Position numbers and translations under genes: made by a program. The notes under the pieces are model-generated. The model saw only the letters and a list, made by a program, of their open reading frames with translations, did not search any database and was not told where the DNA came from. Positions 1-64,000 of a stretch of DNA of 64,000 bases are shown here, piece after piece. Positions within the stretch are counted from its first letter, which is position 1; every line of letters starts with the position of its first letter. Origin of the DNA: a virus; IMG/VR virus record IMGVR_UViG_3300047409_000171, positions 1 through 64,000 of that record, one strand, 5' to 3'.

Positions 1-1
1 T

Positions 2-307
2 GTTCAACTCTGCCAAGTGAAGGGCAGCAAAGAAGCGAGGGCCTATGGAGTTCAGGCTGTATTCTCTCGGCTACAGGTCCATGCCCCGGTAAAAGATTGG
101 TCGGAGATGGTTTTGGAAGAAATGGAGTTTTTCCCCTACCATCGCTTCCGTGACATTACCGATTCAGCTACTCAGGCCATCAAATATCTGCGAGACGCAG
201 GCCTACTGAACACGGATGCCGAATCGAAGGCGCAAGAGATTGAAGAACAGAGTGAATGGCTACGGCGGCACAAGAAGGGCGGCGTGGCGGAGAGGTATTT
301 CGGATGA
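2..307 (+). CDS. terL: Terminase large subunit, C-terminal end (partial)
   Basis: The frame is open at the left edge, so only about 101 C-terminal residues are present. The segment reading PYHRFRDITDSATQAIKYLR matches the usual end of phage large terminases, where an acidic residue of the RuvC-like nuclease domain lies in a D-x-x-D-S/A-x-T-Q-A motif. The protein would cut and pump DNA into the prohead. The GTG at 17 is internal to the frame and is not taken as the start. The stop overlaps the next ATG (ATGA). The family call rests on this one conserved segment. Confidence 0.72.
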   Translation, partial: VQLCQVKGSKEARAYGVQAVFSRLQVHAPVKDWSEMVLEEMEFFPYHRFRDITDSATQAIKYLRDAGLLNTDAESKAQEIEEQSEWLRRHKKGGVAERYFG

Positions 308-519
308 AGTTTGGAGAGCCTTGGTCTATCGCACGGGAGCGTCATCGCTTGATGGGGGATGACGAATGGCGGGGTTGGTTTGCGTGGCGTCCGGTTCATC
401 TCCGAAATGGAGAATGGGTATGGCTAGAGAATGTCGAATTTAATCGGCCAATGAGTTACAATCTACCAACCTATAGGCAAGCACCATGTCCCTCGACCCT
501 GAAGAAATCATCGAACTGA
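304..519 (+). CDS. Small conserved phage protein
   Basis: The 71-residue product starts at an ATG that overlaps the terminase stop by four bases, which suggests coupled translation. It is rich in Trp and Arg, with a GWFAWRPV segment followed by a short beta-like stretch. I recognise no domain. Similar small Trp-rich proteins often follow terminase genes in alphaproteobacterial phages, but the function is unknown. Confidence 0.6.
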   Translation: MKFGEPWSIARERHRLMGDDEWRGWFAWRPVHLRNGEWVWLENVEFNRPMSYNLPTYRQAPCPSTLKKSSN

Positions 520-685
520 TCGAGATGCACGGCCGGACGATTCTCGATGCGTCCCTGTGCGAGGACTGCCGTACACGCCGGACAAGGACATGATGCTGAA
601 GAAGCTGGATCGGATGCGGGAGTTGATTGCGATGCTGCCGGACCATGCGGATTTGGCCGGGACAGAGGCGAGGACGATGCAATGA
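486..685 (+). pseudogene. Possible frameshifted small Cys-pair protein
   Basis: Translation from ATG 486 gives 35 residues ending at 593 and includes a CEDC pair. A second frame, open from about 569 to 685, encodes PYTPDKDMMLKKLDRMREL and could start alone at ATG 590. Joined at about 569 by a -1 step, the two make one sensible protein of about 66 residues with a short Cys pair and then a helix. No obvious slippery heptamer lies at the junction. It may be a broken gene, two overlapping tiny genes or a sequence error. Confidence 0.4.
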
Positions 686-801
686 GCCAAGTACTAGGGT
701 TTGCAGGCATTGCGTTATTGTTGGCCCTATTCTTGTGGGCCACGTTCCGTTCTAGGCCGGGAGACGGCCCTCACGATAGTGGAATTGGGGGATCATTGTA
801 G
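682..801 (+). CDS. Small single-pass membrane protein
   Basis: The 39-residue product starts MSQVLGFAGIALLLALFLW. It has one strongly hydrophobic segment at residues 5-20 and an Arg-rich, then Gly-rich tail. ATG 682 overlaps the upstream TGA (683-685). The function is unknown. Several similar one-helix peptides occur between the terminase and portal genes here. Confidence 0.5.
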   Translation: MSQVLGFAGIALLLALFLWATFRSRPGDGPHDSGIGGSL

Positions 802-802
802 G

Positions 803-988
803 ATGAATGATGTTTATGTCCTGTGGTGGCAATACCGAGATAAATCATCTGCGGGCGTGCTGCGAGCATACGCTGATCGTCAGCGCGCCCAAGAAGACTT
901 GGACCTTATCGAGGACACTGGTGATAAGCAGTATTTTATTGAAAGCCTGCCAGTCTACTATAAGGGCACTCTGAGCACGCGGCCATAG
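803..988 (+). CDS. Hypothetical protein, 61 aa
   Basis: A compact soluble protein beginning MNDVYVLWWQY, with mixed beta then alpha character. It lies one base after the upstream stop. There is no recognisable domain and the function is unknown. The start was chosen because the longer frame runs back into the upstream gene. Confidence 0.55.
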   Translation: MNDVYVLWWQYRDKSSAGVLRAYADRQRAQEDLDLIEDTGDKQYFIESLPVYYKGTLSTRP

Positions 989-1001
989 ATGGAGAACGAC
1001 C

Positions 1002-1241
1002 ATGAGCAACAACCGATATTGGGACAGCGAGTTAGCTGAGTGGGTTTACGAGAGCGACGTTGATGCGGCCCGTGACGCGACCACTCTGGCAATTGATGAA
1101 TTCTATAACGGCGACAAAGAGTGGGCCACGCGTTGGATGCTGCGCGCCTTGGCAGCCAATAAGCCAATCCCTATGGATGCCGTTCTGGATGATGCTCTAG
1201 AGCCCTCCAAGTTCCTGCTCACTCTGGGAAAGCGTGGGTGA
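1002..1241 (+). CDS. Hypothetical protein, 79 aa
   Basis: An acidic, largely helical protein starting MSNNRYWDSELAEW, preceded by a purine-rich stretch (gagaacgacc) before the ATG. No domain is recognised. It belongs to the same dense string of small rightward genes. Confidence 0.55.
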   Translation: MSNNRYWDSELAEWVYESDVDAARDATTLAIDEFYNGDKEWATRWMLRALAANKPIPMDAVLDDALEPSKFLLTLGKRG

Positions 1242-1245
1242 CCGC

Positions 1246-1404
1246 ATGACAAAAAACCCAAAGTGCGAAATATGCAAATGTCAATTTGGCCCCACCGATA
1301 CTGTATTCGAGGATAATTGGGCCAAGAAGATGTACTGCGCTCAATGTTTTGAGGAAAACATTGCAGAGTTTGATAAGGAAAAACCTCCAGCAATGGATTC
1401 CTGA
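1246..1404 (+). CDS. Small zinc-ribbon-like protein
   Basis: The 52-residue product has CEICKC near residue 7 and CAQC near residue 31. Such Cys pairs about 20 residues apart are typical of a zinc ribbon. It starts just after the upstream gene ends and stops one base before the next ATG. It may bind nucleic acid or protein, but the sequence shows only the metal-binding pattern. Confidence 0.55.
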   Translation: MTKNPKCEICKCQFGPTDTVFEDNWAKKMYCAQCFEENIAEFDKEKPPAMDS

Positions 1405-1405
1405 C

Positions 1406-1579
1406 ATGATTTGGCTTAGAGATTTGTGGCGAGGATGGTCCGATGAGGATTTATCAAGCGTCCTCACCAAGGTCCAAACTCATGGGCTCAGTCCCGGGGC
1501 CATATTCCCGGTGACGTATCGAGAGTTACGGGCGTACCACGACTACATTCGATTGCCCGAGGTGAGGACTGCGCATTGA
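1406..1579 (+). CDS. Hypothetical protein, 57 aa
   Basis: Starts MIWLRDLWRGWSDEDL and is helical with several Trp residues. No domain is recognised. The start ATG lies one base after the upstream TGA, and the stop overlaps a TTG start of a tiny membrane peptide, so the genes look translationally coupled. Confidence 0.5.
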   Translation: MIWLRDLWRGWSDEDLSSVLTKVQTHGLSPGAIFPVTYRELRAYHDYIRLPEVRTAH

Positions 1580-1656
1580 TCCGCGCTGCCGTTGCCTTCG
1601 TGATAGCATTTACGCTCATGTGGGGCATAATGGGGACATTCGAGGTGATGAAATGA
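1576..1656 (+). CDS. Tiny membrane peptide, TTG start
   Basis: The 26-residue product has one hydrophobic helix (AAVAFVIAFTLMWGIMG). The TTG start overlaps the upstream TGA and the stop overlaps the next ATG (ATGA). This perfect coupling on both sides is the main argument that it is real. Confidence 0.42.
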   Translation: MIRAAVAFVIAFTLMWGIMGTFEVMK

Positions 1657-1979
1657 TCACGTCTCGCCGGTCGTTCTTAGTGGGTCTTGGCGCACTGATT
1701 GCTGCGCCTGCTATCGTGCGCGCAGAACTGATTATGCCGGTCAAGCAGATGCTTATTCTGCCGCCGAAGATTAGCGATGTGCTGCCGCCCATTGAGGGTT
1801 ACGCGCGGGTCGCTGGTTTATACATGTCAAATGACAGCGCTAAGCTGGCGGATTATGGCTCCAAGGGATGGGAATTCACCGAGCATGAATTCAACGGCGA
1901 CTACCGGCCTAGCCGCGCTATTGTGATCGGACGAAATGGCGAGCAACTGCAACGCAGACCGTATGGGATAGTAACATGA
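1653..1979 (+). CDS. Exported protein with Tat-type signal
   Basis: The 108-residue product begins with a twin-arginine signal: SRRSFL at residues 4-9, a hydrophobic stretch, and a likely cleavage after VRA near residue 23. The mature part is about 85 residues of mixed alpha/beta with no known domain. Tat signals export folded proteins to the periplasm, which is unusual in a gene lying between terminase and portal. ATG 1653 overlaps the stop of the preceding peptide. Confidence 0.6.
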   Translation: MITSRRSFLVGLGALIAAPAIVRAELIMPVKQMLILPPKISDVLPPIEGYARVAGLYMSNDSAKLADYGSKGWEFTEHEFNGDYRPSRAIVIGRNGEQLQRRPYGIVT

Positions 1980-2257
1980 CCAAGCCGACCCTAATCCAGC
2001 CGCCCAAGCCGCTATCCGAAGAACAGATCGGCATTGTCGATATGATCAAGGAACTGCTGGCGCTGTGCCTTGAGGGTAAGATCACCACGATCGGGATCGT
2101 GGGTTGCCGGGAGGATGGGTTCTTCTCCGCGATGCGCGGCCGGCAGGCTGCGGACCTGAACCTGGCGTGCGACGAGTTGAAGAAGCGCATTCTGGACGAG
2201 GTATTGGGCTCGACGGCGGAGCGGCAGTCGCGGCGGTCGTCGATACTGAGGAATTGA
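1976..2257 (+). CDS. Hypothetical protein, 93 aa
   Basis: A helical, charged protein that overlaps the upstream stop by four bases. The segment VGCREDGFFSAMRGRQAAD is distinctive, but I cannot assign a family. The function is unknown. Confidence 0.55.
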   Translation: MTKPTLIQPPKPLSEEQIGIVDMIKELLALCLEGKITTIGIVGCREDGFFSAMRGRQAADLNLACDELKKRILDEVLGSTAERQSRRSSILRN

Positions 2258-2260
2258 GCC

Positions 2261-2536
2261 ATGGCGGACACTATCGTGGAAGGTGAGATCAAAGCGTTCG
2301 TTAAGGAGCGCGATCAAATGCTTCTGGCTTGCGACGTGGATCGCATGATGGCATTTCACGCCAAGCACAACCCTGATAGCCCGGGATTTTCTTCCCGAGA
2401 AGTGGCTGAAACCGCACTGCACAAGGCGCGCACTGGTGTGCTTACGCTTCCCATGGAAGAACGGTTGAAGTCAAAGCGGTGGCTGCGCGAACGCGGATAC
2501 TCCTCGATGGATGACGGCGACTTGGTGGACGCATGA
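2261..2536 (+). CDS. Hypothetical protein, 91 aa
   Basis: A helical protein starting MADTIVEGEIKAFVKERDQM, three bases after the upstream stop. It has a charged C-terminus and no recognised domain. Its stop overlaps the next ATG. Confidence 0.55.
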   Translation: MADTIVEGEIKAFVKERDQMLLACDVDRMMAFHAKHNPDSPGFSSREVAETALHKARTGVLTLPMEERLKSKRWLRERGYSSMDDGDLVDA

Positions 2537-2640
2537 CCCACTGGCGCCGCCCCGAGCCCGTAGTCCCCAACTGGTGGGTATTCGTTCTCACGATAGGGCT
2601 TGGCCTTGCGCTGGCGGCTTTGGGGTGGATGACGAGCTAG
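2533..2640 (+). CDS. Small single-pass membrane protein
   Basis: The 35-residue product is MTHWRRPEP followed by one membrane helix (WWVFVLTIGLGLALAALGW). It overlaps the upstream stop (ATGA). A positive N-terminus suggests an N-in orientation. The function is unknown. Confidence 0.5.
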   Translation: MTHWRRPEPVVPNWWVFVLTIGLGLALAALGWMTS

Positions 2641-2698
2641 GTAGCAATCTGGCCCGATGTGCGCTAGGTATTGTGCCTTCAAGGGCGAGAGCGGCTAA

Positions 2699-4996
2699 AT
2701 GGCAGGCCAAGAGGGACCGCTGCGGGTTGAGGTTGGCGACAGCGCCGACCAGACAATTTTGGTCGACCCCGACACCGGCACTGTGACGGAACAGCAGCCA
2801 GACGGCGGTGTAATCGTCCATCTAGACGCCCACCGCCCCAAGTCCGACGATGACGGCGATGAGTGGTTTGAGAACCTCGCCGACCAGCTAGACCATATCC
2901 GCCTATCCGCAATCACGAATGACCTCGTTGAGGCGATCAAGGCCGACGACGCATCCCGTTCGGGATGGCTCCAAGATACCGCTGAGAGCCTTACGCAGAT
3001 GGCACTCAAACTGGAGAAGCCGGATACTGCCGCGTCCTCATCATCCTCTGAGGGCCCGGTAATGAGCAGGGTGCGCAATCCTATCTTGCTTGACGCGTGT
3101 TTAAGGGGTTGGGCCAATGCCGAGGCGGAACTTTTGCCTGCCAATGGCCCGGTCAAGGTCAAGTCGGACGGTAGGGAGACCAAGGGTGAGGATGAGCAGG
3201 CCGATAGGCTTGAGCGGGCTGTAAACCGATACCTCACTACGACGGCGACAGAATATTACCCTGAGACCTCCCACATGCTGCTGTGGGGTACCTATTTGCG
3301 GGGTTCTGGGTTCAAGAAGATTTATCGCTGCCCTCGTCGGCGCCGCCCGGTTTCGGAAAAGGTCGACGGCAAGGACTTGATCGTCTCGGATACCGCCACG
3401 GACCTGAAGTCATGTGGGCGGATTACCCACGAGATTACGATGCGGCCGTCGATCTACAAGATCATGGTTATGCTCGGGGCCTACCGTAAGACGGCGGCTA
3501 TCCCGCCCAATCCGGAACCGAACGTCGTTGATTCTAAGATTGCTGGCATCCAAGGCACGCAGCCCGTTCCAGAGCGGCCTGAGGACAAGCCCTATACGCT
3601 GTGGGAAACCCAGTGCGAACTCGACCTCGACGAATTCATCCCGGCGGGGTCGAAATACAAGGGTGAGGGCATCCCGCTTCCGTACCTCGTGACGATGGAC
3701 AAAGATAACGAACAAATCCTAGCAATTAGAAGGGATTGGGACGAGGACGACAAGCACTGCATCCGCAAGCGGATGTATGTCCGCTACCCCTATGTGCCGG
3801 GTCCGGGATTTTATGGGACTGGCATGTACGGCATTCTAGGCAATGCCACGTTGGCAATGACTGCGGCTTGGCGCCTAGGTCTGGATTCCGCAATGATGGC
3901 ATCCCACCCCAGCGGATTGATAGCCAAACTGGGCGGTCGGCAGATCAACACTGATTTCCAGACGGCGGCGGGGGAATTCAAAGCCATCGAAACCAACGGC
4001 ATGCCGATTAACCAGATAGTGATGCCAAATCCGTTCCATGACGCCACCCCGGGCCTCATGACGATGATGGACAAGATAACGGAGCAGACCAAATCACTGG
4101 CCCAGGCTGCGGAGATACCGGCCGGAGAAGGGCTGCAGAACGTTCCAGTCGGGACCATGCTGGCGCAGATCGAGCAGGCCACGAAGGTCATGGCCGCGGC
4201 GCACAAGGGCATGCACGTTGCCCAGAGCGAGGAAATACAGTTACTCGTCGACCTGTTCCGGCTGAACCCGAAAGACTTGCTGGAATCTGACGATGGCGAT
4301 TTGGGCGGTTGGGATGACGCCAAACTGCTTGAGGCATTGAAGAACGTCAAGCTGGTTCCGGTCTCTGATCCGAACGTGCCGAGCCATATCCATCGCATTT
4401 CCAAGGCGTTGGCGATGGTTGAGATCATCAAAATACCGGAGTTCAAAGCGCGGACGGATTTGGATCAGGCGTACCGTATTGTGCTTGAGGCTGTCCGGAT
4501 TGACCCGGCAGGGCTGCAGATACCGGCCCCGCCGGTGCAGGGCGGGGACCCGATGGCGGATGCCAAGAAGGCGGACGCTGCTGCGAAGATGAAGGGTGCC
4601 GAGGCGAAGATTACGGAGGCTGGCATCAAGGCCAAAGCCCAAGAAGCTGACTTGGCGACCCAGCATCGCACGGCCGAGCTCGACGTGGTTAAAGAGGTGT
4701 TAATACATTCCAACGACGAAAAGAAGGTTCAGGCCGACCTCGCAGAGACCAACGCCAATCTGGCGATGAAGGGTCGCGAGATCGCGCACAAGGAAAGAAC
4801 GGCGGATCGAGACCACTCTCTGGAAGTTGCCAAAGCCGGGGTTGCGGCGCATAATTCAGACCGAGAGCATGCGCTAGGCGTGAGCGATCATGTACTGGCG
4901 GCGCAGACGGCGGCGCATAGCGCGGCGGTCCAGACGCACGAGGTGCTTCATCCGCCGAAGCCTGCAGCGCCAGCGAAGCCGAAGGGGAAGAAATGA
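2699..4996 (+). CDS. Portal protein (P22 gp1-like)
   Basis: The 765-residue protein would form the dodecameric ring at the DNA-entry vertex of the head. Its size and features fit long podoviral portals: an acidic N-terminus, a core with repeated aromatic and Gly-Pro segments (PGPGFYGTGMYGILGN near residue 370), a helical stretch LAQAAEIPAGEGLQNVPVGT that matches the wing/stem region, and a long Ala/Lys-rich C-terminal coiled coil (about 610-760) like the barrel. It lies next to terminase and upstream of a scaffold-like gene, as expected. The N-terminal 100 residues are extra-acidic and unassigned. Confidence 0.82.
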   Translation: MAGQEGPLRVEVGDSADQTILVDPDTGTVTEQQPDGGVIVHLDAHRPKSDDDGDEWFENLADQLDHIRLSAITNDLVEAIKADDASRSGWLQDTAESLTQMALKLEKPDTAASSSSSEGPVMSRVRNPILLDACLRGWANAEAELLPANGPVKVKSDGRETKGEDEQADRLERAVNRYLTTTATEYYPETSHMLLWGTYLRGSGFKKIYRCPRRRRPVSEKVDGKDLIVSDTATDLKSCGRITHEITMRPSIYKIMVMLGAYRKTAAIPPNPEPNVVDSKIAGIQGTQPVPERPEDKPYTLWETQCELDLDEFIPAGSKYKGEGIPLPYLVTMDKDNEQILAIRRDWDEDDKHCIRKRMYVRYPYVPGPGFYGTGMYGILGNATLAMTAAWRLGLDSAMMASHPSGLIAKLGGRQINTDFQTAAGEFKAIETNGMPINQIVMPNPFHDATPGLMTMMDKITEQTKSLAQAAEIPAGEGLQNVPVGTMLAQIEQATKVMAAAHKGMHVAQSEEIQLLVDLFRLNPKDLLESDDGDLGGWDDAKLLEALKNVKLVPVSDPNVPSHIHRISKALAMVEIIKIPEFKARTDLDQAYRIVLEAVRIDPAGLQIPAPPVQGGDPMADAKKADAAAKMKGAEAKITEAGIKAKAQEADLATQHRTAELDVVKEVLIHSNDEKKVQADLAETNANLAMKGREIAHKERTADRDHSLEVAKAGVAAHNSDREHALGVSDHVLAAQTAAHSAAVQTHEVLHPPKPAAPAKPKGKK

Positions 4997-5208
4997 GCTT
5001 CATTGATCATTTGGGAGAGGCCCAAAGGCTTGCCGGCAACCGCGTCGGCACATCAAGCGGCGACTTCAACACGGCCGGTGTGGAAGTTTCGTTGCCCTTG
5101 TGGGTAGTTTACGGACTGATCAACGAAATCGAAATGCTGCGCCGCGACGAAAATGGCCAGTCCTTCCGCGACATCAAGCAGGAGATCAAGAATGGCCCAT
5201 CCGTATAA
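4993..5208 (+). CDS. Hypothetical protein, 71 aa
   Basis: Overlaps the portal stop by four bases. It is a small acidic protein, FIDHLGEAQRLAGNR then a beta segment EVSLPLWVVYGLINE, with no recognised domain. Position suggests head assembly, but nothing in the sequence shows a role. Confidence 0.55.
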   Translation: MSFIDHLGEAQRLAGNRVGTSSGDFNTAGVEVSLPLWVVYGLINEIEMLRRDENGQSFRDIKQEIKNGPSV

Positions 5209-5371
5209 GGCCGCAGCCCACCGCAATGACCCAAAATGGGTTAAGAACCTGAACCCTCTCGTCGAGAAGGCGAAGAAGGACGACGTCGACGCGGTCATTC
5301 GCAACTACGGCGGGGACAAATCCGCCACCATGCAGGCAGCTCGCTACGAGCGGCCCAAGAATCAGGATTGA
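5192..5371 (+). CDS. Small basic protein, 59 aa
   Basis: Starts MAHPYKAAAHRNDPKW inside the end of the preceding gene (17-base overlap). It is rich in Lys and Asp and the function is unknown. It is followed at once by the GGxV-motif protein. Confidence 0.5.
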   Translation: MAHPYKAAAHRNDPKWVKNLNPLVEKAKKDDVDAVIRNYGGDKSATMQAARYERPKNQD

Positions 5372-5376
5372 TCGCC

Positions 5377-6108
5377 ATGTCGCACGAATTCAACGAGCAT
5401 CGTTCGAACAAGGTCATGCGGAACCGAGTGGCCCAGATCACCAGCGGCTACACCATGGGTGATACGGTCAAGGCCGCGCATCCGTCCGGTGTGAAGCGTG
5501 CCGCGGGCGGGGCCGTGAAGGGTGTAGCGCAGCGCGCCGACGGCGGTTCCGTGAAGCCCCGGGCCGACAAGGTCAGCCGCGCCAAGGGCGGGCGCGTCAA
5601 GGGCACCACCGTCAACGTGATTGTCTCCCCGAAGGATACGCCGGCCGCGCCCCCGATGGCTGCGATGCCGCCCCCGATGCCGCCCAAGCCACCCATGCCG
5701 TTGGCGAACCCTCCTCCGGCTATGGGACCAGCCCCAGGTTTGGGCGGCATGCCTCCAATGCCTCCGCGGTCTGACGGCGGTCGGGCGTACAAGCGTGGCG
5801 GCGCCGTGAAGTCGATGAAGAAGTCGAAGTCGCTCAAGATGAGCGGCGAGAAGCACAAACGGGCGTCCGGCGGAGCCGTCGATGGCGCTGGCGTCAAGGG
5901 CAAGACCGGCATTGGCGACCGCACGCAAATCCAGCATTCTGGCAACAAGTCGGACACGCAGAACATCGGCCGCAAGGCTGTCATCACCAAGGCCACCGGC
6001 GGAGCCATCTACGCAGACGGCAAGCCGGGCAAGCAGATGGCATGGCTGAAGGGTGTCGGCGCTGGCGGCGGCGAGGGCCGGCTGAAGAAGGCAGCGCACG
6101 CCAAATGA
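5377..6108 (+). CDS. Basic, low-complexity virion-type protein with GGxV repeats
   Basis: The 243-residue protein has at least six copies of a short motif of the form K/R-x-x-GG-A/S/R-V/I (AAGGAVKG, RADGGSVK, AKGGRVKG, KRGGAVKS, ASGGAVDG, ATGGAIYA). They flank a Pro/Met-rich linker near residues 85-130. The same motif recurs in four other structural-region proteins. The ATG at 5377 was preferred over the in-frame TTG at 5368. It is very basic, so DNA or capsid-interior binding is possible, but that is inference. Confidence 0.65.
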   Translation: MSHEFNEHRSNKVMRNRVAQITSGYTMGDTVKAAHPSGVKRAAGGAVKGVAQRADGGSVKPRADKVSRAKGGRVKGTTVNVIVSPKDTPAAPPMAAMPPPMPPKPPMPLANPPPAMGPAPGLGGMPPMPPRSDGGRAYKRGGAVKSMKKSKSLKMSGEKHKRASGGAVDGAGVKGKTGIGDRTQIQHSGNKSDTQNIGRKAVITKATGGAIYADGKPGKQMAWLKGVGAGGGEGRLKKAAHAK

Positions 6109-6323
6109 GTGGGTTGAATATCTACGCCCTTGATTCGCCGCAGGCTGCGAGAACGATCAAGGCAAAGTTGGAGAAGCGACGAACCGAACTTGAGGGCTTC
6201 ATAGTAGCCGGTGAAGTCGCAGACTGGCCAGATTACCAACGCCGCGTTGGCGTTCTTCAGGGAATCGATGAGGCGTTGCGCGTGTGCGACGATCTCGAGA
6301 AGGAGGCAGAGACGAGACGATGA
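6105..6323 (+). CDS. Small helical protein, 72 aa
   Basis: Starts at an ATG overlapping the upstream stop. The core LDSPQAARTIKAKLEKRR then a regular heptad-like helix ending in EKEAETRR suggests a short coiled coil. Similar helix-rich proteins near portals are common in podoviruses. The function is unknown. Confidence 0.55.
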   Translation: MSGLNIYALDSPQAARTIKAKLEKRRTELEGFIVAGEVADWPDYQRRVGVLQGIDEALRVCDDLEKEAETRR

Positions 6324-6766
6324 GAGTAAATTTACGGCAGCTCGCTGAAGCGGCTGCACATAATCCTGCCGAGCCACTGCTGGCTGCCGCGGGAGATTTG
6401 AGCGACTATGAGATATTTCACAATCTCGTGCTAGTCGCGACGTATGTTGCGCCGCCCCGAATGATGAAGGGGCCGAACGGCGAACCTATTCCGTTCCACA
6501 CGTCGGACAACACGATGGCGGAAGACCGCTTTCAGGGCAAAGTCGGCCTTGTTCTAAAGGTCGGCCCTACCGCATTCCATGACGATACCGTGGCCAAGTT
6601 TGGCGGAGTATCGGTCCAGCCCAGCGATTGGGTGGTCTACCGCCCCTCCGATGGTCATGAGCTATTCATCCGCGACCGCCGAAAGCTCAACGAAGGCCTA
6701 TCCTGTCGGTTGATTGAGGACGTATTCATTCGCGGGCGGGTGAAAGACCCGTCGCTGGTTTATTGA
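6320..6766 (+). CDS. GroES/Cpn10-like protein
   Basis: The 148-residue protein resembles phage-encoded GroES-fold proteins: a first strand VLVATYVAPPRMMKGPNGEP, then GKVGLVLKVGPTAFHDD and VQPSDWVVYRPSDGHEL, with RLIEDVFIRGRVKDP at the end. These match the G-x-V-x-x-V-G-P and D-W-V-V-Y/F-R positions of Cpn10. It may help fold the capsid protein with host GroEL. The call is from motif pattern only. The start at 6320 overlaps the upstream stop. Confidence 0.5.
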   Translation: MRVNLRQLAEAAAHNPAEPLLAAAGDLSDYEIFHNLVLVATYVAPPRMMKGPNGEPIPFHTSDNTMAEDRFQGKVGLVLKVGPTAFHDDTVAKFGGVSVQPSDWVVYRPSDGHELFIRDRRKLNEGLSCRLIEDVFIRGRVKDPSLVY

Positions 6767-6773
6767 GGGCATC

Positions 6774-7079
6774 ATGCGGATATTTCAGCATTCACAAGGC
6801 TATCTGGTAGCGTTTGGCTTTGACATGGTTAGCCGGAAGCCAATGCCGCGCCGTATTTGTTGGAGCGACCCAAGCGGCGATTGGGACATGAGAACCGACA
6901 ATCATGCTGGTTGGTGTGATTTGTCGTTCACCGTCAATCCGGAATTCATCCGCGAGAATGCTGGTCGGATAGTTGCCTACCAGCCCGGGAAATGCGTCGA
7001 GATGACGCTGGTTGACGGCCCATTCATCTGGAATTTCACGACGCTGCAAAGCGACACCACTCTCGCAGCTGTCGCATAG
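6774..7079 (+). CDS. Hypothetical protein, 101 aa
   Basis: A beta-rich protein with several Trp and Cys residues (RRICWSDPSGDWDM, HAGWCDLSFTV). No domain is recognised. It lies between the GroES-like and scaffold-like genes. Confidence 0.55.
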   Translation: MRIFQHSQGYLVAFGFDMVSRKPMPRRICWSDPSGDWDMRTDNHAGWCDLSFTVNPEFIRENAGRIVAYQPGKCVEMTLVDGPFIWNFTTLQSDTTLAAVA

Positions 7080-7091
7080 GGGGGTAACATC

Positions 7092-8078
7092 ATGGCTGAC
7101 GAGGCAGAACTCGAAATCAAGATCATCCCGGATGAGGAAGCAAACGTCGAAGCCGCGCAGGCGGCGGACGAGAAGGTTACGAAAAAGGCCGAAATCACAA
7201 CTGAGGTCAAAGACCCTGCAATGCAGGAACTCATGGCCCAGTACAAAGACCTTGAGGGCCGGGAGGCTGAGAAGGATCGCCGCCTTGCGGAAGCGGAGCG
7301 GGAGAAAGAACGCCTCCGCGTCGAGGCCGAAGGTGCGAAGAAGCAAGTTGCCAACAGCCATCTCGACACCGTCACCACGGCGCTGAATTCGGCCAAGTCG
7401 GATGCGGAGCAGGCCAAGCGGGACATCCGGGTCGCCAAGGACGCTGGCGATATCGATGCCGAGATCGAGGCGCAGGACCGGCTGGCACAGGCGAGGGCCG
7501 ACGAGCGGCGGCTCGACGAGGCCAGAAGCGACCTTGAGGCGCGTGCCAAGGCCCCGCCGAAGCGTCAGGCGCCGCCCACCGATCCAGTGGAGGCTTACGT
7601 GCAAGGCCGCACAGCGCCGACGGCTAGCTGGCTGAGGGCCCATCCGGAGTTCATCACGGATACGCGCAAGCAGGCCAAACTTACCGCAGCGCACTATGAT
7701 GCGGAGGGGGACGGGTTGGTCGCGGACACGCCGGCGTATTTTGCCCATGTTGAGAAATTTCTGGGGATAGGTGGGGAGGCGGTTACCAAGGCCGCCCCGA
7801 CTGAGGCCGCGCAAGTCGAGCCGGCCAAACAACGAAAGGGGGCACCGGTGGCACCAGGGAGCGCGGTATCGAATAACGGAGCCGGCAGCGGCGCTACGCC
7901 GGTCATGCTGACCCGAGGGGAGGCCGCCGCGGCACAGGACGGTACCCACGTATGGAACTACGATGATCCGAAAGGCAAGTTCAAGAAAAACGACCCGATC
8001 GGCATTCAGGAGTTTGCCCGCCGCAAGGTCGCGATGCAAAAGCAGGGCCTGTACGATAAATCGTACTCGGAAGTGTGA
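7092..8078 (+). CDS. Scaffold-like head assembly protein
   Basis: The 328-residue, highly charged protein has an acidic N-terminus, a long predicted coiled coil rich in Ala, Glu, Lys and Arg (residues 45-155), a Pro-rich linker, and a folded C-terminal part beginning TDPVEAYVQGRTAPTASWLR. This layout and its position after the portal fit a scaffolding protein that shapes the prohead and then leaves. The usual partner, the major capsid gene, is displaced about 19.6 kb downstream by the cargo island. A GGGTAAC-type spacer precedes the ATG. Confidence 0.6.
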   Translation: MADEAELEIKIIPDEEANVEAAQAADEKVTKKAEITTEVKDPAMQELMAQYKDLEGREAEKDRRLAEAEREKERLRVEAEGAKKQVANSHLDTVTTALNSAKSDAEQAKRDIRVAKDAGDIDAEIEAQDRLAQARADERRLDEARSDLEARAKAPPKRQAPPTDPVEAYVQGRTAPTASWLRAHPEFITDTRKQAKLTAAHYDAEGDGLVADTPAYFAHVEKFLGIGGEAVTKAAPTEAAQVEPAKQRKGAPVAPGSAVSNNGAGSGATPVMLTRGEAAAAQDGTHVWNYDDPKGKFKKNDPIGIQEFARRKVAMQKQGLYDKSYSEV

Positions 8079-8080
8079 TC

Positions 8081-8656
8081 ATGGCTAAACCTCTAGTCCA
8101 TCTGGACCCCTACGAAATCCCGGCGCACCTGATCCCGCCGGGGATTATCTATCAGTGGGTAGCCAAGAAGTCCGGCAGCCGGATTGATCCTCAGTATCAG
8201 GCTATGGTTGAGGCCGGATGGGGCGAAGTGCCATACCAGCGGCTTGAGGACCACTATCGCGGGCGTTATCGCGGCGAAGGGACTGAAATTCAGATCGGCG
8301 GCGAAGTTCTTATGGAACGGGCCAAAGAGATGTCGGTGGTGGCGCGTGACAAGGAAATTGACAAGGCGCTAGTAAATGCAGGTACAGGGCGTACTGCGTC
8401 GGTCAATCTTGTGCAGCATGTGAGATTGTCGGCATCGGAGCTCAACACGGCGGCATCCATCAAGCTAAGTAGCCCGGAATACGTCGCGCGCAGGATGAAG
8501 ATGATCGCAGAAGGTGCGGATGACTCACTCATTCGCGGCTGGAAAGGCTCGTTCATGTTTATCCGGCCGCCGACAAAGCGAGTGGTGCGGCATCGTTGGC
8601 TTGGCTGGCTGTTCAATTTGATCTCCAAGGAAACAACGGAGCATTTCGATGACTGA
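8081..8656 (+). CDS. Unnamed family protein, copy A
   Basis: The 191-residue protein contains IPPGIIYQW, then EAGWGEVPYQR, then a GGEVLMER segment. The C-terminal half has LSSPEYVARRMKM. The same order of blocks occurs in the genes at 8649 and 13970, so the three are paralogues. The family is common between scaffold and capsid genes of alphaproteobacterial podophages but has no known role that I can name. A GTG at 8075 is also in frame, but ATG 8081 is a better start. Confidence 0.6.
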   Translation: MAKPLVHLDPYEIPAHLIPPGIIYQWVAKKSGSRIDPQYQAMVEAGWGEVPYQRLEDHYRGRYRGEGTEIQIGGEVLMERAKEMSVVARDKEIDKALVNAGTGRTASVNLVQHVRLSASELNTAASIKLSSPEYVARRMKMIAEGADDSLIRGWKGSFMFIRPPTKRVVRHRWLGWLFNLISKETTEHFDD

Positions 8657-9347
8657 AGAAATCCAGAAGGTAGACCGCCGCACGCGCGAGTACCGCCAGC
8701 AGAAGGCAGCGCAGGCGGCTCCGCCCGTCCCCCCGGCTGATGTCCGGATGGATATTGACGGCGGCGAACCCGCCCCTGCGGCATCGCCCACCCGCACACA
8801 GACCCGCGTATCGGCCCGGACCACGCCGGATGGTCGCTTGGAGGTCACCGGCCGCAACGGCGAGGTGCTGTCGCGCACCCGGACGTATGTTGGCGACATC
8901 TTCGAGATACCGAAAGAACTGATGGAGCCAGGTTGGAGCCTTCAGTGGAACGCCGTGAGCATCGCGGGCAATTCTGACATCATCCTCGACCAGAATCACA
9001 TGATGCACCAGAACGGCTGGCGGCCCGTGCCGGCCGAGCGGTTTGCCGGCAAGCTGGTGCCGAAGGGCTCGACCGGGCCGATCATCCGTGGGCAGCAGAT
9101 GCTGATGGAACGTCCGCAGTCGATGACGGATGAGGCAAATCGAGAGGATCAGAAAAACGCGCGAGAGCTCATATCGGCGCGTAATGAATCCTTGAAACTT
9201 ACCAAGGTAAGGGATCAGTTGCCCGACGGCATGGAAATGGCTGGCAAATACATAGGCACGGGCGGCGGGATGCGCCTCTCGATAGACAAGAGCCTTGACG
9301 TTCTTGCCGTTAATCGGGAAGCTGGAAACTACAAACTGGATGAATAA
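8649..9347 (+). CDS. Unnamed family protein, copy B
   Basis: The 232-residue protein overlaps copy A by eight bases. The first 80 residues are low-complexity and basic to Pro-rich. The core has LMEPGWSLQWN, QNGWRPVPAERF and QQMLMERPQSMTDEA, matching the family blocks, and ends in a charged helix. It lacks the L-S-x-x-E-Y-x-x-R-R block shared by copies A and C. A structural or assembly role is inferred from position only. Confidence 0.6.
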   Translation: MTEEIQKVDRRTREYRQQKAAQAAPPVPPADVRMDIDGGEPAPAASPTRTQTRVSARTTPDGRLEVTGRNGEVLSRTRTYVGDIFEIPKELMEPGWSLQWNAVSIAGNSDIILDQNHMMHQNGWRPVPAERFAGKLVPKGSTGPIIRGQQMLMERPQSMTDEANREDQKNARELISARNESLKLTKVRDQLPDGMEMAGKYIGTGGGMRLSIDKSLDVLAVNREAGNYKLDE

Positions 9348-9350
9348 GGC

Positions 9351-9380
9351 GAGGCCCGTCTGCGTAAACAGGCGGACCTC
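9351..9380 (+). other. Strong intergenic hairpin
   Basis: GAGGCCCGTCTG (9351-9362) pairs with CAGGCGGACCTC (9369-9380) across a six-base loop: ten Watson-Crick pairs, one G-T pair and one mismatch. No T-run follows, so it is not a classical terminator. It marks the border between the head genes and the HNH gene that opens the cargo island. Confidence 0.5.
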
Positions 9381-9407
9381 TAACCACAACCGAATGAGGG
9401 TTCGGAA

Positions 9408-10094
9408 ATGGCTACCGATAAAGTTATATCCCGAAAGGATGCGATGCAAAGGGGGCTTCGCCTGTACTTCACTGGCAAGCCATGCAAGCGAGGCCATGTC
9501 GCACATAGGGACGTTCCTGGTCGCGGGTGTGTGGTTTGCTCAGCGGAGCGAGCGGCATCTGACGCCGCAAAGAAAAGAAGCAAAGAATACAACTCCCGAC
9601 CAGATATTAAAGAGGCAAGAAAGCGGTACAACAAGAAGTACCATGCTGAGCGAGTTTGGACGGAAGAACATCGCGTTAAAGCATTGGCAGCGACCAATAA
9701 ATGGCGAAAAAACAATTTAGAAAAGGCTCGTGAGTTAGACCGCCAGTATGCGGCGAAGCGCGCGGATCAGCGTAGGGCCTACAATCGAGAGTATGCCAAG
9801 AGGAATGCAGAAAAACTCGCCACCAAAGAAAGAAATAAGCGAGCAATAAAACTTCGCAACGGCGGGCGGCATACTAAGGAAGATATAGCAGAAATCCTTC
9901 TTATGCAGCGCGGCAAGTGTGCTTATTGTCGTGTCAAACTCGGCAAAAAATATCACGTCGACCACATCATCCCATCTGTCAAAGGTGGCAGTAATGGTCG
10001 AGAGAACCTTCAAATTCTCTGCGCCTTGTGTAACCACAAGAAACACGCGCGAGACCCCGTTGAGTTTGCGCAGTCATTGGGATTTCTGCTATGA
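9408..10094 (+). CDS. HNH endonuclease (probable homing type)
   Basis: The 228-residue protein has an N-terminal module YFTGKPCKRGH ... CVVC that resembles a small zinc-binding fold. A long basic helical region follows, then an HNH domain at the C-terminus: CAYC, HVDHIIPSVKGGSNGRENL, LCALCNHKK. HNH nucleases cut or nick DNA using a metal held by the two His and Asn. Its place between head genes and its A/T-richer sequence fit a mobile homing nuclease. The downstream glycosyltransferase starts inside its stop. Confidence 0.78.
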   Translation: MATDKVISRKDAMQRGLRLYFTGKPCKRGHVAHRDVPGRGCVVCSAERAASDAAKKRSKEYNSRPDIKEARKRYNKKYHAERVWTEEHRVKALAATNKWRKNNLEKARELDRQYAAKRADQRRAYNREYAKRNAEKLATKERNKRAIKLRNGGRHTKEDIAEILLMQRGKCAYCRVKLGKKYHVDHIIPSVKGGSNGRENLQILCALCNHKKHARDPVEFAQSLGFLL

Positions 10095-11020
10095 GATTAG
10101 TCGTAAGTTTAGCAACGAGAGGCAGACCGGATCGCCTCGTCGACACTATAACCAAATCGTATGCGAACTGGACCGATCCCAACACGGTGATGCAGGTTCA
10201 ATTGGATGCGGATGATCCTACGCTGGATGAAGCGAAGGCAAAATTGAATGACCTCCCTTGCGTTCTGGATAATCGAGTTCTTCTCAACGTCCAAGAGCGA
10301 GAAACAACAATTGCAGCCAAGTGGAACCGGGCTCTTGACGTACCCGGCGACGTCTACCTTGTCGCAGCCGATGACGATCCCTATTGCAGTCCGGGATACG
10401 ACACCAAGATCATAGAGGCCGCCAAGCGGTTCCCTGACGGCATCGGCATGGTTTACGGCCACCTCGCCAACCTGTCGTTCTCCGGTGCCGTAGCCCCCAC
10501 CAGCAAGTTCTGCGAGCTGATGGGCGGCAAGATATTCCCCGAGTATTTCCCATACTGGTTTGTCGACCACTGGACCGACGACGTTGCGCGAATCATTGGC
10601 CGGCTGTCGTTTGCTGCGGTCAAGACGGACCAATCGCGCCCGGGTGTGACGCAGGAGATGCGGGAGCCTGGGTGGTGGGCTACGTGGTTTGACGCGGCTT
10701 ACTTGATGCGGCGCAAGCAGGCGCATGATATCATCAACAGTCCCGATTTTGTGGACGAGTCATGGCACAAGCAGTTACTGCTGACTCACCATCCGCTGAT
10801 CGAAGTCCGTTCGCGCATGATCAACCAGAACGTCCGCCAGCAGAACGCGCAGCTATCGCAGTGGGCGGGCAATTTGAAGCCTGACGAGCGGTACAACCGG
10901 ATTAAGCAGCGGGCGATTGATATGGTGCCGTCGTTGCTGAACGACTACGGGATGCCTGCGCAAGAGCAGGATATGTTCGCCCGCGCGCTGTTGGGCAAGA
11001 CGCTGGAGAGGGCGGCATGA
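10091..11020 (+). CDS. Glycosyltransferase-like protein (GT-A fold)
   Basis: The 309-residue protein opens with a beta strand RLVVSLATRGRPDRL, typical of nucleotide-sugar binding GT-A enzymes. It carries VYLVAADDDPYCSPGY near residue 95, which has the acidic D-x-D metal site. A later part, EPGWWATWFDAAYLMRR, and a helical tail complete it. It would transfer a sugar from a nucleotide donor. Donor and acceptor are unknown. The adjacent sugar genes suggest a heptose-like donor; that is inference. Confidence 0.65.
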   Translation: MRLVVSLATRGRPDRLVDTITKSYANWTDPNTVMQVQLDADDPTLDEAKAKLNDLPCVLDNRVLLNVQERETTIAAKWNRALDVPGDVYLVAADDDPYCSPGYDTKIIEAAKRFPDGIGMVYGHLANLSFSGAVAPTSKFCELMGGKIFPEYFPYWFVDHWTDDVARIIGRLSFAAVKTDQSRPGVTQEMREPGWWATWFDAAYLMRRKQAHDIINSPDFVDESWHKQLLLTHHPLIEVRSRMINQNVRQQNAQLSQWAGNLKPDERYNRIKQRAIDMVPSLLNDYGMPAQEQDMFARALLGKTLERAA

Positions 11021-11460
11021 GGAAAGAGCTTCCAACCAAGCTAGAAGACGGCCGCGTTACTTACGGCCCACTAGCCAGCCGCAAATCAGATGGCGCGTAT
11101 GGTGGGTTTTTTGTTCAAGGACCATGCGGCGCAAGACTCAAAATCATTGCAAGCGGCGGCGATCCTGATGATATCGAATCTCAGGGTTGGGAGCATGTTT
11201 CAGTCTCGACCGAGAGACGGCCGCCGAACTGGCAGGAAATGTGTTTCGTTAAAGACCTATTTTGGTCTGAGGATGAGTGCGCTATCCAATATCATCCACC
11301 CAAATCAGAATACGTGAACAATCATCCTTACTGCCTGCATTTGTGGAGCAGGAGAGACGGAACGATTCCTATGCCGCCATCGATCCTAGTTGGCGTAAAA
11401 AGCCGTGGAGTTCTTTCTGAGGCGGAAGCCAAATATTTGCGCCAGCAAATGGGACTATGA
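11017..11460 (+). CDS. Conserved phage/prophage protein (DUF7694-like)
   Basis: The 147-residue protein contains GWEHVSVSTERRPPNWQEM, VKDLFWSEDECAIQYHPP and YCLHLWSRRDG, with conserved His, Trp and Asp. From memory this pattern matches a small uncharacterised phage family (DUF7694). The function is unknown. It overlaps the neighbouring genes by four bases on each side and so belongs to the same transcript. Confidence 0.55.
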   Translation: MRKELPTKLEDGRVTYGPLASRKSDGAYGGFFVQGPCGARLKIIASGGDPDDIESQGWEHVSVSTERRPPNWQEMCFVKDLFWSEDECAIQYHPPKSEYVNNHPYCLHLWSRRDGTIPMPPSILVGVKSRGVLSEAEAKYLRQQMGL

Positions 11461-12872
11461 TGGACGCGGTTACAGCAGCGGCAGTGCAGGTCCAATGGGA
11501 TGGAAAGCCAAAAACCATTGTGCTGTGCCATGGGTGCTGGGACTTGTGCCACCTCGGGCACATCCGCCATTTGCAGGAAGCCAAAGCGCTTGGCGGGGCG
11601 AATGCCTACCTGATCGTATCGGTCACGGCGGACAAGTGGGTCAACAAGGGCGTAGGCCGTCCGCACTTCAGCCATGAGCAGCGGGCGGAAGCATTGCGAG
11701 CTCTGGAGTGCGTGGACGAGGTGTTTATCAATCACGACGAGGGATGCTGGGAACTAATCCGCAAGATCAAGCCCGCGTTCTACGTCAAGGGTGTGGACTA
11801 CGTCGGGGTATCGACTGAGGGCTTGGAGAAAGAGCGGCAGGCCATAGTTGAGGTCGGCGGCGAACTCCGGTTCACGCATTCAAGGAAGTGGTCATCCTCG
11901 CAGTTGCTCAACACGGAGCGGTTCTCCGACGAGATTTGCGCCTACCTGGAGACGATGAAGGCTGCGGACGCCAAGGGCCGGATATTTGAGGCCTTCGATA
12001 AGGCGGACAAGAAGCAAATCCTGTTCGTTGGCGAGCAGATCGAGGATGTGTATCGGTACGTCCAAGGGCTCGGCCGAGCGTCGAAGGAGTTGATGCTGGC
12101 GACGGTCGAGACCGGCCACGAGACGTTCTCTGGCGGAATTACAGCGTCCCAACTACATGGCGAGTGGCGCAACACCAACGTCGTGACGGGCTCATATCCA
12201 ATCACCAAGACGCGCTACGTCGATTCGGACTTCAACAAGAAGCTGTTTGATGTCTATTCGGCGCGCGAGATCAGCATGACGGCATGGGAGAGGGCCGAGT
12301 TTAGGGACCGCTTGACGGATGCTATTGGCCTCCATGACGTTGTGATCGTGAACGATTTCGGCCACGGTTTGATCGGGGATATTGAGCGGAACGCCTTGCA
12401 GAACACGGGGTTTTTGGCGGTGAACTGCCAGACCAACGCTGGCAATTACGGGTTCAATCTCATCACCAAGTACCCGAAAGCGCACTATGTCTGCATTGAC
12501 GACCCAGAGGCGCGGCTGGCGGCCGGGATGCAGCGGGAGCCCATCTCGAGCGTGGCGTTCTCGCTATCGCAGCGGATGGCCTGCAAGCGGTTCCTGATCA
12601 CCCATGGCCGGTACGGGTCGGACTGGTTCCACCAGAACTCGTCATTCCAGGTTGGCCGCGCGCCAGCGCTGGCTCAAGGCGGGGTGGATACGATGGGCGC
12701 GGGGGATGCAGTGATGGCCGTTACCGCGCCATTGGTCGCCGCGGGGCTCGACATGCAGTCCGTGGCGCTGGTTGGCAACATCGTGGGGGCGATCAAAGTG
12801 TCAATCCTTGGCCACCGTCGGCACGTTGGGCGGCAGGAGATTATTCAGACGGTGGAGGCCCTACTCGCATGA
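11457..12872 (+). CDS. Nucleotidyltransferase-PfkB kinase fusion (HldE-like, reversed order)
   Basis: The 471-residue protein has two domains. Residues 20-160 form a cytidylyltransferase-like fold with the H-x-G-H motif (CWDLCHLGHIRHL) and an S-S-S-Q/T-L-type end (KWSSSQLLN). Residues 175-470 form a ribokinase-type domain with DTMGAGDAVMAV near residue 405, which carries the catalytic Asp. Bacterial HldE does heptose-7-phosphate kinase and heptose-1-phosphate adenylyltransfer, but with the kinase first; here the order is reversed. The SIS and transketolase-like neighbours support an activated heptose-like product. Confidence 0.72.
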   Translation: MMDAVTAAAVQVQWDGKPKTIVLCHGCWDLCHLGHIRHLQEAKALGGANAYLIVSVTADKWVNKGVGRPHFSHEQRAEALRALECVDEVFINHDEGCWELIRKIKPAFYVKGVDYVGVSTEGLEKERQAIVEVGGELRFTHSRKWSSSQLLNTERFSDEICAYLETMKAADAKGRIFEAFDKADKKQILFVGEQIEDVYRYVQGLGRASKELMLATVETGHETFSGGITASQLHGEWRNTNVVTGSYPITKTRYVDSDFNKKLFDVYSAREISMTAWERAEFRDRLTDAIGLHDVVIVNDFGHGLIGDIERNALQNTGFLAVNCQTNAGNYGFNLITKYPKAHYVCIDDPEARLAAGMQREPISSVAFSLSQRMACKRFLITHGRYGSDWFHQNSSFQVGRAPALAQGGVDTMGAGDAVMAVTAPLVAAGLDMQSVALVGNIVGAIKVSILGHRRHVGRQEIIQTVEALLA

Positions 12873-13060
12873 CAGATTTGACGGAAGAATCTCTATCGGA
12901 ACTGATGAAAGCTATTCGTGCCGAGTGGGTGATTAAGCCCATTCAATTGGTAGTCACGCAAGAAGGTATAGCGCGGATGCGCGCACTCTGCGCTGACGAC
13001 CCAGAATTTAAGAAGCGAGTAATCGCAGAATTTCCGCAGGTGGAGGCGTTGCTGGCATGA
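12869..13060 (+). CDS. Hypothetical protein, 63 aa
   Basis: A small helical protein starting MTDLTEESLSELMKA, coupled by ATGA overlaps to the kinase fusion and the next gene. No domain is recognised. Confidence 0.5.
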   Translation: MTDLTEESLSELMKAIRAEWVIKPIQLVVTQEGIARMRALCADDPEFKKRVIAEFPQVEALLA

Positions 13061-13407
13061 GCCTATCATCCGCCTATTCAGGCATGAGTGCGGTCGCGAG
13101 CGAGTTTCAGGTGGCCATAGATTCGATTAAGGATAGGGCTCCGGAGCGTTTCGTGGATGCCGTCATCTGGCAAGACTTCGTCCATGATAGGGTGTCCATC
13201 CGGACAGAATTCGTATTAGTAACGCGGCGCGACATGGATGATGCGCGTAATTCTCGGCATCTAAATTCGCTAGTCGCCGCCCGTGTACTCAAGGCTATCG
13301 GCATCTCCGATGACCCATCTCAACAGGCAAAGCGTCTCCGTACGGAGCGCAGGCAGTTGCTGGCGAGGGGCAAGGAAGCGGCATCACGGAAGGCGCGACT
13401 GGCATGA
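13057..13407 (+). CDS. Hypothetical protein, 116 aa
   Basis: A mixed alpha/beta protein with a basic C-terminal helix (RRQLLARGKEAASRKARLA). It is coupled to neighbours on both sides by four-base overlaps. No domain is recognised. Confidence 0.5.
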   Translation: MSLSSAYSGMSAVASEFQVAIDSIKDRAPERFVDAVIWQDFVHDRVSIRTEFVLVTRRDMDDARNSRHLNSLVAARVLKAIGISDDPSQQAKRLRTERRQLLARGKEAASRKARLA

Positions 13408-13973
13408 ATGCGAGGTTCAAATTGGCGGAAATATCATGCCGCTACGAGGCTCTGACCAATGGCTTGGCCGATATCCGCTCCGAGCCCAACGCCTACCAGA
13501 CCGTAATCGACATGATCACCCACATGGGCAACGGCAAGGCGCGGCTGTTCTTCGTGGGCAACGGTGGGTCGGCGGCGGTCGCTTCGCATTGCGCAATTGA
13601 CTACATGAAGGCAGGCGGGTTCGCCACGTTCGGACCTGGGGACGCTGCGCAGATGACGTGCATCGGGAATGATCTCGGGTTCCATAACGTGTACTCGCTG
13701 CCGATTGAACGGCATGGGCAATTGGGCGACGTGCTGTTTGCTATTTCTAGTTCAGGGATGAGCGAGGACATTCTAGACGCGGTGGCGACTGCTAGGCGCA
13801 AGATGATGAACGTAGTCACCCTCAGTGGTTTCGGAGAGGGCAATTTCCTTCGCAAGAAGGGGCAGGTTAACTTCTACGTGCCGTCGAATCGGTATGGCGT
13901 CGTGGAAATAGCGCATCTGGCCATCCTGCATTCGATACTGGACGAAGTGGTTGAATTGGAGAGGCAAAAATGA
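13404..13973 (+). CDS. SIS-domain isomerase, GmhA-like
   Basis: The 189-residue protein is a single SIS domain: VGNGGSAAVASHCAIDYMK (phosphosugar loop), CIGNDLGFHNVYS, GDVLFAISSSGMSEDIL and VVEIAHLAILHS. It aligns by eye with sedoheptulose-7-phosphate isomerase GmhA. The metal-ligand His residues are present, but the Glu that follows the first His in E. coli GmhA is Asp here. It would make a heptose-7-phosphate, the substrate expected for the kinase fusion upstream. Another phosphosugar substrate cannot be excluded. Confidence 0.75.
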   Translation: MNARFKLAEISCRYEALTNGLADIRSEPNAYQTVIDMITHMGNGKARLFFVGNGGSAAVASHCAIDYMKAGGFATFGPGDAAQMTCIGNDLGFHNVYSLPIERHGQLGDVLFAISSSGMSEDILDAVATARRKMMNVVTLSGFGEGNFLRKKGQVNFYVPSNRYGVVEIAHLAILHSILDEVVELERQK

Positions 13974-14668
13974 AACGCACCAAGAAAGCCAAGCCGTTCG
14001 TCTTTAAGGCCAAGCCACTCACGCGGGCGCAGAAGGCAAAACGAACCAGAGACCGCAATGAGTTGACGAAGCGAATGCGGGCAATGGACCCCTTCTATGT
14101 CCATCCCGATACTGTTCCGGCCGGCAAGGCCTACCAATGGTTTTCGTTGGAAATACTTGGTGCCTCAAACGAGGACGCTATTGACCGCGCCAAGGACGAC
14201 GGATGGAAGGATGTTCCATTTTCTCGACATGACTTTGGCCGTAGATGCAACGCAAAGGGCAGGATTGTCGTTGATAATTCCGTTCTCATGGAGAACAGCG
14301 CCGAGATCGTGGCTGGTGCCCTAAAGAAGGACCAAGCCGCCGCGCGGCAGATGATTGCCGACAACCCCATAGGGGCTTCAAAACAGGAGGGGCACCCTTT
14401 CCCGATTGTGAGCGAAAGTTTTGTCATATCTTCTTTCTATGAGACAGTACCGCGTGATGCCGCACCAGTGGTTGTCCCAGTGACAATATCGGTTCGGATG
14501 GATGCTGGATGGCAGGACGCTGCTGTTGGCCTTGGTCTATCCAATGAGGAATACGCGCGCCGCCGCCTGCTGATGACGATGCCAATTCTTGCTGGAGAAC
14601 CAGCCGGCGACAATGATGCAGTATATGAACCTGTTACATTGCGCGTCGAGCTGGAGCGGAAGAAATGA
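13970..14668 (+). CDS. Unnamed family protein, copy C
   Basis: The 232-residue protein begins with a very basic stretch (KRTKKAKPFVFKAKPLTR). Then come VPAGKAYQW, DDGWKDVPFSRHD and VVDNSVLMENSAE, matching the genes at 8081 and 8649. Its C-terminal part (LSNEEYARRRLLM) also matches copy A. It is the only head-type gene inside the sugar cassette. Duplication from copy A followed by relocation is likely, or the island grew between them. Confidence 0.6.
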   Translation: MKRTKKAKPFVFKAKPLTRAQKAKRTRDRNELTKRMRAMDPFYVHPDTVPAGKAYQWFSLEILGASNEDAIDRAKDDGWKDVPFSRHDFGRRCNAKGRIVVDNSVLMENSAEIVAGALKKDQAAARQMIADNPIGASKQEGHPFPIVSESFVISSFYETVPRDAAPVVVPVTISVRMDAGWQDAAVGLGLSNEEYARRRLLMTMPILAGEPAGDNDAVYEPVTLRVELERKK

Positions 14669-14853
14669 CGAAAGAGTTTCTCGTCAAAAAGAAGGATTCC
14701 AGAGAAGCCGCATTTGAGGCGGTTCAAGCTGAACTGGCGGTATATCTTTTGGGGAACGACAATCCGTCGTGGAAATATCTGATCAAGCCGGAAGCATTGT
14801 ACGGCAAGGGCGGCTGGCGGGCCTACGCTCGCATTGAATGGAATAAGAAATGA
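14665..14853 (+). CDS. Hypothetical protein, 62 aa
   Basis: A small Lys-rich protein (MTKEFLVKKKDSREAAFEAV ... GGWRAYARIEW) coupled by four-base overlaps to both neighbours. The function is unknown. Confidence 0.5.
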   Translation: MTKEFLVKKKDSREAAFEAVQAELAVYLLGNDNPSWKYLIKPEALYGKGGWRAYARIEWNKK

Positions 14854-15431
14854 CTGCAGAGGAATTGCTGGCATTCGAGGCCGACATCGCCGCCGAATTC
14901 GAGGCCGCGAAGATCGCCGCGCCCGTGCACCTCGCTGGCGGGAATGAGCAGGCTTTGATTGAACTGTTCAAGGACATCAAAGACGAGGATTATATTTGCT
15001 GCGGCTGGCGTTCTCATTACCACGCGCTGCTCAAGGGAGTCCCTCCGGAAGTTCTCAAAGCCTCGATCATGGAAGGTCGGTCGATTGCCCTCTGCTTCCC
15101 ATCGCATCGGATGATCAGTTCGGCCATCGTTGGCGGCATCTGCCCGATTGCGCTAGGCATCGCATGGACATTGAAGCGCCAAGGAAAGCCCGGCAAAGTG
15201 TGGGTGTTTTTGGGGGACATGACCTGTTCAACCGGGATTTTCACCGAGACCATGCGCTATGCGATGGGCCACGACTTGCCGATCCAGTTCATCATGGAGG
15301 ACAACGGCATGTCGGTTTGCGCTCCGACGCGGGAGGTGTGGGGGCTGGCCGGTGCTCCGCCGCCGTTCTTTGGGTATGCGTATGAGCTTACGAGGCCGCA
15401 CGTTGGAATTAACAAGTGGATTTCGTTCTGA
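14850..15431 (+). CDS. TPP-dependent enzyme, alpha-type subunit (transketolase/E1-like)
   Basis: The 193-residue protein carries the TPP-binding signature GDMTCSTGIFTETMRYAM ... FIMEDNG, in which the GD and the distal N hold the magnesium-pyrophosphate. It also has CGWRSHYHALLKG, like the substrate channel of E1-alpha and transketolase N-terminal domains. It is shorter than E1-alpha (about 330 residues) and lacks the usual C-terminal extension. The matching PYR-type subunit lies just beyond the methyltransferase. It could make a sugar phosphate for the SIS isomerase, but the reaction is not fixed by sequence. Confidence 0.68.
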   Translation: MTAEELLAFEADIAAEFEAAKIAAPVHLAGGNEQALIELFKDIKDEDYICCGWRSHYHALLKGVPPEVLKASIMEGRSIALCFPSHRMISSAIVGGICPIALGIAWTLKRQGKPGKVWVFLGDMTCSTGIFTETMRYAMGHDLPIQFIMEDNGMSVCAPTREVWGLAGAPPPFFGYAYELTRPHVGINKWISF

Positions 15432-16414
15432 TGGGTAAGCCCCTCGCGATTGACCTTTTCTGCGGCCTCGGCGGCTGGACTGACGGCCTGTTAGCCGAAG
15501 GCTACGACGTGATCGGTTTCGACATTGAGCGGCATCAGTACGGCGAGCACCGCTATCCCGGCTCGCTGGTCATTCAGGACGTTTGCACGTTGCACGGATC
15601 GCAGTTCAAAGATGCCACGCTGATCGTCGCCTCCCCGCCCTGCCAGGAATACAGCTACATGGCGATGCCATGGAAGCGTGCGAAAGCCAAAGCTGCAGCG
15701 ATTCGGGCCGACGAAACCGGCAAGATGCTGGCGGACCTAAACCGCCTATTCGATGCCTGTTTTCGCATCCAGAAAGAGGCGAGCATCGCGGCTGGCCGGC
15801 ATATCCCGTGCGTGGTTGAGAACGTGCGCGGGGCAATCCCGTGGGTTGGCCGGAGCCGTTGGAATTTCGGCAGTTTTCACCTCTGGGGCGACGTGCCGGC
15901 GCTGATGCCGATGACAGCCAAGGCGATCAAAGTACCAACAATGGGCGCGGGCTGGTATCCGCCAGGCCATCCGAAACACGTCCCCGGGTTAGGCTTCAAC
16001 ACGCATGCTGAGCGCAACATGCGTGAGGACATCAAGAACGTGGGCGGCTCATGGTTTGCTGTGGCGCACAACACGACAAGCGGGAAGGGGCAAAATCCGG
16101 ATGGGCGTAAACTGCCCGGCTTCCGCTTCGACGGCTCTGGAAAGACTTTCCAGAGCGCGAGCGTTGCGGCGACCGGAACGAAGGTTCCGAGCGGCCTGGG
16201 TCGGCGCACCGACCCAGGCAAGGGCGCACGCTTTACCTCGCGCGACTGCGGGATAGAGGGCACCAAGAACGGAAACGACTGGTTTGGGTCCGGCGAAAAC
16301 TGTTCGCTGCAACGTAAGCACGGTTCCAAGTCGGGCGGTCGCAAGATGGCATCCGCCCTGATCGCCAAGATTCCGCTCCCTCTCAGCCGGCATATCGCGG
16401 TGACCTTCCGATGA
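15431..16414 (+). CDS. C5-cytosine DNA methyltransferase
   Basis: The 327-residue protein shows motif I (AIDLFCGLGGWTDGL) for AdoMet binding, motif IV (SPPCQEYS) with the catalytic Cys near residue 71, and motif VI (VVENVRG). The region between motifs VIII and X is long and Gly/Lys-rich. ATG 15431 overlaps the preceding stop (TGATG), and its own stop overlaps the next ATG. No partner restriction enzyme is seen, so an orphan protective methylase is likely. It sits exactly between the two TPP subunits. Confidence 0.85.
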   Translation: MGKPLAIDLFCGLGGWTDGLLAEGYDVIGFDIERHQYGEHRYPGSLVIQDVCTLHGSQFKDATLIVASPPCQEYSYMAMPWKRAKAKAAAIRADETGKMLADLNRLFDACFRIQKEASIAAGRHIPCVVENVRGAIPWVGRSRWNFGSFHLWGDVPALMPMTAKAIKVPTMGAGWYPPGHPKHVPGLGFNTHAERNMREDIKNVGGSWFAVAHNTTSGKGQNPDGRKLPGFRFDGSGKTFQSASVAATGTKVPSGLGRRTDPGKGARFTSRDCGIEGTKNGNDWFGSGENCSLQRKHGSKSGGRKMASALIAKIPLPLSRHIAVTFR

Positions 16415-16947
16415 CATACCATGACGAACTTGCCATAGCGATGAACCTTCTCGCCGATGACGAGAGGACAATCTTCCTTGGTCAGGGAGTCGCATGTGGC
16501 GGTACCTCAATGGCGTCGACGCTTAAAGATATTCCGATGGCGAAGCGCATTGAAATGCCGGTCGCCGAAGAAATGCAGACAGGCATGGCGGTTGGGATGT
16601 CACTGCGGGGGCTGATCCCCATATCGATCATACCACGCTGGAACTTCATGCTTCGCGCCGCCGATGCCATCGTCAATCACCTCGACCGCCTATCGCTATA
16701 TTCGGACTACCGCCCCAAGGTCATCATCCGCACCGCCGTCCCCAGCAAGTCCCCGTTCAATCCGGGCCCCCAGCACGACGACGACTTCACCGGCGCATTC
16801 CGTGCTATGCTGCGCACAACCGACGTCGTCTGCCTGCAGTCCGAGGAAGATATCGTCCCGCAGTACCAGAAGGCGCTGCACTCGCCGCGGAGTACAATCA
16901 TTGTGGAATTCACTGATTTTTACCGGAATGCGAGGGGCAATGGCTGA
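16411..16947 (+). CDS. TPP-dependent enzyme, beta-type (PYR) subunit
   Basis: The 178-residue protein matches the pyrimidine-binding domain of E1-beta and transketolases: LGQGVACGGTSM, MPVAEEMQTGMAVGMSLRGL (the Glu that activates TPP), and LRAADAIVNHLDRLS. It ends after about 175 residues, so the C-terminal transketolase domain found in full E1-beta chains is absent. Together with the alpha-type subunit at 14850 it could form a minimal alpha-2 beta-2 enzyme. Confidence 0.65.
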   Translation: MTYHDELAIAMNLLADDERTIFLGQGVACGGTSMASTLKDIPMAKRIEMPVAEEMQTGMAVGMSLRGLIPISIIPRWNFMLRAADAIVNHLDRLSLYSDYRPKVIIRTAVPSKSPFNPGPQHDDDFTGAFRAMLRTTDVVCLQSEEDIVPQYQKALHSPRSTIIVEFTDFYRNARGNG

Positions 16948-17152
16948 GAGCAAGAACAACACGGCGCTTCATGTTACGGTCCATTTTGGAAGCGGCGTGC
17001 CGTTCGATGTGCAGGGCGTCGCATTATTGGATTTCGAGAGGAAGCTACGTACATTGATGGGAGGGGCTATCGTCGAGGTTTTCAAGGAAGCCAAGGATGA
17101 CGATAGCAAGCTTCGATCAATGATGACGCCGGCTCAAAGGAACAAGCTATGA
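16940..17152 (+). CDS. Hypothetical protein, 70 aa
   Basis: A small protein (MAESKNNTALHVTVHFGSGV) of strand-helix character. It overlaps the upstream gene by eight bases and the radical SAM gene by four. No domain is recognised. Confidence 0.5.
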   Translation: MAESKNNTALHVTVHFGSGVPFDVQGVALLDFERKLRTLMGGAIVEVFKEAKDDDSKLRSMMTPAQRNKL

Positions 17153-18315
17153 CAACGCCCATGCCAGAGTTCGTTGATTCTATCGTTGGAGGATCGCACG
17201 ATCTACAACTCGATGGGACCAAAATTGGCTGGTACAAGGAGCGCGTGTTGGCCTACATGCGCGGCGAAAAGATTGCACCGATTACGATGGACGTCGCCCT
17301 TACTCGCCGCTGTCAGAGTGCCTGCAGATTCTGTTATGCATCGCTTCAATCTTCGGATGGAGGTGGAGAGATTACCAAGCAGCAAGCATTCGAGTTTTTT
17401 GAGGATGCTGCCGAGATTGGAGTTCGAGGAATTTCACTGATCAGCGATGGTGAGAGCACCAACGTTCCGTATTACGTTGAGGCAATCGAATACGCGGCGT
17501 CGCTCGGCCTTCAACTCGGGATTTCATCCAACGGCATATTGCTGACGCCAAATGTTCTCGAAAAGATCATGCCGTCGCTATCGTACCTTCGTTTCAATTT
17601 CTCCGGCGGTGAGCGCAAGCGCTACGCTGAGATTATGGGAATGAAGCAAGTGTGGTTCGACAAAATACAGGACCACATCAGGGCGGCGATGGAGATCAAG
17701 CGGCGCGATAAACTAGCGACCAACGTGAATATTCAGTTCGTTGTGGCCCCTGTGGATGCGGATCAAATCTTGCCATTTGCTAGGCTGGCGAAGAAGATTG
17801 GGAACTCTGTTCCGGACAACGGCGGTTTTTACGGAATCATGAAACATTGTGCTGATAGCGCGGACAACGCTCTCGGCGTTGACTACAAACAATACAGCGA
17901 CTTGTTTCCTCTATTCGAGGAGGCGGAAGCAATGAGCGATGAGAATTGCAAGATCGTTGTGAAGTGGAGTCGCATTCAAGACGAAGGCAAGCGTCACTAC
18001 ACTCGCTGCATGGGACCGCCTTTTATTTTGCAGATGAGCGGGTCCGGGCTCATCGCTCCGTGCGGACAGAAATTCAACAACAAATACGCCAAATTTCACA
18101 TCGGCCATATCCAGACTCAGCGCTTCCGAGACATCTTCAAGAGCGACCGCTACTGGGATGTTCTTGGCTATCTTAGTGGCGGCATGTTCCGCCCGGACCT
18201 AGAATGTGGCGAAAATTGTTTGCAGCAAAATAGCAACCAATGGTTGTCAGACTATGTTGATGGCAAGGTTGATTTTCCGTCGTCTCCTCCTCCTCCTCAC
18301 TTAGGATTTCTATAA
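17149..18315 (+). CDS. Radical SAM enzyme with C-terminal Cys cluster
   Basis: The 388-residue protein has CQSACRFC at residues 55-62, the C-x3-C-x2-C that binds the 4Fe-4S cluster cleaving AdoMet. It continues with ISLISDGESTN (GGE-like position) and ISSNGILL. The C-terminal 100 residues hold further Cys (CMGPPF, APCGQK, ECGENC) spaced like a SPASM/twitch domain. Substrate is unknown: sugar, peptide or base modification are all possible. Its place beside the sugar genes makes sugar chemistry attractive, but that is inference. Confidence 0.8.
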   Translation: MTTPMPEFVDSIVGGSHDLQLDGTKIGWYKERVLAYMRGEKIAPITMDVALTRRCQSACRFCYASLQSSDGGGEITKQQAFEFFEDAAEIGVRGISLISDGESTNVPYYVEAIEYAASLGLQLGISSNGILLTPNVLEKIMPSLSYLRFNFSGGERKRYAEIMGMKQVWFDKIQDHIRAAMEIKRRDKLATNVNIQFVVAPVDADQILPFARLAKKIGNSVPDNGGFYGIMKHCADSADNALGVDYKQYSDLFPLFEEAEAMSDENCKIVVKWSRIQDEGKRHYTRCMGPPFILQMSGSGLIAPCGQKFNNKYAKFHIGHIQTQRFRDIFKSDRYWDVLGYLSGGMFRPDLECGENCLQQNSNQWLSDYVDGKVDFPSSPPPPHLGFL

Positions 18316-18316
18316 C

Positions 18317-18952
18317 ATGAGCGGACCAAAAGGCCCATGGGATAAAACTTGCTATCAATGCAAGGAAACAAAACCAACAGACCAATTCGCAAAACGCAGC
18401 AGCAAGTCCCTGCGTCTGTACCGCAATATCTGCACCGACTGCTGGAACGCTTATTATCGTAAATTGAGAGACACCGATGAGCGTCGTGCTAAGGACGCTG
18501 CCAAAATGAGGGAGTGGCGCGGTAACCCAGAGAATAAAGAGAAAGAAAGAAAAAGGCGCCATGCCGCCAATGCGGCTAGCCCTGCCACTGTTTTTAGAAT
18601 GGCGATTCACAACGCCAGAATGAGAGCTCCCATTGAGATTACACGAGATGACTTGTGGAGGTTATGGGAAGCGCAACATGGCAAGTGTGCATTAACTGGC
18701 ATTGCTATGACGTGGGCAAAAGGCAAAATTCAACCTACGTCCATTTCTCTGGATCGTATTGATTCATCGCTCAATTATACTGTCGACAATGTTCGCTTCA
18801 TTTGTCATGCGGTTAATGCCTTCAAGGGCGTTGGTAGTGATGATGAAATGCTCGTCATGGCCCGCGCCATCGTCGCGAAGGCCGACGAATCCGAACCTTC
18901 ATGGCGCGGCTTCGGCTACAGCGCCAACGACCATATCCTGATGGTGCATTGA
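18317..18952 (+). CDS. HNH-like endonuclease (probable homing type)
   Basis: The 211-residue protein has two N-terminal Cys pairs (CYQC, CTDC), a basic helical region, and a C-terminal HNH-like core: CALTG, SISLDRIDSSLNYTVDNVRFIC, VNAFKG. It begins one base after the radical SAM stop. The sequence is visibly A/T-richer than its neighbours, in keeping with a mobile gene. Confidence 0.7.
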   Translation: MSGPKGPWDKTCYQCKETKPTDQFAKRSSKSLRLYRNICTDCWNAYYRKLRDTDERRAKDAAKMREWRGNPENKEKERKRRHAANAASPATVFRMAIHNARMRAPIEITRDDLWRLWEAQHGKCALTGIAMTWAKGKIQPTSISLDRIDSSLNYTVDNVRFICHAVNAFKGVGSDDEMLVMARAIVAKADESEPSWRGFGYSANDHILMVH

Positions 18953-19627
18953 ATGGCCCTCACCCAATCCTCCCCCAAATTCTGGGCACCAAACCAGCGC
19001 GTTCTGGACTATCTGACCAACGAAGTCATCGCCAAGGACGCCAAGGTTCTGGACGTCGGGCCCGGGCATGCGCCATTCAAGCGGGCGAACGTATCAGTTG
19101 ATTTTGTCGACGTGCCTGGCGTTGCCAATCTGGTGAAGTGCGATCTGGCGAATGAACCGCTGCCGTTTGCAGATAAGGAGTTCGATTTCGTCTACGCGCG
19201 GCATATCCTCGAGGATATGTTCAACCCGTTCCCGCTGATTAAGGAAATGCAGCGCGTTGGCAAAGCTGGGTATATTGAATGCCCGTCGCCGATTGCTGAG
19301 TTAGGTCGCGGCGTTGATGGCGGCTCTCCGCCGTTCCGCGGATTTCACCACCATCGATACATCACATGGATGTTCGGCAAGGAACTGCGGCTGATCTCGA
19401 AATACCCGTTCGTCGAGTACCTGAAGTTTGACGATGCGGCGATCGACAAGATGCTGGCGCAGGACCGCTACTGGAATACTTATTGCTGTTGGGAGGGGGA
19501 GATTACATTCGCGCACCGACAGTCTCCATTGAATTTTGACATTCCTCGCGACTACGCGCTGATCCTGAATGAGGCGATGGAGCGGTCGAAGGAAGCGACG
19601 GACATTTTCTTCTCCAACATCAAGTGA
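18953..19627 (+). CDS. SAM-dependent methyltransferase (class I)
   Basis: The 224-residue protein has a Rossmann motif I (VLDVGPGHAPF), then VDFVDVPG (acidic end of strand 2), and FDFVYARHILEDMFNP (motif IV-like), as in the Methyltransf_11 group. It would methylate a small molecule, sugar or protein. Being in the sugar cassette suggests O-methylation of a glycan. It follows the HNH stop directly. Confidence 0.7.
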   Translation: MALTQSSPKFWAPNQRVLDYLTNEVIAKDAKVLDVGPGHAPFKRANVSVDFVDVPGVANLVKCDLANEPLPFADKEFDFVYARHILEDMFNPFPLIKEMQRVGKAGYIECPSPIAELGRGVDGGSPPFRGFHHHRYITWMFGKELRLISKYPFVEYLKFDDAAIDKMLAQDRYWNTYCCWEGEITFAHRQSPLNFDIPRDYALILNEAMERSKEATDIFFSNIK

Positions 19628-19631
19628 CGCC

Positions 19632-19817
19632 GTGGACGAATACGTCAAAGCCAATAATTACGGTGCATGGGCCATTGGCCAGCCGCTTAAAAATGGACGA
19701 TTCCAAGTGCGTCGGGTAGTATGGGGAACCATAATGGCGCGGTCCGAAAAGCGCGAAGGCGAACAAATCCGTCGCGCCGAAATCAACGTCAGAAAGCCGA
19801 TAAAGCAATCCAAATGA
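19632..19817 (+). CDS. Small basic protein, GTG start
   Basis: The 61-residue product begins at GTG 19632 (VDEYVKANNYGAWAIGQP) and ends in a very basic helix. An internal ATG at 19734 could instead be used. The stop overlaps the HNH/AP2 start by four bases. The function is unknown. Confidence 0.4.
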   Translation: MDEYVKANNYGAWAIGQPLKNGRFQVRRVVWGTIMARSEKREGEQIRRAEINVRKPIKQSK

Positions 19818-20329
19818 AGCCACGCGAAGCATCACTCAGCCACGAAACCCTAACGCGGGTGCTGGACTACGATCCAGCAACCGGGGTTTTCGTGTGGAAA
19901 GAGCGCACGTCAAATCGGGTCAAGGTAGGTGCGGCGGCTGGCAACGTAACTCCCTTCGGATACATGTCGATCCAATTATTGGGATGGGCCTACCTCGCGC
20001 ACCGCCTGGCATGGTTTTACGTTCATGGTGTCTGGCCTAAAGAGGAAGTAGACCATCGTGATGGTGATGGGATTAACAACAAACTCTCGAATTTGAGAGA
20101 GGCTAACAGCTCACAGAATAAAATGAACCGAAGGCCACGGCCAGAGACCAAGGTTGGTCTTAAGGGAGTTTATCTCCACAAAGAAAATCCGCCTCAGTAT
20201 AGGGCTCGGATTAAGTCGGCCGATGGGAAAGTGCATCACTTGGGTTTGTTCCCAACGGCTGAAGAAGCTCACGCTGCATACGCTGCGGCATCACATAAGT
20301 ATCATGGCGAATATGGGAGAAGTACTTGA
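19814..20329 (+). CDS. HNH-AP2 homing endonuclease
   Basis: The 171-residue protein has an HNH core: AHRLAWFYVHG, EEVDHRDGDGINNKLSNLRE and SSQNKMN. An AP2-like DNA-binding domain follows (KGVYLHKENPPQYRARI ... LGLFPTAEEAHAAYAAAS). This is a standard layout of phage homing endonucleases. ATG 19814 overlaps the upstream stop. Confidence 0.82.
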   Translation: MKPREASLSHETLTRVLDYDPATGVFVWKERTSNRVKVGAAAGNVTPFGYMSIQLLGWAYLAHRLAWFYVHGVWPKEEVDHRDGDGINNKLSNLREANSSQNKMNRRPRPETKVGLKGVYLHKENPPQYRARIKSADGKVHHLGLFPTAEEAHAAYAAASHKYHGEYGRST

Positions 20330-21105
20330 TGGCAAAGGACATTTTTATTTTTTGCCCTGCCTTCGGTCAGATTATTACCGCTACCACGTTCCTTACGACA
20401 CACGCGGTTCGAGCCCTACTCGGCTCCAAGGGGATTGGCGGCGGGATATCAACGCTATCCTTTCCGGATATTGCGGAACTCCGCTCCATGGCCCTCACGA
20501 TTTGGGCAGACACCATGCCCAATAGCACCCATATCCTGTTCATCGATTCCGATATGGGTTTCCCGCCTGAACTGGTCACCGATATGATCATGTTCGACGA
20601 ACCTTTGGTCGGCTGCATCTATCCGCAGCGTAAGCTTCCGCTCTCGTGGGCAGGCTCTGGGACGGGAGATAGCGTCACTGAGCGGCGTGGCGACTTCATG
20701 GAATGCGAAGGAGTTGGTTTTGGGTGCACTCTGATCCGCCGCGATTGCGTGGAGAAGATGATAGAGAAATACCCCGAGCTGATCGACACGCGCCTGCATC
20801 TCCACCCGGCCGGCGATACGTTGCGCCAAACCGGCACGAATCGCCTCTTGCGTTTCTTCGAGAAATTAGACCTTCCGGAACGCGGGGTGGTGTCGGAGGA
20901 TTTGTCGTTCTGCATTCGGTGGCGGAATTGCAGCCCTGACAACAAGGTCTGGGCCGCGATCGGGCACCGGATCAGCCATGTTGGGCCGTATGATTTTGCG
21001 GCGCGGTATTTGGATATTGTTGAGCAGCAGCCCCAAGTGGCGGCGATGGAGGCGGTGAAGCCGATGTCGGACGAGCAGATTGCGCTGTTGCCGGCGGCGG
21101 AGTGA
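20329..21105 (+). CDS. Glycosyltransferase-like protein (GT-A fold)
   Basis: The 258-residue protein has a central THILFIDSDMGFPPELV with a D-x-D metal site near residue 65, and an EGVGFGCTLIRR stretch as in family-2-like transferases that read a rim loop. The C-terminus contains VSEDLSFCIRW, the acidic E-D pair of the catalytic base. It is the last gene of the sugar cassette. ATG 20329 (TGATG overlap) was preferred over TTG 20326. Confidence 0.65.
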   Translation: MAKDIFIFCPAFGQIITATTFLTTHAVRALLGSKGIGGGISTLSFPDIAELRSMALTIWADTMPNSTHILFIDSDMGFPPELVTDMIMFDEPLVGCIYPQRKLPLSWAGSGTGDSVTERRGDFMECEGVGFGCTLIRRDCVEKMIEKYPELIDTRLHLHPAGDTLRQTGTNRLLRFFEKLDLPERGVVSEDLSFCIRWRNCSPDNKVWAAIGHRISHVGPYDFAARYLDIVEQQPQVAAMEAVKPMSDEQIALLPAAE

Positions 21106-21158
21106 CGGGAACCAAAGGTTCCCCGCTGGGTTAGCCCTCTTTCACCGAGGACTTCACC

Positions 21159-21410
21159 ATGTCCTGCTTCAGTCTCGTTTGGCTTCAACAAATGCTGGTC
21201 TGGCTGGTCATCGTGGCCGCTATCGTCGCGATCATCCGTCTTTTGATCCCGTGGATCACCAGCATAACCTTCCCGATTGTGGGTCAGGTGCTTGAAATCG
21301 TCCTATGGGCGGTCTTGGCCATCATCGCGATCTACATCATATTCGCCTTGATTGGCTGCCTGCTTGGCATGGGAGGCGGGCTTCGGCTTCCTCCACTCCC
21401 AGGTAGATGA
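21159..21410 (+). CDS. Small multi-pass membrane protein
   Basis: The 83-residue product has two or three hydrophobic segments: LVWLVIVAAIVAIIRLLIPW, IVGQVLEIVLWAVLAIIAIY and LIGCLLGMGGG. The tail is Gly/Pro-rich. Size and topology could suit a holin or small membrane factor, but it lies far from the lysis genes. The function is unknown. Confidence 0.55.
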   Translation: MSCFSLVWLQQMLVWLVIVAAIVAIIRLLIPWITSITFPIVGQVLEIVLWAVLAIIAIYIIFALIGCLLGMGGGLRLPPLPGR

Positions 21411-21442
21411 TTTGCCTCCCTATCCGCCTGCGCCCCCGAGCA

Positions 21443-21484
21443 TTTGTCGTGGGTGTTGACACGACAAAAGACTAGGCTTAGAAA
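21443..21484 (+). promoter_or_regulatory. Putative promoter with inverted repeat over the -35 box
   Basis: TTGACA at 21456-21461 and TAGAAA at 21479-21484 are 17 bp apart. A perfect 9-bp inverted repeat, TTTGTCGTG (21443-21451) and CACGACAAA (21460-21468), spans the -35 box, so a repressor could block it. It would drive the structured non-coding stretch that follows. Confidence 0.4.
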
Positions 21485-21489
21485 GCGCC

Positions 21490-21690
21490 ACTTCCTTGGA
21501 GACTGACGTGCGCAACTTACGCATACACCTCACGACCGCCACCACACGGCGACTGCCAATGCAGTCGTATCCGTGGGCGTTGTCGTGCGTGGTGAAAGGT
21601 ATCCAAGATAATCGGCCCGAATCCGGGCGCTGTTTTAGAACGTAAGACGGTAGAGGTCTAACCTCTGCCGGAAGGCAGAGAGCCAAGACC
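21490..21690 (+). ncRNA. Candidate structured RNA of unknown class
   Basis: No gene is evident from 21411 to 21806. In this stretch CACGACCGCC (21531-21540) pairs with GGCG and GTCGTG (21576-21587), enclosing CACGG/CCGTG and CGACTGC/GCAGTCG around a CAAT loop: 22 pairs in one long hairpin. Further on are GCCCG/CGGGC (21615-21628) and CGGTAGAGGT/ACCTCTGCCG (21648-21670). The last competes with CTCTGCC-GGAA-GGCAGAG (21663-21680). The mutually exclusive pair suggests a switch. A promoter lies just upstream. Confidence 0.45.
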
Positions 21691-21842
21691 CCGTTAAAAA
21701 CCCTCCTGCCTGATTTTGCTGGCATGCCTCATGGATAAGTACGGTATTATGGCGCAAACGCCACAAGCGTTTCGCCGTGATGCCGACCACCTGAAAGGAG
21801 TGGTCTATGCGCGGGCTAATAGCGGCGGCGGTCGCAATTCTG

Positions 21843-22637
21843 CTAGGTGGCGTCGTTTCCGAACCGGTGATAACGCCCGGCGCTACTGCGAATCTCTTGT
21901 CCTATGTCCGTGAAGGTCATGAGTCCGCTAGCTTCGACCGTTTCGTGGGTGACCTTGATCAAATTCACCGAGTTGTACCGGTGGCAAAATTTCGTGATCC
22001 GCTCGGTTCCGAAGCCATCATCGTAATAGACGGCACCCCAAACGTACAGGTAAAGGCCTGCCTCGTTCCGGAGGTCGCCGTGATCATTGCCGAGATAAAT
22101 GATTGGACCGCCTTGCCGCATAACGCCTCCCGGCGTGAGCGTGTTCTGCCCTTCAAGTTTGTCGGGGTCTATGCGGAAGGTCTGCCGCCTAGGGTTCAGG
22201 CTGGTAGACCATTCCATCAGCCAGCGGATTTCGCGGGCTGGCAAGTTTCCCACGTTTCGAATGTCGATATTGGGATGGCATTTATCCATGGAACTGGACG
22301 CACTGATGCCGCCCGGTTCGACGCTGATATAAGCGCGCTGGAGGATGCGGGTATCGCGCTCCTGAGCGGTGGCAGTGTCCTTGGTGGCCTCCCAGAGCTT
22401 GTTGGTAGAGAGCCACAGGGCGACCGTCGAGAAAGCGAGAACGACCGTAAAGCCAGCTACGAGTTCATGCTCGTAGGTGTGCAGGAAGTGTCTAATCGGC
22501 AGGATGCCAAGAGAGAAGAAAAGGCCGCCGAAGGCGGTACAGTGTCCTTGATCGTGGCTGTTGGCGGCTGCGCTTTGGTATATTGGCTGTTGGCACGTCG
22601 AAAGCAGCGAGTAGGCCACGTCGAACGCCAAGAGCAT
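21843..22637 (-). CDS. Membrane-anchored protein of unknown function
   Basis: The leftward frame encodes up to 264 residues. A clear membrane helix lies in ELVAGFTVVLAFSTVALWLST, followed by a short coiled coil (NKLWEATKDTATAQERD), then a beta-rich domain starting RAYISVEPGGI and containing IDIRNVGNLPAREIRW. This architecture is common in alphaproteobacterial genomes. The first 50 residues look atypical, so the true start may lie nearer the helix. It stands alone on the minus strand beside an IS element and is probably a later acquisition. A plus-strand frame overlaps it (see findings). Confidence 0.6.
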   Translation of the reverse strand: MLLAFDVAYSLLSTCQQPIYQSAAANSHDQGHCTAFGGLFFSLGILPIRHFLHTYEHELVAGFTVVLAFSTVALWLSTNKLWEATKDTATAQERDTRILQRAYISVEPGGISASSSMDKCHPNIDIRNVGNLPAREIRWLMEWSTSLNPRRQTFRIDPDKLEGQNTLTPGGVMRQGGPIIYLGNDHGDLRNEAGLYLYVWGAVYYDDGFGTERITKFCHRYNSVNLIKVTHETVEASGLMTFTDIGQEIRSSAGRYHRFGNDAT

Positions 22638-22662
22638 CGCGACGAAGAACGCTAGCGGCTGA

Positions 22663-22685
22663 CATGCCTATCCGGTTGACACCCA
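22663..22685 (+). repeat. Left terminal inverted repeat
   Basis: Reads CATGCCTATCCGGTT, then GA, then CACCCA. It matches the reverse complement of 24432-24454 except at two adjacent bases. A TTGACA box lies inside it. Confidence 0.75.
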
Positions 22686-22730
22686 CACATACCCATGCTA
22701 GTGTTCCTTCGTTGTCGGGCGATCTCGCCC
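22676..22730 (+). promoter_or_regulatory. Putative promoter and leader hairpin in the IS element
   Basis: TTGACA (22676-22681) and TAGTGT (22699-22704) are 17 bp apart. The leader then forms GGGCGA/TCGCCC (22717-22730) and a GGAGAGACAG Shine-Dalgarno stretch precedes ATG 22747. The layout closely resembles the early phage promoters at 54.2 and 59.6 kb. Confidence 0.45.
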
Positions 22731-22746
22731 TTTGATGGAGAGACAG

Positions 22747-22989
22747 ATGACTAACGAAATGCGCGACCTTCTTCACAACGCTCAATGGGCCGTCGAATTG
22801 CTTTCGAAGCAGGCTCGCCCCTACAATCACGAATACACCTGCGTTGTGCGCCTTACGCAGGCTATCGGGGCCGTTGAGCGCGGCTTTGCGGCGCAAGATG
22901 GCGGCAGCGTCGAGTGCCCGCATTGCCATTGGGGCTTCGCCCCGTCGGTCATTCAGCAACACATCGCCGAAAAGCATGTGGAGGGCTGA
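22747..22989 (+). CDS. Passenger protein with C2H2-type zinc site
   Basis: The 80-residue protein ends in CPHCHWGFAPSVIQQHIAEKH, a Cys-x2-Cys ... His-x4-His pattern. The first half is helical. ATG 22747 follows a GGAG box at a good spacing; an in-frame ATG at 22735 is less likely. It is inside the IS element but looks like a phage early gene. Confidence 0.6.
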   Translation: MTNEMRDLLHNAQWAVELLSKQARPYNHEYTCVVRLTQAIGAVERGFAAQDGGSVECPHCHWGFAPSVIQQHIAEKHVEG

Positions 22990-22992
22990 GCC

Positions 22993-23391
22993 ATGGTTAA
23001 GCAACCAAAACCGCAACATGCTGGGGAATGCCCCGGCTGCTTTCGCAAATCGGTTGGCTGTTCCAGCCCCGATTGCCCGATGACCATGCTGGCCAAGCTT
23101 CGCGCCGACCGCGATTTTGCGGCGACCCATGGCGACCACGCGGAAGCGTTGATCCTTAACGACCGGATTAACGACCTCAAGTCTGGCTCGATCAGTGGAA
23201 CTGTCGAGCGTGTCACACAGCAATTTGAGAGCAACTTGACCCGAAGGCGGTACTACGCACATCAGATCATCTGCCAGTGTCCATCCTGTCAGGGTCGCGG
23301 ATACACCAATCCGGCTTTTAATTGCCGATGGTGCGCAGGAACCGGCGTCGTCTCGGAAGAGGACGCTGCGGCTTTCGGCCCGGAGAACTGA
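22993..23391 (+). CDS. Passenger protein with DnaJ-type zinc pairs
   Basis: The 132-residue protein has an N-terminal Cys group (CPGCFRKSVGCSSPDC), a central helix, and a C-terminal CQCPSCQGRGYTNP ... CRWCAGTG like half of a DnaJ zinc-finger region. It probably binds zinc; its partner is unknown. A similar C-x2-C-x-G-x-G protein is encoded at 63106. Confidence 0.6.
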   Translation: MVKQPKPQHAGECPGCFRKSVGCSSPDCPMTMLAKLRADRDFAATHGDHAEALILNDRINDLKSGSISGTVERVTQQFESNLTRRRYYAHQIICQCPSCQGRGYTNPAFNCRWCAGTGVVSEEDAAAFGPEN

Positions 23392-23394
23392 GCC

Positions 23395-24438
23395 ATGCCT
23401 CCCTATGCCGACGTGCTGAAATGGGAACATCTGCCGTTCCCCAAGTCCCTGCCCAGCTTCCAAAAGCTGTTCCCGGATGATGCCGCTTGCGCCTCGTACC
23501 TGGAGCGCGTGCGGTGGGAAAAAGGCTTCGTCTGCCCGCTGTGCGAGGCCAAGGGTGAGCCCTACCGCTTCACCGCTCGCCCCGGCGTGCTGCGCTGTAA
23601 GGCATGCAGACAGGACACGGCTTTGACGGCCGGAACGGTCATGGAGCGGACCCGAACGCCGCTTACCGTGTGGTTTTGGGGCGCTTATCTCGTTGCGAGC
23701 ATGACGCCCGGCCTTTCGGCTATGCAATTTCAGAGGCAGCTTGGCCTCACCCGATACGAAACCGCCTTCCAAGTCCTGCACAAGCTGCGGGCTGGAATGG
23801 TGCGCCCCGACCGTGACCGGATCGGCGGTGCCATCGGCATCAAGGACCACGTTGAGGTGGACGAAACCTACATCGGTGGCTCGATCCGGGGCGAAGGTAA
23901 AGGCGTCCATGCTGACGACAAGTCCATCGTGATCGCTGCTGTTGAGGTTCGGACCCGGCCGCCCAAGAAAGGCGACAAGCCGACCCGTCGCGGCGGTCGA
24001 TATGCCGGACGGCTGCGGATGGAAGTCATCAGCGACCGCACCGCGCAATCCATGGTCAACTTCGTTGAAGCGGCTGTGGCACCAGGCGCGATGGTCGTGA
24101 CGGACGGCGCGCCCGGCTACGCCAGCCTGACCAAAAAGGGCTTCGAACATCTGCCGGTTGTCGAAGCTGGCAACCCCGAGGTGGCGGAAGAATACCTGCC
24201 CATCGTTCACCTTGTCTTTTCGAACCTGAAAAGCTGGCTGACCGGATGCCACCACGGGGTCAGCCCTCAACATCTGCAGGCTTACCTCAATGAGTTCACG
24301 TTCCGCTTTAACCGGCGGTTCTACCCGTTCAACGCCTTCCGCTCGCTGCTCGGCATCGGCGCAGGCAATGAAAGCCCGACCTATGACGAGCTTTACAGCG
24401 GAGAGTGGGAACACCCTAGGATTAGTGATCATGGGTGA
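23395..24438 (+). CDS. IS1595-family transposase
   Basis: The 347-residue protein has an N-terminal zinc ribbon (CPLCEAKG ... CKAC), then a DDE-type core: HVEVDETYIGG with the first Asp and MVVTDGAPGYASL with the second. It ends with YLNEFTFRFNRRFYPFNAFRSLL, the typical E/N-containing block of the ISXO2-like group. It seems complete and would cut and join the element ends. Confidence 0.88.
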   Translation: MPPYADVLKWEHLPFPKSLPSFQKLFPDDAACASYLERVRWEKGFVCPLCEAKGEPYRFTARPGVLRCKACRQDTALTAGTVMERTRTPLTVWFWGAYLVASMTPGLSAMQFQRQLGLTRYETAFQVLHKLRAGMVRPDRDRIGGAIGIKDHVEVDETYIGGSIRGEGKGVHADDKSIVIAAVEVRTRPPKKGDKPTRRGGRYAGRLRMEVISDRTAQSMVNFVEAAVAPGAMVVTDGAPGYASLTKKGFEHLPVVEAGNPEVAEEYLPIVHLVFSNLKSWLTGCHHGVSPQHLQAYLNEFTFRFNRRFYPFNAFRSLLGIGAGNESPTYDELYSGEWEHPRISDHG

Positions 24439-24454
24439 TAACCGGATAGGCATG
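24432..24454 (-). repeat. Right terminal inverted repeat
   Basis: Reverse complement reads CATGCCTATCCGGTT, then AT, then CACCCA, 21 of 23 identical to the left end. It overlaps the last codons of the transposase gene. Confidence 0.75.
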
Positions 24455-24472
24455 ATTCAAAAGGAGATCGCA

Positions 24473-24595
24473 ATGTGCGTTCACTGCCAGTTCGGTCTCC
24501 AGCCAGTGCGGCTGAGACGTCGTTGGGTCCATCACTTCCGCGACACAGGAACTATCGTTCTGTGCGAGGAGATGAACCTGAAACCTGGGTCATGA
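24473..24595 (+). CDS. Small CxxC protein, 40 aa
   Basis: Starts MCVHCQFGLQPVRLRRRW after a good AAGGAGATCGCA ribosome site. One Cys pair and a basic stretch are seen; the function is unknown. It lies just outside the IS right end and two bases before the first tRNA, so it likely heads the tRNA transcript. Confidence 0.5.
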   Translation: MCVHCQFGLQPVRLRRRWVHHFRDTGTIVLCEEMNLKPGS

Positions 24596-24597
24596 TT

Positions 24598-24672
24598 GGA
24601 CCCGGAGTAGGAAAGTAGCACGCTGGCCTTTTAACCCATGAGAACTCGGGGCAGTACCGAGCGGGTCCACCA
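24598..24672 (+). tRNA. tRNA-Lys (TTT)
   Basis: Acceptor GGACCCG/CGGGTCC, discriminator A and encoded CCA. The loop CTTTTAA gives anticodon TTT. Pair 31-39 is C-C and the outer anticodon stem is weak. The T loop (GGCAGTA) lacks the usual TTC start. It is a divergent tRNA. Confidence 0.7.
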
Positions 24673-24680
24673 GCTTTAAC

Positions 24681-24754
24681 GGACCACAAGCATTAAGGTG
24701 ATGCACCGGCCTCTTAACCCGGGGAACACGGATCGTTACCGTGGTGGTCCACCA
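24681..24754 (+). tRNA. tRNA-Lys (CTT)
   Basis: Acceptor GGACCAC/GTGGTCC, discriminator A, CCA encoded. D stem GCAT/ATGC. Loop CTCTTAA gives CTT. It has the same C-C at 31-39 as the first Lys tRNA, and T stem CACGG/CCGTG. Confidence 0.72.
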
Positions 24755-24761
24755 TTTCTAT

Positions 24762-24835
24762 GCGGCTATAGTTCAAAGGCAGATCGCCCGGTTGTCAACC
24801 GGAGGACGGGGGATCGATACCCCCTAGCCGCGCCA
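24762..24835 (+). tRNA. tRNA-Asp (GTC)
   Basis: Acceptor GCGGCTA/TAGCCGC, discriminator G, CCA encoded. Stem CCCGG with loop TTGTCAA gives GTC. G73 fits Asp. Confidence 0.85.
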
Positions 24836-24836
24836 T

Positions 24837-24912
24837 CTCTGCGAAGCTCGTGCAGGAAGAGCACCCGCCTTGGAAGCGGGAGGTCGGTGGTCGGAGCACC
24901 GCGTGGAGACCA
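24837..24912 (+). tRNA. tRNA-Pro (TGG)
   Basis: Acceptor CTCTGCG/CGTGGAG with two G-T pairs, discriminator A, CCA encoded. Stem CCCGC/GCGGG encloses CTTGGAA, giving TGG. A37 replaces the G usual in Pro tRNAs. Ser(GGA) is excluded by the short variable loop. Confidence 0.68.
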
Positions 24913-24916
24913 ATTC

Positions 24917-24992
24917 GGGCGTTGAGCCAGATGGGACGGCCGGCTGCTCATAACAGTCAGAGGACGGGGTTCGATTCCCCGACGGTCCACCA
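24917..24992 (+). tRNA. tRNA-Met-type (CAT)
   Basis: Loop CTCATAA in stem GGCTG/CAGTC gives CAT; T arm CGGGG-TTCGATT-CCCCG is regular; CCA is encoded. The acceptor GGGCGTT/ACGGTCC has two mismatches. It could be elongator Met or an Ile tRNA modified at C34. Confidence 0.65.
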
Positions 24993-24997
24993 TTTAT

Positions 24998-25073
24998 TCC
25001 CGTAGAGCCATCTAGGTGAGGGCGGCCGGCTGTTAACCGGCGAAGGCGCGTTCGAATCGTGCTGCGGGAGCCA
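24998..25073 (+). tRNA. tRNA-Asn (GTT)
   Basis: Acceptor TCCCGTA/TGCGGGA, G73, CCA encoded. Stem GCCGG/CCGGC with loop CTGTTAA gives GTT. T arm GCGCG-TTCGAAT-CGTGC. Confidence 0.87.
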
Positions 25074-25077
25074 ACAC

Positions 25078-25151
25078 GCTGCTATCGTCTAATGGAAGGA
25101 TGCTGGTCCCTCAAACCGGCGGTGCGGGGTCAGAACCCGCTAGCAGCTCCA
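25078..25151 (+). tRNA. tRNA, probably Glu (CTC)
   Basis: Acceptor GCTGCTA/TAGCAGC, CCA encoded. Loop CCCTCAA in stem CTGGT/ACCGG gives CTC, but position 33 is C, not T, and the discriminator is T, as in Gly tRNAs. The D-arm sequence (ATCGTCTAATGG) also recalls Gly and Gln tRNAs. Identity is uncertain. Confidence 0.6.
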
Positions 25152-25152
25152 T

Positions 25153-25231
25153 ACTCGCGTAACCGGCCGTGATTACGAATCACAGGAACCGTAACTGGAG
25201 CATGGGAGTTCGACTCTCCCCGCGAGTGCCA
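25153..25231 (+). tRNA. Atypical tRNA-Arg-like (ACG), D arm missing
   Basis: Acceptor ACTCGCG/CGCGAGT, G73, CCA encoded, and a regular T arm GGGAG-TTCGACT-CTCCC. The anticodon hairpin (loop TTACGAA, anticodon ACG) starts only about 15 bases in, so no D arm fits. About 19 bases follow it before the T arm and contain a near repeat of the lead segment (TAACCGG and TAACTGG). Confidence 0.5.
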
Positions 25232-25238
25232 TTTTCAT

Positions 25239-25315
25239 CTGCGTGTAGCTCAGTCAGGTAGAGTACACCCCTCGGAAGGGTGGGGCCGCAGGATCGAAGC
25301 CTGCCACGCAGACCA
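25239..25315 (+). tRNA. tRNA-Pro (CGG)
   Basis: Acceptor CTGCGTG/CACGCAG, A73, CCA encoded. D stem GCTC/GAGT. Stem CACCC/GGGTG with loop CTCGGAA gives CGG. A37 again, as in the other Pro tRNA here. Confidence 0.82.
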
Positions 25316-25318
25316 TTT

Positions 25319-25388
25319 TGCGGAGACCAAGGCGGTAAGTCCGGCTCTGAACCGGATGAAGTGGGATCGTGCCCTACCTCCGCAGCCA
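25319..25388 (+). tRNA. tRNA-Gln (CTG)
   Basis: Acceptor TGCGGAG/CTCCGCA, G73, CCA encoded. Stem TCCGG/CCGGA with loop CTCTGAA gives CTG. The D arm is short, total length 70. Confidence 0.8.
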
Positions 25389-25392
25389 ACAC

Positions 25393-25467
25393 GGCGCATT
25401 GTCAGAGCGGTCATGTGCTCGCCTGCAAAGCGATGCTAGGGGTGTTCGACTCACCCATGCGCCTCCA
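25393..25467 (+). tRNA. tRNA-Cys (GCA)
   Basis: Acceptor GGCGCAT/ATGCGCC, T73 as expected for Cys, CCA encoded. Loop CTGCAAA gives GCA. Confidence 0.85.
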
Positions 25468-25468
25468 C

Positions 25469-25550
25469 ACCCCGGTAGCCGGAGCGATCTTCTAAATCGT
25501 CACCCGTAGCGGAGCTGAAATCGCGTGTTCGAATCACGCTCGGGGTGCCA
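25469..25550 (+). tRNA. Atypical tRNA-Arg-like (TCT), D arm missing
   Basis: Acceptor ACCCCGG/TCGGGGT, G73, CCA encoded, T arm GCGTG-TTCGAAT-CACGC. The hairpin GCGAT-CTTCTAA-ATCGT (anticodon TCT) begins 15 bases in, leaving no D arm. A 22-base segment follows, with a near repeat of the lead (TAGCCGGAGC and TAGCGGAGC). It has the same design as the gene at 25153. Confidence 0.5.
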
Positions 25551-25551
25551 T

Positions 25552-25628
25552 CTTGCCGTCGCCCAACTGGAGAGGGCCTCCGTCTCCTAAACGGATGTGT
25601 CGGTGTTCGAGTCACCGCGGCAAGGCCA
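25552..25628 (+). tRNA. tRNA-Arg (CCT)
   Basis: Acceptor CTTGCCG/CGGCAAG, G73, CCA encoded. D stem GCCC/GGGC. Stem TCCGT/ACGGA with loop CTCCTAA gives CCT. A fully regular cloverleaf, in contrast to the two other Arg genes. Confidence 0.85.
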
Positions 25629-25633
25629 ATTCT

Positions 25634-25722
25634 GGTGAACTAAGCGGGTGGGACCCGTCCTCGTTTGCTAAACGAAGGGCACCTCAAAAAGGTGTGAGAA
25701 TCGTGCTCTCAGTTCACCGCCA
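25634..25722 (+). tRNA. tRNA-Ser (GCT)
   Basis: Acceptor GGTGAAC/GTTCACC, G73, CCA encoded. Loop TTGCTAA gives GCT. A long variable arm forms CACCT/AGGTG, as required for Ser. Length 89. Confidence 0.85.
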
Positions 25723-25726
25723 ATCT

Positions 25727-25801
25727 GCAGGTATGGGTCATTGGTTGATCGTCAGCCTTCCAAGCTGTTCCAAGGGAGTTCGATTCTCCCTGCCTGCTCC
25801 A
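25727..25801 (+). tRNA. tRNA-Gly (TCC)
   Basis: Acceptor GCAGGTA/TGCCTGC, T73 as in Gly tRNAs, CCA encoded. Stem TCAGC/GCTGT with loop CTTCCAA gives TCC. Confidence 0.85.
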
Positions 25802-25802
25802 C

Positions 25803-25877
25803 GGAGCCTTCGTCTACTGGCTAGGATCACGGTTTTTCACACCGTAGGAACGGGATCGATACCCGTAGGCTCTACCA
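25803..25877 (+). tRNA. tRNA-Glu (TTC)
   Basis: Acceptor GGAGCCT/AGGCTCT, A73, CCA encoded. Stem ACGGT/ACCGT with loop TTTTCAC gives TTC. Confidence 0.83.
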
Positions 25878-25882
25878 ATTAT

Positions 25883-25956
25883 GGCCGGTTCGTTTAGTGA
25901 CAGGACGCGAGGCTTTGAATCTCGCTGCGGTGGTTTGATTCCATCACCGGCTGCCA
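25883..25956 (+). tRNA. tRNA-Gln (TTG)
   Basis: Acceptor GGCCGGT/ACCGGCT, G73, CCA encoded. Stem CGAGG/TCTCG with loop CTTTGAA gives TTG. Confidence 0.83.
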
Positions 25957-25957
25957 A

Positions 25958-26028
25958 CCCGATGCCTCCGGCGAGGACGCAGCCCTCATAAGGCTGCCAG
26001 CCCTGATCGACACAGGGCTTCGGGACCA
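25958..26028 (+). tRNA. tRNA-Met-type (CAT), second copy
   Basis: Acceptor CCCGATG/CTTCGGG with one mismatch, A73, CCA encoded. D stem CCTC/GAGG. Stem CAGCC/GGCTG with loop CTCATAA gives CAT. It differs widely from the CAT tRNA at 24917, so one of the two may read Ile AUA. Confidence 0.78.
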
Positions 26029-26039
26029 ATTATTTTTAT

Positions 26040-26117
26040 GCTGGTCATGCTCGACGGCAATGAGCACGCCGACTGTGAATCGGTGGGACAGGGATTCGAC
26101 TTCCCGGGCCAGTACCA
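26040..26117 (+). tRNA. tRNA-His (GTG)
   Basis: Acceptor GCTGGTC/GGCCAGT with an outer G-T pair, A73, CCA encoded. Stem GCCGA/TCGGT with loop CTGTGAA gives GTG. The usual G-1:C73 pair of His tRNAs is not evident. Confidence 0.8.
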
Positions 26118-26122
26118 AATTT

Positions 26123-26197
26123 GGGAGTGTGGTGAAGCGGTATCATGCCGGTCTCCAAAACCGTGCGTCTCGGGTTCAAATCCTGACACTCTCGCCA
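26123..26197 (+). tRNA. tRNA-Trp (CCA)
   Basis: Acceptor GGGAGTG/CACTCTC, G73, CCA encoded. Loop CTCCAAA gives CCA. Last tRNA of the array. Confidence 0.85.
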
Positions 26198-26200
26198 TTC

Positions 26201-26226
26201 AGCCGCCCTTCGGGGCGGCTTTTTGT
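26201..26226 (+). terminator. Intrinsic terminator of the tRNA array
   Basis: AGCCGCCC-TTCG-GGGCGGCT (26201-26220), an eight-pair stem with a stable TTCG loop, runs straight into TTTTGTTGT. It lies four bases after the last tRNA. Confidence 0.9.
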
Positions 26227-26257
26227 TGTCTAAGAATTCCACATTGTGGCGGATGGC

Positions 26258-26286
26258 TTGACAATTCCCAAATATCTATTCAGATT
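26258..26286 (+). promoter_or_regulatory. Putative promoter of the capsid block
   Basis: Exact TTGACA (26258-26263), then 17 bp and CAGATT (26281-26286; three of six match the -10 consensus). It follows the tRNA terminator and precedes the head gene at 26443. The leader of about 150 bases holds a GATGA/TCATC hairpin near 26338-26350 and no gene that I can see. Confidence 0.35.
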
Positions 26287-26442
26287 GCGCCAAATTGTTC
26301 CCCCTGCCTGCGCATGGGTTGAGCAGCCAGAGGCGGATGATAGATCATCGCCCGGCATTTGGTCACAGGCCCGCAGCCGTGACTTTCTAGGCATCTAATC
26401 CTGCAAGCATGCGGATGATCCTAAAAGGTCAACGAGCTTGTC

Positions 26443-27045
26443 ATGGCAAATACCCAAGCCCAATTCGGATTTCAGCAGTTCGGCTATCTCCCCGGCGGCG
26501 CGCCGGACTATCAGTTGAGCAAATACGCCATCCAGTCGACCTACGCGACCGCGATCTTCTTCGGCGACGTTGTCCAGAAATCAGCGTCTCTTGGTCCGTA
26601 CATCCAGCCATGCAAATCAGGGTCGAGCGTGGCTACCGGTGTGCTCGGCATCTTTCAGGGGTGCATGTATACCCCGAGCGGGTCGGCTCCGGTTTGGTAT
26701 CCTTGGTACCCGGCCGCCGCCGGCGGTGCCGATGCTGTCGCCTACGTGATCGACGCGCCGAATGCTCTATTCAGGGCCGCAGCACTTCTGACCGCCATCC
26801 CCGCAACCGCTATCGGCAATAACATCGGTTTCTCGACCGGTGCCGGCGGCACGACTACCGGCGGAGGATTCTCAACCTACACGGTGGATTTTGCATCGAT
26901 CGCCTCCACCGTCGGCCTGCCGTTTAAGGTTGTCGCTATGTACCCAGGTGCTGGCAACGGCAGCGATCCGACGACCAACTTCAACTGGATCATTGTCGGG
27001 TTCAACAACACGCTCAATCGTCAAGGCAATACAGGCATTCTGTAA
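26443..27045 (+). CDS. Head protein next to capsid (decoration/cement-like)
   Basis: The 200-residue, Gly/Ala-rich, beta-type protein begins MANTQAQFGFQQFGYLPGG. It carries YAIQSTYATAIFFGDVV, VLGIFQGCMYTP and APVWYPWYP, a pattern I associate with virion proteins encoded just before podoviral major capsid genes. It may stabilise the shell. The exact role is unproven. Confidence 0.6.
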   Translation: MANTQAQFGFQQFGYLPGGAPDYQLSKYAIQSTYATAIFFGDVVQKSASLGPYIQPCKSGSSVATGVLGIFQGCMYTPSGSAPVWYPWYPAAAGGADAVAYVIDAPNALFRAAALLTAIPATAIGNNIGFSTGAGGTTTGGGFSTYTVDFASIASTVGLPFKVVAMYPGAGNGSDPTTNFNWIIVGFNNTLNRQGNTGIL

Positions 27046-27052
27046 GATGGCA

Positions 27053-27580
27053 TCAATTAGCCAAATGGCGGCGGCCAAGCAGGATCAGCGACACGTTGGT
27101 CTGCGTGCAGCCGTATCGCTTGGCTATCTCGGCTTGGGTCATGGTGCCTTTAAGAGCCCTGATCTCGGCGGTTTCTTCCGAGGTCAGGAGCTTCTTGAAG
27201 CGCGTGATGCGACCGATGTTGATCGCGTGTTGCTTGTTGGCACGGTCATCCACCCATTCGAGGTTGGTGACGATGTTATTCCCTTTGTCCCCATCAAGAT
27301 GATTGACCATCGGGAGATTGGTCAGATTGGGAATGAATGCGATGGCAACCAGTCGATGCACATGAATGGATTTAGAGCGGCCATCTCGAAAGAGATTGAC
27401 GTTCCTATACCCGAATTTGTTGGTGCTTGGTCTCAGAACCTTACCATCGACTCTTCTGGCCTTCAGCCCGTAACAGATGCGATCTACGCTTCTGACGCGG
27501 CCAAGATTACTGACTTCGTAGAAGTCTCCAAGGTCAGCGACCTGAACAGGTCGCCATTCTTCCGTAAGAGTGATATCCAT
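27053..27580 (-). CDS. NUMOD4-HNH homing endonuclease, antisense
   Basis: The 175-residue leftward protein has an N-terminal NUMOD4-like segment (EEWRPVQVADLGDFYEVSNLGRVRSVD), an HNH core (HVHRLVAIAFIPN, MVNHLDGDKGNNIVTNLEWV), and a C-terminal helix-turn-helix (MTQAEIAKRYGCTQTNVSLI). The start at 27580 follows a GGAAGGA box. It lies between the head protein and the major capsid gene, facing against late transcription. Confidence 0.85.
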   Translation of the reverse strand: MDITLTEEWRPVQVADLGDFYEVSNLGRVRSVDRICYGLKARRVDGKVLRPSTNKFGYRNVNLFRDGRSKSIHVHRLVAIAFIPNLTNLPMVNHLDGDKGNNIVTNLEWVDDRANKQHAINIGRITRFKKLLTSEETAEIRALKGTMTQAEIAKRYGCTQTNVSLILLGRRHLAN

Positions 27581-27699
27581 GTGACGGGTTGTCCTTCCGG
27601 TAACGGCGGATCGACGATCAAGGGCCCGTCGCACGCATCAACGTTCGGCGGGTCCGCTATTATGGCGGCGGCCTCCGATCTTTACAAGGGGAGGCATCT

Positions 27700-28614
27700 T
27701 TGCCCGTAAGTCTCGCAAACATTCGCTCAGAGTTGCTTCCTGGGTTGTTCGACGTTCGCGGTAGCTATGATATGATACCGCGCCAATTTGACAAAGTTTT
27801 CAAAACCCACAAGTCATCCATGGCTGTCGAGCGATCGACCCAGATGGCGTTCGTGGCGCTGCCGTACCTCAAGGATGAGGGCGCCGCGACTCAGTTCGAC
27901 AACAACGCTGGCGAGCGGTTCACCTGGGCCTTCGTGCATATCGAAGTGGCTCTTGGCTACGCGATCACCCGCAAGGCCATCGATGACAACCTCTACAAGG
28001 CGCAGTTCAACCCGACCAACCTGAAACTCCAGGAGGCGTTCGCGCAGTTCAAGGAAATTCAGGCGGCGAACATCTTCAACACTGGTACCACATACAACGC
28101 GCAGCAGGTTGGCGACGGCGTTGCGTTTTTCTCGACGTCCCATCCGTATGACGGCGGCACGTGGGCGAATACCTCATCGACGCCGAAGTCGCTGAACGAA
28201 TCGACGCTGCTGGCGAACATGACCAACGTCCGCACCCAGTTCGTCAACGAGCGCGGTATGCGTATCCTGTCTCGCGCGCGTCGGCTGGTCGTTCCGCCGA
28301 ACCTCGAGGCCATCGCCATCCGCCTGACCAAGACAGAGCTCCGACCAGGCACGGCGGACAACGACGTCAACGCGATCCTGTCGCTATCTGGCGGATTGCC
28401 GGAAGGCTTCATCGTTCTGGACTTCCTGACCTCGAACTTCGCGTGGTTCCTGACCACGAATATCGAGGGGCTCATCCACATGCTGAGAATACCATATGAG
28501 TCTGATATGTGGGTGGACAACGTCACAGATAATTTACTTGTGAAATCCTATGAAAGATATTCATTCGGTATCAACGACCCCCGTTGTGCTTGGGGCGAAT
28601 ATCCGACGGCCTGA
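27700..28614 (+). CDS. Major capsid protein
   Basis: The 304-residue protein fits the Mu gpT-type HK97 fold: RGSYDMIPRQFDKVFKTHKSS, a GERFTWAFVHIEVALGYAITRKAI core, IQAANIFNTGTTYNAQQVGDG, SRARRLVVPPNLE (P-domain edge) and IPYESDMWVDNVTDNLLVKSYERYSFG at the end. It would form the icosahedral shell. Translation starts at TTG 27700 after an AAGGGGAGG box; no ATG is suitably placed. The short leader probably reflects insertion of the HNH gene. Confidence 0.85.
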   Translation: MPVSLANIRSELLPGLFDVRGSYDMIPRQFDKVFKTHKSSMAVERSTQMAFVALPYLKDEGAATQFDNNAGERFTWAFVHIEVALGYAITRKAIDDNLYKAQFNPTNLKLQEAFAQFKEIQAANIFNTGTTYNAQQVGDGVAFFSTSHPYDGGTWANTSSTPKSLNESTLLANMTNVRTQFVNERGMRILSRARRLVVPPNLEAIAIRLTKTELRPGTADNDVNAILSLSGGLPEGFIVLDFLTSNFAWFLTTNIEGLIHMLRIPYESDMWVDNVTDNLLVKSYERYSFGINDPRCAWGEYPTA

Positions 28615-28620
28615 TGAGAT

Positions 28621-28658
28621 AAGCCTGTGATGGAAACATCATGGGCTTCTTTGCTTTG
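28621..28658 (+). terminator. Probable terminator after the capsid gene
   Basis: AAGCC and TGATG (28621-28632) pair with CATCA and GGCTT (28637-28648) around a GAAA loop, with a symmetric TG/TG internal loop. A T-rich run CTTTGCTTTG follows. It could lower expression of the genes downstream of capsid. Confidence 0.55.
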
Positions 28659-28679
28659 TAGAGAACCACCGAGGGGCCT

Positions 28680-29957
28680 ATGCCTGAATCAGTCTTTCAA
28701 GGACCCGTAGTATCGGCAGGCTCGCTGCTCAATGCGAGCGGTTCCGGCACGACGGCATCGATCAACCCGATGGACGGGCCTGCGCTTCTGTATCAGGGCG
28801 AGATGTTTATCGATCCGCGGTTTGCGCCGATCAACAAGGACGGCATGTCGGCGGGGCGGATCAAGGGTTTTTTCAATTCTCCATCGTTTATCTCGGTCGA
28901 CGCCATTCCATCTGCGAACGGCACGGCTAACATAGCGGCGGCTCAGGCGCCTTCCACTACGGCCGGCGTAGCACTGACGTTGATTACGGCGCAGGTTGGC
29001 ACGGCGGCTGGTGTCGCTGTTCCGGCTCCTGGTATTCCTATTATTCCGGTCGGTACGACGGTTGCAACGACTGTTCTTGCGATCGACTTCGGCTTTGCCA
29101 CGGGAACCACGGTGGCTAACTCGTCGACCGTGATCGTGAACGACATCGCCGGTTTCCAGCTAGGCCAGTGGGTTGTCATTCCCGGCGTGGGTGCGGCTGG
29201 CAACACCAATACGCCGCTGTTTACGCAGGTTCAGTCGCTGTCTACCAACGTGAACAGCGCGATCATCACGATCAGCCCAGTTGCTGCGACGGCTGGCAGC
29301 CATCTTCCGATCGGCCAAGGCAACCTGTATTCCAATTTCACACCTCCCGCGTCTCAGTTTGGTCCTGCGGCGGCTTCGGCCAATGCAGCAGAGCCTTATC
29401 GGTATGGTGGTTTGGGTATCACGTTTGACCCACTGCAGGGCGTGGCTCGGGCGCTGTGTATTTCGGCTGCTTCGATCGGTTCTGGCACGACTAACGTGAC
29501 GGTGACTGGTTACGACATCTTCAATAATCGGATGACGGAATACCTTTCGGCCAACGGGACCACGGTGGTCAATGGCAAGAAGGCATTCAAGTACATCTTA
29601 TCGGTTGTTACCGCCAGCACTGCCGCAACGACGGTTACGCCGGCCAACATTCAGATTGGCTTGTCAGACGTGTTCGGTGTGAATCTGAGGATGGACAAGG
29701 CCGAGTATCTTCAGGTGGCATGGAACGGATGTACGCCGACCACTCAGGCTGGCTTTACGACGGCTCTATCGACGACATCGGGCGCGACGACTGCGGACGT
29801 TCGTGGTACGATCAACGCATCTACCCTTGCGGTGGCGACGGTGGCCTCGACGAACGGCGCGAGGCGCCTTACGGTCATCATGAACGTGCCGATCAACAAC
29901 ATGCTCAACGCAACCCCGAATGCGACGGCGTCGCTGTTCGGAACGCCGCAGGCCTAA
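28680..29957 (+). CDS. Minor head / virion surface protein
   Basis: The 425-residue protein is rich in Ala, Thr, Ser, Val and Gly, with many beta strands and no charged helix. Blocks include PMDGPALLYQGEMFIDPRF and NVTVTGYDIFNNRMTEYLSA. Composition fits a virion surface or head-fibre protein. I cannot name a family. It is the first gene after the capsid terminator. Confidence 0.55.
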   Translation: MPESVFQGPVVSAGSLLNASGSGTTASINPMDGPALLYQGEMFIDPRFAPINKDGMSAGRIKGFFNSPSFISVDAIPSANGTANIAAAQAPSTTAGVALTLITAQVGTAAGVAVPAPGIPIIPVGTTVATTVLAIDFGFATGTTVANSSTVIVNDIAGFQLGQWVVIPGVGAAGNTNTPLFTQVQSLSTNVNSAIITISPVAATAGSHLPIGQGNLYSNFTPPASQFGPAAASANAAEPYRYGGLGITFDPLQGVARALCISAASIGSGTTNVTVTGYDIFNNRMTEYLSANGTTVVNGKKAFKYILSVVTASTAATTVTPANIQIGLSDVFGVNLRMDKAEYLQVAWNGCTPTTQAGFTTALSTTSGATTADVRGTINASTLAVATVASTNGARRLTVIMNVPINNMLNATPNATASLFGTPQA

Positions 29958-29970
29958 CAGGAGAGCCAAG

Positions 29971-30291
29971 ATGGCAGGTAAGAAGTGCAAGGCTAAGGGC
30001 GGACGGGCTCAGGTCGTCTCCGGCAACAAGAACGTCATCAGCGAGGCCGAGGAAGGCACGACCGGTGATGTCGACAAGGTCAAGCGTGGCAAGAAGCGTA
30101 AGACGGGCGGCAAGGTGATCGGCCTGATGACCGGTGGCGGGGTTCGCCCGCGCCTGGATCGGCCCGGCCGCAAGTCCGGCGGTGGCGTTGGCGCCAATCG
30201 TTCGCCGCTTTCGACGGCGCACAACACGACCTCGCAGACCGCAGGATCGTCCAATCCAGGCGATTCTTATGGGGGCCTCCCCAAGCCGTGA
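29971..30291 (+). CDS. Basic GGxV-motif protein
   Basis: The 106-residue, very basic protein has four GG motifs: KAKGGRAQV, KTGGKVIG, MTGGGVRP and KSGGGVGA. It resembles the protein at 5377 in motif and charge. ATG 29971 follows a GGAG box (acaggagagccaag). A role inside the head is possible but unproven. Confidence 0.6.
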   Translation: MAGKKCKAKGGRAQVVSGNKNVISEAEEGTTGDVDKVKRGKKRKTGGKVIGLMTGGGVRPRLDRPGRKSGGGVGANRSPLSTAHNTTSQTAGSSNPGDSYGGLPKP

Positions 30292-30364
30292 TATTAATTC
30301 GGGCCTGAATCGCGTTATAGCGCGACACAGACCCTAACCAACCCGGATGAGATGAGCACCCGAA

Positions 30365-30928
30365 ATGGCTGAAATACTCGTATGCTATGAGGGACCTATT
30401 GTCACGCGTGCAGAGGCCAAGAAAGAAGGCAAGAAAAGATACTTTCGCGGGGTCGCTTGTAAGTATGGCCACATATCTCAAACTTTTCTTAGTGGGGGAT
30501 GTTGTTATTGCCAGACTCTAATGAGACGAAAGAACGATGGGGCAATAACTAAAAGAAGAGATAAATTACTCGCTGAAATAGCCGGAAGACCAAAACCAAA
30601 AATTTGCGAGGTGTGCCACAAGGCCGGAAGGCGAATCATATTTGACCATTGCCAAGCTTCTATGAAATTCAGAGGATGGTTGTGTGATGGATGCAATATG
30701 GCGATTGGTTTGCTCCATGAATCTCCTCAAAGACTAAGAGCCTTGGCTCTGTACTTAGAAAAGAACGCACCAAGTTTGGACTACGAAGAGCCTAAATTCA
30801 GGGTAACCAATAGAGGACTGATAACTCCAAAAGGAATGTGGAGTGCCGAAACTGAACGCAAAGCAGAGGAAGGCGCTTCCCGCAACGGTTTTCGCCGAGC
30901 CGAAGGCCAGAAAATATCCTCTGCCTGA
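30365..30928 (+). CDS. Endonuclease VII-type HNH protein (homing)
   Basis: The 187-residue protein has an N-terminal module YFRGVACKYGH ... CCYC like that of the HNH gene at 9408. An endonuclease VII core follows: CEVCHKAG, IFDHCQAS, FRGWLCDGCNMAIGLL. T4 endonuclease VII resolves branched DNA; many phage relatives act as homing nucleases. The gene is clearly A/T-richer than its neighbours. Its last 28 codons overlap the next gene in another frame, suggesting insertion just before it. Confidence 0.8.
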   Translation: MAEILVCYEGPIVTRAEAKKEGKKRYFRGVACKYGHISQTFLSGGCCYCQTLMRRKNDGAITKRRDKLLAEIAGRPKPKICEVCHKAGRRIIFDHCQASMKFRGWLCDGCNMAIGLLHESPQRLRALALYLEKNAPSLDYEEPKFRVTNRGLITPKGMWSAETERKAEEGASRNGFRRAEGQKISSA

Positions 30929-31085
30929 TGAAAGCCACGGTAGGAATGCGCTAGCAAGAGTTTCTCAGTTTGGGTCTGCAGAAGAGAAGAAAAAAGTCAG
31001 GTCAGCCGTGCGTCGTAGGTTTCCCGGCATTGCGGTAGAAGGCGGCAAGGCAAGCCAGAGGGCAGACAGGCCGCGAAGGAAGTAG
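30843..31085 (+). CDS. Conserved basic protein (RNALARVSQ family), GTG start
   Basis: The 80-residue protein PKLNAKQRKALPATVFA ... RKYPLPDESHGRNALARVSQFGS matches a small conserved phage and bacterial family. Its GTG start lies within the end of the endonuclease VII gene (86-base overlap). The function is unknown. The basic tail is Lys/Arg rich. Confidence 0.65.
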   Translation: MPKLNAKQRKALPATVFAEPKARKYPLPDESHGRNALARVSQFGSAEEKKKVRSAVRRRFPGIAVEGGKASQRADRPRRK

Positions 31086-31094
31086 GAGCGGCTC

Positions 31095-31469
31095 ATGGGA
31101 ATGCCCACCGTATTAACGCAGAACGGCACTGGGACGAGTGCCATCTGGTTTCCGGACTGGATGCAGAATCCTTTTGCTGTCGGCATTCAGTGCATCGCGA
31201 CGTCCACCGTCCAGTTCAGTGTTCAGCACACCCTCGACAACATCGATGTTACCAACGGCGGCGGCGGTCAGGGCGGCGTCAGCCCGACTGTGAACGCCAC
31301 AACGGCTGCCAACGCGACGTGGATCGACAATCCCGGCATTACCCTCGCTACCGCCACAATCAACGGAAACTATGCCTTTCCTGTTAGGGCCATCCGGGTT
31401 CAAATCCAGTCATCGACGGCGACAGGTGTAGTCGCAGCTACCTTCATTCAGGCGACCTACGGGCGGTGA
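31095..31469 (+). CDS. Small beta-type virion protein
   Basis: The 124-residue protein has Thr/Ala-rich beta strands (STVQFSVQHTLDNIDVTNGG, FPVRAIRVQIQSSTATG). It looks like a small beta-sandwich of the kind common in phage structural regions. The function is unknown. Confidence 0.55.
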   Translation: MGMPTVLTQNGTGTSAIWFPDWMQNPFAVGIQCIATSTVQFSVQHTLDNIDVTNGGGGQGGVSPTVNATTAANATWIDNPGITLATATINGNYAFPVRAIRVQIQSSTATGVVAATFIQATYGR

Positions 31470-31472
31470 TTT

Positions 31473-32960
31473 ATGACTGGGGTCGTCATCGGCGGAGCTA
31501 AGCTGTCTCTGGTGACAACGAGCGAAATCCCGGTTGATAGTGTCACGTTTGTTGGTAGTTCTCTTAGCTATCTAACGGGTGTTTCGGTAGGCCCCGCCAT
31601 CCTGCCGGTTTCCTTCCTTCCGATCAATGCCACTACTGCACCGAATATAAGCGTAGGATCGCGTAGCGCCCTGCAATGGGAGCGCACGCAGGCATGGACA
31701 TGCATTGCATTTATTACTGTCGCGGCAGCTCCTGCTGCTAGTGGCGCAGCTATTATATTCACAACTTGCAACCAAGTTGTCAGTTCAACAGAGGTCGATC
31801 CCGGCTTCCGTGGATATGAGTTTTGGATTAACGATCAGGGTAAGTTACAGGTGCGCATCATCAGTGACTACGTTGGTTCTAATTATATTGGAGTGATAGG
31901 ATCGACGGTAGTCACTAACGGCGTGCGGTGCCAGGTCGCAGCGAGTTACGACGGGTCAAGCACGGCTGCTGGAGTTAAGCTGTATGTTAACGGTGTACTA
32001 GAAACCAACACCGTTGAAAGCGACACGCTGTCCAGCACCATCGTCAACAGCCAGCCATTCTATATCGGCAATCAGCGTGGTTGGCCTTATTCTCTTGGAG
32101 GTAGTCTGGATCAATTTTCCTTGTCTAAGGTGGTCAGGAACCAGGCCGCTATCCGAACTTATACTAGTGCTGGTTCGGCGCTCGATGCCAACACGGTACT
32201 CGCCTATAATTTTTCGGAACAGTCTGGCAAGGTTACATCAGACCTCTCATCGAACGGCTTCGTGGGGGCCATGAACGGTGCCAGATGGGTACGGTCTGGA
32301 GCGGTGGGCAATGCGCCTTACTGGCTGCAGGGAAAGCTAGGTGCTGACGCTGGCCTTGTGCCCGCACCATCTACGGCCGTAACGCTGTCGGCTGCCGTAG
32401 CTAGTGGAAATTCTGTGATTGTTTCCTGCACCGTAGCAGCTGGGGCTGGGACAATCAATTTTAGCGACGACAAATCCAATGTATACACTCCTATTGTAGC
32501 CAATGTGACCAATGCTCTGGCCGGTACAATTACCGCCATGGCAATCGCCACCAATGTCACCAATGGTCCATCAACGTTTACCGCCACTATTAGCGCAGGA
32601 AATGGTACCTATTGGCGCGTGCTGGCGGAGGAGCTTGTAAATATCAAGGCGGCCTCTCCGGTCGATGCCAGCGCCAGCCTTTACAATCCGGCCGCGACCG
32701 GCGTCGATGGTGCTACATCTGGACCCTTCGTTCCGACTGCAAATTTTGATTTTATCTATGGCATATCGGGAGATTTTACTGTCAGCACAGTGACAAACGG
32801 TACCGGTTTCTCGTCACTGACCATGGGAAAATCCACTGACAATGAGCCGCTCTATAGCGAGTATTTCTTTCAGAAAACAGCCGGTGCGACGGCGGCCACA
32901 TTCAGTCCAAGTATTGTGTCGTTACAGCCTGTAATAGGGGTGGCGCTGAAATCGCAGTGA
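31473..32960 (+). CDS. LamG-like lectin-domain virion protein
   Basis: The 495-residue protein has a concanavalin/LamG-like domain in residues 60-250: GYEFWINDQGKLQVRI, QVAASYDGSSTAAGVKLYVN and PFYIGNQRGWPYSLGGSLDQ. The second half (290-495) is a Ser/Thr/Ala-rich beta region like Ig-type repeats. It may bind sugars on the host surface or decorate the head. Start ATG 31473 is three bases after the previous stop. Confidence 0.6.
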   Translation: MTGVVIGGAKLSLVTTSEIPVDSVTFVGSSLSYLTGVSVGPAILPVSFLPINATTAPNISVGSRSALQWERTQAWTCIAFITVAAAPAASGAAIIFTTCNQVVSSTEVDPGFRGYEFWINDQGKLQVRIISDYVGSNYIGVIGSTVVTNGVRCQVAASYDGSSTAAGVKLYVNGVLETNTVESDTLSSTIVNSQPFYIGNQRGWPYSLGGSLDQFSLSKVVRNQAAIRTYTSAGSALDANTVLAYNFSEQSGKVTSDLSSNGFVGAMNGARWVRSGAVGNAPYWLQGKLGADAGLVPAPSTAVTLSAAVASGNSVIVSCTVAAGAGTINFSDDKSNVYTPIVANVTNALAGTITAMAIATNVTNGPSTFTATISAGNGTYWRVLAEELVNIKAASPVDASASLYNPAATGVDGATSGPFVPTANFDFIYGISGDFTVSTVTNGTGFSSLTMGKSTDNEPLYSEYFFQKTAGATAATFSPSIVSLQPVIGVALKSQ

Positions 32961-32981
32961 TGGAATAACGAGAGGCATAAA

Positions 32982-33053
32982 ATGATACCTGCACTTGAAA
33001 TAAATTTCGCATTATGGGGCATGATATTGTGCCTCATTCATTGGTTGGGATAG
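32982..33053 (+). CDS. Tiny membrane peptide, 23 aa
   Basis: MIPALEINFALWGMILCLIH is followed by WLG, with one membrane helix. It has an AGAGG box upstream and its stop touches the next ATG (TAGATG), so translation may be coupled. The function is unknown. Confidence 0.4.
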   Translation: MIPALEINFALWGMILCLIHWLG

Positions 33054-33749
33054 ATGACGTCAACTGGCACATACGGTTTTTCGATCACGTCCGGTGAGGT
33101 CGTCCTCGACGCCTATGAACGATGCGGGATCATCGCTTCGCAGCTCGAGCAGAAGCATTTTTTCACGGCGCGGCGGCAGATGAACCTTTTGCTCTCGTCG
33201 GAGTGGAGCAACCGCGGTATTAACTTGTGGCGCGTGGAATTGCTCTCCCAGTTGCTGACGCAGGGAACGGCATCGTACACGCTGCCGGCGCGGGTCATCA
33301 TGATCTTGGACACTTACCGCAGCACGAACCAAGGGCAGTCGACCCAAACCGACATTTTCATCACGCCGATCTCTCGTGACGACTATGCGGCCTATCCTCA
33401 GAAGCAGACGCAGGGGCCACCTAATCAATATTACTTTGACAGGCAGATTGTGCCGCCGTTGACCCTATATCCGGTGCCTGACGGCAACGGTCCGTATTAC
33501 CTAAATTACTATGCGTTCACCCAAATTCAAGATTCCAGTTTGCCATCTGGATCAACGCCAGACCTGCCGGTGAGGTGGTACGATGCCGCCTGTGCCGGAC
33601 TGGCGCTGCGCGTGTCTCGAGTCTTTGCACCGGCCAAGACAAAAGATTTGAAATCGGACTATGATGAAGCGTGGACCCTCGCCGCGACCGAGGACACGCA
33701 GAATGTGAATATCCGTGTGTCGCCGGGAATTTCTCGTTACTACCGATAG
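33054..33749 (+). CDS. Tail accessory / head-tail adaptor protein
   Basis: The 231-residue protein opens with SGEVVLDAYERCGI, then FTARRQMNLLLSSEWSNRG, then a beta section, and ends in a helical part with PVRWYDAACAGLALRVSRVF. This resembles adaptor proteins of the P22 gp4 / T7 tubular-A type that join portal and tail. The family call is by pattern and position. Confidence 0.55.
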   Translation: MTSTGTYGFSITSGEVVLDAYERCGIIASQLEQKHFFTARRQMNLLLSSEWSNRGINLWRVELLSQLLTQGTASYTLPARVIMILDTYRSTNQGQSTQTDIFITPISRDDYAAYPQKQTQGPPNQYYFDRQIVPPLTLYPVPDGNGPYYLNYYAFTQIQDSSLPSGSTPDLPVRWYDAACAGLALRVSRVFAPAKTKDLKSDYDEAWTLAATEDTQNVNIRVSPGISRYYR

Positions 33750-33758
33750 GATCGTTCT

Positions 33759-34169
33759 GTGCGCAAACATCCGAGACGAGCTGAAGTTGATCCAACGAAT
33801 CCCGCTTCGTGGTCCCGTAGCGACAGAAACGGATTCATCGGAAACTTAAAGAATATGCGGTGGAACTACGAATGGCGCGGGCCGCGGATCATCAACACCC
33901 GCATCCTTGTCCATGAGGACGAACTGGACATACCGCAGCGGCAACTTGGCTCGCCAGCGCTTCTCGGCCCTGACCCTGTACCAGTGGCCAATGCGCGCCC
34001 TGAATCATACTCGATTGATGAGTATCCGGTCTCCACTAGAATTCCGATGGGTACTACGCTGCCCAACGGGGCCGTCCGTGCCATCATGCAGTCTCACGGG
34101 GCTTCTCCGATTAACCTGATAGCCACGGTTCAAGGTGGCGTCACCGATGGCAACTGGACAGGGCCATGA
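33759..34169 (+). CDS. Conserved podoviral protein (RWxYEWRGP family)
   Basis: The 136-residue protein starts at GTG 33759 and contains MRWNYEWRGPRIINTRILV, then DIPQRQLG and PDPVPVANARPESY. In related phages known to me, Cys pairs flank this core; here the matching places read SDRNG and HEDELD, so a zinc site seems to be lost. The role is unknown, perhaps a tail connector. Confidence 0.55.
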   Translation: MRKHPRRAEVDPTNPASWSRSDRNGFIGNLKNMRWNYEWRGPRIINTRILVHEDELDIPQRQLGSPALLGPDPVPVANARPESYSIDEYPVSTRIPMGTTLPNGAVRAIMQSHGASPINLIATVQGGVTDGNWTGP

Positions 34170-35284
34170 CGACACTTCCGGCCGTAGTCAGGATTATTGA
34201 CCTCCCAACCGGGACCACAATCACGGGTCTTGAGGTGTTTGAGGCTGTCCAGACTGTAGCCGGCGTTCAGATTTCGGTTCAGGTGCCGATTAACCAAGTT
34301 ATGACAACGGCGCTCGGAGGATTACCAACCGGCGGCGGGACTGGACAGATTCTCAGCAAGGCGAACGGCACCAATTTTGCTGCCACTTGGAGTAGTGTAT
34401 CTTCATTCATCTCGGTTATTCCGACATCCGGCCTTGCGACTTCAGGGTCTGGCACCGCTCTTGTGATCGGAATTGCGACCGGTGGCATCTCCTCTGCGCA
34501 GATCGCCAATAATGCGGTCGGCACTAACCAACTGGCCAGCAGCCTTGGCATTGCGAGCTCGTTGAGCATCGGAACTTTTCTGACGGTTGGCTCACCGGCA
34601 ACATCTCGCGTAAGTCTGGGCGCATTCGGTATTGTTAGGGTGCAGACATTCACGGCCAGCGGCACCTACACGCCAAATGCGAACATGGTCTATTGCCAGA
34701 TTGAGGCTGTAGGTGGTGGAGGTGGCGGGGGTGGTGTTGGGGTGGCAACGACCGGGATATGGGGCGGGGGCGGCGGGGGCGGGGGTGCATATGCAAGAAC
34801 GCTAACCTCAACAGGAGCCGTTGGTGCTTCTCAGGTGGTGACCATTGGAGTGAACGGGACGGGAAGCGTTGGGACAACATCCGCTGCTACCGCAGGCGGG
34901 ACGACAAGCGTAGGATCATTATGCGCTGCCAATGGTGGATTCCCAGGTACGGCTGGTCACGTATCGCAAACTGGTGGTGGCGGAAACGGAGGGGCTGCTG
35001 GAGTTGGTGATTTTGTCGTTATCGGCGGCGCCGGCCTGTCAGGTATATATGATGGTGCTGGAAACGTATTCTCACCGCAAGGCGGAAACGGCGGGGCATC
35101 TTTATTGGGAGGCGGGGCTGCTGCGACCACTGCTGTTACCGGGACTACTGGGGTAGGCCAGACCGCAGTGGGGTACGGAGGGGGCGGGTCCGGTGCAATA
35201 AATGTAAAGGTATCCACAGCGACTACAAACGGAGGAAATGGGGCCAAGGGCATCGTCATCATTACTGAGTTCTGCACACAATGA
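34166..35284 (+). CDS. Tail fibre / adhesin with glycine-rich domain
   Basis: The 372-residue protein has a Thr/Ser-rich shaft (residues 1-150) with GGISSAQIANNAVGTNQLAS, as seen in tail fibres. A C-terminal domain starts FTASGTYTPNANMVYCQIEA and runs into poly-Gly tracts of eight residues or more. Gly-rich adhesin tips of phage fibres form polyglycine-II sandwiches that contact the host. It likely decides host range. Confidence 0.72.
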   Translation: MTTLPAVVRIIDLPTGTTITGLEVFEAVQTVAGVQISVQVPINQVMTTALGGLPTGGGTGQILSKANGTNFAATWSSVSSFISVIPTSGLATSGSGTALVIGIATGGISSAQIANNAVGTNQLASSLGIASSLSIGTFLTVGSPATSRVSLGAFGIVRVQTFTASGTYTPNANMVYCQIEAVGGGGGGGGVGVATTGIWGGGGGGGGAYARTLTSTGAVGASQVVTIGVNGTGSVGTTSAATAGGTTSVGSLCAANGGFPGTAGHVSQTGGGGNGGAAGVGDFVVIGGAGLSGIYDGAGNVFSPQGGNGGASLLGGGAAATTAVTGTTGVGQTAVGYGGGGSGAINVKVSTATTNGGNGAKGIVIITEFCTQ

Positions 35285-35976
35285 CCGCCCTTACCTACAC
35301 AACGTATGTGACTGCGCTGGCCCTAGAGGCGGTTGTGCAGCCGACTGATACTAATTTTCAGGCTATCCTGCCGACGATCATCACGAATTCGGAATTGAGA
35401 CTTCAGCGAGACCTTGACCTCGTTGATTCGACGGTACGGGATTCCAGCGCCACGTTCGCACTATCTACACGTAATTTTACGCTGCCATCGACCAACGGGA
35501 CGTTCATCGTTATCGAACAATTGAATGTCATCACGCCTGCGGGCACGACAAACCCGGAATTGGGAACGCGAAACTCACTCATTCCGGTGTCAATCGACAT
35601 GCTGGATGCGTTGTGGCCATCATCATCCGGGTCGACGCTTCCCGTGTATATGTCGATGATGGATCAGGACTTGGCCATTGTTGGGCCGTTCCCGGACGCA
35701 ACCTATACGGTTGAGGTAGTAGGAACGCAGCGGTTCAATTCGCTATCTACTGCGGTCATGACAACTCCATTGTCCGTGTTTTTCCCAGACCTGTTCTTGG
35801 CTGCTTCAATGGTAGAATTGGCGGCATACCAGCGCAACTTCGGTGCCATGGCGGACGACCCCAAATCTGCCATGTCATGGGAGGCGCATTATCAGACAAT
35901 TCTCAAGTCGGCCCAGACGGAAGAGAACAAGAAGAAATTCCTGTCGGGCCACAATGAGAAGGGCGGAGGGGGATAA
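35281..35976 (+). CDS. SU10-type adaptor protein
   Basis: The 231-residue protein begins with a helical segment IITNSELRLQRDLDLVDST and has beta strands in the middle. It ends SMVELAAYQRNFGAMADDPK with a long helix. The IT-x-SEL-x-L-x-RDLDL pattern matches adaptor proteins of SU10-like podoviruses, which sit between portal and tail. The ATG overlaps the fibre stop. Confidence 0.6.
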   Translation: MTALTYTTYVTALALEAVVQPTDTNFQAILPTIITNSELRLQRDLDLVDSTVRDSSATFALSTRNFTLPSTNGTFIVIEQLNVITPAGTTNPELGTRNSLIPVSIDMLDALWPSSSGSTLPVYMSMMDQDLAIVGPFPDATYTVEVVGTQRFNSLSTAVMTTPLSVFFPDLFLAASMVELAAYQRNFGAMADDPKSAMSWEAHYQTILKSAQTEENKKKFLSGHNEKGGGG

Positions 35977-35982
35977 AAATCC

Positions 35983-36972
35983 ATGACGGAACCTGTAACT
36001 AATAATCTTTATCTGATCGTACCGAACACATCAGATTTGCCGGGAGCTTGGGCCACATCTGCTCTTAATCCGAACTTTCAATCAATTGATGCCAAACTAA
36101 GCGGCACGACCACGATATCGCTTTCGTCCACGACGACGATCCTGTTGACGGTGCCGGCGACGACTGGTGTATGGCCGGGCGGCAATCCGTCTCAGTCGAT
36201 GCAGGCGCTGATCAAGTTCACGGGGGCGCAGACGGGTTCGGCTACGATCCAATTCACGCTGCCGGGATTCTATATTATAGACAACCGGTGCACGGGGACG
36301 ACGTTCGTCAAACTTTCTCCGGCGAGCGGTGGTGGCAATTCAATCGGTGCGCCTCCAGGTGAAAAATGTCATGTGTTCTTTGATGGCACGGACATGGACT
36401 ATGTCAATTTGGGTCGCGTTGGCTCTCCGCTTGATCTGCACATTAACACCACAACGCTGCCGCCTTGGATGACCGCGTGCTCTGTGTCGCCATATCTTGT
36501 GAAAGATGGATCGGTCTACACGTCGTCGGTTTATCCAGCATTGTCAGCATTGCTTGGCTCTACGTTTGGTGGGAACGGCGTCACTACGTTCGGCGTTCCG
36601 GATGAACGGTCCCGCACGAGACTTGGTGTCGATACGATCCAAGCTGCATCTGGTGCCACTGCTGCGCGCATCACCTTTGCGCAGGCTGGGTTTACTGGGT
36701 CACTCTTGGGGGCGGCCGGAGGAACATCTATCAGCGCTCTGGTAACAGCCAACACCCCGCCCTATACGCCAGTCGGCGGCGTTTCGTCCGTGTTTCAGAA
36801 TATTGCAGTCCCAGCGGCCGGACCTGTTCACATGGTCATTGCTACGACGTCTGGCGACGGTGCCACGGGGGCGGGCAACACCTTTGCGGGGACGCTAGGT
36901 GGAGGTACCAGCGCGCCATTCTCAAATGTGGGGCCGGGAATTGTTTCGTGTCTGCCATTGATCAAGACGTGA
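35983..36972 (+). CDS. Tail-collar domain protein
   Basis: The 329-residue protein has a beta N-terminal half. A collar domain lies around residues 160-225: SPYLVKDGSVYTSSVYPALS, LLGSTFGGNGVTTFGVPDER and RLGVD. Phage tail-collar (PF07484-type) domains occur in tail tips and fibres. The C-terminus is Gly/Thr-rich. Confidence 0.72.
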   Translation: MTEPVTNNLYLIVPNTSDLPGAWATSALNPNFQSIDAKLSGTTTISLSSTTTILLTVPATTGVWPGGNPSQSMQALIKFTGAQTGSATIQFTLPGFYIIDNRCTGTTFVKLSPASGGGNSIGAPPGEKCHVFFDGTDMDYVNLGRVGSPLDLHINTTTLPPWMTACSVSPYLVKDGSVYTSSVYPALSALLGSTFGGNGVTTFGVPDERSRTRLGVDTIQAASGATAARITFAQAGFTGSLLGAAGGTSISALVTANTPPYTPVGGVSSVFQNIAVPAAGPVHMVIATTSGDGATGAGNTFAGTLGGGTSAPFSNVGPGIVSCLPLIKT

Positions 36973-36979
36973 GGTAGGC

Positions 36980-39037
36980 ATGCCGTATGGCAGCGTCCAA
37001 CTCATCCCCGGGATAAACACCGAGCGCACGCCAACGGCGAACGAAGCTGGCATTTCGCAGAGCCAGATGATCCGTTTCCGTGACAGCCTTGCGCAGAAGT
37101 ATGGAGGCTGGCAGAGGTTCTACGCATTCAACATAGCAGGGGTTCCGCGTGATCTACATGCATGGCAGGATTTGAATGCTGGGCAGCATCTACTTGCGGG
37201 CACCACTTCAACGCTGAACATGATCACGGGCGGTTCGCTGCAGAACATCACCCCACAGCAATTGTCGTCCAACTTCACGCCGAACTTCTCTGTCGTCGCT
37301 GGAGGCACGACTGTCACGGTTGCTGACCCCAATATCAACAACGTGACGGTTTTCGATTCGGTGATGTTCAACACGCCGATCGTCATCGGGTCGGCTGTCA
37401 TCTCGGGCCTGTTTCCGATTGTCACGACGCTAGGTGGCACCGGATATACGATCCAGTTGGCCAATGCAGCCGGCACCACCGCCAGCAACACCGGCACACT
37501 GCCATTGTTCACGATGGCGACATCGTCCAATCTGGTCAGCGTCCTGATGACGGCGCACGGCATCAGTACAGGCGGTACGATTGCGTTTCAGAAGACGACG
37601 GTGGTTTCTGGCGTCTCGATCTACGGCATCTTCCCTATCACCTATACTGACGCTAACAACTTCAAGATCACGGCGGCTGCGCTGGCGACGAGCGCCGCCA
37701 CCTCATTCATGAACAACGGTAGCGCATCGCTGCAGTATTTCATCAATATTGGCCCGGCGGCGTCCGGAGCTGGCTACGGCTCTGGAGGATATGGTTCTGG
37801 TGGTTACGGCACTGGCACCGCTGGCTCGGACCAGATCGGTTCACCGATCACGGCAACGGACTGGACGAGCGACAACTGGGGACAGATTGCGCTCGCCAAT
37901 GCAATGGGCGGCCCGATCTATCAATACGACCCGACGGGAGGATTCCAGACTGCGTCCATCGTTCCCACAGCACCTCCATTCAACAATGGAATTTTCGTCT
38001 CTAACACACTGCAAATCCTGTTTGCGTGGGGCTCGACCACAAATGCCTCGATCGGGCAAATCCTCGACCCGATGATGATACGTTGGTCGGACCTGAGCGA
38101 CTACACGAAGTTCACGACCAAGACCACGAACCAGGCTGGCTCGTTCCGGCTCCCTATCGGGTCTGTTATTCGAGGCGGGATGGCAATGGCGAACCAGAAT
38201 TTGTTCTGGACCGACTTGGATTTGTGGGTAGCAAATTATGCTGGCTATCCGTTGGTGTTCGGCTTCAATAAGATCGGCGCTGGGGCTGGGCTGATTTCCT
38301 CGCACGCCGCGCAACCGTTCCGCGGCTCTGTCTACTGGATGGGGCCGTCGAACTTCTATGTTTACAGCGGCGGGTCGGTGTCAGTTCTTCCATGCTCGGT
38401 GTGGGATTTTGTGTTTCAGAACCTCAAATCAGGGTCTGATGCGAACGGGCGCCCTTACACTGCCAATATCCGGGCGATGCCCAACACGCCGTTCAATGAA
38501 GTTGGATGGGAATTCCCATCGGCTTCAAGTTCGAACGGTGAGAACGATTCCTACGTCAAGATGAACGTCTCTGAGCCGGGTCGGCCATGGGACTATGGCA
38601 CGTTGGCGCGGTCGGCTTGGATCGATCAGACAGTGCTAGGAAATCCGATTGCATGCACGCCTACGGGCATCATCTACCAGCAAGAGACGACCAACGATGC
38701 GGATGGATCGCCGATCACAGCGTCGTTCACGACGGGATATTTCTACATTGCCGAGGGCGAGGAGTTTGCTTTCGTCGATGATATTTTGCCGGATATGCGT
38801 TGGGGTACTTACGCTGGCGCGCAGAGCGCACAAGTGCAAATCTCGTTCAATGTGGCAAACTATCCAACCGATACACCCGTGGTCTATGGTCCGTATGTGA
38901 TGAGCACTTCGGTTGAACATATCCCGGTTCGGTTTCGTGGCAGGCTGATGTCGATCACGGTGTCGTCAAGCGACGTTGGGTCGTTTTGGAGACTTGGGAA
39001 AATCAAGTATCGGTGGGCTCCCGCAGGACGTAATTGA
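36980..39037 (+). CDS. Tail hub / nozzle protein (P22 gp10-like)
   Basis: The 685-residue protein begins QLIPGINTERTPTANEAG and MIRFRDSLAQKYGGWQRF, typical of podoviral packaged-DNA stabilisation / nozzle proteins. It ends VRFRGRLMSITVSSSDVG then RLGKIKYRWAPAGR. The centre contains a GYGSGGYGSGGYGTG repeat near residue 265. The beta-rich body fits the propeller-like ring that plugs the tail. Confidence 0.72.
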   Translation: MPYGSVQLIPGINTERTPTANEAGISQSQMIRFRDSLAQKYGGWQRFYAFNIAGVPRDLHAWQDLNAGQHLLAGTTSTLNMITGGSLQNITPQQLSSNFTPNFSVVAGGTTVTVADPNINNVTVFDSVMFNTPIVIGSAVISGLFPIVTTLGGTGYTIQLANAAGTTASNTGTLPLFTMATSSNLVSVLMTAHGISTGGTIAFQKTTVVSGVSIYGIFPITYTDANNFKITAAALATSAATSFMNNGSASLQYFINIGPAASGAGYGSGGYGSGGYGTGTAGSDQIGSPITATDWTSDNWGQIALANAMGGPIYQYDPTGGFQTASIVPTAPPFNNGIFVSNTLQILFAWGSTTNASIGQILDPMMIRWSDLSDYTKFTTKTTNQAGSFRLPIGSVIRGGMAMANQNLFWTDLDLWVANYAGYPLVFGFNKIGAGAGLISSHAAQPFRGSVYWMGPSNFYVYSGGSVSVLPCSVWDFVFQNLKSGSDANGRPYTANIRAMPNTPFNEVGWEFPSASSSNGENDSYVKMNVSEPGRPWDYGTLARSAWIDQTVLGNPIACTPTGIIYQQETTNDADGSPITASFTTGYFYIAEGEEFAFVDDILPDMRWGTYAGAQSAQVQISFNVANYPTDTPVVYGPYVMSTSVEHIPVRFRGRLMSITVSSSDVGSFWRLGKIKYRWAPAGRN
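37765..37815 (+). repeat. Short tandem repeat coding GYGSGG
   Basis: The hub gene holds three near copies of an 18-base unit encoding G-Y-G-S/T-G-G/T. It forms a flexible Gly-rich loop in the hub protein. Confidence 0.55.
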
Positions 39038-39453
39038 TGGGCGATGGATCACCACAGGGTGGATACTCCGAGGCTATAAGCCAGCTTCAGAACATCGCAC
39101 GCCAATTGTCGGCTTGGTCGCAGTCGCAACTCAATGCCTACCCGGTTCCGACATCGACTACATCTCCGACATTTACCGGGGTGACGCTGAACACCACGAC
39201 GGCTGCCTTGATTGTAGCAGCTAGCACGCTGCGGCACGGGATGATCCTAAGCAACCCGGGGACGACTGCGGCTTACATTTGGCCAACTGAGACGACGACG
39301 TCGCTTGCGTCCACATCGCTTGGCGGCTCGATGCTGGTCGCTGCGGGGAGTTCTGTTATATTGTCATCGTCCCAGTTCCCGAATAATACCGCTGGCTGGT
39401 CTGGGATTTCGACAACGGCGGCGGGGCAATTTTCTGTCTGGCAATTTTTCTGA
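39037..39453 (+). CDS. Small beta-sandwich virion protein
   Basis: The 138-residue protein has a helical start (ISQLQNIARQLSAWSQSQL) then Thr/Ser-rich beta strands with TLRHGMILSNPGTTAAYIWP. It could be a tail or head decoration protein. ATG 39037 overlaps the hub stop; TTG 39034 is also in frame. Confidence 0.55.
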   Translation: MGDGSPQGGYSEAISQLQNIARQLSAWSQSQLNAYPVPTSTTSPTFTGVTLNTTTAALIVAASTLRHGMILSNPGTTAAYIWPTETTTSLASTSLGGSMLVAAGSSVILSSSQFPNNTAGWSGISTTAAGQFSVWQFF

Positions 39454-39460
39454 GGGTAAC

Positions 39461-40057
39461 ATGCCGCTGGTTCAGTCTGGCTCAAAGCAGGCGTTAAAGG
39501 AGAACATCAAGCGGCTGTCCAGCGAGGTGGGAAAAAGCGCGCACGTGAAATCGCGTGAGCAAGCGTTAGCCGTGGCGTACAGCATCAAACGCCGCAACCG
39601 CGCAGATGGCGGTCAGGTATTTGAGGGGCCGATTGTCTCGGAAGTGCCGGGGCGCACAGACCGCCACGACATGGCCGTGGGGGCCGGATCATATATCGCC
39701 CCTGCAGAATTTGTGTCGCATCTCGGGGAGAACAACACACTTGCCGGCCTCGCTGTTTTGAAGAAGATGGGTCCACAAGGAATCCGCAAGATGGCCCATA
39801 GTGCACCGGGGGCATCTGCCGTAATATCCAAGCATAGGCAGCGTGCTAGGGGCGGTCGGACCCAAGATGCACCTACGGGTCACCCGATCGACATCGTGGC
39901 CGCCGGCGGCGAATATGCATGGTCTCCGGAAGAGGTCAAAGTCATCGGGGACGGGGACGTGATTTTAGGGCATGCTCTGCTGGACAATCTCGTCATGCAG
40001 AACCGTAAAAAGCACATCAAGACACTCAAAGGCCTTCCCGGCCCCGCCAAGGATTGA
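39461..40057 (+). CDS. DUF6496-like protein with GGxV motif
   Basis: The 198-residue protein begins MPLVQSGSKQALKENIKRL and AVAYSIKRRNRADGGQV, a conserved phage N-terminus. The middle has AVGAGSYIAPAEFVSHLG and a second RARGGR. The C-terminus is EVKVIGDGDVILGHALLD. Two GG motifs link it to the proteins at 5377, 29971, 40629 and 43613. It probably belongs to the ejected or internal virion set. Confidence 0.6.
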   Translation: MPLVQSGSKQALKENIKRLSSEVGKSAHVKSREQALAVAYSIKRRNRADGGQVFEGPIVSEVPGRTDRHDMAVGAGSYIAPAEFVSHLGENNTLAGLAVLKKMGPQGIRKMAHSAPGASAVISKHRQRARGGRTQDAPTGHPIDIVAAGGEYAWSPEEVKVIGDGDVILGHALLDNLVMQNRKKHIKTLKGLPGPAKD

Positions 40058-40059
40058 AA

Positions 40060-40629
40060 ATGACAGAATCTGTCCGCATTGCTACGCAGGCCGACGAAGA
40101 TGAAATCATGAAACTCCTTGCGATTATGCATGCAGAGGGCGGCATTCTCCCGTTGGACGAGATGGAGGCGCGCAACACGTTTCGTCTCGCATTCAATCGT
40201 CAGGGTGGCATTTTGGGGGTCGTGGGTGAGTCTGGCGACATCAAGGCGATGATCTTCTTGCTGATCAGCAAGTTTTGGTACACCAAAAACCATCACCTTG
40301 AGGAGTTGTTCAATTTCGTTCGGCCGGACGTGCGGAAGTCGAAGGAAAATTATGCGCCACGGCTGATTGAGTTCGCCAAGGAATGCGCGGATGAGATCAA
40401 AATCCCGCTGACTATCGGCATCCTGACCAACCAGCGCATGGAGGGGAAGGTTAGGCTTTATCGTCGATCTCTCGGCGTGCCGGCCGGGGCTTGGTTTGTG
40501 CATTTCCCAGAGGGGATGGGCTGGCAGAACGAGGTTAACGAGGAATTTTGGAAGGAACCATTCCCAAGGCGTGGTAGGGTCTCTAACGGTCGTGATATGC
40601 GATTGAGAGCGGCTGGCGGGAGAGGATAA
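40060..40629 (+). CDS. GNAT-like acetyltransferase
   Basis: The 189-residue protein shows a GNAT-type order: RIATQADEDEIMKLL at the start, a central beta (GILGVVGESGDIKAMIFLL), and a helix after an Arg-rich section, ending with LYRRSLGVPAGAWFVHF. Such proteins are often encoded beside internal virion proteins in podophages. The acceptor is unknown. ATG 40060 was preferred over TTG 40054. Confidence 0.6.
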   Translation: MTESVRIATQADEDEIMKLLAIMHAEGGILPLDEMEARNTFRLAFNRQGGILGVVGESGDIKAMIFLLISKFWYTKNHHLEELFNFVRPDVRKSKENYAPRLIEFAKECADEIKIPLTIGILTNQRMEGKVRLYRRSLGVPAGAWFVHFPEGMGWQNEVNEEFWKEPFPRRGRVSNGRDMRLRAAGGRG

Positions 40630-43616
40630 TGGGCAAGGGGTCAAATACGACTCAGACCAATTCGTCCAGCGCTTCCTCGACGCGCCCGGACGATAACGCC
40701 TACCAAGCCTATTTGGCGCTGATGAACCGCGCCAGCGGCGTCGCCAGTACCCCGTATCAGGCCTATGGCGGTGAGGAGACAGCACCGATCAATGCTCAGC
40801 AGCAGGCTGGATTTGGGGCGATCAACACTGCGCAAGGCAACATCACCGCGACTGGTACGCCGATCAGCGCGGCGGACATCCAGCGATATCAAGACCCGTA
40901 CACCAGCAGCGTTATTGATGCGACGCAAAAGGACTTCGATGTCCAGAACGCGCGCCAGCAGTCTCAGACCACGGGCAATGCGGCGGCTCAGGGGGCTTTG
41001 GGCGGGGATCGATCGGCGGTCGCAGCGGCATTGACGGCGGAGGGCCAGTCGAGGTCTCAGGCACCGATTATCGCAGGATTGCGGTCTCAGGGCTATCAGT
41101 CGGCGGTCAAGACGGCTGAGGATCAGCAACAGCAGGCGTTGCGGGCTGGCGTGGCTGGACTTCAGGGCGGTCAGGCCATGGTTGGGGCCGGCACGCTCGA
41201 GCAGCAGACCCAGCAGGCCAAGGATACTCAAGGGCGGATGGATTACTACCAGGCGCAGGGTTATCCCTTCCAAGTTGCACAGTGGCTTGCCCAGATTGAT
41301 ACCGGCGTCGGGTCTCAGCTTGGCGGCACGGGGACGAACACGGGGACATCGGTCAAACAGGGACCACAGCCGAATCAGTTTGCGCAATTGGCAGGCCTTG
41401 GTTTGGCTGGGGCGAGCATGTTTGCCAATCGTGGCGGGCGCGTGTCTGGCGTGCATCGGTTTGCCGACGGTGGCGCAATTAGGCTTTCTGACGATGAAAT
41501 TCACGCTTTCCGCGAATGGAAGGCCAAGCATTATCCGGACGATAAGGTCGCTGGCGTTCACGGCTATGCCGGAGGCGGTTCCCCATGGGGCATTCAGCAG
41601 ACATGGATACCGCAAGTTGGGGGTATTGCGGCTGGCCGTGGTGCTCCGCAGGCACCGTCATTGCCGTCTGACCCTGGCTCGCCGGAGCAGCAAAAGGGAC
41701 TGTCTGCGGACCAGATGAAGGGCATCGGAGGGATTGGGAAGAAGATTTTCGGCGGAGATGATTCCAACATTGGAGATTTCACCGGCACTGTAAATCCAGA
41801 CGGCTCTACCACTGGCCAGAGTTATGGCGGCTATGAAGGGGACAGCGGTGGGTGGGGTTCTATGGGCGGCGTGGAATATCCGGCCTTTAACCATGGTGGT
41901 CGGGTGCGCCGATACGCCACCGGCGGTTCCCCATTGCTTGAGGATGACGATGGAACCTACCGGCCCATGGCGGCTGGCGTAGGGGCATCGCGGCCGGCCT
42001 TTGATGTGGTCAACCCGGATCAGCCGTTCCGGATGCTGGACCGGCCCTCGGAGGACAGCGAGCCGCCGGCGCTCGATAATTGGCGCAAGGGCGTCGATAG
42101 GGACGTTGGCCTTGGCCAGAGTTCCCAGAATGAGGCGGCACCGTTGCCACCGGAGGTCATATCCGGCCGGTCCAAGCCGCCTGTGATGGCCCGTGGTGCG
42201 CCTGAGGAAGGCGACGAGGGGTCGTCCCAGACTCTGGGCTATTCCGCCCCGAGGCTTATCAGCGGCGTGGGTGCCCCTCCGCCGCAGTCTGAAGGCACTC
42301 CGGACGAAGGTTTCCTATCCCGACTTGGTGTCAGAATGACGCCGGAGCTCAAACAGGGGCTATTGCAAGCCGGATTGTCCATGATGGCAACCCGCCACGG
42401 CGGGCCAGGTTCGTTCCTGCAGGCGGCCGGCGAAGCTGGCATGACGGGGGTCGGTGCCTATTCGCAGACGCAGCAATTGGCACAGGAACAGGCCGAGAAG
42501 GCGCGCAAGGAGGCATTCGAGCGCGAGAAGTTTGAGGCTCCGTTCACCCGTTCGACATTGGCACAGCAGGAGACCGCGCGGCACAACAAGGCTCAAGAGG
42601 CCAAGGACTACAAGCCTACCTATGGGGTGATTCGGAAGGATATTGATCCGAACACAGGATTCCAGAAGGAGGTCTATGGCTGGATCGACCCCAACACGAA
42701 GAAGGTGGTCGAGGCACCGGATCAGAAGGCCGCTTCCGAGTCGGTCGGCTCGCCGGTCCCGCCGTCTACGGCCGCAGCTTCAACGGGCTATGACTATAGC
42801 AAGGATGCGCCTCGCGTCGACAAGGGCGCAGATGTTCCTGAGCCGAAGGGCCTTTCCGGTAAATCCGCCGCATCCGTTAAGGCTGACGCTGAATACTACG
42901 CCCAGACTGGCAAACTGCCTCCGGTTCGCGCTGGGCAAAGTCCAGTTGCCGTCGTCCAGCAGAACTATCGCAACGCGGTGCAAAACTACGGCAACGCTCT
43001 AGCCGAATCGCGCGGCATCAACCCGTCGCAGTTGGCGGAGATGTGGCGGACGGCTCCGGGGCAACTGCGGTTTGTTCTTGGAGCGGACGGTCGCGCCACG
43101 GTATCGCTCGGCACTGCGGTCCGGCATCTGGATACTATCCAGCAATTGGCTGATGCATGGGGGTCTGGGAATGTGCAGGCTCTCAACAAGATAAAGGCGG
43201 CTGTTGCCAAGCAGTTCGGCGATGCGTCCGTCACCAATCTTGAATCGGCTGGCAGCATTGTCGGGCCTGAAATCATCAAGGCGCTCGGCGTTGCTGGTGC
43301 TGGTACCGAACATGATCGTAATACGGCAGCGGCACAGTTTGCCGCCGCGCGGACGCCGGAACAGATAAAGGGAGCGGTCAAGACCGTGCAGGCCTTGTTG
43401 GGTGGCCAGCTTGAGGGCAAGAAGCGTCAGGCTGCAGCGGCCGGCGTATCGGAAGAAAAATTCAAGAGCCTCATCGGGGATCGACCATATGAGATTCTGA
43501 GCGGGTCCGAGAAGGGGCATGGCACCACGGGCGAGCCAGCCAAATCCGAAAAGCCAAAGACCGTTATCCAGAATGGCCACACTTATACGCTGCAACCTGA
43601 TGGCAGTTACAAATGA
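40629..43616 (+). CDS. Large internal virion / ejection-type protein
   Basis: The 995-residue, Gln/Ala/Gly-rich protein has an N-terminal helical part with ADIQRYQDPYTSSVIDATQ and NARQQSQTTGNAAAQGALGG. A middle part carries GGxV motifs (NRGGRVSG, FADGGAIR, NHGGRVRR, YATGGSPL). The C-terminal helical domain (about 740-960) has QNYRNAVQNYGNALAESRGI. Podoviral DNA-ejection proteins share this style. It overlaps both neighbours by one to four bases. Confidence 0.6.
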   Translation: MGKGSNTTQTNSSSASSTRPDDNAYQAYLALMNRASGVASTPYQAYGGEETAPINAQQQAGFGAINTAQGNITATGTPISAADIQRYQDPYTSSVIDATQKDFDVQNARQQSQTTGNAAAQGALGGDRSAVAAALTAEGQSRSQAPIIAGLRSQGYQSAVKTAEDQQQQALRAGVAGLQGGQAMVGAGTLEQQTQQAKDTQGRMDYYQAQGYPFQVAQWLAQIDTGVGSQLGGTGTNTGTSVKQGPQPNQFAQLAGLGLAGASMFANRGGRVSGVHRFADGGAIRLSDDEIHAFREWKAKHYPDDKVAGVHGYAGGGSPWGIQQTWIPQVGGIAAGRGAPQAPSLPSDPGSPEQQKGLSADQMKGIGGIGKKIFGGDDSNIGDFTGTVNPDGSTTGQSYGGYEGDSGGWGSMGGVEYPAFNHGGRVRRYATGGSPLLEDDDGTYRPMAAGVGASRPAFDVVNPDQPFRMLDRPSEDSEPPALDNWRKGVDRDVGLGQSSQNEAAPLPPEVISGRSKPPVMARGAPEEGDEGSSQTLGYSAPRLISGVGAPPPQSEGTPDEGFLSRLGVRMTPELKQGLLQAGLSMMATRHGGPGSFLQAAGEAGMTGVGAYSQTQQLAQEQAEKARKEAFEREKFEAPFTRSTLAQQETARHNKAQEAKDYKPTYGVIRKDIDPNTGFQKEVYGWIDPNTKKVVEAPDQKAASESVGSPVPPSTAAASTGYDYSKDAPRVDKGADVPEPKGLSGKSAASVKADAEYYAQTGKLPPVRAGQSPVAVVQQNYRNAVQNYGNALAESRGINPSQLAEMWRTAPGQLRFVLGADGRATVSLGTAVRHLDTIQQLADAWGSGNVQALNKIKAAVAKQFGDASVTNLESAGSIVGPEIIKALGVAGAGTEHDRNTAAAQFAAARTPEQIKGAVKTVQALLGGQLEGKKRQAAAAGVSEEKFKSLIGDRPYEILSGSEKGHGTTGEPAKSEKPKTVIQNGHTYTLQPDGSYK

Positions 43617-45280
43617 GCGATGAGAAGCCGCCGTTTGATCCGAACAAGCCGTTTGAGGCTGAAAAGCCTGCGTTCAATCCGGATCAGCCATTTGAGACGC
43701 CAAAGGACTTTTCTTGGTCCAAGGCTGTCACCGATATTCCTTCCGAAATCGGAAATGAGGCTGGCAAGGCGTGGTCGGATATCTCTGCATTAAGCAATCG
43801 TGGCCAGCAGGGTCCGATTGAAGGATTGTTGACGACTGGCAAGGCGGCGTTGGCAGTGCCTCGGCTGGCGATGTCCCCAGTTACGGGGGCTGCAAGGTCT
43901 CTTGTCGGTCACACGATGGCAAATCTCGAGCACAAGGCCGGTGAGTACATCAATCCCGAGGTCGCGGCTAAGGATGATCCGGAGAAGATGTACGAAACAG
44001 CGAAGGGCGATGTTGACACGGCGATGTCTGCAATGCGTCCTGCAGGCAATCCTGTGAAGATCGCGGGTGCCTACGAGTGGAAAACCCCTAAGCCGTCCCA
44101 ATCGCCTGCCGTTGGCGTTACGAAGCAGCCGGAAACTGAGGCGTTCTTTGATGCTGCGGACGCCAATTATTCCAACATGCGCGGGCTTGGCGTTGAGATT
44201 CACCCGCAGGCAATGAACCGCGTGGCGGATAACATCCTCACCGAATTGCACACGGAGGGTTATCGTCCGCGAAATGCGCCCGGCGTATTTGATGCGGTTG
44301 AGGAACTGCGCGCGCCAGCGGGCGCAAACCATGAAATCTCAGATATTGATTCGGTAAGGAAGGTGCTGAATAGGGCTCGGATGGACCCCGCACAAAGGGA
44401 TGCGGCTCGCCGAGCCATCAACCATATCGACGACTATCTCGCGGACCTGCACAAAAATCCCAATGACATTGTGGTAAACCCGCACTTTGCGCAGAAGCTT
44501 TCGGATGAGGCTGTTGCGGCGAGGGCTAACTATGCCGCTGCCAAGCGAGCAGAGGACGTTGATGAAGCGCTGGACAAGGCTGAGCGTGCTGCGGCGCGGG
44601 CTGGCTCTGGCGGGAATATCAACAACGCCATTCGTCAGGCCCTAAGTTCGTTGCGTAACAACAAAAAGAAGATGGCTGGGTGGACCGATGCCGAGAAGGC
44701 AGAACTGGATGCTGTAATCAACGGAAGCCGGACCGGGAATGCTGCTCGTCAGGCTGGCAAGTTTGCGCCGCACGGCATTGTCTCTACGGTCATGTCGGCT
44801 GGCGCTGGGCATGCTTTAATGCCCGGCATTGGCGAGATTGCCGTACCTGGGCTCGGGTTCATCGCCAAAAAGATCGGAGATCGGATTACTCAGTCCGGCG
44901 CTGATCGCCTGAGCAACGTCATCAAGTCTCGGTCTCCCCTTGGGAAGCAGACCAGCATTAACACTGCGGCGCAGTCGGCATTTGCTCCGCAATCAAGCCG
45001 TCCGGCGATCACGTCAACTGTGGCCAATGCGGGCTTGCCGAGCCCCACCCAAAACCTGCCCCTTCGGCAGATTCAGAACCTCATGGGGGCAGCAGCAGAC
45101 GATGAAAAGAAGCGCCCACGGAAACGGGACAACGAGCCAGATCAGGGTGCAGGCGGCAAGTCTCATGGTGGCGGCATTCGACGGGAAACTGGCGGCGCGG
45201 TCAAGCGCGCATTGCAGTCCTTGCAGGAGTATGCGGACGGCGGCGCTACCGAGATCAGCGGAGTTGGCTTGCGTCCGTAG
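43613..45280 (+). CDS. Internal virion protein with DPNKPFE repeats
   Basis: The 555-residue protein begins with three near copies of the unit (F)DPNKPFE / NPDQPFE in the first 35 residues. A long helical body follows (residues 150-350), then a hydrophobic part VSTVMSAGAGHALMPGIG. The C-terminus has RETGGAVKRA and YADGGATE. It ends exactly at the parS palindrome. It is likely a second ejection-type protein. Confidence 0.58.
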   Translation: MSDEKPPFDPNKPFEAEKPAFNPDQPFETPKDFSWSKAVTDIPSEIGNEAGKAWSDISALSNRGQQGPIEGLLTTGKAALAVPRLAMSPVTGAARSLVGHTMANLEHKAGEYINPEVAAKDDPEKMYETAKGDVDTAMSAMRPAGNPVKIAGAYEWKTPKPSQSPAVGVTKQPETEAFFDAADANYSNMRGLGVEIHPQAMNRVADNILTELHTEGYRPRNAPGVFDAVEELRAPAGANHEISDIDSVRKVLNRARMDPAQRDAARRAINHIDDYLADLHKNPNDIVVNPHFAQKLSDEAVAARANYAAAKRAEDVDEALDKAERAAARAGSGGNINNAIRQALSSLRNNKKKMAGWTDAEKAELDAVINGSRTGNAARQAGKFAPHGIVSTVMSAGAGHALMPGIGEIAVPGLGFIAKKIGDRITQSGADRLSNVIKSRSPLGKQTSINTAAQSAFAPQSSRPAITSTVANAGLPSPTQNLPLRQIQNLMGAAADDEKKRPRKRDNEPDQGAGGKSHGGGIRRETGGAVKRALQSLQEYADGGATEISGVGLRP

Positions 45281-45296
45281 TGTTTCACGTGAAACA
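45281..45296. promoter_or_regulatory. parS-type ParB binding site
   Basis: TGTTTCACGTGAAACA is an exact 16-bp palindrome and equals the canonical bacterial chromosomal parS sequence bound by ParB. It begins right after the stop of the upstream gene. No ParA or ParB gene is seen in the window, so host ParB would be the likely binder. It is the only copy I found by eye. Confidence 0.85.
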
Positions 45297-45346
45297 GTGC
45301 CCCTATTTCAAGTTGCACCGATAAGTGGTAAGTTCCATCCACCCGA

Positions 45347-45429
45347 GCCAGTGCTGCCACTGGCGTTGACGCGGTTAGCGTCTGACGGGCTGCCCCGCTG
45401 GCATCCATTTTCAATCACGAATCGCGGGG
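45347..45429 (+). promoter_or_regulatory. Structured leader of the endolysin gene
   Basis: GCCAGTG-CTGC-CACTGGC (45347-45364) and GACGC/GCGTC form two hairpins. CCCCGC (45393-45398) can pair with GCGGGG (45424-45429), the only purine-rich Shine-Dalgarno stretch before ATG 45434. That pairing would hide the ribosome site and could delay lysis. It is inferred from pairing only. Confidence 0.4.
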
Positions 45430-45433
45430 TTAC

Positions 45434-46354
45434 ATGGTCGACGTTGTCGCTCTTAGAGCCGCGAATGCCCAGCGGTGGGCAAATGCCAAGGTAACGCGGA
45501 ATTTCACCGCGATAGCCCACGATCTTGTCATGGCCAAGGCCCGGTATCAGGCCGTAGAGGCCAAGACCGGCGTTCCGTGGTTTGTGATTGCCGTCATCCA
45601 TGAGCGCGAGTCGTCCCAGAACTGGGGTAGGTCGCTGGCTCAGGGCGACCCGTGGAGCCACGTTTCGACGCATGTTCCGGCTGGTCGAGGACCGTTTCCA
45701 TCGTGGGAAGCTGCAGCCATTGACGCCTTGGTGAACTGCGGCCCCTACCTCGCTCGGAAGAAATGGCGGGACGCTGGAGAAATTCTCACTAATCTCGAGC
45801 TATACAACGGCAGTGGGTACGCCTCTAAGGGGCGCCCATCGCCCTATGACTGGGCCGGCACCAACCAGTATGTCTCCGGCAAATACATCGCCGACGGGGT
45901 CTATGACCCGTCCCACGTCGACACCCAACCAGGCTGTGCCGGAATGATCCTCGCCATGATGGCGTTGGACGCAACGATCAAGATGGATGGCGTGGTGGTC
46001 GTGCCGCCCATCTTCCCGCCGATCCCCGTCGCAATCCGGGACGGCGCATGGCTGCAGACCTCGCTCAATCGGCTCGGGGCCAACCCGCAATTGGCTGTGG
46101 ACGGGACCGTTGGGCCCGCCACCAGAAACGCCGTGCGGGCGTTCCAGATGAGCATGGGGCTCGTCGTGGATGGTCTTGTCGGCCCGGCCACGTTTGCCGC
46201 GCTGGACAAGGCCCTAGCTGCAGGCAAGCCAATTCCGCAACTTCCCGTGCCGCCTGAAATCGTATTGCCGCCGCCCGGGACGCAGGCCCGCGCCGATCTA
46301 GCACCGACGTTCTGGGGCCGCGTACTGGATTTATTCAGACCAAAGGTGAAATAG
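45434..46354 (+). CDS. Endolysin with C-terminal peptidoglycan-binding domain
   Basis: The 306-residue protein has a lysozyme-like N-terminal domain: VPWFVIAVIHERESSQNWG with a likely catalytic Glu near residue 56, then HVPAGRGPFPSWEAAAIDAL and a YNGSGYASKGRPSPYDWAG block. A linker rich in Pro and Val follows. A PG_binding_1 domain spans residues 200-260 (LQTSLNRLGANPQLAVDGTV ... RAFQMSMGLVVDG). It would cut the cell wall at lysis. No signal peptide is seen, so a holin is needed. Confidence 0.82.
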   Translation: MVDVVALRAANAQRWANAKVTRNFTAIAHDLVMAKARYQAVEAKTGVPWFVIAVIHERESSQNWGRSLAQGDPWSHVSTHVPAGRGPFPSWEAAAIDALVNCGPYLARKKWRDAGEILTNLELYNGSGYASKGRPSPYDWAGTNQYVSGKYIADGVYDPSHVDTQPGCAGMILAMMALDATIKMDGVVVVPPIFPPIPVAIRDGAWLQTSLNRLGANPQLAVDGTVGPATRNAVRAFQMSMGLVVDGLVGPATFAALDKALAAGKPIPQLPVPPEIVLPPPGTQARADLAPTFWGRVLDLFRPKVK

Positions 46355-46356
46355 CG

Positions 46357-46674
46357 ATGTTTGACCTAAACAATTGGGGAAGGGTGCTTGTTTCGACCAT
46401 CGTTGTGGGAGGATTTTTTTATATCCTGTTCTTGATTATTACACTGAAAGCACAGGGCAGCAGTCCTTCGGAGGTGCAGCTTGTGATGCTTGGCGCACTT
46501 GGTCAGGCGTTCGGTCAGGTCATCTCATATTGGGTTGGATCATCGGCAAGCAGTGCCAAGAAAGATGAGGCCAGCGCCAAAAAGGACGAGGTAATCCAGA
46601 CTATGGCAGCTACCGCAACCGGTACTGGTTCAGGAACGAATAATCATGCCGCTGGCTCGGGGTCGAGGCCATGA
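46357..46674 (+). CDS. Small two-helix membrane protein (holin-like)
   Basis: The 105-residue protein has a membrane helix STIVVGGFFYILFLIITL and a second at VQLVMLGALGQAFGQVISYW. Its tail repeats SAKKDEASAKKDE and ends Gly/Ser-rich. It sits two bases after the endolysin. It is probably part of the lysis set, as holin or antiholin. Confidence 0.58.
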   Translation: MFDLNNWGRVLVSTIVVGGFFYILFLIITLKAQGSSPSEVQLVMLGALGQAFGQVISYWVGSSASSAKKDEASAKKDEVIQTMAATATGTGSGTNNHAAGSGSRP

Positions 46675-47162
46675 TTTCGGGCATCGTCGCAATCCTCGGG
46701 GCGATTACCGGGCTAGTCCCGGCAATCATGCAGTGGCTAACATTGAAGGCTAACAATGCACACCAGCAGGCAATGGCGGAGCTCCAGCTCGAAGCTGCTA
46801 AGCAAGGAACGGCGCTACAGATTGATTTGGCTAATGCTCAGGCCGATATCAAAGAGGCAGAATATATTCACTCTTTTGCTGCTGGCACTTCTGGGAACAG
46901 GTTTGTCGACGCTTTGTCGGTATTCGTGCGGCCCTACATTACATTGGTTTTCTTCCATTTCTGGCTTTTGATCGAGGCCGCCTTGTTCGTCTATGGCGTG
47001 AACAACGGCTACGACTTAGGGCAACTCTCCAAACTGCTGTGGGACGAAAACACATCCGGTATTTTTGGTGCCATCATAGGATTTTGGTTCGGCACTAGGA
47101 TGATGACGCGGGGCTCTCAGATGGCAGCAACTCTTGCAGTGACGCAGAAAGGGAAGTCTTGA
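46671..47162 (+). CDS. Holin-like protein, three membrane segments
   Basis: The 163-residue protein begins with a hydrophobic segment ([21 protein letters not shown]). A helical amphipathic stretch follows, then [20 protein letters not shown] and [10 protein letters not shown]. The FVDALS-x-x-VRP-x-ITLVFF pattern recalls the GTA-type three-TM holin family. It would release the endolysin by opening the inner membrane. Its last 68 bases overlap the convergent HNH gene. Confidence 0.62.
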
Positions 47163-47799
47163 ACTTTTCTCGTGCAGATACGGCGTCCTCTATTCGATCA
47201 AAGCCGCCTAGGTAGGTTCTCACACCCTTTGTCATAAGGTTAGCATGCCATCTACCGTCCGCCATTTGGAATACCCCCGTGAATCCCGATCGGTTCTTTG
47301 TAGAACGCTTTCGGTCAAGCGTCATTGGTCGCTTGTTTTGAGCCTGTTCTTTACGAGTGGCCCAACGGCAGTTGCCGGGCTCGTAGTCGCCGTCGTTATC
47401 GATGCGATCAATGGACCGTCCCTCTGGGCGTGGTCCCATGTCAGCATAGAAGTTTTCAAAAATTTCCCATCTTTTGCAGACCTTAATGCCGCGTCCGCCA
47501 TAGTTCTTATAGGCTGGATGGTTTGGGTTTTGGCATCTGCTGAGCATGCCACCCCATGTGGAATACTCGCGCGTTCCATACATTCCATGCGTCGCGGTAC
47601 AGCCCATTTTCGCGCAGCCGCACGATATCGTCATCCCCTGACGAGCGAGAGAGGCTCTTGTGATGCATTCGTTGCCGCAGTCACAACGGAATATCCAAAG
47701 GATAACCCCGTGCCGGTTATAGCCAGCGAATTCCAAGGCCGTAAGGCTGCCGTACCGTTGACCGGCTGCCATTTTCGGGAGTTTAGTGTTGTTAGCCAT
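47095..47799 (-). CDS. HNH-AP2 homing endonuclease, antisense
   Basis: The 234-residue leftward protein has an N-terminal zinc-like part ([14 protein letters not shown]), an HNH-type core ([40 protein letters not shown]), and a C-terminal AP2-like domain ([19 protein letters not shown] ... [17 protein letters not shown]). It follows a GAGAGGAC ribosome site. It interrupts the lysis genes in the opposite direction. Confidence 0.85.
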
Positions 47800-47829
47800 T
47801 TTGTCCTCTCAAGCAGGATGATGTGGTCA

Positions 47830-47865
47830 GGCCCGGCCGGTGTTATCAGCACCGCGCTCCGGGCC
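47830..47865. other. Strong hairpin between divergent genes
   Basis: GGCCCGG (47830-47836) pairs with CCGGGCC (47859-47865); inside, CGGTG/CACCG (47838-47842, 47850-47854) closes a TTATCAG loop. On the plus strand GTTCTGTTT follows, so it could act as a weak terminator before the gene at 47898. Confidence 0.5.
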
Positions 47866-47897
47866 GTTCTGTTTACCACAGCCAGAGGGAACGTAAA

Positions 47898-48062
47898 ATG
47901 ACCGCTTGGATTATCTCCGGTATCCTTGGCTTTGTCGCTGGCGGCTCGTTCATCTGGTTCGGCCGCACTACCATTGAGAAACTGGTAATCGGCGCGAATG
48001 CATTGTCGGCAAAATTACATGCAAAGGCAGACGCTATAGCCCAATCGGTGCGTAAGGTGTGA
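47898..48062 (+). CDS. Small single-pass membrane protein, 54 aa
   Basis: Starts MTAWIISGILGFVAGGSFIW, a membrane helix, followed by a charged helix. ATG 47898 follows GAGGGAACGTAAA. It sits in the lysis region and may be a spanin component or regulator, but nothing proves it. Confidence 0.52.
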   Translation: MTAWIISGILGFVAGGSFIWFGRTTIEKLVIGANALSAKLHAKADAIAQSVRKV

Positions 48063-48090
48063 ATCACCCAATGGAAATCGCGATGGGGCA

Positions 48091-48429
48091 ATGATGGCAA
48101 GGCGCAAGACTGTGACTAGCATCGGCGACGAAGACTCAATGCCCAACAAGTGGCACGTTAACCGCGGCATCCCTGTCGTTTGGTTGATCGGCAGTCTATT
48201 CATTGGGCTTGCCCAATTTGGCGGGTTAATTTGGTATGCGTCGCAGTTTAACACACGAGTGGAAGTGGTTGAAAAGGTGCAGACGACGGCAACGGCGGCA
48301 TTCGAGAAGATGCAGAACAACTCTATCTTGCAGGGCGAGCGCTTAACGCGGCTTGAGGAAAAAGTCGTAGCGGTGCAGGCGACTGCAAACAGGATCGAGG
48401 CTCTATTGACGCCAGTAAAAACTAGGTGA
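48091..48429 (+). CDS. Membrane-anchored coiled-coil protein (spanin-like)
   Basis: The 112-residue protein has a basic N-terminus, a membrane helix (VVWLIGSLFIGLAQFGGLIW), and a coiled coil (residues 60-105). This matches the layout of inner-membrane spanins and of several other phage lysis-region proteins. ATG 48091 or 48094 may start it. Confidence 0.5.
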   Translation: MMARRKTVTSIGDEDSMPNKWHVNRGIPVVWLIGSLFIGLAQFGGLIWYASQFNTRVEVVEKVQTTATAAFEKMQNNSILQGERLTRLEEKVVAVQATANRIEALLTPVKTR

Positions 48430-48453
48430 TTTTTCGGGGTATGGGGTAGATGA

Positions 48454-48912
48454 ATGGCAGTGAGTAGCACTGGCTGGACGTTAGATACACTTCAGGAACA
48501 TTTTCGGGCACTGGACGCGGCCAACGAAAAGTTCATGCAGGAGCGTGACCGGCGTTATTCCGAGGTAAACATCGAACGCGAGAAGGCGCTCAAGATCAAG
48601 GAAGAAGCCGACAAGGCAGCGCTTGGCCTCGCCCGCGAAATCCAGAGCTACAAGGACGAGAAGGCCAACCAGCTTCGCGAGCAGATCACCGGAGAGCGCG
48701 GCAGTTTCGCCAGCAAGGATGATCTGGCGGCGGCCATCCGCGAAGTCAGTGCATCTATCGCTCCACTGACAGCCTACGTTCAAGGTGTAGGTGGAGCGAA
48801 TCGGCAAACGGCATCTTCAATCACTATGATTGTCGCAGGCGCGACGGTGGTCAATGTCATCATTGTTGGGCTTGGGTTGCTGATAGCTTTTATGTCCATG
48901 CGTGGGCGATGA
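48454..48912 (+). CDS. Coiled-coil protein with C-terminal membrane helix
   Basis: The 152-residue protein has TLQEHFRALDAANEKFMQER, then a long heptad helix EREKALKIKEEADKAALGLA. It ends in a membrane segment IVAGATVVNVIIVGLGLLIA. Such proteins follow holin genes in many alphaproteobacterial phages. The role is unknown. Confidence 0.55.
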   Translation: MAVSSTGWTLDTLQEHFRALDAANEKFMQERDRRYSEVNIEREKALKIKEEADKAALGLAREIQSYKDEKANQLREQITGERGSFASKDDLAAAIREVSASIAPLTAYVQGVGGANRQTASSITMIVAGATVVNVIIVGLGLLIAFMSMRGR

Positions 48913-49099
48913 CGTGTCGCGCAAGCTCTACCGCTGCCATCGCGTTCGCCAGAACAACGGTATTGTTGAAGTGTTTTTGAAACGAGATGCCGACGGGCAA
49001 GAGGAAGTCGTCATTTACAACATCATTGCAGAGCCTTCTGCGTACGAAGAAGGCAAGATGTACTGGTGCGACGACCCTGAACCGGCATTCCCCCACTGA
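48902..49099 (+). CDS. Small hypothetical protein, GTG start
   Basis: The 65-residue product (from GTG 48902; GTG 48914 is also possible) contains YRCHRVRQNNGIVEVFLKRD and EEGKMYWCDDPEP. It is beta-like, and no family is recognised. It overlaps the previous gene's end. Confidence 0.45.
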   Translation: MGDDVSRKLYRCHRVRQNNGIVEVFLKRDADGQEEVVIYNIIAEPSAYEEGKMYWCDDPEPAFPH

Positions 49100-49117
49100 G
49101 CAACGAGGTTGCTGAAC

Positions 49118-49690
49118 ATGCGCGGTACAGATCACTATGGCGGCGGCGGGATGGGCGTGATCGCCATTGCTGCGGCGATTGTGCTGATCCTGCTGTTGGC
49201 ATCCTGCACCAACGCGCGGGCGTACCATCCGAACGCAAAACCTACGTTCGGAACATACTCGCAGAAGTACCTCGATAAGCAGGAGCGGAAGCGGGTCAAC
49301 TGCGCCAAGGTCAAGAGGTGCAGAGGCGGACGGGACTTATGTCGTGGAGGCTCTTGGCAGGCAGAGTCATGTAGCGCTCCTGTTCACCGGATGCTGCGAG
49401 TGCGCCCATGGTTCGCGGCGAAGATCCGCCAATATACCACAGCGCTTTTCGATCCGCTCCAATCCCTGGAACAGCGGCATGTAGGCGAGCCGGAGACGAA
49501 ACCTGATGATGTCTGCTATGCCCTCGCGGAAGATCATGACCGACTCGTCTCCCCATCTCGGGGCAATGCAGCCAAGGCGCCAATCTCTATGCGTTTCAGC
49601 GGCTGCGGCGCGGAACCGTTCGGCTCGCGTGCTGTAGCACTCTCGTTGCAGGTTCAACTCGCTTTCGAGGAAGGCTTGCAGCGCGGTTAG
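49118..49690 (+). CDS. Lipoprotein-like protein, C-terminus doubtful
   Basis: From ATG 49118 the product has a hydrophobic segment and a lipobox-type LLLASC with the Cys at residue 30, then ARAYHPNAKPTFGTYSQKY. This start fits a lipoprotein, perhaps an outer-membrane spanin. The frame stays open to 49690, but the part after about 49366 lies antisense to the well-supported leftward gene 49367-49720. The true end may be earlier, lost by frameshift, or the genes truly overlap. Confidence 0.45.
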   Translation: MRGTDHYGGGGMGVIAIAAAIVLILLLASCTNARAYHPNAKPTFGTYSQKYLDKQERKRVNCAKVKRCRGGRDLCRGGSWQAESCSAPVHRMLRVRPWFAAKIRQYTTALFDPLQSLEQRHVGEPETKPDDVCYALAEDHDRLVSPSRGNAAKAPISMRFSGCGAEPFGSRAVALSLQVQLAFEEGLQRG

Positions 49691-49720
49691 GACCGCATCT
49701 TCGGTGCCGGTGTTGTTCAT
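49367..49720 (-). CDS. Last gene of the leftward operon, hypothetical
   Basis: The 117-residue, helical, Arg/Glu-rich protein starts MNNTGTEDAVLTALQAFLES. It overlaps the next upstream gene by four bases (ATGA), which supports it over the antisense frame. The function is unknown. Confidence 0.58.
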   Translation of the reverse strand: MNNTGTEDAVLTALQAFLESELNLQRECYSTRAERFRAAAAETHRDWRLGCIAPRWGDESVMIFREGIADIIRFRLRLAYMPLFQGLERIEKRCGILADLRREPWAHSQHPVNRSAT

Positions 49721-49920
49721 CTGACGTCCCCTCGGAGATAAGGCAAAGATTCCTGATGCGCCAATAAGTGCAGGTAAACCAAATCACTAATCTGACCCAG
49801 TTGCATTCCGCAAGCAGCCAGCGAGGCTGTGAAAACGACCGTACCGAATTCGCCATCGCGATACCGCTGGACGATGCCTGCGATTTTCTCGGACTGCGCC
49901 TCTGGATCGTGGAAGGTCAT
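49717..49920 (-). CDS. Hypothetical protein, 67 aa
   Basis: Starts MTFHDPEAQSEKIAGIVQRY, a helical protein coupled by four-base overlaps to the genes on both sides. The function is unknown. Confidence 0.55.
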   Translation of the reverse strand: MTFHDPEAQSEKIAGIVQRYRDGEFGTVVFTASLAACGMQLGQISDLVYLHLLAHQESLPYLRGDVR

Positions 49921-50222
49921 CGCGATTTCCACTCCGCTAGGTCGCGCTGATATTGCCGTACCAGTTCCAGAGTTTTCCGGTCTGGCTTGAACTCCGGGAT
50001 ATCGGCACGCTGGAATATCGGCATTTCCAGCGGACCCCACTTCCTGACCTTCTTTGCCGTCACCAGTTCGTGCAGCGCCTGCTTGATGTGGTTATAGCTT
50101 CCGACGTCCATAGCGCGGTAAACCTGTTTTGCCGTCATCCACGCCGGCGGCCGCGACATGGCCGCGAGGACCAGTTCCTGAAACTCTGGCTTTGCGCGCC
50201 CATCTCCTCGAGGGCGGGTCAT
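49917..50222 (-). CDS. Small helix-turn-helix-like protein
   Basis: The 101-residue protein has AWMTAKQVYRAMDVGSYNHI followed by a helix, like a winged-helix DNA-binding start. The C-terminal helix is charged. It may regulate or support replication. ATGA overlaps link it to its neighbours. Confidence 0.5.
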   Translation of the reverse strand: MTRPRGDGRAKPEFQELVLAAMSRPPAWMTAKQVYRAMDVGSYNHIKQALHELVTAKKVRKWGPLEMPIFQRADIPEFKPDRKTLELVRQYQRDLAEWKSR

Positions 50223-50842
50223 GCCGGACGACTCCCCGGCGGCGGAGAATCGTCCGGTGGGAGGCGTGTTTCCACGCTGCCTATGTCGGGTCTCCCTCCT
50301 ACCACCTCCTCCCGTTGGGGCTGGCCCTCCGCCAGCGATTGCTTAGGCGCTGGCGCTTTGGTGCGCGGGCGCTTGTTCTTCGGCGCAGGGTCCGGAGTAT
50401 CCGTTACCCCCACCATGGCCTCGATTTCGGCCTTGAGTACATTGCGGTCCATGCTAGGCAGAAACTTCATCACCACGACATCGGTCACGCGCCGCAGCAG
50501 GCGAATCCATGTGTCCGCGCTCAGGCCGGATATGGACTTGACGCGCAGTTCCGACTTGTTGCGCAGGTGATCGTGAATCAGTTTGAAGTGCTTGACCTCG
50601 AGCAAGATGCGATCGGCGCAATCCTTCTTGTCCAGGAACCCGTCGGGCGAGTTTTCGCTGACCTTCCCAATTAATGCCCAGAAAAATTTGAGGTATTTCA
50701 GATTGGCCGGCACGGTGCATTCGGCCTTGACCTCGGCATCCATGGGTAGGCTGCTGAATTCCTCGCGAAAAACTTCCGTGTCTAGGAATAGGCCAACCTC
50801 GTTCGGCTGCGCGCGGCGCTTGCGGAAGATGATTTCCGTCAT
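50219..50842 (-). CDS. Recombination-region protein (DUF1367-like)
   Basis: The 207-residue protein starts MTEIIFRKRRAQPNEVGLFL. It contains ANLKYLKFFWALIGKVSENS and a helical core, with a Pro/Lys-rich tail. The Y-x-x-F-W-A-L pattern recalls DUF1367-type phage proteins found near recombinases. The role is unknown. Confidence 0.5.
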   Translation of the reverse strand: MTEIIFRKRRAQPNEVGLFLDTEVFREEFSSLPMDAEVKAECTVPANLKYLKFFWALIGKVSENSPDGFLDKKDCADRILLEVKHFKLIHDHLRNKSELRVKSISGLSADTWIRLLRRVTDVVVMKFLPSMDRNVLKAEIEAMVGVTDTPDPAPKNKRPRTKAPAPKQSLAEGQPQREEVVGGRPDIGSVETRLPPDDSPPPGSRPA

Positions 50843-50982
50843 TGGGCCAGACTTTCGCATGCGCGGCACATGATGCGATCCCGCGACTGTTCTATCGGAC
50901 AATGGAATGGCCACTTGCAGGTCAGACATCGGATCGTGATGTAGCCGCTGCTGTTCGGCCAACTAAGGATGTTGCGAGACAT
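50839..50982 (-). CDS. Small zinc-ribbon protein, 47 aa
   Basis: MSRNILSWPNSSGYITIR leads to CLTC and CRAC, two Cys pairs about 17 residues apart. It overlaps the next gene by four bases and starts just after the recT stop. A metal-binding peptide with unknown partner. Confidence 0.55.
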   Translation of the reverse strand: MSRNILSWPNSSGYITIRCLTCKWPFHCPIEQSRDRIMCRACESLAQ

Positions 50983-50984
50983 GG

Positions 50985-51896
50985 CTATTCGTCCGAATTT
51001 AGAGCGGCTTGGCGCTTGTCATACGCCGCCAAAAGATCGTCGTAATCACTCGGGAAAACCGCCTGCGTCCCGCGATGCTTCTCGACCTCGGCATTCCAGA
51101 AGCCCTCAAGCTCCCCGGGGTCAGAAATATCTCCGATCTTGACGCCGACAGCGTTGAACCACGCATCGTAGTCCGCGGAGATATTCGGCAGGAGGTAGCG
51201 GTTTGGCTGAGGTCCCGAGGTGATCGGGTCATCTTTCGGTGGGGCTCGCGCATCATCCATCCGACGTTCAATGGCTTCATCAATCGTAGCCGGTGTCTCC
51301 GTCTCGCTCGGGCTCGGCACGCGCAGCGGCGCCTTTGGCGTGACGTCGACCGCCTCCGCGATCGTGCGGCCCTCGTCCTCGTCGTAGATGCCGGCAAAAC
51401 CGAAGGCGTAGCGCGCGGCCTGGATCATGGATTTGTGCCGGAGCATGCGGTGGCGCATTTTCCACGGCTCGGTCGGCCGGATGCACTCCGATAGATATTC
51501 GGTGACCGCGGTCGGGTGCTTCCGGTCCTTCCGGTGCATTGTGCAGGTGTAGGAGAACAGTTCGCCCTTCTCGTCGTACCCCGGCTCAAAGTCGAAGCCA
51601 TCGCACTGCGGATGCGAGTTGACGAGGTTCAGCCATCCGTCGACCGACACAATCGGAACGATGCCGCCGCCCTTGCTGGAAAAGGCGTAGATTTGCTTTG
51701 TGATCGGGTTGAGATCGTATTCCTTGGCGACCAGCAGGAACGCCGCAAATTCCTCTCGGCTCGGGACGCGCCCGTTCTTGTCTGGCGGCATGCAGGTGGC
51801 GCGCACCGTCGCCTCGAACGCCGCCGGCTCCATGCCGTAGCGGTCGCTCATGTCGATCAGGACGGACTTGGGTTTGATAATTGCGGGTACGTTCAA
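50985..51896 (-). CDS. recT: RecT-family single-strand annealing protein
   Basis: The 303-residue protein matches RecT/Bet recombinases: REEFAAFLLVAKEYDLNPIT, QIYAFSSKGGGIVPIVSVDG, then LNLVNSHPQCDGFDFEPG and RHKSMIQAARYAFGFAGIYD, the last being a strongly conserved block. The C-terminal third is a variable tail. It anneals complementary single strands for recombination and replication. It starts at TTG 51896 after a strong AAAGGAGG box. Confidence 0.88.
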   Translation of the reverse strand: MNVPAIIKPKSVLIDMSDRYGMEPAAFEATVRATCMPPDKNGRVPSREEFAAFLLVAKEYDLNPITKQIYAFSSKGGGIVPIVSVDGWLNLVNSHPQCDGFDFEPGYDEKGELFSYTCTMHRKDRKHPTAVTEYLSECIRPTEPWKMRHRMLRHKSMIQAARYAFGFAGIYDEDEGRTIAEAVDVTPKAPLRVPSPSETETPATIDEAIERRMDDARAPPKDDPITSGPQPNRYLLPNISADYDAWFNAVGVKIGDISDPGELEGFWNAEVEKHRGTQAVFPSDYDDLLAAYDKRQAALNSDE

Positions 51897-51978
51897 TTCG
51901 TCCTCCTTTGGAGTTGGCCACCAACGGCCACGACGCGAGCACCATGGGGCCGCGCCGCGCCGTTGTCAATTGCGAGAT

Positions 51979-53037
51979 TTACCGAACGTCGGATTTTTCT
52001 TCGACCGTGGCGCCGGGCACCGCGATCCCGGCCCGGACTGCTTTTTGGGCCAGATCGGACAGAACCTTGATAACCTCCGGCGCCTCCCGGAACTGCTGGA
52101 ACACCCTGTCGACGTCGATCTCCGTGACGAATTTGACGAGGTTGACGTGCGCCGCGCGGCCGGCACCGCCCCTGATCTGGGCTGCGGGCGGCGGTACATT
52201 CGATTTGACCGGTTCCGGGGGCGGCGGGGCTGGCTGGTTCGCTGCAGCAGCCTTGGCCGTAGCTTCGGCATGCTCCCGGGCGGCCTTCTCAGCGGCCTCC
52301 GCAGCGAGCCTGGCGGCCTTGCGTTTCTCGTCCTCCCATGCGCCCATCGCTTTCTTGATCGTGCTGGACGCCTCGTCGGCGGCATCCCGGAGCGGGAACC
52401 ACAATTCGCGCAGTTTCTTCTGCTGTTCGAGCAATGGCCGATTGGCCGCCTCGTAATGCTTGCCAGCCTCGCCGCGCAGGTCCAGGAACCGGTTTTGCAG
52501 GGACCGCGCCTTGGCGGCCATTTCGTCGGAATCGATGGTGGCGTATTTGGCGAGGAGTTTTTCGCTATCGGCCAATTCTCGGATAATTTTCCCGTGCGGG
52601 TCCATCACATCTGCAGCAATGACATCCAATGCCTGCTTGCGGTTTTGGATTATCATTTCCGTGCGGTCGAGTGATCCGCTTGAATTCGCCACCGGTATTG
52701 ATGCTACGGTCTCGTGGCTGTCTGGCCACCGCTCGCCCCGCTCAGAAACGGAGCGAAACCATTCCTCTGATATCGGATTTGCAGCGCAGTAGCTCCACAA
52801 TTCATTGATGCGGTCGCGGTCGGTGATGATGGTCTCGTTGCCGTGCTGACCGACTTGCGCCGTGAGTTCGCCGCTAGCATGGAAGATTGCCACTGGCGAC
52901 CATCCGACGCGCTTGCGGGCTTTGTTTTCCTGTTTCTCGTAGACGCCCTGCCGATAGAATCCTGGTTGCGGATCGTCGACGAACATCTTCGGCTTCTCGC
53001 CAGCGATCGCGGCTTTCCAATATGCGTATGTGGTCAC
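51979..53037 (-). CDS. RecT-partner protein with long coiled coil
   Basis: The 352-residue protein begins MTTYAYWKAAIAGEKPKMFV, with DPQPGFYRQGVYEK, a pattern seen in a family next to phage recombinases. Residues 115-250 form a charged coiled coil (KLRELWFPLRDAADEASSTI, then an Ala/Lys run). It may load or modulate the annealing protein. No nuclease motif is seen. Confidence 0.55.
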   Translation of the reverse strand: MTTYAYWKAAIAGEKPKMFVDDPQPGFYRQGVYEKQENKARKRVGWSPVAIFHASGELTAQVGQHGNETIITDRDRINELWSYCAANPISEEWFRSVSERGERWPDSHETVASIPVANSSGSLDRTEMIIQNRKQALDVIAADVMDPHGKIIRELADSEKLLAKYATIDSDEMAAKARSLQNRFLDLRGEAGKHYEAANRPLLEQQKKLRELWFPLRDAADEASSTIKKAMGAWEDEKRKAARLAAEAAEKAAREHAEATAKAAAANQPAPPPPEPVKSNVPPPAAQIRGGAGRAAHVNLVKFVTEIDVDRVFQQFREAPEVIKVLSDLAQKAVRAGIAVPGATVEEKSDVR

Positions 53038-53243
53038 TTCGGCTCATCCTTCTTGGCGTGCGGAAACTTGCCCTTGATATTCTGATGGAAGAACGTGCCG
53101 GGACTTTCCGCCGTCAGTATCTTGTGGAGCATGTCAGCGGGGACACCGTCGTATTCATACGTCCCGCCGTTGGTGAATTTTACGGTCAACGTCTTGCCCT
53201 CGTGTCCGATTTCTTCAATGTTCGACGACTTGACCTTATGCAT
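53034..53243 (-). CDS. KTSC-domain protein
   Basis: The 69-residue protein is a single KTSC domain: VKSSNIEEIGHEGKTLTVKF, then TYEYDGVPADMLHKIL and GTFFHQNIKGKF. KTSC domains occur in phage recombination operons and may bind nucleic acid. It overlaps its neighbours at both ends. Confidence 0.78.
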   Translation of the reverse strand: MHKVKSSNIEEIGHEGKTLTVKFTNGGTYEYDGVPADMLHKILTAESPGTFFHQNIKGKFPHAKKDEPK

Positions 53244-53415
53244 TGTCCTTCTCCCGTTTTTCGATCCGCGCCAACTCGGCCTCGATCAGCGTTTCCAGCG
53301 CAGCCATGATCCATGATTCCGTCGCGACACGACCTTCTAGCCCGCGGTGTTTGCGGATTTCGAGTAAGCCAACGATTTTCGATTTCGTATTTTGCGGCTG
53401 CCCTTGCGTGGCCAT
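53236..53415 (-). CDS. Small helical protein, 59 aa
   Basis: Starts MATQGQPQNTKSKIVGLLEI and ends in a helical, charged segment. It overlaps the preceding HNH gene by 79 bases in another frame and KTSC by eight. The function is unknown. Confidence 0.48.
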   Translation of the reverse strand: MATQGQPQNTKSKIVGLLEIRKHRGLEGRVATESWIMAALETLIEAELARIEKREKDNA

Positions 53416-53771
53416 TGGCTTTTTGTCCTCAGTTTGCTGCCGAATCCCCTCGGCTTTATAGTTTGACGCGGCTTGCGCTTCTTTTTCGGTGCGCCGCCGG
53501 TCCCGCCGTACTCGGCATAGAGGCGTGCGGCGATATCGAATGGATTTTTGGCATGCACCCCCCAGAACATGGATTCGTTCATGGTGTGCTGCTCGCGGTG
53601 GCATGCCGGGCACAATGGGGTTGCAAACCTATCGTCTGGCTTCTTCCCGAGTGCACCGAACCCGATGCGAATGTGACATGCCTCCGAAGGTGGACCGCGA
53701 CCGCACGCGGAACAGGAGCGGCCGCGTAGAAACGCCAGAAATTTATCGTCATGGAGCCTCGGCCTGCTCAT
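53337..53771 (-). CDS. HNH-type protein (DUF968-like)
   Basis: The 144-residue protein has CSACGRGPPSEACHIRIGFG, then RFATPLCPACHREQHTM. The Cys pairs and H-x-x-x-Q-H mark the HNH/DUF968 group found with recombination genes. The C-terminus is basic (KPRGFGSKLRTKSQ). It is an early gene, not an obvious homing insertion. Confidence 0.7.
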   Translation of the reverse strand: MSRPRLHDDKFLAFLRGRSCSACGRGPPSEACHIRIGFGALGKKPDDRFATPLCPACHREQHTMNESMFWGVHAKNPFDIAARLYAEYGGTGGAPKKKRKPRQTIKPRGFGSKLRTKSQWPRKGSRKIRNRKSLAYSKSANTAG

Positions 53772-53869
53772 GCGGGCAACGCTGTCCAGATGTAGACCCA
53801 CACGATGACGACGGCGGCAATCCCCGCCGTCTCGAATGCGCAGAGCGCGAGTTGCTTGGCGAGGCGCAT
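53768..53869 (-). CDS. Tiny membrane peptide, 33 aa
   Basis: MRLAKQLALCAFETAGIAAV is followed by VIVWVYIWTALPA, one membrane helix. It overlaps the genes on both sides by one to four bases. The function is unknown. Confidence 0.48.
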   Translation of the reverse strand: MRLAKQLALCAFETAGIAAVVIVWVYIWTALPA

Positions 53870-54120
53870 CAGAACAAAATCTCGTCGTCAGCGATTACCG
53901 ATTGCGGCGCAACTGCGGGCTCCTCGAATTGCTTGATTACGGCCGTGATGGCTTCAGCCAAAGCAATCGAGAGTTTTGAGTTCTCGGTGTGGACGGTAAA
54001 TTCACCAAACCCGTTTGGGCCGCCGTCGAACTTGAGGATAAGCGGGGCAGACGCCAACTCGGCATACGTTATGGCGCTGACGAGCTTGACGTTTTGAAGG
54101 GACATGCTGCTGAAAAACAT
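53869..54120 (-). CDS. First gene of the leftward early operon
   Basis: The 83-residue protein starts MFFSSMSLQNVKLVSAITYA after a good ATAGGAGAGACCAA ribosome site. It contains a beta domain (LILKFDGGPNGFGEFTVHTE) and an acidic tail. No domain is recognised. It is the first product of the leftward early promoter. Confidence 0.58.
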   Translation of the reverse strand: MFFSSMSLQNVKLVSAITYAELASAPLILKFDGGPNGFGEFTVHTENSKLSIALAEAITAVIKQFEEPAVAPQSVIADDEILF

Positions 54121-54140
54121 TTGGTCTCTCCTATTTTGAG

Positions 54141-54198
54141 GCGAGCCACTGAGCGGCTCCGACCCGTCCGAATGTAGTGGATATATCGGGCCTGTCAA
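54141..54198 (-). promoter_or_regulatory. Leftward early promoter and leader hairpin
   Basis: Reading leftward, TTGACA (54193-54198) is followed 16 bp later by TACATT (54171-54176). The leader then has GTCGGAGCC and GGCTC, pairing as GAGCC/GGCTC (54143-54147, 54155-54159). The promoter overlaps the operator palindrome, so it should be switched off by the adjacent repressor. Confidence 0.5.
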
Positions 54199-54212
54199 TA
54201 CTATAATTGACG
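54178..54212 (+). promoter_or_regulatory. Rightward promoter of the regulator gene
   Basis: TGGATA (54178-54183; four of six match the -35 consensus) precedes an exact TATAAT (54202-54207) by 18 bp. An alternative is TTGACG (54207-54212) with TATGAA (54231-54236), which would give a nearly leaderless message at ATG 54243. Both overlap the palindrome. Confidence 0.42.
54194..54211. promoter_or_regulatory. Operator-like palindrome of the genetic switch
   Basis: GTCAAT-ACTATA-ATTGAC is an 18-bp perfect inverted repeat with a six-base centre. It overlaps the leftward -35 box and a rightward TATAAT (54202-54207) and -35-like TTGACG (54207-54212). It lies next to an HTH regulator gene, as in phage immunity regions. 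Confidence 0.6.
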
Positions 54213-54242
54213 CCACGATGATTTTTGGTGTATGAACCGTGC

Positions 54243-54572
54243 ATGGCTAAAAAACAGACCAGTTTTGAGCGGGTTATCTACGCGGTGGTGGCCAAGTTCG
54301 AGGCCGAGCACGGAACCGTAAACGGTGCCATGACGTGGCTGGCCAACGGCGTTGGCGTCAGCAAGCAGGCGATAAACCAGGCCAAGACAAAAGGCCGGTT
54401 CCCGGACGGATATCTGGCAAAAATCAGCAAATTCACGGGGATACCGGTGCCGACGCTGCAGGGCGACCCGACGGATGAAGTCGTGGAATTGTCGCGGCGC
54501 TGGCGCATATCGGTACGGGATACCGAGGTGGCGCTGATCCGCATCGGATTGGACCACGCAAATCGAAAGTGA
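54243..54572 (+). CDS. Cro/CI-type HTH regulator
   Basis: The 109-residue protein has an N-terminal helical part and a helix-turn-helix WLANGVGVSKQAINQAKTKG near residues 33-55, then YLAKISKFTGIPVPTLQGDP. The size suits a repressor or Cro-like protein without a cleavable domain. It faces away from the leftward operon across the palindrome, so it probably controls both promoters. ATG 54243 was preferred to GTG 54225. Confidence 0.65.
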   Translation: MAKKQTSFERVIYAVVAKFEAEHGTVNGAMTWLANGVGVSKQAINQAKTKGRFPDGYLAKISKFTGIPVPTLQGDPTDEVVELSRRWRISVRDTEVALIRIGLDHANRK

Positions 54573-54593
54573 CCGCCAGCAAAAGGAGCACCC

Positions 54594-55229
54594 ATGGCAA
54601 GACCGAAGAAAGCTGATACCGAGAAAAAACCCCGTAAACCACGAGAGACAAAGGCGAAAGCTGCGCCGGACGCCAAGGCGGCTGACCGGACCAATGAGCC
54701 GAAGGCCGATCCTGAGCTCCGTGCGCTGGCAATCTCGCACCGCGACAAATACTCCAAACTGAAGGAACGGCTGGGGAAAGCGCAGAGTGACATGCGTGCT
54801 TTCGGCAAGGAAGTGAAGCAGGACGGCTTCACTCTCAGGCAGATAAAACTGATGGTCGAACTGTCCACGCCCGAGGGCGAACAGGCTTGGCGGATGACGA
54901 TCGCCAATGACCTTATTGCGGCGCAATATCAGGGGGCGGCAATCGGGCAACAGTTGGCCCTATTTTTAGAGCCGGACCGTACTCCAGCTGTGGATATTGC
55001 CTATGACCAAGGCGTTTTCGACTGTGTCGAGGGCAAAACTGCCAAGTCACCCTACGCACCGTCGGTGCCACAGACGCAATCCTACCTCAAGGGCTATGCA
55101 GACGAGCAGGAACGGCGCCTGAAGGGCGGGATCAAGAAATTGGACCCGGAGCAGCAGGCCGACCGCGCGGCTACCCTTGCGGCTGCTAGGGGCTCTACGG
55201 TGCCTCCTGCGCCGGACACTACGCACTGA
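54594..55229 (+). CDS. Basic helical protein with RMF-like segment
   Basis: The 211-residue protein has a Lys/Ala-rich N-terminus (residues 1-35). A helical core ISHRDKYSKLKERLGKAQSD and VKQDGFTLRQIKLMVEL loosely recalls GapR-type proteins. A later segment, DIAYDQGVFDCVEGK, PYAP and QSYLKGYADEQ, resembles ribosome modulation factor. Both likenesses are by eye. Start ATG follows an AAAAGGAGCACCC box. Confidence 0.5.
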   Translation: MARPKKADTEKKPRKPRETKAKAAPDAKAADRTNEPKADPELRALAISHRDKYSKLKERLGKAQSDMRAFGKEVKQDGFTLRQIKLMVELSTPEGEQAWRMTIANDLIAAQYQGAAIGQQLALFLEPDRTPAVDIAYDQGVFDCVEGKTAKSPYAPSVPQTQSYLKGYADEQERRLKGGIKKLDPEQQADRAATLAAARGSTVPPAPDTTH

Positions 55230-55711
55230 TGCGGATCGTCGGGGTAGACCCCGGCCGAAAGGGAGCCCTCGCGTTTGTTCGCGGGGGTGTTATTTGTGAC
55301 GTAATCGACGTTCCCCTGATGCCGGACAATTCTCAGGTCCAGGTTGACGGAAAACGGCTATGCAAATGGATCGAATCGGTCCTGCCGATCGACGTCGTGG
55401 TTATTGAGAACGTCCAGCCGATGCGCGGGACCGGCGACGATAGCGAGGGGATGCCCTCGGGCAATTCGTTCCGGTTCGGCCTGATCGCCGGCGAGCTCCG
55501 GATGGCGTTCAAATGCTACGGTGTGCCGATCCGGCTGGTGACGCCGGGCCAATGGAAGCGGCATTTTGGGCTTTTGAAACAGAAGAAAGCCGCATCGAAG
55601 GCGAAGCTGCTGGCGATCCGGCCCGGTGCCGGAGCATTTGTGCGGCGGATCGATTCGGCTGAGGCTGCGCTGCTGGCGCTGTTTGAGGTGGAAAGGCGGG
55701 GGATGTTATGA
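55229..55711 (+). CDS. RuvC-like Holliday junction resolvase
   Basis: The 160-residue protein shows the RNase H fold of RuvC: VGVDPGRKGALAFV (first acidic residue), VVVIENVQPMRGTG (second) and IDSAEAALLALF (last Asp). It would resolve branched replication or recombination DNA before packaging. It starts one base inside the previous stop. Confidence 0.8.
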   Translation: MRIVGVDPGRKGALAFVRGGVICDVIDVPLMPDNSQVQVDGKRLCKWIESVLPIDVVVIENVQPMRGTGDDSEGMPSGNSFRFGLIAGELRMAFKCYGVPIRLVTPGQWKRHFGLLKQKKAASKAKLLAIRPGAGAFVRRIDSAEAALLALFEVERRGML

Positions 55712-56409
55712 ACCTTACAGAAGCAAGATCAATCGTGGGAACGCTTAGTTTCCCGTCTAAAATGCCAGGAACTGCATTCGCCATTTCAGCGGCACTATGC
55801 ATTGCTGGATCAAAATTGGCTAAAGTCGTCGGCAGCACCTGCCATGGATGCTACGCGCTCCGAACCCACTACATTCGGGCTAATCCGCAGAAAGCCATGC
55901 GAAAGCGAATGGCTGGCCTTTCGGATACCCGATGGGTAGAGGCTGTGGTGACGCTGCTTCGTCACAAGCATAGTTTCCCGGAGTTTCGTATTGATCTTGG
56001 CATTCGTGATGCGAAGGCGAGGGGTCTCCAGCGCTGGCGCATGAACGCTTCAGGCTGGCACAGATGGCACGACAGCGGCGATCTGCAAGGCGTTTGGCAT
56101 CTTGCCAAAATCTGCGAGGTTGCAGCGCAAACACCTAAAATCCGGCATTGGCTGGCGACGCGCGAAACGCAGATGGTTCTGGACTATGTGAGCGGCGGCG
56201 GGATCATCCCGAACAATATGGTGATCCGCGTATCTGCCGCGATGGTCGATAGGCCGCCGCCGAAAGCGTGGCCATTGACTTCGACCGTACATGATCTGGT
56301 TATGCCATCCGGACACATTTGCCCTGCACCGGAGCAGAACCATGAATGCGGATCGTGCCGCGCGTGCTGGTCTAAAGACGTGGCTAACGTGAGCTACCAA
56401 AAGCACTAA
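55708..56409 (+). CDS. Cys-rich conserved phage protein
   Basis: The 233-residue protein has FPSKMPGTAFAISAALCIAG, CHGCYALRTHYI, RWHDSGDLQGVWHLAKICEV, HWLATRE and CGSCRACWSKDVANVSY. The clustered Cys and HDSGDLQ fit a conserved phage family related in layout to the gp37/gp68 (DUF5131) group. Activity is unknown. A metal or Fe-S site is possible. Confidence 0.62.
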   Translation: MNLTEARSIVGTLSFPSKMPGTAFAISAALCIAGSKLAKVVGSTCHGCYALRTHYIRANPQKAMRKRMAGLSDTRWVEAVVTLLRHKHSFPEFRIDLGIRDAKARGLQRWRMNASGWHRWHDSGDLQGVWHLAKICEVAAQTPKIRHWLATRETQMVLDYVSGGGIIPNNMVIRVSAAMVDRPPPKAWPLTSTVHDLVMPSGHICPAPEQNHECGSCRACWSKDVANVSYQKH

Positions 56410-56938
56410 AATCAATAGGTAGTATGCCGCCGTAAATTTTTTCTATTTGTTGGGCTTGCCCAACTAGCCGAATCGGCTTCAAATGCCACAAAGCCGCCAC
56501 GGGTGCGTCCGCAGCGGCTTCGGGTAACACCGCGCAGACTTTTGAGACGGGATGCGCAGCCAGAGCAAGATATAGGCGAATTAGCCGAATTGCTCAACCC
56601 CCAAATCCCGTCAGCCCGGACTAGTTCCGACTGAGCCAAGTCAATCCACAAAAATCGCACTGGTCCGGCAGGCTATCCGGGGAAGAAGCGGGCGGGCACT
56701 TACCATGCTTTGCATGGGTTCCGACCGTGACAGTTGTGGACTAGCAGGCTGTCAGAAACCACGGCCACTTATGGCGTTTTCGTTCCCAATCCGGAGGGAA
56801 TAGTCCGGGGCCAGACGAGGTGGCGCTCGCTAAAACGCACCGTGGTTATACCCGCTATCTAGTCGTCTCAACCGCATGGCCTACTAACCCTAGTGTCGAA
56901 AGGCAGCAAAGAGAGGGGTTAGGTAGATAGGCCAGACG
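56410..56938 (+). ncRNA. Long structured non-coding region upstream of dnaB
   Basis: No convincing gene lies here. Clear helices include GTTGGGC/GCCCAAC (56449-56464), AGCCG/CGGCT (56466-56478), AAGCCGC/GCGGCTT (56491-56520), GACGGGAT/ATCCCGTC (56546-56553 with 56605-56612), CCATGC/GCATGG (56703-56717), TTCCC/GGGAA (56783-56800) and AGACGA/TCGTCT (56813-56868). The last is TGGCCTACTAACCC with GGGTTAG and TAGGCCA (56877-56934), 14 pairs with a five-base bulge. The density suggests a functional RNA or a replication origin. Confidence 0.5.
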
Positions 56939-56971
56939 TTGCGGAAACGGACCTATGGGAGAAAGGACTTT

Positions 56972-58417
56972 ATGAAGCGCGAAACCCCAGCCCAGTACGG
57001 CCCGCACGACATCCAAGCCGAACAGGAATTGCTTGGGTGCTTGCTGCTATACAACAAGACGCATCAATTTATTTCCAGCATCGTTCACCCAGAGCATTTC
57101 TTTGAGCCCATTCACCAAGAAATATACGACATCTGCGGCAAACTCATCACAATGGGCAAGCCAGCGACGCCGACGACGGTCAAGACGTTCCTGCCGGCCG
57201 ATCTCATGATTGCGGAAGGAATGTCGGTTGGGAAGTACCTCGCGAAGCTGGCGGCGAGCGCCACCACCATGATATCGGCGCCAGACTTCGCGGGCATCGT
57301 GCGGGATTTGGCCGACTATCGGGCGATCATGTCCGTGGTCGAGATGGCTGCGGCCGTGAAGGGAATCGACAGTGACCCCGGGAAAGCAGCAACAGCGGCA
57401 ATCGACATGCTGGACGCCATCGTGGCCGAGCGGACAATAGGGAATGTGCCTTCCCTGACGCTAGGAGCGTCCGTAGTGCGGGCTGTGGACGCCGCGGCCA
57501 AGGCTTACCAGAACGACGGCGCGCTCACCGGCATGCCCTACGGGCTCAGGGATTTGGACCGTAAAACCTCCGGACTAGCGAAGGGCGAATTGACGATCTT
57601 GGCGGGACGCCCGGGGATGATGAAAACCGGACTGGCGCTGAATTTCTGCCGCTCACTCGGGAAGGCTGGGCACAAGGGGATATTTTTCAGCCTTGAGATG
57701 GGCGACGAATCGCTGAGCCGGCGGATGATATCGGACATGCTTTTCGACCGGTACGAGCTCCCGCATTTCCGGATGAAGGCTGGGAGCATCAACGAGCAGG
57801 ATTTTGGTCGCATGACGGAGGCGGCCAAGGAATTGAACGATCTGCCGCTGCGGATTGAGCAGCAAACTGGGCTTTCGATATCGCAGATTGCGTCCCGGGC
57901 CCGGCAGATGAAGCGACGCGAGGGACTGGACTTCATCGTGGTCGACCACATCGGCCACGTCGCGGTCGAGGATCGCTACCGCGGCAACCGCAACAACGAA
58001 ATCGGCGAGATCACCAAGGGGCTGTTGCGGCTGGCCCGCGAACTGGACGTCGGCATGGTCGCGTTGTGCCAGCTATCTCGAGGTGTGGAGAGTCGGGAAA
58101 ACAAGAAGCCATCGCTTGGCGATTTGAGGGATTCGGGCGAACTTGAGCAGGACGCTGCGACGGTGATGTTTGTCTACCGGGAAGCCTACTACTTGGCGAA
58201 CAAGGAGCCGCGCGCGGGTACCGCCGAATACGAGGTTTGGCAGGCTGAGATGACGCGCTGCATCAACGATCTTGAAATTATCATATCGAAACAAAGGGAT
58301 GGTGCCGTGGGCACGGTGCGATGCTACGTCGACGTGACGACCAATGCTGTGCGTGAGCAGGGTTGGACGCGCGATGCGTGGAGCAATTTGCCAGACGGCG
58401 ACAGGTTTGAATTCTGA
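56972..58417 (+). CDS. dnaB: Replicative DNA helicase, DnaB-like
   Basis: The 481-residue protein has a DnaB N-terminal domain (AEQELLGCLLLYNKTHQFIS) and a RecA-like core: ILAGRPGMMKTGLALNFCRS as Walker A near residue 212, IFFSLEMGDESLSRRMIS, FIVVDHIGHV as Walker B, and ALCQLSRGVESRENKKP. The Walker A Gly before Lys is Met here (GRPGMMKT). It would unwind phage DNA ahead of the fork. ATG 56972 follows an AGAAAGGAC box; an in-frame TTG lies at 56939. Confidence 0.88.
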   Translation: MKRETPAQYGPHDIQAEQELLGCLLLYNKTHQFISSIVHPEHFFEPIHQEIYDICGKLITMGKPATPTTVKTFLPADLMIAEGMSVGKYLAKLAASATTMISAPDFAGIVRDLADYRAIMSVVEMAAAVKGIDSDPGKAATAAIDMLDAIVAERTIGNVPSLTLGASVVRAVDAAAKAYQNDGALTGMPYGLRDLDRKTSGLAKGELTILAGRPGMMKTGLALNFCRSLGKAGHKGIFFSLEMGDESLSRRMISDMLFDRYELPHFRMKAGSINEQDFGRMTEAAKELNDLPLRIEQQTGLSISQIASRARQMKRREGLDFIVVDHIGHVAVEDRYRGNRNNEIGEITKGLLRLARELDVGMVALCQLSRGVESRENKKPSLGDLRDSGELEQDAATVMFVYREAYYLANKEPRAGTAEYEVWQAEMTRCINDLEIIISKQRDGAVGTVRCYVDVTTNAVREQGWTRDAWSNLPDGDRFEF

Positions 58418-58433
58418 AAATGGAGAAATACCC

Positions 58434-59183
58434 ATGGCTGAAGTTTCTGCAATCTCTTGGACTGACGCAACGTTCAATCCATGGATCGGATGCACGAAGG
58501 TGAGTAATGGCCCGCTCGGGGCCTGCGTCAATTGCTATGCCGAGACCGACAATGGCCGGCGGAAGTGGGTCGAGGGATGGGGACCAGGAGTCCCGCGGCG
58601 AAGGACCGCGCCGTCGAACTGGAAACAGCCGCTCAAATGGGACAGGCAGGCCGCTGAGGCGGGGAAAATCTTGCGGGTGTTCTGCGCCAGCTTGGCCGAC
58701 GTGTTCGACAACGAGGTTCCGCAGGAGTGGCGCGACGACCTCTGGGCGCTGATCCGCGCAACGCCGAATCTGCGCTGGCTGCTGCTGACCAAGCGCATCG
58801 GCAACGCGCCGAAGATGCTACCGCCCGACTGGCCCTATGCGAACGCGGGCCTCGGGGCGACCATCGTCACCCAGGAGGAATGGGGCCGCGACTACCCCAA
58901 GCTGGCCGCGATCCCGGCCGCGTTCCATTTCGTGTCCGACGAGCCAACGCTGTCGCCGATCGACATCGGTGACGCGCGCCCGGATTGGATCATCACCGGC
59001 GGCGAGAGCGGCCCCGGCCGACGCCCGTTGAACATGGATCACGTCCGAAGCATGCGCGACCAGTGCGCCCGCAACGGCGTCACGTTCCACCACAAGCAGA
59101 ATGGAGGACTGAGAGGGAAGGATACTGGCTGCCTTGTCGACGGCGCCGAGCACAAGTTTTTTCCGCCGCAGCTTGCCGCATAG
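58434..59183 (+). CDS. DUF5131 (phage Gp37/Gp68) family protein
   Basis: The 249-residue protein begins ISWTDATFNPWIGCTKVSNG, then CVNCYAE. It contains FCASLADVFDNEVPQEWRDD, LRWLLLTKRIGNAPKM and WIITGGESGPGRRPLN, all typical of the DUF5131 family. The C-terminal C-x2-CYAE places it near radical-SAM-like folds, but the reaction is not known to me. Confidence 0.82.
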   Translation: MAEVSAISWTDATFNPWIGCTKVSNGPLGACVNCYAETDNGRRKWVEGWGPGVPRRRTAPSNWKQPLKWDRQAAEAGKILRVFCASLADVFDNEVPQEWRDDLWALIRATPNLRWLLLTKRIGNAPKMLPPDWPYANAGLGATIVTQEEWGRDYPKLAAIPAAFHFVSDEPTLSPIDIGDARPDWIITGGESGPGRRPLNMDHVRSMRDQCARNGVTFHHKQNGGLRGKDTGCLVDGAEHKFFPPQLAA

Positions 59184-59192
59184 GAGCATCAC

Positions 59193-59618
59193 ATGACCGC
59201 AACGCTATTCGACTTTCCGTCGCCGGCGATCAAGGCAAAGAAGAAGCCAACCAAACAGGCCTATACGGAGGAGTTTTTAGCGTTCTGGCAATTGTATCCG
59301 CCCAGGTTCAATAGTTCCAAGTTTTTGGCGTTCAAGGCATGGCAGCGGCTGGACGAGGACGAGCAAAAGCAGGCCACGACGGCGGCGCCGATCTACGCGG
59401 CGAGCCAGCGAGGGAAAGACCCCCAATATACCCAGCACGCGGCCACATGGCTCAACGGGAAGTATTTCGAGACGATCGCAGTGCCGAGAGCGACCGTTCC
59501 GGCGGCGCCCGTGCAGATAGATTGGCCAGCGGCATTGAAAATATACCGGGCTACCGGCCGATGGAACGTTGATTTCGGGCCTGAACCTGGCCAGCCTCAT
59601 TATCGTGGGCCAAAATAA
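59193..59618 (+). CDS. Replication accessory protein (helicase-loader-like)
   Basis: The 141-residue protein has FLAFWQLYPPRFNSSKFLAF, KAWQRLDEDEQ and YTQHAATWLNGKYFE, a block common in phage replication proteins that precede or fuse to DnaC/DnaT-type loaders. It follows dnaB closely. A DNA-binding role is likely but unproven. Confidence 0.55.
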   Translation: MTATLFDFPSPAIKAKKKPTKQAYTEEFLAFWQLYPPRFNSSKFLAFKAWQRLDEDEQKQATTAAPIYAASQRGKDPQYTQHAATWLNGKYFETIAVPRATVPAAPVQIDWPAALKIYRATGRWNVDFGPEPGQPHYRGPK

Positions 59619-59643
59619 TCCCTGTTCCTTGTAAATAATCCAG

Positions 59644-59699
59644 TTGACGCCGGTCTGCAAATCGGTCTATGGTGATTGTGTCGGAGCCGGTAGCGGCTC
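59644..59699 (+). promoter_or_regulatory. Rightward early promoter and leader hairpin
   Basis: TTGACG (59644-59649) and TATGGT (59668-59673) are 18 bp apart. The leader carries GTCGGAGCCG, pairing as GAGCCG/CGGCTC (59684-59699) around GTAG, then a GGAGGACAAA ribosome site. It shares spacing, hairpin and leader sequence with the promoter at 54.2 kb. Confidence 0.5.
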
Positions 59700-59715
59700 A
59701 CTCACGGAGGACAAA

Positions 59716-59934
59716 ATGGCCAAGCACACCAAATACACGGTTCACCATATCGAAGGTGAAACTGCACGGTTCTCGAACTTGCGCCACGCCCTGCTATTTG
59801 CGGTCATGATTTCGGACCGAATGCCCGCTCACTTGATCGAAGTGTCCGCTAAAGATGGGCTTGTGGGCCAATACCAGAATGGCAGGCCAACCCCAGAATT
59901 TAAGCAGCACCACATCGATGGGGTATTTCACTAA
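59716..59934 (+). CDS. Small early protein, 72 aa
   Basis: Starts MAKHTKYTVHHIEGETARFS after GGAGGACAAA. It has beta strands and a helix with no recognised domain. It is the first gene after the early promoter at 59.6 kb. Confidence 0.55.
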   Translation: MAKHTKYTVHHIEGETARFSNLRHALLFAVMISDRMPAHLIEVSAKDGLVGQYQNGRPTPEFKQHHIDGVFH

Positions 59935-60200
59935 TGGCCACCCACATCATGAACGACGGTTCCAAGGTCGTTACCTCCAACATCTTCCCGCCGATCCCCC
60001 TGCGTCAGTTCGACTGGTGCGCCTATTTCGGCGGCGAGGAGGAAGGCCTGACCGGCTACGGCGCGACTGAGGCCGACGCGATTGACGACCTGACCCAGCT
60101 TTGGGAGGAAGCGCAGCCCGAACCAGAGGACGAGCGCGAGCCGTTCGATCATCAGACGGCCGCTTGGGATAGGGCGCGCGATCTGAGGAAGCACTCATGA
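59934..60200 (+). CDS. Small conserved phage protein (FDWCAYF family)
   Basis: The 88-residue protein has VVTSNIFPPIPLRQFDWCAY followed by GYGATEADAIDDL, a block repeated in many phage and prophage early proteins. The function is unknown. It shares one base with the previous stop. Confidence 0.6.
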   Translation: MATHIMNDGSKVVTSNIFPPIPLRQFDWCAYFGGEEEGLTGYGATEADAIDDLTQLWEEAQPEPEDEREPFDHQTAAWDRARDLRKHS

Positions 60201-60469
60201 GCGCGCTACCAAAGGTGGATGTTGTCCGGATTGAAGGCAAGGATAACTACGGCAAGCCGCGCCAGAACTACGCTGACCGGATTGCTGCGATGGATGACAC
60301 GGCTTTCATGAAAGAGGCCGAGCAGGCCATCTGGCTCTCGGCCTACGCGGCGAACAACCTGCGTTCTGATTATCACTGGCACGCAGACGCTTGCTACGAC
60401 GAAGCAAAGCGCCGCGACAACCCAGACCTGTACACCCGAGCGCATCGCCGTGCCTCTGGCACGATGTAG
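60197..60469 (+). CDS. Hypothetical early protein, 90 aa
   Basis: The 90-residue protein has a helical body (DTAFMKEAEQAIWLSAYAAN) and a His/Asp-rich part. It overlaps the previous stop by four bases. No domain is recognised. Confidence 0.52.
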   Translation: MSALPKVDVVRIEGKDNYGKPRQNYADRIAAMDDTAFMKEAEQAIWLSAYAANNLRSDYHWHADACYDEAKRRDNPDLYTRAHRRASGTM

Positions 60470-60479
60470 GAGTGCACCA

Positions 60480-60680
60480 ATGAGCCAAACCAGCATAGCG
60501 GCAGAGATCGCCACCCGCACCGCAGCGGCAGAGCGCAAACTGGCGGTGGCTCTCGGCCACGACGCGATCGACGTTTTCGATCTGTGGAGCCGGGCCTATT
60601 TCGAGACGTTCAATCGGGCATGGGACGCACCGCGCCCGGCTGTGAACCTGCCCCTCCGGATGATCGGAAACATGACGTGA
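60480..60680 (+). CDS. Hypothetical early protein, 66 aa
   Basis: A helical product starting MSQTSIAAEIATRTAAAERK, with YFETFNRAWDAPRPA near the end. It overlaps the next gene's GTG start. The function is unknown. Confidence 0.5.
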   Translation: MSQTSIAAEIATRTAAAERKLAVALGHDAIDVFDLWSRAYFETFNRAWDAPRPAVNLPLRMIGNMT

Positions 60681-62404
60681 CGCAGCCAATTCCAGACGCA
60701 GCGCTTGATGATCGGTTGGGCTTTGTCGGCACGGCCGGATCAGGCAAGAGCTACAACGCCATGGGCCGCGTCGAGCGGCTGCTGTCGCGCAAGGCGCGCG
60801 TGTGCTGCGTCGATCCGCTCGGGGTATTCTGGGGATTGCGCCTGGATGCAGACGGCAAATCACCGTCCGGTTTCAACATTCCTATTTTCGGCGGACCGCA
60901 CGGTGACTTGCCGCTGACGGAACATTCCGGCGCCTTGATCGGCGAGACCGTGGCCGGCATGGCGGAATCCTGCATCATTGACCTGAGCGAAATCGGCACC
61001 AAGGCTGGCGAACGTCGGTTCATGCTTCATTTCCTCACGGCACTGTACCGCAAGGCCAACGGCGAGCCGCTGCACCTCGTCATTGACGAAGCGGATATGT
61101 TCGCGCCGCAGAAGATCAACGACAAGGAAGGCGAGGCCGCGAAGCTGCTCGGCATGATGGAGACCGTGGTCAGGCGTGGGCGTATCAAGGGCTTTATCCC
61201 ATGGCTGATTACCCAGCGGCCGGCAGTGATCGCCAAGGACGTTCTCAGCCAAGTTGACGGGTTGGTGGCGTTCAAGCTCACGAGTTCGCAGGATCGCGAC
61301 GCGATCAGCGCATGGGTCGAAGGCTCGGCCGACAAGGACGATTGGAAGGCCATGCGCGGCGCGCTGCCGGCGATGGAACGCGGCCAAGGCGTGGTGTGGA
61401 TCCCTGGGCGCGGGATCATGGAGACGGTCCGATTCCCGGAAAAATTCACGTTCGATTCGTCCCGCACGCCGAAGCGCGGCGAGAAGAAATCGGCGGCGGC
61501 GCTGAAACCACTGGACCTCGGCTCGCTCAAGGAGCGGCTGGCGACCGTCGACGCGGAGACCAAGGCGAACGACCCCAAGGCGTTGCGCGCGCGGATTGTC
61601 GAGCTTGAGCGGCAGAAGGCGACCACGCCACCGTCGGCAATCTTTGCGGCATCAAATGCAACTGCTCGAGCAGAAGGAGACCGCGCCGGATTTGAGCGTG
61701 CGGACCGCCAATGGCATGGCGTGATGACGGCGCCATGGGCCGCGTTCACCAATGCGTGGCAGTCCTACGAACAGTCGCGCGACCGTTTGAACGATGCAAT
61801 CCGCGAAATCTCGCATGTTGTCGATGTGGCGTTGCAATACCGCGCGCCGCCGAAATCGGGCTCGCCAGCCATCCCGGCACCAGCCCCGAAGCGCGCGCCG
61901 CTCGCCCCAGCGGTAGTGCGCAAACCGTCTCCTGCGGCGAATGGGGACGGTAGCCTTCCCAAGGGTGAGCGCCTGTGCCTGACCGCAATCGCGCAGAACA
62001 GCAACGGCATCACCCGCCAGCATTTGACCGTTGTCACCGGTTACAAGCGGTCGACTAGGGATGCCTATATCCAGCGATTGCGGGAGAAGGGCTGCGTTGA
62101 TGAGCGCGGTAGCCGTCTCTACCTGACCGACGCTGGCGGCGAAATGCTTGGCCCGTTTGACCCGCTGCCGACCGGTGCCGCGCTGCAGGATCACGTCCTT
62201 GGCACGTTGCCAGAAGGCGAGCGCGCCGTGCTGGCACTCATCATCCCCGCCTATCCCAACGGCGTCGATCGCGATACGATCAGCATCGAAACCGGCTATA
62301 AACGGTCCACGCGGGACGCCTATATTCAGCGGCTCAGCACTCGGGAATTGGTCGATGCCAGCCGCGGTGGCGTCGTGGTCGCATCGCAGGATTTGTTCGC
62401 ATGA
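60677..62404 (+). CDS. HerA/VirB4-like ATPase with tandem winged-helix repeats
   Basis: The 575-residue protein has Walker A (FVGTAGSGKSYNAM, residues 17-30), Walker B (LHLVIDEADMFAP, near 133), and a LITQRPA segment. This is the set of HerA/VirD4-type pump ATPases. A coiled-coil linker follows, then two winged-helix repeats that share TGYKRSTRDAYIQRL (near 453 and 539). It may move or process DNA. GTG 60677 overlaps the prior stop. Confidence 0.75.
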   Translation: MTQPIPDAALDDRLGFVGTAGSGKSYNAMGRVERLLSRKARVCCVDPLGVFWGLRLDADGKSPSGFNIPIFGGPHGDLPLTEHSGALIGETVAGMAESCIIDLSEIGTKAGERRFMLHFLTALYRKANGEPLHLVIDEADMFAPQKINDKEGEAAKLLGMMETVVRRGRIKGFIPWLITQRPAVIAKDVLSQVDGLVAFKLTSSQDRDAISAWVEGSADKDDWKAMRGALPAMERGQGVVWIPGRGIMETVRFPEKFTFDSSRTPKRGEKKSAAALKPLDLGSLKERLATVDAETKANDPKALRARIVELERQKATTPPSAIFAASNATARAEGDRAGFERADRQWHGVMTAPWAAFTNAWQSYEQSRDRLNDAIREISHVVDVALQYRAPPKSGSPAIPAPAPKRAPLAPAVVRKPSPAANGDGSLPKGERLCLTAIAQNSNGITRQHLTVVTGYKRSTRDAYIQRLREKGCVDERGSRLYLTDAGGEMLGPFDPLPTGAALQDHVLGTLPEGERAVLALIIPAYPNGVDRDTISIETGYKRSTRDAYIQRLSTRELVDASRGGVVVASQDLFA

Positions 62405-62667
62405 GCCAGAACGGCCGCCCCACCATGTCAGGCAGAGAGTTGCGCAAAATCCGCGAACGCCTCGGCCTGACCTTGGATGATTTTGCAATCGAGCTCGGCT
62501 ACGAAGGATCGCAGAACGGCAACCGGACTACCATCAAGAGATTCGAAAACGGCGAGCGGCCGATATCGTTGCCCGTGGCCAAACTCGCTTTTATGCTAGC
62601 TCAATTTGGAATCCCAAAATGGCCGCAACATTTAGAAGCTGAGCCGGCAAAGGACAGCGCAGCATGA
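62401..62667 (+). CDS. XRE-type HTH regulator
   Basis: The 88-residue protein has a lambda-repressor-like helix-turn-helix: SGRELRKIRERLGLTLDDFA, IELGYEG and TTIKRFENGERPI. Overlaps on both sides tie it to the ATPase operon. It may act as a second regulator. Confidence 0.68.
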   Translation: MSQNGRPTMSGRELRKIRERLGLTLDDFAIELGYEGSQNGNRTTIKRFENGERPISLPVAKLAFMLAQFGIPKWPQHLEAEPAKDSAA

Positions 62668-62822
62668 CCCTCATTCTCCCCCTCTGGCTACTTCTCTATC
62701 CGATTTTCTACCTCGTCGGATTCTGGAAGCCTGAACTGCTTCATCATGTTCAGGCGGACATCAGGATTTTGGGGAGGGGTGTTTTGATTTCTCAAACGCA
62801 GCTTTCACGCGCGGCAGAATAA
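62664..62822 (+). CDS. Small membrane protein, 52 aa
   Basis: MTLILPLWLLLYPIFYLVGF then WKPELLHHVQ; one membrane helix and a charged tail. It overlaps the regulator stop. The function is unknown. Confidence 0.48.
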   Translation: MTLILPLWLLLYPIFYLVGFWKPELLHHVQADIRILGRGVLISQTQLSRAAE

Positions 62823-62836
62823 CACAGGAGAGATAG

Positions 62837-63109
62837 ATGGCGAAACACGAATTGAAAAGCTGGCCTGAGTTTTTCGTTCCGGTGTTTGAGGGCAAGAAAA
62901 ACTTCGAACTCCGAAAGAACGACCGCCACTATCGCGCTGGCGACACGCTGCGGCTTCGCGAGTGGGAGCCGAACACAGCCAAATACAGCGGCCGGGAGGT
63001 GATTAAGGTTGTCACCTACGTCCTTGAAGGCATCGGCCCCGGCGGCATCACGCCGCTTCATGGCCTGTCGCGCGAATTTGCAATCCTCTCACTGGCCGAC
63101 GCCGCATGA
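62837..63109 (+). CDS. DUF3850 (ASCH/PUA-like) protein
   Basis: The 90-residue protein has HELKSWPEFFVPVFEGKKNF, ELRKNDRHYRAGDTLRLREW and VVTYVLEG, the signature of DUF3850. The ASCH-like fold suggests RNA or nucleotide binding. Preceded by an AGGAGAGATAG ribosome site. Confidence 0.82.
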   Translation: MAKHELKSWPEFFVPVFEGKKNFELRKNDRHYRAGDTLRLREWEPNTAKYSGREVIKVVTYVLEGIGPGGITPLHGLSREFAILSLADAA

Positions 63110-63324
63110 CCGACGCACCCAACCAATCTCAGCCTGACTGCGAACACGTCCCCGAGGTTTGGGTGGACTGCGAGGTCTGTTCTGGCGAGGGCGAAATCCT
63201 CAAAACCGTCCATGTCTATGAGGCAGGCTGCGGCTTCAGCCACCCGGACGTTTATTCGAAGCCCTGCCAAGCATGCAACGGCACTGGCGGCATGATCTGC
63301 GACGCGGAGGGCGACCGCCCATGA
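63106..63324 (+). CDS. DnaJ-type zinc-finger-like protein
   Basis: The 72-residue protein has CEVCSGEGE and CQACNGTGG, two C-x2-C-x-G-x-G units as in the DnaJ central domain. It may bind zinc and act as a small chaperone or nucleic-acid factor. A related pattern is seen in the IS passenger at 22993. Confidence 0.6.
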   Translation: MTDAPNQSQPDCEHVPEVWVDCEVCSGEGEILKTVHVYEAGCGFSHPDVYSKPCQACNGTGGMICDAEGDRP

Positions 63325-63494
63325 CCGCAGCCCTGCAATTCTTCTTTGCCTTTATCCAGGTCATCGGCATGGCCTGTCTGTTATGCGGCGGCTTTACCGC
63401 GCTATGCGGGAGCAAAGAGGGAGCCGCAGGCGCGCTGATCGGCATTGTGCTGATATTGATGAGCGCTGGCGGATTGGGACTGGTGACGCTATGA
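63321..63494 (+). CDS. Small two-helix membrane protein
   Basis: MTAALQFFFAFIQVIGMACL and ALIGIVLILMSAGGLGLVTL form two membrane segments in 57 residues. It overlaps its neighbours by four bases. The function is unknown. Confidence 0.5.
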   Translation: MTAALQFFFAFIQVIGMACLLCGGFTALCGSKEGAAGALIGIVLILMSAGGLGLVTL

Positions 63495-63571
63495 GCGTTG
63501 GTAAAGCTGCTGCAGTGATTGGCGTCGTTCTTATTATCGCTGCGTGCGCCTTCTCTTTTCCGAGGATGTGA
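63491..63571 (+). CDS. Tiny membrane peptide, 26 aa
   Basis: MSVGKAAAVIGVVLIIAACA then FSFPRM, one hydrophobic helix with a lipobox-like AAC. ATGA coupling upstream. Very short, so uncertain. Confidence 0.4.
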   Translation: MSVGKAAAVIGVVLIIAACAFSFPRM

Positions 63572-63573
63572 GC

Positions 63574-63792
63574 ATGAAGCTTTGGATGGTGATATTTATC
63601 GGCGGGCGTATTTTTGCGGTGTGGCACGATCCAATGCCACGCGACATGACGTTAGCCGAGTGTCAGATCAAAGCGGATCGTTGGACAGAATCTCAGGCGA
63701 GAAAACTGGACCCGGAAGATCAGCCGGTGTTTGCCTGCGTTCAGCGCTGGTTCCGACCTAAACGCGGTGAACTTGCCGCAAGGAGGATGTGA
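63574..63792 (+). CDS. Hypothetical protein with N-terminal signal, 72 aa
   Basis: MKLWMVIFIGGRIFAVWHDP gives a short hydrophobic start, then a charged domain with DMTLAECQIKADRW and FACVQRWFRP. Two Cys residues could form a disulphide in the periplasm. The function is unknown. Confidence 0.5.
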   Translation: MKLWMVIFIGGRIFAVWHDPMPRDMTLAECQIKADRWTESQARKLDPEDQPVFACVQRWFRPKRGELAARRM

Positions 63793-63794
63793 GC

Positions 63795-64000
63795 ATGGAC
63801 AGGGAAGAAATGCCGGCAAAGATTGATGATCTCATTGTGCTGGCTGAAAACATCATCGCCTTCGGCAGGAACATTACCTATCCATCGCGGGCTTCTTCTC
63901 GGTACGTTCGTAGCGTTATGACTGATTTAGTTGCCACTATCCGTGTTCTCCGCACCCCCGCGCAACAGGAGGCATCTGGCGGCCCTTGGCGCTTGAATAT
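63795..64000 (+). CDS. Hypothetical protein, truncated at window end
   Basis: Starts MDREEMPAKIDDLIVLAENI and stays open to the right edge (about 68 residues seen). It is helical, and no domain is recognised. Confidence 0.5.
   Translation, partial: MDREEMPAKIDDLIVLAENIIAFGRNITYPSRASSRYVRSVMTDLVATIRVLRTPAQQEASGGPWRLN

Follow-up and report, generated by a model that had tools for sequence, protein, structure and literature searches.

A phage cassette between portal and capsid genes that may make and attach a carbon-branched sugar

Phages with nucleotide-sugar genes are known, and to our knowledge few of these systems have an identified product. Several described systems resemble the cassette reported here. 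The HldE/GmhA heptose pathway has isomerase, kinase and nucleotidyltransferase classes in common with it, but the phage proteins score far below the cut-offs for that pathway, and they differ in domain order and in one active-site position. Cyanophage glycan clusters (Synechococcus phages S-SM2 and S-SSM7) also contain nucleotidyltransferase, kinase and isomerase genes, with a TPP protein in S-SM2. In these clusters, however, the genes are separate, epimerases are present and the genomes are large and T4-like; no match to the radical SAM enzyme of our cassette was found in the S-SM2 and S-SSM7 stretches compared. Weak matches to the family profile of the phage radical SAM enzyme include two sugar-acting enzymes, DesII and BlsE, as well as BtrN, which its auxiliary domain resembles. 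Overall similarity to them is low, and the phage and bacterial enzymes considered here usually occur with a partner protein, whereas we know of none for BtrN, DesII or BlsE.

Ketone-accepting ThDP carboligases of the YerE/JanthE kind catalyze branching of the yersiniose type, and the TPP enzyme of sister phages is nearest to JanthE among PDB sequences. The locus studied here has an E1-type pair instead, and the phage context is a radical SAM enzyme with its partner, with no SDR gene in the lineage. A review (PMC12247030) suggests that viruses may contain unexplored enzymes of this sugar-branching ThDP kind. The alphaKADH2 pairs (AviB1/AviB2, Pau11/Pau12, EvdU5/EvdS3, KbDH alpha/beta) are reported to be E1-type alpha and beta proteins in sugar gene clusters as well; compared with them, the phage subunits are minimal and the beta subunit is without Transketolase_C. 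Among the open-licence literature matches listed, we recognised no paper describing this phage or the related bacterial cluster.

The DNA analyzed, hereafter the window, comprises positions 1-64,000 of the 70-kb IMG/VR record IMGVR_UViG_3300047409_000171, and the genes discussed at 9408-28614 lie on its plus strand. Profile searches and models recovered every enzyme class that an initial annotation had named for 10091-21105. Its proposal that the head region contains a cassette for sugar-nucleotide synthesis and glycosylation holds, with isomerase, kinase, nucleotidyltransferase and GT-A transferases present, as does its remark that most genes are joined by four-base overlaps (12 of the 17 junctions within 9408-21105). 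The cassette is preceded by a portal-like gene (2699-4996; PHROG E 1.9e-5) and followed by a gpT-type major capsid protein (MCP) gene (27700..28614; PF10124 4.5e-6, phrog_371 6.6e-8). A little 5' of the capsid gene is a gene for a small conserved protein, p200 (26443..27045; phrog_37556 1.3e-6), whose homologues also precede MCP in L034 and L035 (loci and contigs are given L numbers). The order portal, GT1, nucleotidyltransferase-kinase, isomerase, TPP, s70, radical SAM, methyltransferase (MT), GT2, p200 and MCP is common to 11 IMG/VR contigs, with local gains and losses and with some stretches ending early on one side (e.g., L002, L004, L022). At the nucleotide level the cassette had no match among GenBank phages, and an Rfam scan returned tRNAs only.

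The cassette very probably encodes a nucleotide-sugar pathway. NTK (11457..12872; PF01467 4.3e-14, PF00294 3.5e-11) fuses an N-terminal HldE-type nucleotidyltransferase (17-150) to a C-terminal PfkB kinase (245-464), the reverse of HldE, in which the kinase is N-terminal and the nucleotidyltransferase C-terminal. The same fusion in the same order was identified in 45 of 80 bacterial radical-SAM loci (the best 80 of at least 197). The GmhA-like SIS isomerase (13404..13973; PF13580 1.7e-10), which is absent from L028 and L038, has His at His180 and Asp at Glu65 when aligned to E. coli GmhA (2i22); we take these two positions to be catalytic in GmhA. The initial annotation had outlined a heptose route, of which the isomerase, kinase and nucleotidyltransferase classes stand. 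The heptose assignment is less secure: the isomerase scores 82.0 bits against the GmhA equivalog TIGR00441 (cut-off 209.45), and NTK scores 96.4 bits against 521 for NF008454, 92.6 against 181.5 for rfaE_dom_II and 55.7 against 345 for rfaE_dom_I. As these cut-offs are missed so widely, heptose can be taken as a hint but not as established. No GmhB-type phosphatase was seen in the cassette with Pfam, as had been remarked before.

Two TPP subunits are encoded, each covered by an alignment, in which TPPa is conserved; both score above the cut-offs of their families, as fits the E1 alpha/beta type. TPPa (14850..15431; 193 aa; PF00676 (E1_dh) 1.3e-10) is a minimal E1-alpha-type subunit and scores as a 2-oxoacid E1 (PDH_E1_alph_y, 1.6e-19) rather than as a transketolase (0.0033). 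TPPb (16411..16947; 178 aa; PF02779 (Transket_pyr) 1.7e-7) is a minimal E1-beta-type subunit with the pyrimidine domain only; no Transketolase_C was found in it with Pfam. In sister phages the place of this pair is taken by a YerE-like enzyme. Searched against the PDB, these sister-phage proteins match JanthE (8rph) first (2.6e-119 and 9.1e-110), then 5ahk (5.2e-85 and 1.5e-83), which we take to be PpYerE, and the remaining listed acetolactate synthases at best at 3.1e-74 and 7e-70. By search E-values they are nearer YerE-like enzymes than acetolactate synthases, and a bacterial YerE-like member concurs (8.8e-123 versus 4.8e-80). The identity of 8rph as JanthE is documented (PMC12188165). Both the E1 type of the window's pair and the carboligase in its place elsewhere speak against the transketolase previously suggested to supply heptose-7-phosphate.

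To place these genes in context, loci were collected by a search seeded with the radical SAM enzyme, so they are not independent, and a Fisher p of 1.9e-12 on the locus counts ignores relatedness. A distinct locus is a distinct radical SAM protein, and a locus counts as full-context when 7 kb or more precede the gene of that protein and 6 kb or more follow it; short flanks removed 10 of 28 lineage loci, 27 of 47 other viral loci and 41 of 79 bacterial loci. Loci that match GT2 make up the lineage, to which L116 and the window are added. For bacteria, the best 80 matches of at least 197 were used; viral radical SAM matches number at least 80.

A TPP-type enzyme is present in 73 of 76 distinct full-context radical-SAM loci among the matches listed. 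The 18 lineage loci among these matches have exactly one type each (nine E1, eight YerE-like and one split transketolase, in L038), and the other viral loci listed have one in 20/20 cases (15 E1, 4 YerE-like, 1 transketolase). In bacteria, 35 of 38 full-context loci from the best 80 of at least 197 encode such an enzyme (25 E1, 4 YerE-like, 4 transketolase, 2 E1 plus transketolase), and three have none. Members of these three ThDP superfamilies (E1, YerE-like and transketolase) are reported to accept ketones and to carbon-branch keto-sugars (PMC12247030), and exchange of the TPP type among them argues for a carbon-branching role. A quick tree of the radical SAM enzymes (LG+G4, SH-aLRT only, with transketolase-type loci labelled E1 or none) shows at least nine changes between E1 and YerE-like types, three of them inside the lineage, and places the window within a mostly YerE-like clade. 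Thus, the swap of TPP type has recurred. From these comparisons of sequence and gene content, the TPP enzyme is probably a C-C ligase that acts on a keto-sugar. Transketolase-type pairs occur in a few other loci (e.g., L096); these and the one lineage member also fit a supply of sedoheptulose phosphate.

The latter pairs, in L038 and L096, are part of the case for a more conventional pathway, in which the TPP pair acts as a transketolase and yields sedoheptulose-7-phosphate, the isomerase, kinase and nucleotidyltransferase convert this to an ordinary NDP-heptose for virions or DNA, and the radical SAM enzyme is incidental. GmhA- and HldE-like homology, and cyanophages with a similar gene set annotated as heptose genes, are consistent with it. 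We consider it improbable, given the E1-type scores of the window's TPP enzyme, the JanthE/YerE-like replacement, the low isomerase scores with Asp for Glu65, and the presence of a TPP enzyme beside the radical SAM enzyme in 38/38 full-context viral loci among the matches listed.

The radical SAM/SPASM enzyme (17149..18315; PF04055 7.4e-13) is assigned to its superfamily by this match and by its CX3CX2C motif, which is invariant, along with four auxiliary Cys, in 13 homologues. The initial annotation gave it no pathway step. We tentatively propose that it is a sugar oxidase or dehydrogenase that makes the ketone required for branching, at somewhat less than an even chance. The profile matches to DesII, BlsE and BtrN speak for this role, but the best matches of its family profile are MoaA and PqqE, so the oxidase step is weak. 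It is accompanied by s70 (16940..17152; ATG start at 16940), a 70-aa partner found in 18/18 full-context lineage loci among the matches listed. No Pfam family was found for s70, which matches the C-terminal domain of a bacterial partner protein (profile positions about 305-366 of 378) that occurs in 28 of 38 bacterial full-context loci (from the best 80 of at least 197). Both have a near-invariant end motif, KDxNxIRRL-like at the C-terminus of the bacterial partner and DDSKLR in s70. An ACP-like reading of the DSK motif was dropped because the serine is mostly missing in bacterial partners.

Radical SAM/SPASM enzymes often act on peptides. This enzyme could therefore be a maturase of s70 (in bacteria, of the C-terminus of the partner), with the modified partner serving the sugar pathway or something else. 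The frequency of s70 and its bacterial counterpart among the loci listed, their end motif, and PqqE and SkfB among the sequence matches of the enzyme favor such a role. It seems nonetheless fairly improbable, as the constant neighbors are TPP enzyme, kinase, nucleotidyltransferase and isomerase and there is no recognisable core peptide. The distribution of SDR genes bears on the ketone-forming role that we prefer. SDR genes are present in 16/16 viral TPP loci without radical SAM, all from related marine-type phages, and in 0/18 lineage loci and 5/20 other viral loci with radical SAM (among the matches listed). These counts fit replacement of the usual keto-forming SDR by radical SAM. However, 28 of the 38 bacterial loci (from the best 80 of at least 197) have SDR genes close to radical SAM, and a jumbo-phage locus has both, so this replacement is not general.

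From sequence, we predict with about even odds that the cassette serves to synthesize a carbon-branched sugar and to attach it. The GmhA-like isomerase and NTK, enzyme classes that are clear, would convert a sugar phosphate, perhaps sedoheptulose-7-phosphate, to a nucleotide sugar. The radical SAM enzyme with s70 would oxidize a hydroxyl to a ketone. The TPP enzyme, here the minimal E1-type pair, would decarboxylate a 2-oxoacid such as pyruvate and, judging from which enzymes replace each other, add a two-carbon unit to the ketone to form a tertiary-alcohol branch. The SAM-dependent MT (18953..19627; PF08241 2.3e-6), present in 15 of 18 full-context lineage loci among the matches listed, may modify the sugar. 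GT1 and GT2 would transfer it, most likely, given their location, to a head protein.

Judged by sequence similarity, the sugar core is also present in further phages and in numerous bacteria. In four other viral loci checked it is beside tail, head, packaging or baseplate genes, and the bacterial versions have SDR and DegT genes around them, as is typical of surface-polysaccharide loci. The core may be a bacterial pathway taken up by several phage lineages and, in this one, placed between GT1 and GT2. A broader proposal, which we regard as doubtful, is that bacteria and phages have in common a pathway not described before. In it, radical SAM and a dedicated partner would generate a nucleotide keto-sugar, to be branched by a ThDP carboligase drawn interchangeably from any of three superfamilies; phages would have trimmed the pathway (to the 70-aa partner and TPP subunits of 193 aa and 178 aa) and would use the resulting higher-carbon branched sugar to coat the virion. 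The comparisons made here point to a single chemistry, in which an activated sugar receives a carbon branch. Because radical SAM and its Pfam-less partner accompany a TPP enzyme in phages and in bacteria of many phyla, one solved phage case would annotate many surface-polysaccharide loci.

GT1 (10091..11020; PHROG glycosyltransferase family, E 0.0016) and GT2 (20326..21105; PHROG family without name, E 1.8e-15) have no Pfam match. Both AlphaFold models have GT-A folds, in line with the transferase type first suggested, and by predicted fold both are GT-A glycosyltransferases. The GT1 model (AF2, pLDDT 79.9) is closest in Foldseek to PcManGT (6yv7, 1.3e-6), with SpsA, TarP and the lipid-linked transferases GtrB and ArnC also matched. 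The GT2 model (AF2, pLDDT 75.8) matches the PBCV-1 capsid glycosyltransferase (2p6w, 5.8e-5), and in VIA-align the LH3 GT domain (Z 15.3, rmsd 3.6, 175 residues) and STIV A197 (Z 14.1). GT1 is present in 18/18 full-context lineage loci, and the pair is mostly absent beside the core in other viral loci (GT1 1/20, GT2 0/20; all among the matches listed). In a capsid scan that was not seeded by the cassette (MCP identity at least 83%, at least 4 kb upstream), GT2 was found in 8/8 loci (L037, L049, L197, L199, L200, L202, L204, L205; for L202, the sequence is not long enough to assess radical SAM). These eight are among 43 rows of an MCP comparison at 83% identity or more, all with GT2, most of which were fetched through the cassette. 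In the records of L204 and L205, GT1 and GT2 are present but radical SAM gave no match; the two transferases can therefore work in the absence of this sugar.

From the location of the cassette, the virion is somewhat favored as the target of the predicted sugar, with MCP and p200 as candidate acceptors; if virions carry it, this is relevant to the stability and host range of the phages and to their recognition by immunity. Alternatively, the sugar may end up in a glycan of the infected host, either free or on the cell surface (e.g., for superinfection exclusion), as the surface-polysaccharide setting of the bacterial versions and the resemblance of GT1 to GtrB and ArnC would allow. We judge this unlikely: the cassette lies between portal and capsid genes in syntenic relatives, GT1 and GT2 are conserved with MCP, GT2 is similar to STIV A197 and to the capsid transferase of PBCV-1, and no flippase or polymerase family was identified among 30 window proteins searched against Pfam.

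Between the TPP subunits is a Dcm-like gene of the C5-cytosine methyltransferase type (15416..16414; PF00145 1.7e-6, phrog_363 8.4e-13), an accessory gene. Its presence, and cytosine glycosylation known in phages (PMC12838424), raise the prospect that the sugar is put on phage DNA, as in hydroxymethylcytosine-arabinosylating phages. This is very improbable, as none of the 11 syntenic relatives compared has a homologue of the gene and no thymidylate-synthase-family gene (PF00303) was found in the 70-kb, possibly incomplete, record.

The Dcm-like gene, s70, a DUF7694 gene and three HNH genes had not been named in the initial annotation. The DUF7694 protein (11017..11460; PF24746 6.9e-29) has homologues in 0/11 relatives and is not conserved in the lineage. 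HNH endonucleases are encoded at 9408..10094 (PF01844 1.9e-11) and 19721..20329 (PF13392 1.4e-12); these genes, like DUF7694, are accessory. A third accessory protein (18317..18952) has weak zinc-ribbon matches only, and we presume it to be HNH-like by eye and by homology to L021:15346-16104. Compared with L021, L023, L024 and L027, its gene fills the slot of the YerE-like gene of sister phages.

A plus-strand run of glycan genes, the cassette (9408-21105), lies within a 70,155-base virus record, in a region bounded upstream by a portal-like gene (2699-4996) and downstream by a gpT-type capsid gene (27700-28614), with 4-base overlaps at 12 of 17 junctions. The initial annotation described a sugar-nucleotide and glycan cassette inside the head module, an observation that is confirmed, and the enzyme classes it named are backed by Pfam, PHROG and NCBIfam. 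Local additions include HNH genes, a DUF7694 gene, a Dcm-like gene and several small genes; most relatives lack counterparts at those positions. Between the cassette and the fourteen tRNA genes of the head module (24681-26197) is a region (22993-24438) that includes a transposase gene of the IS1595 type (23395-24438) as well as a DnaJ-zinc-like ORF, homologues of which are absent from the relatives compared. Elsewhere, a gene for a DUF5131 protein (58344-59183; 2e-63) adjoins a DnaB helicase gene.

Searches with the TPP and nucleotidyltransferase-PfkB fusion (NT-kinase) proteins retrieved 11 IMG/VR contigs that share this gene arrangement. Constant in every complete stretch are the glycosyltransferases GT1 and GT2, the NT-kinase, the radical SAM enzyme and a 70-aa protein (s70) encoded before the radical SAM gene. 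The pair of E1-type TPP subunits (alpha, TPPa; beta, TPPb) is variable. It is absent from five of the compared stretches (L021, L023, L024, L027 and L028), which instead encode a TPP enzyme of ~600 residues after the radical SAM gene. The best PDB match of two members is 8rph (E 2.6e-119 and 9.1e-110), followed by 5ahk, which we take to be YerE of Pseudomonas protegens; the acetolactate synthases otherwise listed are weaker matches. According to PMC12188165, 8rph is JanthE, a YerE-like enzyme for which ketones are the acceptors of 2-oxoacid coupling. Another stretch, L038, has yet a third arrangement, with a split transketolase.

Among the 76 radical SAM loci with full context (at least 7 kb before and at least 6 kb after the gene), one or more of the three TPP types was found in all 18 loci of the window's lineage, all 20 loci of other viruses and 35 of the 38 from bacteria, and in none of the 76 do the E1 and YerE-like types occur together. 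The radical SAM tree shows at least nine changes of TPP type, three of them inside the lineage, and places the window in a mostly YerE-like clade. In one phage stretch (L108, 7147-9616) the two reading-frame pieces of the YerE-like gene flank another ORF, which may reflect an intron or insertion. In L021 the cassette also includes a cupin of the mannose-6-phosphate-isomerase type and a DUF1330 protein (13026-13950), and some YerE-like members encode a protein of 454 aa that has no Pfam family between s70 and the radical SAM enzyme (L024, 12100-13461; also L025, L026 and L027).

Because unrelated enzymes were exchanged repeatedly, we infer that the TPP types share a job; carbon-carbon ligation to a carbonyl is what all three have in common. 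Ketone acceptors are known for three ThDP superfamilies (decarboxylase-type, alpha-keto acid dehydrogenase 2 and transketolase), and C-branched sugars are made by YerE-like and alphaKADH2 enzymes, typically with pyruvate as donor (PMC12247030). For eurekanate and paulomycose, E1-like pairs have been proposed; for yersiniose, YerE is described (PMC10338323 and PMC4753412). The same three ThDP types alternate in the phage cassette. The TPP pair had been read as transketolase-like and as supplying a heptose route, and a YerE-like enzyme would not obviously fill in for such a transketolase. That interpretation is partly supported, with its aim moved from heptose supply to sugar branching; we give the composite branching mechanism about an even chance. 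We recognised no description of this gene set in the open-licence literature searched, including passages on DNA pentosylation (PMC12838424) and phage radical SAM clusters (PMC2853527).

Heptose is a plausible identity for the sugar. The isomerase and NT-kinase fall in the broad GmhA and HldE families, with equivalog cut-offs widely missed. In alignment the isomerase has Asp at the position of E. coli GmhA Glu65, presumably a functional residue, and the isomerase is absent from L028 and L038.

Ligation to a ketone raises the question of its origin. An SDR of the epimerase/dehydratase type, the candidate keto-forming family, is encoded in all 16 viral TPP loci that lack this radical SAM enzyme (L005-L020, which are mutually related), in 0 of 18 lineage loci, in 5 of the 20 radical SAM loci of other viruses and in 28 of 38 bacterial ones. 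The phage pattern suggests that the radical SAM enzyme can take over ketone formation from the SDR; this is not settled by the bacterial loci, in which sugar genes of all kinds abound. The enzyme has a CX3CX2C motif and four auxiliary cysteines, retained even in the jumbo phage LR756501 (735 kb), where TPPb, radical SAM and TPPa genes are adjacent. Its PDB profile matches include MoaA, PqqE, DesII and BlsE, with BtrN for the auxiliary domain.

Relatives of the radical SAM enzyme are encoded in at least 197 bacterial stretches; the 80 retained for comparison come from Azospirillum, Nisaea, Pelagibacter, Herbaspirillum, Omnitrophota, Elusimicrobia and other groups. The NT-kinase fusion occurs with the same domain order in 45 of these 80 loci, E1-beta-type and E1-alpha-type clusters in 32 and 26, and a GmhA-like protein in 21. 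A protein of ~370 residues, without a Pfam family in the three tested, is encoded in 38; its gene is immediately upstream of that for radical SAM in L120 and L135 and downstream of it in L121. The phage s70 aligns with the C-terminal end of this protein, where the terminal motif is conserved, and thus by sequence looks like a reduced partner domain. One of the 80, L116, is a contig of the window's own phage lineage; this 67-kb contig falls in the bin of a Rhizobiales MAG, which hints weakly at the host.

GT1 and GT2 lack a Pfam family. Their AlphaFold models (pLDDT 79.9 and 75.8) predict that both are GT-A folds. Nearest to GT1 are bacterial and archaeal transferases, e.g., PcManGT, SpsA and TarP; for GT2 the nearest are the glycosyltransferase domain of LH3 (Z 15.3, rmsd 3.6, 175 residues) and STIV A197 (Z 14.1), and the PBCV-1 capsid transferase is among its matches too. 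In a scan with the major capsid protein (MCP), GT2 was present in 8 of 8 informative loci at 83% or greater MCP identity, and no cassette gene tested was found in any of the 35 loci at 82% or lower identity that extend 4 kb or more upstream, among them L034 and L035 of the phage collection. In two loci, L204 and L205, GT2 adjoins GT1 but the records lack a radical SAM match; the transferase pair thus appears separable from the sugar module, which may have entered between GT1 and GT2. In other phages the neighbours of the core are genes for tail, minor head, terminase/portal or baseplate proteins. Capsid-linked GT2 and these structural-gene neighbours favor, while not proving, a virion glycan. 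In lineage members whose portal shares only ~46-63% identity with that of the window, the capsid protein (27700-28614 in the window) is ~84-95% identical to its counterpart there, an unusual contrast.

Follow-up and report, generated by a model that had tools for sequence, protein, structure and literature searches.

An exact chromosomal-type parS site in a phage that encodes no recognisable ParB

The IMG/VR virus record IMGVR_UViG_3300047409_000171 is 70,155 bp long, and its positions 1 to 64,000 were analysed as one stretch of DNA, termed here the window (64 kb). In this window, a 16-bp palindrome, TGTTTCACGTGAAACA, which is identical to the published chromosomal parS consensus, lies between genes for virion structure and genes for lysis. 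The features of the locus are the following.

43613–45280, + strand: head-like structural gene (555 aa), the last virion gene; PHROG 21712, major head protein, E = 1.5e-19
45281–45296, no strand assigned: exact 16-bp palindromic parS (ParB box), TGTTTCACGTGAAACA, read directly from the sequence, 16/16 positions of the consensus
45312–45318, + strand: GTTGCAC, a half-parS-like heptamer 16 bp downstream of the parS site, which could easily be due to chance
45434–46354, + strand: endolysin gene with a C-terminal PG_binding_1 domain, starting 137 bp after the end of the parS site
46357–46674, + strand: small membrane-like protein with an N-terminal hydrophobic stretch, possible lysis accessory; PHROG 1544, unknown function
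46671–47162, + strand: second small membrane-like protein, possible lysis accessory; PHROG 6637, unknown function

The initial annotation had described an exact ParB box placed between the last virion gene and the lysis genes, and both statements hold: all 16 positions agree, the PHROG 21712 gene is upstream, and the endolysin gene is downstream. The first base of the site directly follows the TAG stop codon of the head-like gene, which ends at 45280. Within the window, TGTTTCACGTGAAACA is the sole match at up to 3 mismatches, and a search for further copies in the genome, as the annotation had proposed, gave none at up to 2 mismatches across the whole record. The number of exact matches expected in 64 kb is 7e-6 from base composition and 7.5e-6 under an order-2 Markov model, confirming that a match by chance is very unlikely. 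Perfect palindromes of at least 16 bp are not unique to this locus, since the window holds four of them, the parS site included; the evidence therefore lies in the identity with parS and not in palindromy. The longest palindrome of the window, a perfect one of 18 bp (CATATCCTCGAGGATATG), is found at 19202–19219, and several GTTNCAC heptamers are scattered across the record.

Other explanations of the palindrome as a sequence element were rejected. A chance palindrome is ruled out by the expectation of 7e-6 and by the permuted-palindrome controls given below. An intrinsic terminator was not called, as the G+C-rich hairpin followed by a T run is lacking (the stem is followed by GTGCCCC), and the region folds as RNA no better than its shuffled versions (z = −0.55).

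The endolysin shares 62% identity over its whole length with a protein of Bradyrhizobium phage ppBjS10J-1. This resemblance suggests that an alphaproteobacterial host is plausible or probable; a genome scan with the endolysin yielded no host assignment.

No match to ParB_N (PF02195) or to the ParA-type AAA_31 family (PF13614) was found in the whole 70,155-bp record, in agreement with the earlier remark that no ParA/ParB gene is visible. A DUF3850 protein (62837–63109), considered as a hidden ParB, was discarded because it stands alone and has no ParB domain. The record thus lacks the complete ParABS set of a phage-plasmid, i.e. its own ParB (PF02195) with a ParA-type ATPase. Since the phage record is devoid of parAB, the sequence at 45281–45296 is a parS-type site and not a chromosomal centromere; it is a single site with neither oriC nor parAB nearby. 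The tyrosine integrase of a temperate integrating phage (PF00589) was also without a match in the whole record, serine integrases being covered solely by the top-25 family lists. The record does encode its own DnaB helicase, RecT/Bet annealing protein, Holliday resolvase, and endonuclease VII proteins, together with an array of 14 tRNAs (window 24681–26197; Lys, Asp, Pro x2, Met, Asn, Glu x2, Cys, Arg, Gly, Gln, His, and Trp). Because partition genes and a tyrosine integrase were not found and because replication and recombination genes and 14 tRNAs are present, the record looks more like a virulent phage than like a plasmid-like prophage, and the latter suggestion of the initial annotation is not supported on the same grounds.

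Several additional observations were made on this genome. A YdaS/Cro-like HTH protein (window 54225–54572), which scores below the Pfam cut-off, hints at a possible control of lysogeny. An IS1595-family (ISXO2-like) transposase with a zinc ribbon (window 23395–24438, PHROG 25593), located immediately upstream of the tRNA array, is an insertion element within the phage genome. A fused nucleotidyltransferase/PfkB sugar kinase in reversed HldE-like order (window 11457–13973), with a SIS-domain protein (GmhA-like) nearby downstream, suggests a phage-borne heptose/sugar-nucleotide pathway. The match to the large terminase is divided between the two ends of the record (window 1–304, with the match at 17–304, and positions 8782–10155 of stretch L002), which makes the record a nearly complete circular or permuted genome, probably a circularly permuted one with a small error at the join; the terminase reading frame has no clean continuation over the join. 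Gene 60584–62404 was not retained as the terminase, its PHROG match being weak and the better terminase match spanning the record ends. Its product looks like a HerA/FtsK-like (HerA-type) ATPase with weak terminase similarity and is 65% identical to a protein of G021, an otherwise largely different phage.

Relatives of the phage, as retrieved with the tail protein, the endolysin, and gene 60584–62404, are mosaic, and no relative with both flanking genes was obtained with any of these or with the head-like gene. Those possessing the tail gene only or the endolysin gene only mostly have no parS site. Among 28 relative records (~1.04 Mb), two contain a match to parS with at most 1 mismatch, TGTTGCACGTGAAACA in G003 and CGTTTCACGTGAAACA in G021, compared with about 0.04 such 15/16 versions expected. 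When 150 permuted palindromes were searched in 487 kb, the mean was 0.02 such matches and 1 of the 150 gave at least two, a test that is approximate as the control sample includes stretches chosen for their parS matches. The near-site of G021 is located elsewhere in its genome and is not syntenic with 45281–45296, and that of G003 lies between divergent regulator genes in partial overlap with repeats found there. Copies in relatives, for which the initial annotation had proposed a search, are thus present as two 15/16 versions, neither of them at the corresponding place; such a pattern suggests that parS was gained independently at different places and not by descent of one site.

In order to survey other phages, the INPHARED collection (50,697 records) was queried with 30 nt consisting of the 16-mer TGTTTCACGTGAAACA between Ns. 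Exact parS occurred in 286 of the 50,697 records, at 824 strand-places or 412 sites, counts that are inflated by RefSeq duplicates and many near-identical Listeria phages and that include some probable host contamination (e.g. small "Listeria phage LM 4-14-1" contigs and an Acinetobacter record with its match in a transporter gene). Two permuted palindromes, one of which kept the CACGTG core, were found in no INPHARED record. In IMG/VR, at least 120 stretches have exact parS, against 14 for one permuted palindrome. Of 20 named carriers of parS, 18 lack ParB_N, as do, among the matches listed, 40 of 44 IMG/VR contigs with a length of 20 kb or more.

The carriers include Herelleviridae of Listeria and Lactobacillus, phi29-like Salasmaviridae, Ruegeria phages such as DSS3P8, many actinobacterial phages, gokushoviruses, the T5-like Vibrio phage phi 3, and an inovirus. 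In the latter, "bajarodino virus 6" (PQ006149.1), six exact copies in 5.9 kb are spread over positions 635–5643, and three of them start at most 2 bases after annotated stop codons. Vibrio phage phi 3 (KP280063.1) has parS at 821–836 and 2934–2949, both in the terminal repeat, one of them between A1 and A2, which are early-transfer genes by analogy with T5. The number of sites is usually 1–4 in the named carriers, and several phages other than the present one have 2–6. Such copies could act as decoys if multiplying phage genomes titrated host ParB (and SMC) off the chromosome and thereby blocked host segregation or division to the benefit of the phage. The presence of a site in a genome that replicates but encodes no ParB, and the existence of multi-copy carriers such as the inovirus, are compatible with this idea; nevertheless, the single site found here, the usual 1–4 sites of named carriers, and the small importance of host segregation during a short lytic cycle make it quite unlikely.

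Many types and sizes of phage are represented among these carriers, linear-genome and ssDNA phages included. SMC is normally loaded by ParB-parS, and host ParB bound to phage parS might recruit SMC-condensin to organise or resolve replicating DNA, or might shield the phage from topology-sensing defences. The variety of carriers is in line with such a role, but sites in ssDNA phages of 4–6 kb are hard to reconcile with arm alignment, and we assign a low probability to this explanation.

The genes adjoining parS in other phages are unrelated to those found here (DNA polymerase/PurA, A1/A2, portal/protease, and early ORFs). This finding bears on a possible switch for lysis timing, in which host ParB spreading over the endolysin and other lysis genes would damp or delay their transcription until the phage copy number titrates ParB. 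The site does adjoin the lysis cassette, Caulobacter ParB produced in E. coli spread no further than about 2 kb from a single parS (PMC5815017), and genes next to parS are repressible by ParB in some species, although chromosomal ParB usually has weak effects on its neighbours (PMC7022226). Between the parS site and the endolysin gene, a promoter was not detected, and the unrelated neighbours in other phages imply that lysis control cannot be general. Overall, a lysis-timing switch appears improbable.

Several features of the survey are signs of selection. Among the matches listed, 48% of the sites are not covered by any open frame of 100 codons, versus 14% of random positions in the same IMG/VR loci (P = 4e-18), a pattern with which the earlier description of the site as lying in a neutral place agrees. 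Also among the matches listed, 51% versus 31% directly follow a stop codon, a difference that is confounded with intergenic location. Gordonia phages Orchid and Woes (genera Orchidvirus and Woesvirus) share the identical 16-mer in the corresponding intergenic gap, with the 200 bp on each side largely diverged. A symmetric variant, TGTTCCACGTGGAACA, is present in 58 records, of which Pseudomonas phages make up the largest group (17). This distribution is consistent with matching of the host's own parS variant, with the exception of RaK2-like Klebsiella jumbo phages, where TGTTCCACGTGGAACA is often inside a baseplate gene. We conclude that parS is strongly over-represented in ParB-less phages, with signs of selection. 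A functionless site, due to neutral coincidence or to capture of a chromosomal fragment, would fit the single copy and the lack of a match at the syntenic place in relatives. It is nonetheless very improbable in view of the expectation of 7e-6, the absence of chromosomal genes adjoining the site, and, in other phages, the strong enrichment of parS, its preference for intergenic DNA, and its conservation where the flanks have diverged.

The best explanation of these results, to which we give a fairly good probability, is that the site is a functional, cis-carried parS which is loaded by host chromosomal ParB and ties the phage DNA to host ParA/SMC. Host ParB is the presumed reader of the site since the phage encodes no recognisable ParB. 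Binding of host ParB at the site is, as a separate claim, highly likely; an identical 16-bp oligonucleotide was bound by Hyphomonas neptunium ParB in EMSA, with a mutated one as control (PMC6650430). Judging from the survey, many phages probably let host ParB load onto their DNA. The borrowing of host ParB put forward in the initial annotation is, as an inference, well supported by the exact site, by the absence of ParB and ParA, and by the recurrence of parS, well beyond chance and mainly in non-coding DNA, in phages that lack ParB; only its plasmid-like prophage version is not supported.

We infer binding in the host of this phage, spreading, recruitment of ParA/SMC, and benefit as successive parts of one model. 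Once the phage DNA enters the cell, host ParB-CTP dimers would load at 45281–45296, close into clamps, and slide ~1–2 kb to each side, thereby covering both the lysis cassette and the end of the head gene. Through this loaded ParB, the phage DNA would become linked to host ParA, to SMC, or to both. As the most likely benefit, phage genomes would be placed and retained on the nucleoid or at the pole, including their passage to daughter cells during slow or stalled infection of a non-growing host. We favour such placement and retention over lysis timing, SMC recruitment, and ParB titration. Counting against reading by host ParB, there is one copy here versus 2–6 in several other carriers, partition is of little use to a virulent phage whose lytic cycle is fast, and the relatives are mostly without the site, their two near-matches lying elsewhere.

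We see even chances that carriage of host parS without ParB is a widespread, selected strategy in tailed, filamentous, and microvirus-type phages of non-sporulating hosts. Virulent phages would, on that assumption, rely on ParB, a CTPase of the host, together with ParA and/or SMC, for placing, retaining, or protecting their genomes, and this phage would be a probable alphaproteobacterial example.

The site is in itself an ordinary parS; what is unusual is that a ParB-less phage carries one, and the breadth of the phenomenon. Its 16 bp are identical to those of chromosomal ParABS systems and the same as the H. neptunium parS shown to be ParB-bound (PMC6650430), but chromosomal parS lies near oriC/parAB, whereas the phage site does not and is single. 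The phage-plasmids P1 and N15 and extrachromosomal mycobacteriophage prophages (PMC7157519) similarly have a centromere-like site on phage DNA; in contrast to this record, which has neither ParA nor ParB and a site of chromosomal type, they encode their own ParA/ParB with their own parS. The same exact 16-mer is present, mostly without ParB, in Gordonia phages Woes and Orchid, Microbacterium phage Quhwah, Arthrobacter phage Nubia, and Listeria phage P100, which differ from this phage in family, host, and position of the site, some having at least two copies. In the papers searched, we found no remark on parS in these actinobacterial and Listeria phages, nor any earlier report of a phage parS without ParB in the literature searched.

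Bacterial chromosome segregation is centred on ParB-parS, which phages have been thought to encounter mainly by means of partition systems of their own. The closest parallel is phi29, whose genome (NC_011048) has four TGTTTCACGTGGAACA sites, which are parS variants, and no annotated ParB. Host Spo0J (ParB) has reportedly been implicated in the trapping of phi29 DNA in spores (Meijer et al. 2005, EMBO J 24:3647). Should an exact host parS be kept by hundreds of ParB-less phages, host ParB would be a common phage host factor, and phi29-Spo0J, the classic case, would illustrate a general phenomenon. Like phi29, the phage described here appears virulent, has no annotated ParB/ParA, and carries host-type parS; it differs by having one perfect 16/16 site in an unrelated 70-kb phage instead of several sites in a phage of a spore-forming host. 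Its probably alphaproteobacterial host is not known to make endospores, unlike that of phi29, so spore trapping cannot be the benefit and another one is needed. We regard the present case as a probable phi29-type borrowing of host ParB in a probably non-sporulating host.

Follow-up and report, generated by a model that had tools for sequence, protein, structure and literature searches.

An apparently uncatalogued large structured non-coding RNA, a candidate accessory cassette of tailed phages

The stretch of viral DNA analysed here, referred to as the window, covers positions 1 to 64,000 of the virus record IMGVR_UViG_3300047409_000171 in IMG/VR, which is 70155 bases long. An intact GP88-family gene (55708-56409) is followed on the + strand by the gene of a full-length DnaB-like replicative helicase (56972-58417; PF03796, PF00772 and phrog_19), whose natural start is the ATG at 56972. 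No plausible gene was found between them (56410-56971), where the longest + strand frame encodes 43 aa. An earlier sequence-only reading had described 56410-56938 as a helix-dense non-coding region, and this was borne out by homologues that show a conserved structure with two-sided compensatory changes. Its boundaries had to be shifted, however. The conserved element, a large structured RNA on the + strand (56490-56965), extends from about 56490, with its first hairpin P1 at 56491, to about 56963-56965; in its first 80 bases, the earlier interval contains nothing but a weak promoter-like site, and it stops short of the RNA's last 25 bases. The 5' end was placed from the promoter-like site and the 3' end from where conservation stops, which gives a size of about 440-475 nt in the family and leaves the helicase gene outside the RNA as its downstream neighbour.

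Several other features of the window were recorded. Fourteen tRNA genes lie at 24681-26197 in the order Lys, Asp, Pro, Met, Asn, Glu, Pro, Cys, Arg, Gly, Glu, Gln, His and Trp, and a related phage contig, G001, has none. The major capsid proteins of the window (27700-28614) and G001 (9836-10750) are 88% identical, compared to 27-61% for nearly all other shared proteins, which suggests that the capsid gene was recently exchanged or is under strong constraint. A DUF5131 protein encoded at 58344-59183 matches the PADLOC candidate defence families PDC-M41B and PDC-M30B, and its gene contains the sole stretch between 45 and 64 kb for which megablast found similarity to a named phage (Xanthomonas phage CP2). 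The product of 60584-62404 is a HerA-like ATPase of 606 aa whose C-terminus resembles a winged helix; it matches several HerA models as well as a profile for phage terminase.

Homologues of the RNA were found at three other loci in IMG/VR. L001 is a 65% identical non-coding stretch in the dnaB region of G001 (2266-2733, E 5e-37), the one related phage contig recovered with the helicase as probe. L003 in contig G002 (3340-2870 on the - strand, E 3e-33) and L026 in contig G004 (10930-11390, profile E 7e-36) were obtained from exact-motif scans of IMG/VR. The pairwise nucleotide identities of the four family members are 59-77%, the highest value being that of L001 and L003. About 127 bases from the start of G002 (L038-L040; 57864 bases) recur at its end, and this contig is therefore probably a complete genome. 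L007-L025 and L027-L029 were chance matches to one motif, within genes where checked. The scan of genome contigs for copies returned L005 only, a pattern match in a Terriglobia MAG, which is situated in what looks like the gene of a conserved enzyme and does not have the remainder of the RNA. No homologue was detected among isolated phages by blastn of INPHARED with the window, L003 and L026 RNAs, or among plasmids by blastn of PLSDB with the L003 and L026 RNAs. MW202675, which among named relatives is the closest in its capsid protein, does not carry the RNA.

The neighbouring genes differ from copy to copy. The RNA is flanked by the GP88 and dnaB genes in the window, by a DUF7768 gene and a small ORF followed by dnaB at L001, by DnaA-like and HTH regulator genes at L003, and by a 90-aa ORF and the major capsid gene at L026, and all four copies run in the same direction as the neighbouring genes. 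The placement before the helicase gene that was pointed out earlier is thus correct for the window and fails as a general link, because dnaB is near two of the four copies only. Two phages whose helicases are related have no such RNA upstream of dnaB, where their genes abut. No protein partner common to all four contigs was found, although one could be missed because G004 is a 20.7 kb fragment. The L001 and L003 RNAs are the closest pair (77%) although the window and the L001 contig have far more of their genes in common, and the RNA has therefore probably moved separately. Taken from these comparisons, the RNA is best described as an accessory element, separate from dnaB.

The sequence-only reading had also considered a replication origin at this locus. 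An origin, or a primer RNA resembling ColE1 RNA II, would suit the three of four copies that lie in an early operon near replication genes (dnaB, or the gene of a DnaA-domain protein at L003). The L026 copy, however, is in a head-gene module, on a contig that has no detectable protein in common with the window phage. Iterons were looked for and none were found, in G001 and G002, the two contigs whose GC skew has a turning point in the interior, that point is not at the RNA, and relatives replicate without the RNA. The G+C content of the RNA is 53-59%, unlike an AT-rich unwinding region. The origin proposal is not supported by these results, and we regard it as hardly credible.

The structure was examined by comparing the four sequences. 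In ten helices, including three pseudoknots, 215 of 216 pairs form across the four sequences, and 31 of the 54 pairs changed on both sides with pairing kept. When the 3' strands were redistributed among the four sequences, 172 ± 7 pairs formed and 215 was never reached in 20000 trials, and complementarity in homologous places, with helices projected through a sequence-anchored alignment, exceeded that of shuffled windows with a combined p of 2e-10 for the window and 7e-10 for L026; both statistics are flattering, since the helices were chosen with all four sequences in view. The RNAalifold consensus energy, which is freer of this bias, had a z-score of -3.45, and none of 60 column shuffles was as good. 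An unbiased helix scan of a sequence-only alignment recovered P8 and PK-d only (shuffled alignments gave a mean of 0.33 and a maximum of 3 helices), because indels throw most helices out of register. Among the checks proposed with the original observation, folding against shuffled sequence gave little, with a z-score of -1.27 on the + strand, which is not significant, and a modest -2.65 on the - strand. Covariation with related phages, on the other hand, yielded compensatory pairs across four phage contigs. The proof of structure hence comes from the homologues, as the energy of the single sequence alone would leave the claim open. These comparisons showed that a compact predicted fold of at least thirteen helices and three pseudoknots is kept in four contigs with differing neighbours. 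Compensatory structure is combined here with no long reading frame in the window copy, as expected for a large structured non-coding RNA.

The following elements, apart from P1, are assigned to the + strand. The first hairpin, P1 (AAGCCG/CGGCUU, 56491-56520), has an invariant lower stem and an upper stem that pairs better on the - strand. In P2 (56532-56557), the stem is GCGCA/UGCGC in the window and CAGAU/AUCUG in the others, with two-sided changes at four of five pairs, and its loop feeds two pseudoknots. PK-b (56537-56642) joins GACUU at 56537-56541 with AAGUC at 56638-56642; the other sequences have GGCUU/AAGCC, and the family consensus is GRCUU with AAGYC. PK-c (56546-56612) joins GACGGGA at 56546-56552 with UCCCGUC at 56606-56612, and it consists of seven pairs in three sequences and five of six in L026, the L001 version being GCGGGC with GCCUGC. 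The stem of hairpin P3 (GAGCA/UGCUC with an inner GGY/RCC, 56563-56595) differs in sequence in every phage, and four of its five pairs changed on both sides. The P4 hairpin block, GCCCGGA-n-GUUCCGAYUGAGC (56614-56634), is the most conserved sequence of the RNA. Hairpin P5 (UCCGG/CCGGG, 56664-56681) is missing from L026.

The 3' domain is closed by the long-range helix P6 (56688-56855), in which GCGGG at 56688-56692 pairs with CCCGC at 56851-56855; GCGCG/CGCGC is found in L001 and L003 and GUGAG/CUCGC in L026. Hairpin P8 (56728-56754) has a 15-base loop, UUGUGGACUAGCAGG, which is invariant in three sequences, while four of the six stem pairs changed on both sides. Within this loop, GACUAG at 56739-56744 forms PK-d (56739-56864) with CUAGUC at 56859-56864, the consensus of the partner being CUAGUY. 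PK-d was guessed from three sequences, and L026, which was found later, has UGGUGA/UCACCG, with five of six pairs changed on both sides. P9 (56759-56845) pairs CCACGG at 56759-56764 with CCGUGG at 56840-56845, the variants being CCAAGG/CCUUGG in L001 and L003 and UACGGG/CCCGUA in L026, and it encloses the variable hairpins P10 (56783-56800) and P11 (56816-56829). Near the 3' end are P12 (CCGCA/UGCGG) and P13 (UGGCCUA/UAGGCCA), which together span 56872-56944, followed by a conserved tail, CUAUGGRGAA (56953-56963), that is retained in all four copies.

A promoter-like site on the + strand (56456-56483) consists of TTGCCCA, a 13-base spacer and GCTTCAAA, and is placed at -35 from P1. The promoter consensus of Caulobacter type is TTGACGS, 10-14 bases and GCTANAWC, and its two halves co-occur in the text of a Caulobacter paper (PMC8144410). 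In each of the four copies, a site at -34 or -35 from P1 was scored against this consensus and reached 13/14 in G004, 12/14 in G001, 9/14 in the window and 8/14 in G002. The first two sites are thus strong, and those of the window and G002 weak. The window site is weak alone, as 2.6% of genome positions score as well, but the joint score at one common offset was not matched in 2000 random placements (p < 1/2000). No consistent counterpart of these sites was found on the - strand (p 0.59 and 0.03). The common offset in all four copies suggests that transcription proceeds on the + strand from P1. The nearest named phages are those of Caulobacter and Sinorhizobium, and the host probably belongs to the Alphaproteobacteria, as judged from the promoter type and these phages only.

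The evidence on the strand is mixed, since P1 pairs better on the - strand. Its upper stem has A-C mismatches only on the + strand and is fully paired on the - strand in all four sequences, a summed gain of about 25 kcal/mol. P1 resembles a terminator on the - strand in L003 and L026, with a U-rich tail in both. The - strand also gives better energy z-scores against shuffles. These observations would fit a functional RNA that is transcribed from the - strand, begins near the tail and ends at P1 as an intrinsic terminator hairpin. The remaining helices favour the + strand, however. G-U pairs inside P8 (L001), PK-c (L001 and L003) and P6 (L026) become A-C mismatches on the - strand, and the helix energy sum without P1 is -497.6 kcal/mol on the + strand and -484.6 on the - strand. 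Such a - strand RNA would also have no consistent promoter and a poor U tract in the window and L001, and the four copies are co-directional with the adjacent genes. We therefore consider it improbable, and the functional RNA is very probably on the + strand. P1, at the start of the RNA, may be a conserved terminator of antisense transcripts or a block to antisense transcription. No terminator was found at the 3' end of the RNA, so that a separate transcript would depend on processing or on a stop that is not intrinsic.

The tail bears on whether the RNA acts in cis or in trans. In the window, L001 and L003, the next gene has its ribosome site in this tail, 8-10 bases ahead of the ATG, and the window tail contains the Shine-Dalgarno-like GGGAG. 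This position of GGRG is predicted for a cis-acting 5' leader, in which the mRNA would start at P1 and the fold would control whether ribosomes reach the Shine-Dalgarno sequence that its 3' tail contains, in the manner of a very large riboswitch or attenuator; the upstream promoter-like site and the missing terminator agree with such a leader, and riboswitch and ribozyme leaders likewise end in the ribosome-binding site of the next gene, as this RNA does in three of four phages. Unlike those leaders, the present RNA precedes unrelated genes (dnaB, a small ORF before dnaB, an HTH regulator and, at L026, a distant capsid gene) and interrupts no gene. At L026 the tail is retained, but no gene of at least 70 codons begins within about 250 bases, and the capsid gene that follows about 300 bases away belongs to another module and is not at riboswitch distance. 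A switch in which CUAGUY pairs either with the P8 loop or with a GACUA beside the tail was plausible in L001 and L003; the competing pairing is lost in L026, where PK-d is kept. The size and complexity of the RNA exceed those of the riboswitches known to us. A cis-acting leader, the main rival reading, is thus possible but unlikely, and action in trans is moderately favoured over it because the tail is kept in L026 without an adjacent gene and the next genes are unrelated.

Comparison with Rfam 15 assigned no family, whether the window was searched by cmscan at the gathering score or all four RNAs at E up to 10; matches at E up to 10 were to unrelated eukaryotic or bacterial RNA models, as expected by chance. 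Short stretches that resembled 23S rRNA or RNase P by eye were at about chance level. The size, the pseudoknots and the strongly conserved loops would suit a catalytic RNA such as a self-splicing intron or another ribozyme. No gene is interrupted, however, GP88 and DnaB being full length, no homing endonuclease lies alongside, and no Rfam intron or ribozyme model matched even at E 10, which makes a ribozyme of this kind very improbable. A group I intron, suggested by a GACUA/UAGUC resembling P7, was rejected because the helix order is unfit and there is no split gene. The family appears to match no catalogued RNA within Rfam 15 and the open-access literature, and may have been described earlier. 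The proposal of a large regulatory or structural phage RNA outside the known classes has accordingly gained support from the covariation in four contigs and the lack of an Rfam match.

The ROOL class is often found near tRNA islands, GOLLD is often longer than 800 nt and near tRNAs, and OLE is part of a membrane RNP in Gram-positive extremophiles. Like OLE, the present RNA is an ornate large RNA, of bacterial kind, but it has no match to the Rfam model. ROOL (Rumen-Originating, Ornate, Large) and GOLLD are large pseudoknotted phage RNAs without known partners; ROOL occurs in phages and prophages, one example being 659 nt, and GOLLD levels go up during lysis, with pull-downs showing that it binds ribosomes (PMC12286853). 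With ROOL, the present RNA shares that it is a large, multi-pseudoknotted phage RNA without a known protein partner, and with GOLLD that it is phage-encoded, large and unevenly conserved along its length. It differs from both in being smaller, in having no Rfam match and in its distance from tRNA genes: the window array (24681-26197) is 30 kb from the RNA (56490), and G001 has no tRNA. The likeness to ROOL and GOLLD, which are marked by a homo-oligomeric RNA nanocage, is hence one of architecture and habitat only; they appear nearest in kind, and the present RNA would be a member of neither.

With a little more than even confidence, we propose that these loci define an uncatalogued family of large structured non-coding RNA that is an accessory cassette of tailed phages and probably acts in trans. 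Transcription of the RNA would run on the + strand from a promoter that belongs to it, beginning at P1. By analogy with GOLLD and ROOL, and more tentatively, it may work in trans as a stable folded RNA that binds ribosomes, host factors or its own copies during infection. The likeliest working surfaces would be the exposed tail CUAUGGRGAA with its GGRG and the pseudoknotted 15-base loop of P8, and in three phages the next gene may have adopted this tail for ribosome binding. A bolder and rather doubtful extension is that the RNA represents a new class of large phage RNA that needs no protein of its own to work, whether as a ribozyme or as an RNA-only assembly that would engage the host ribosome through the Shine-Dalgarno-like tail, and that the promoter-plus-RNA cassette spreads by passing between phages.

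Very few large intricately folded RNAs are known beyond the ribosome, RNase P and introns, and two of the most striking, ROOL and GOLLD, come from phages and have yet to be assigned a function. The present RNA appears to add another independent family to these, of smaller size than both, with a promoter-like site and with a fold defined by covariation in four phages, and it is small enough for direct transcription, probing and imaging. Finding its function would help to explain why RNAs of this kind are carried by phages at all.
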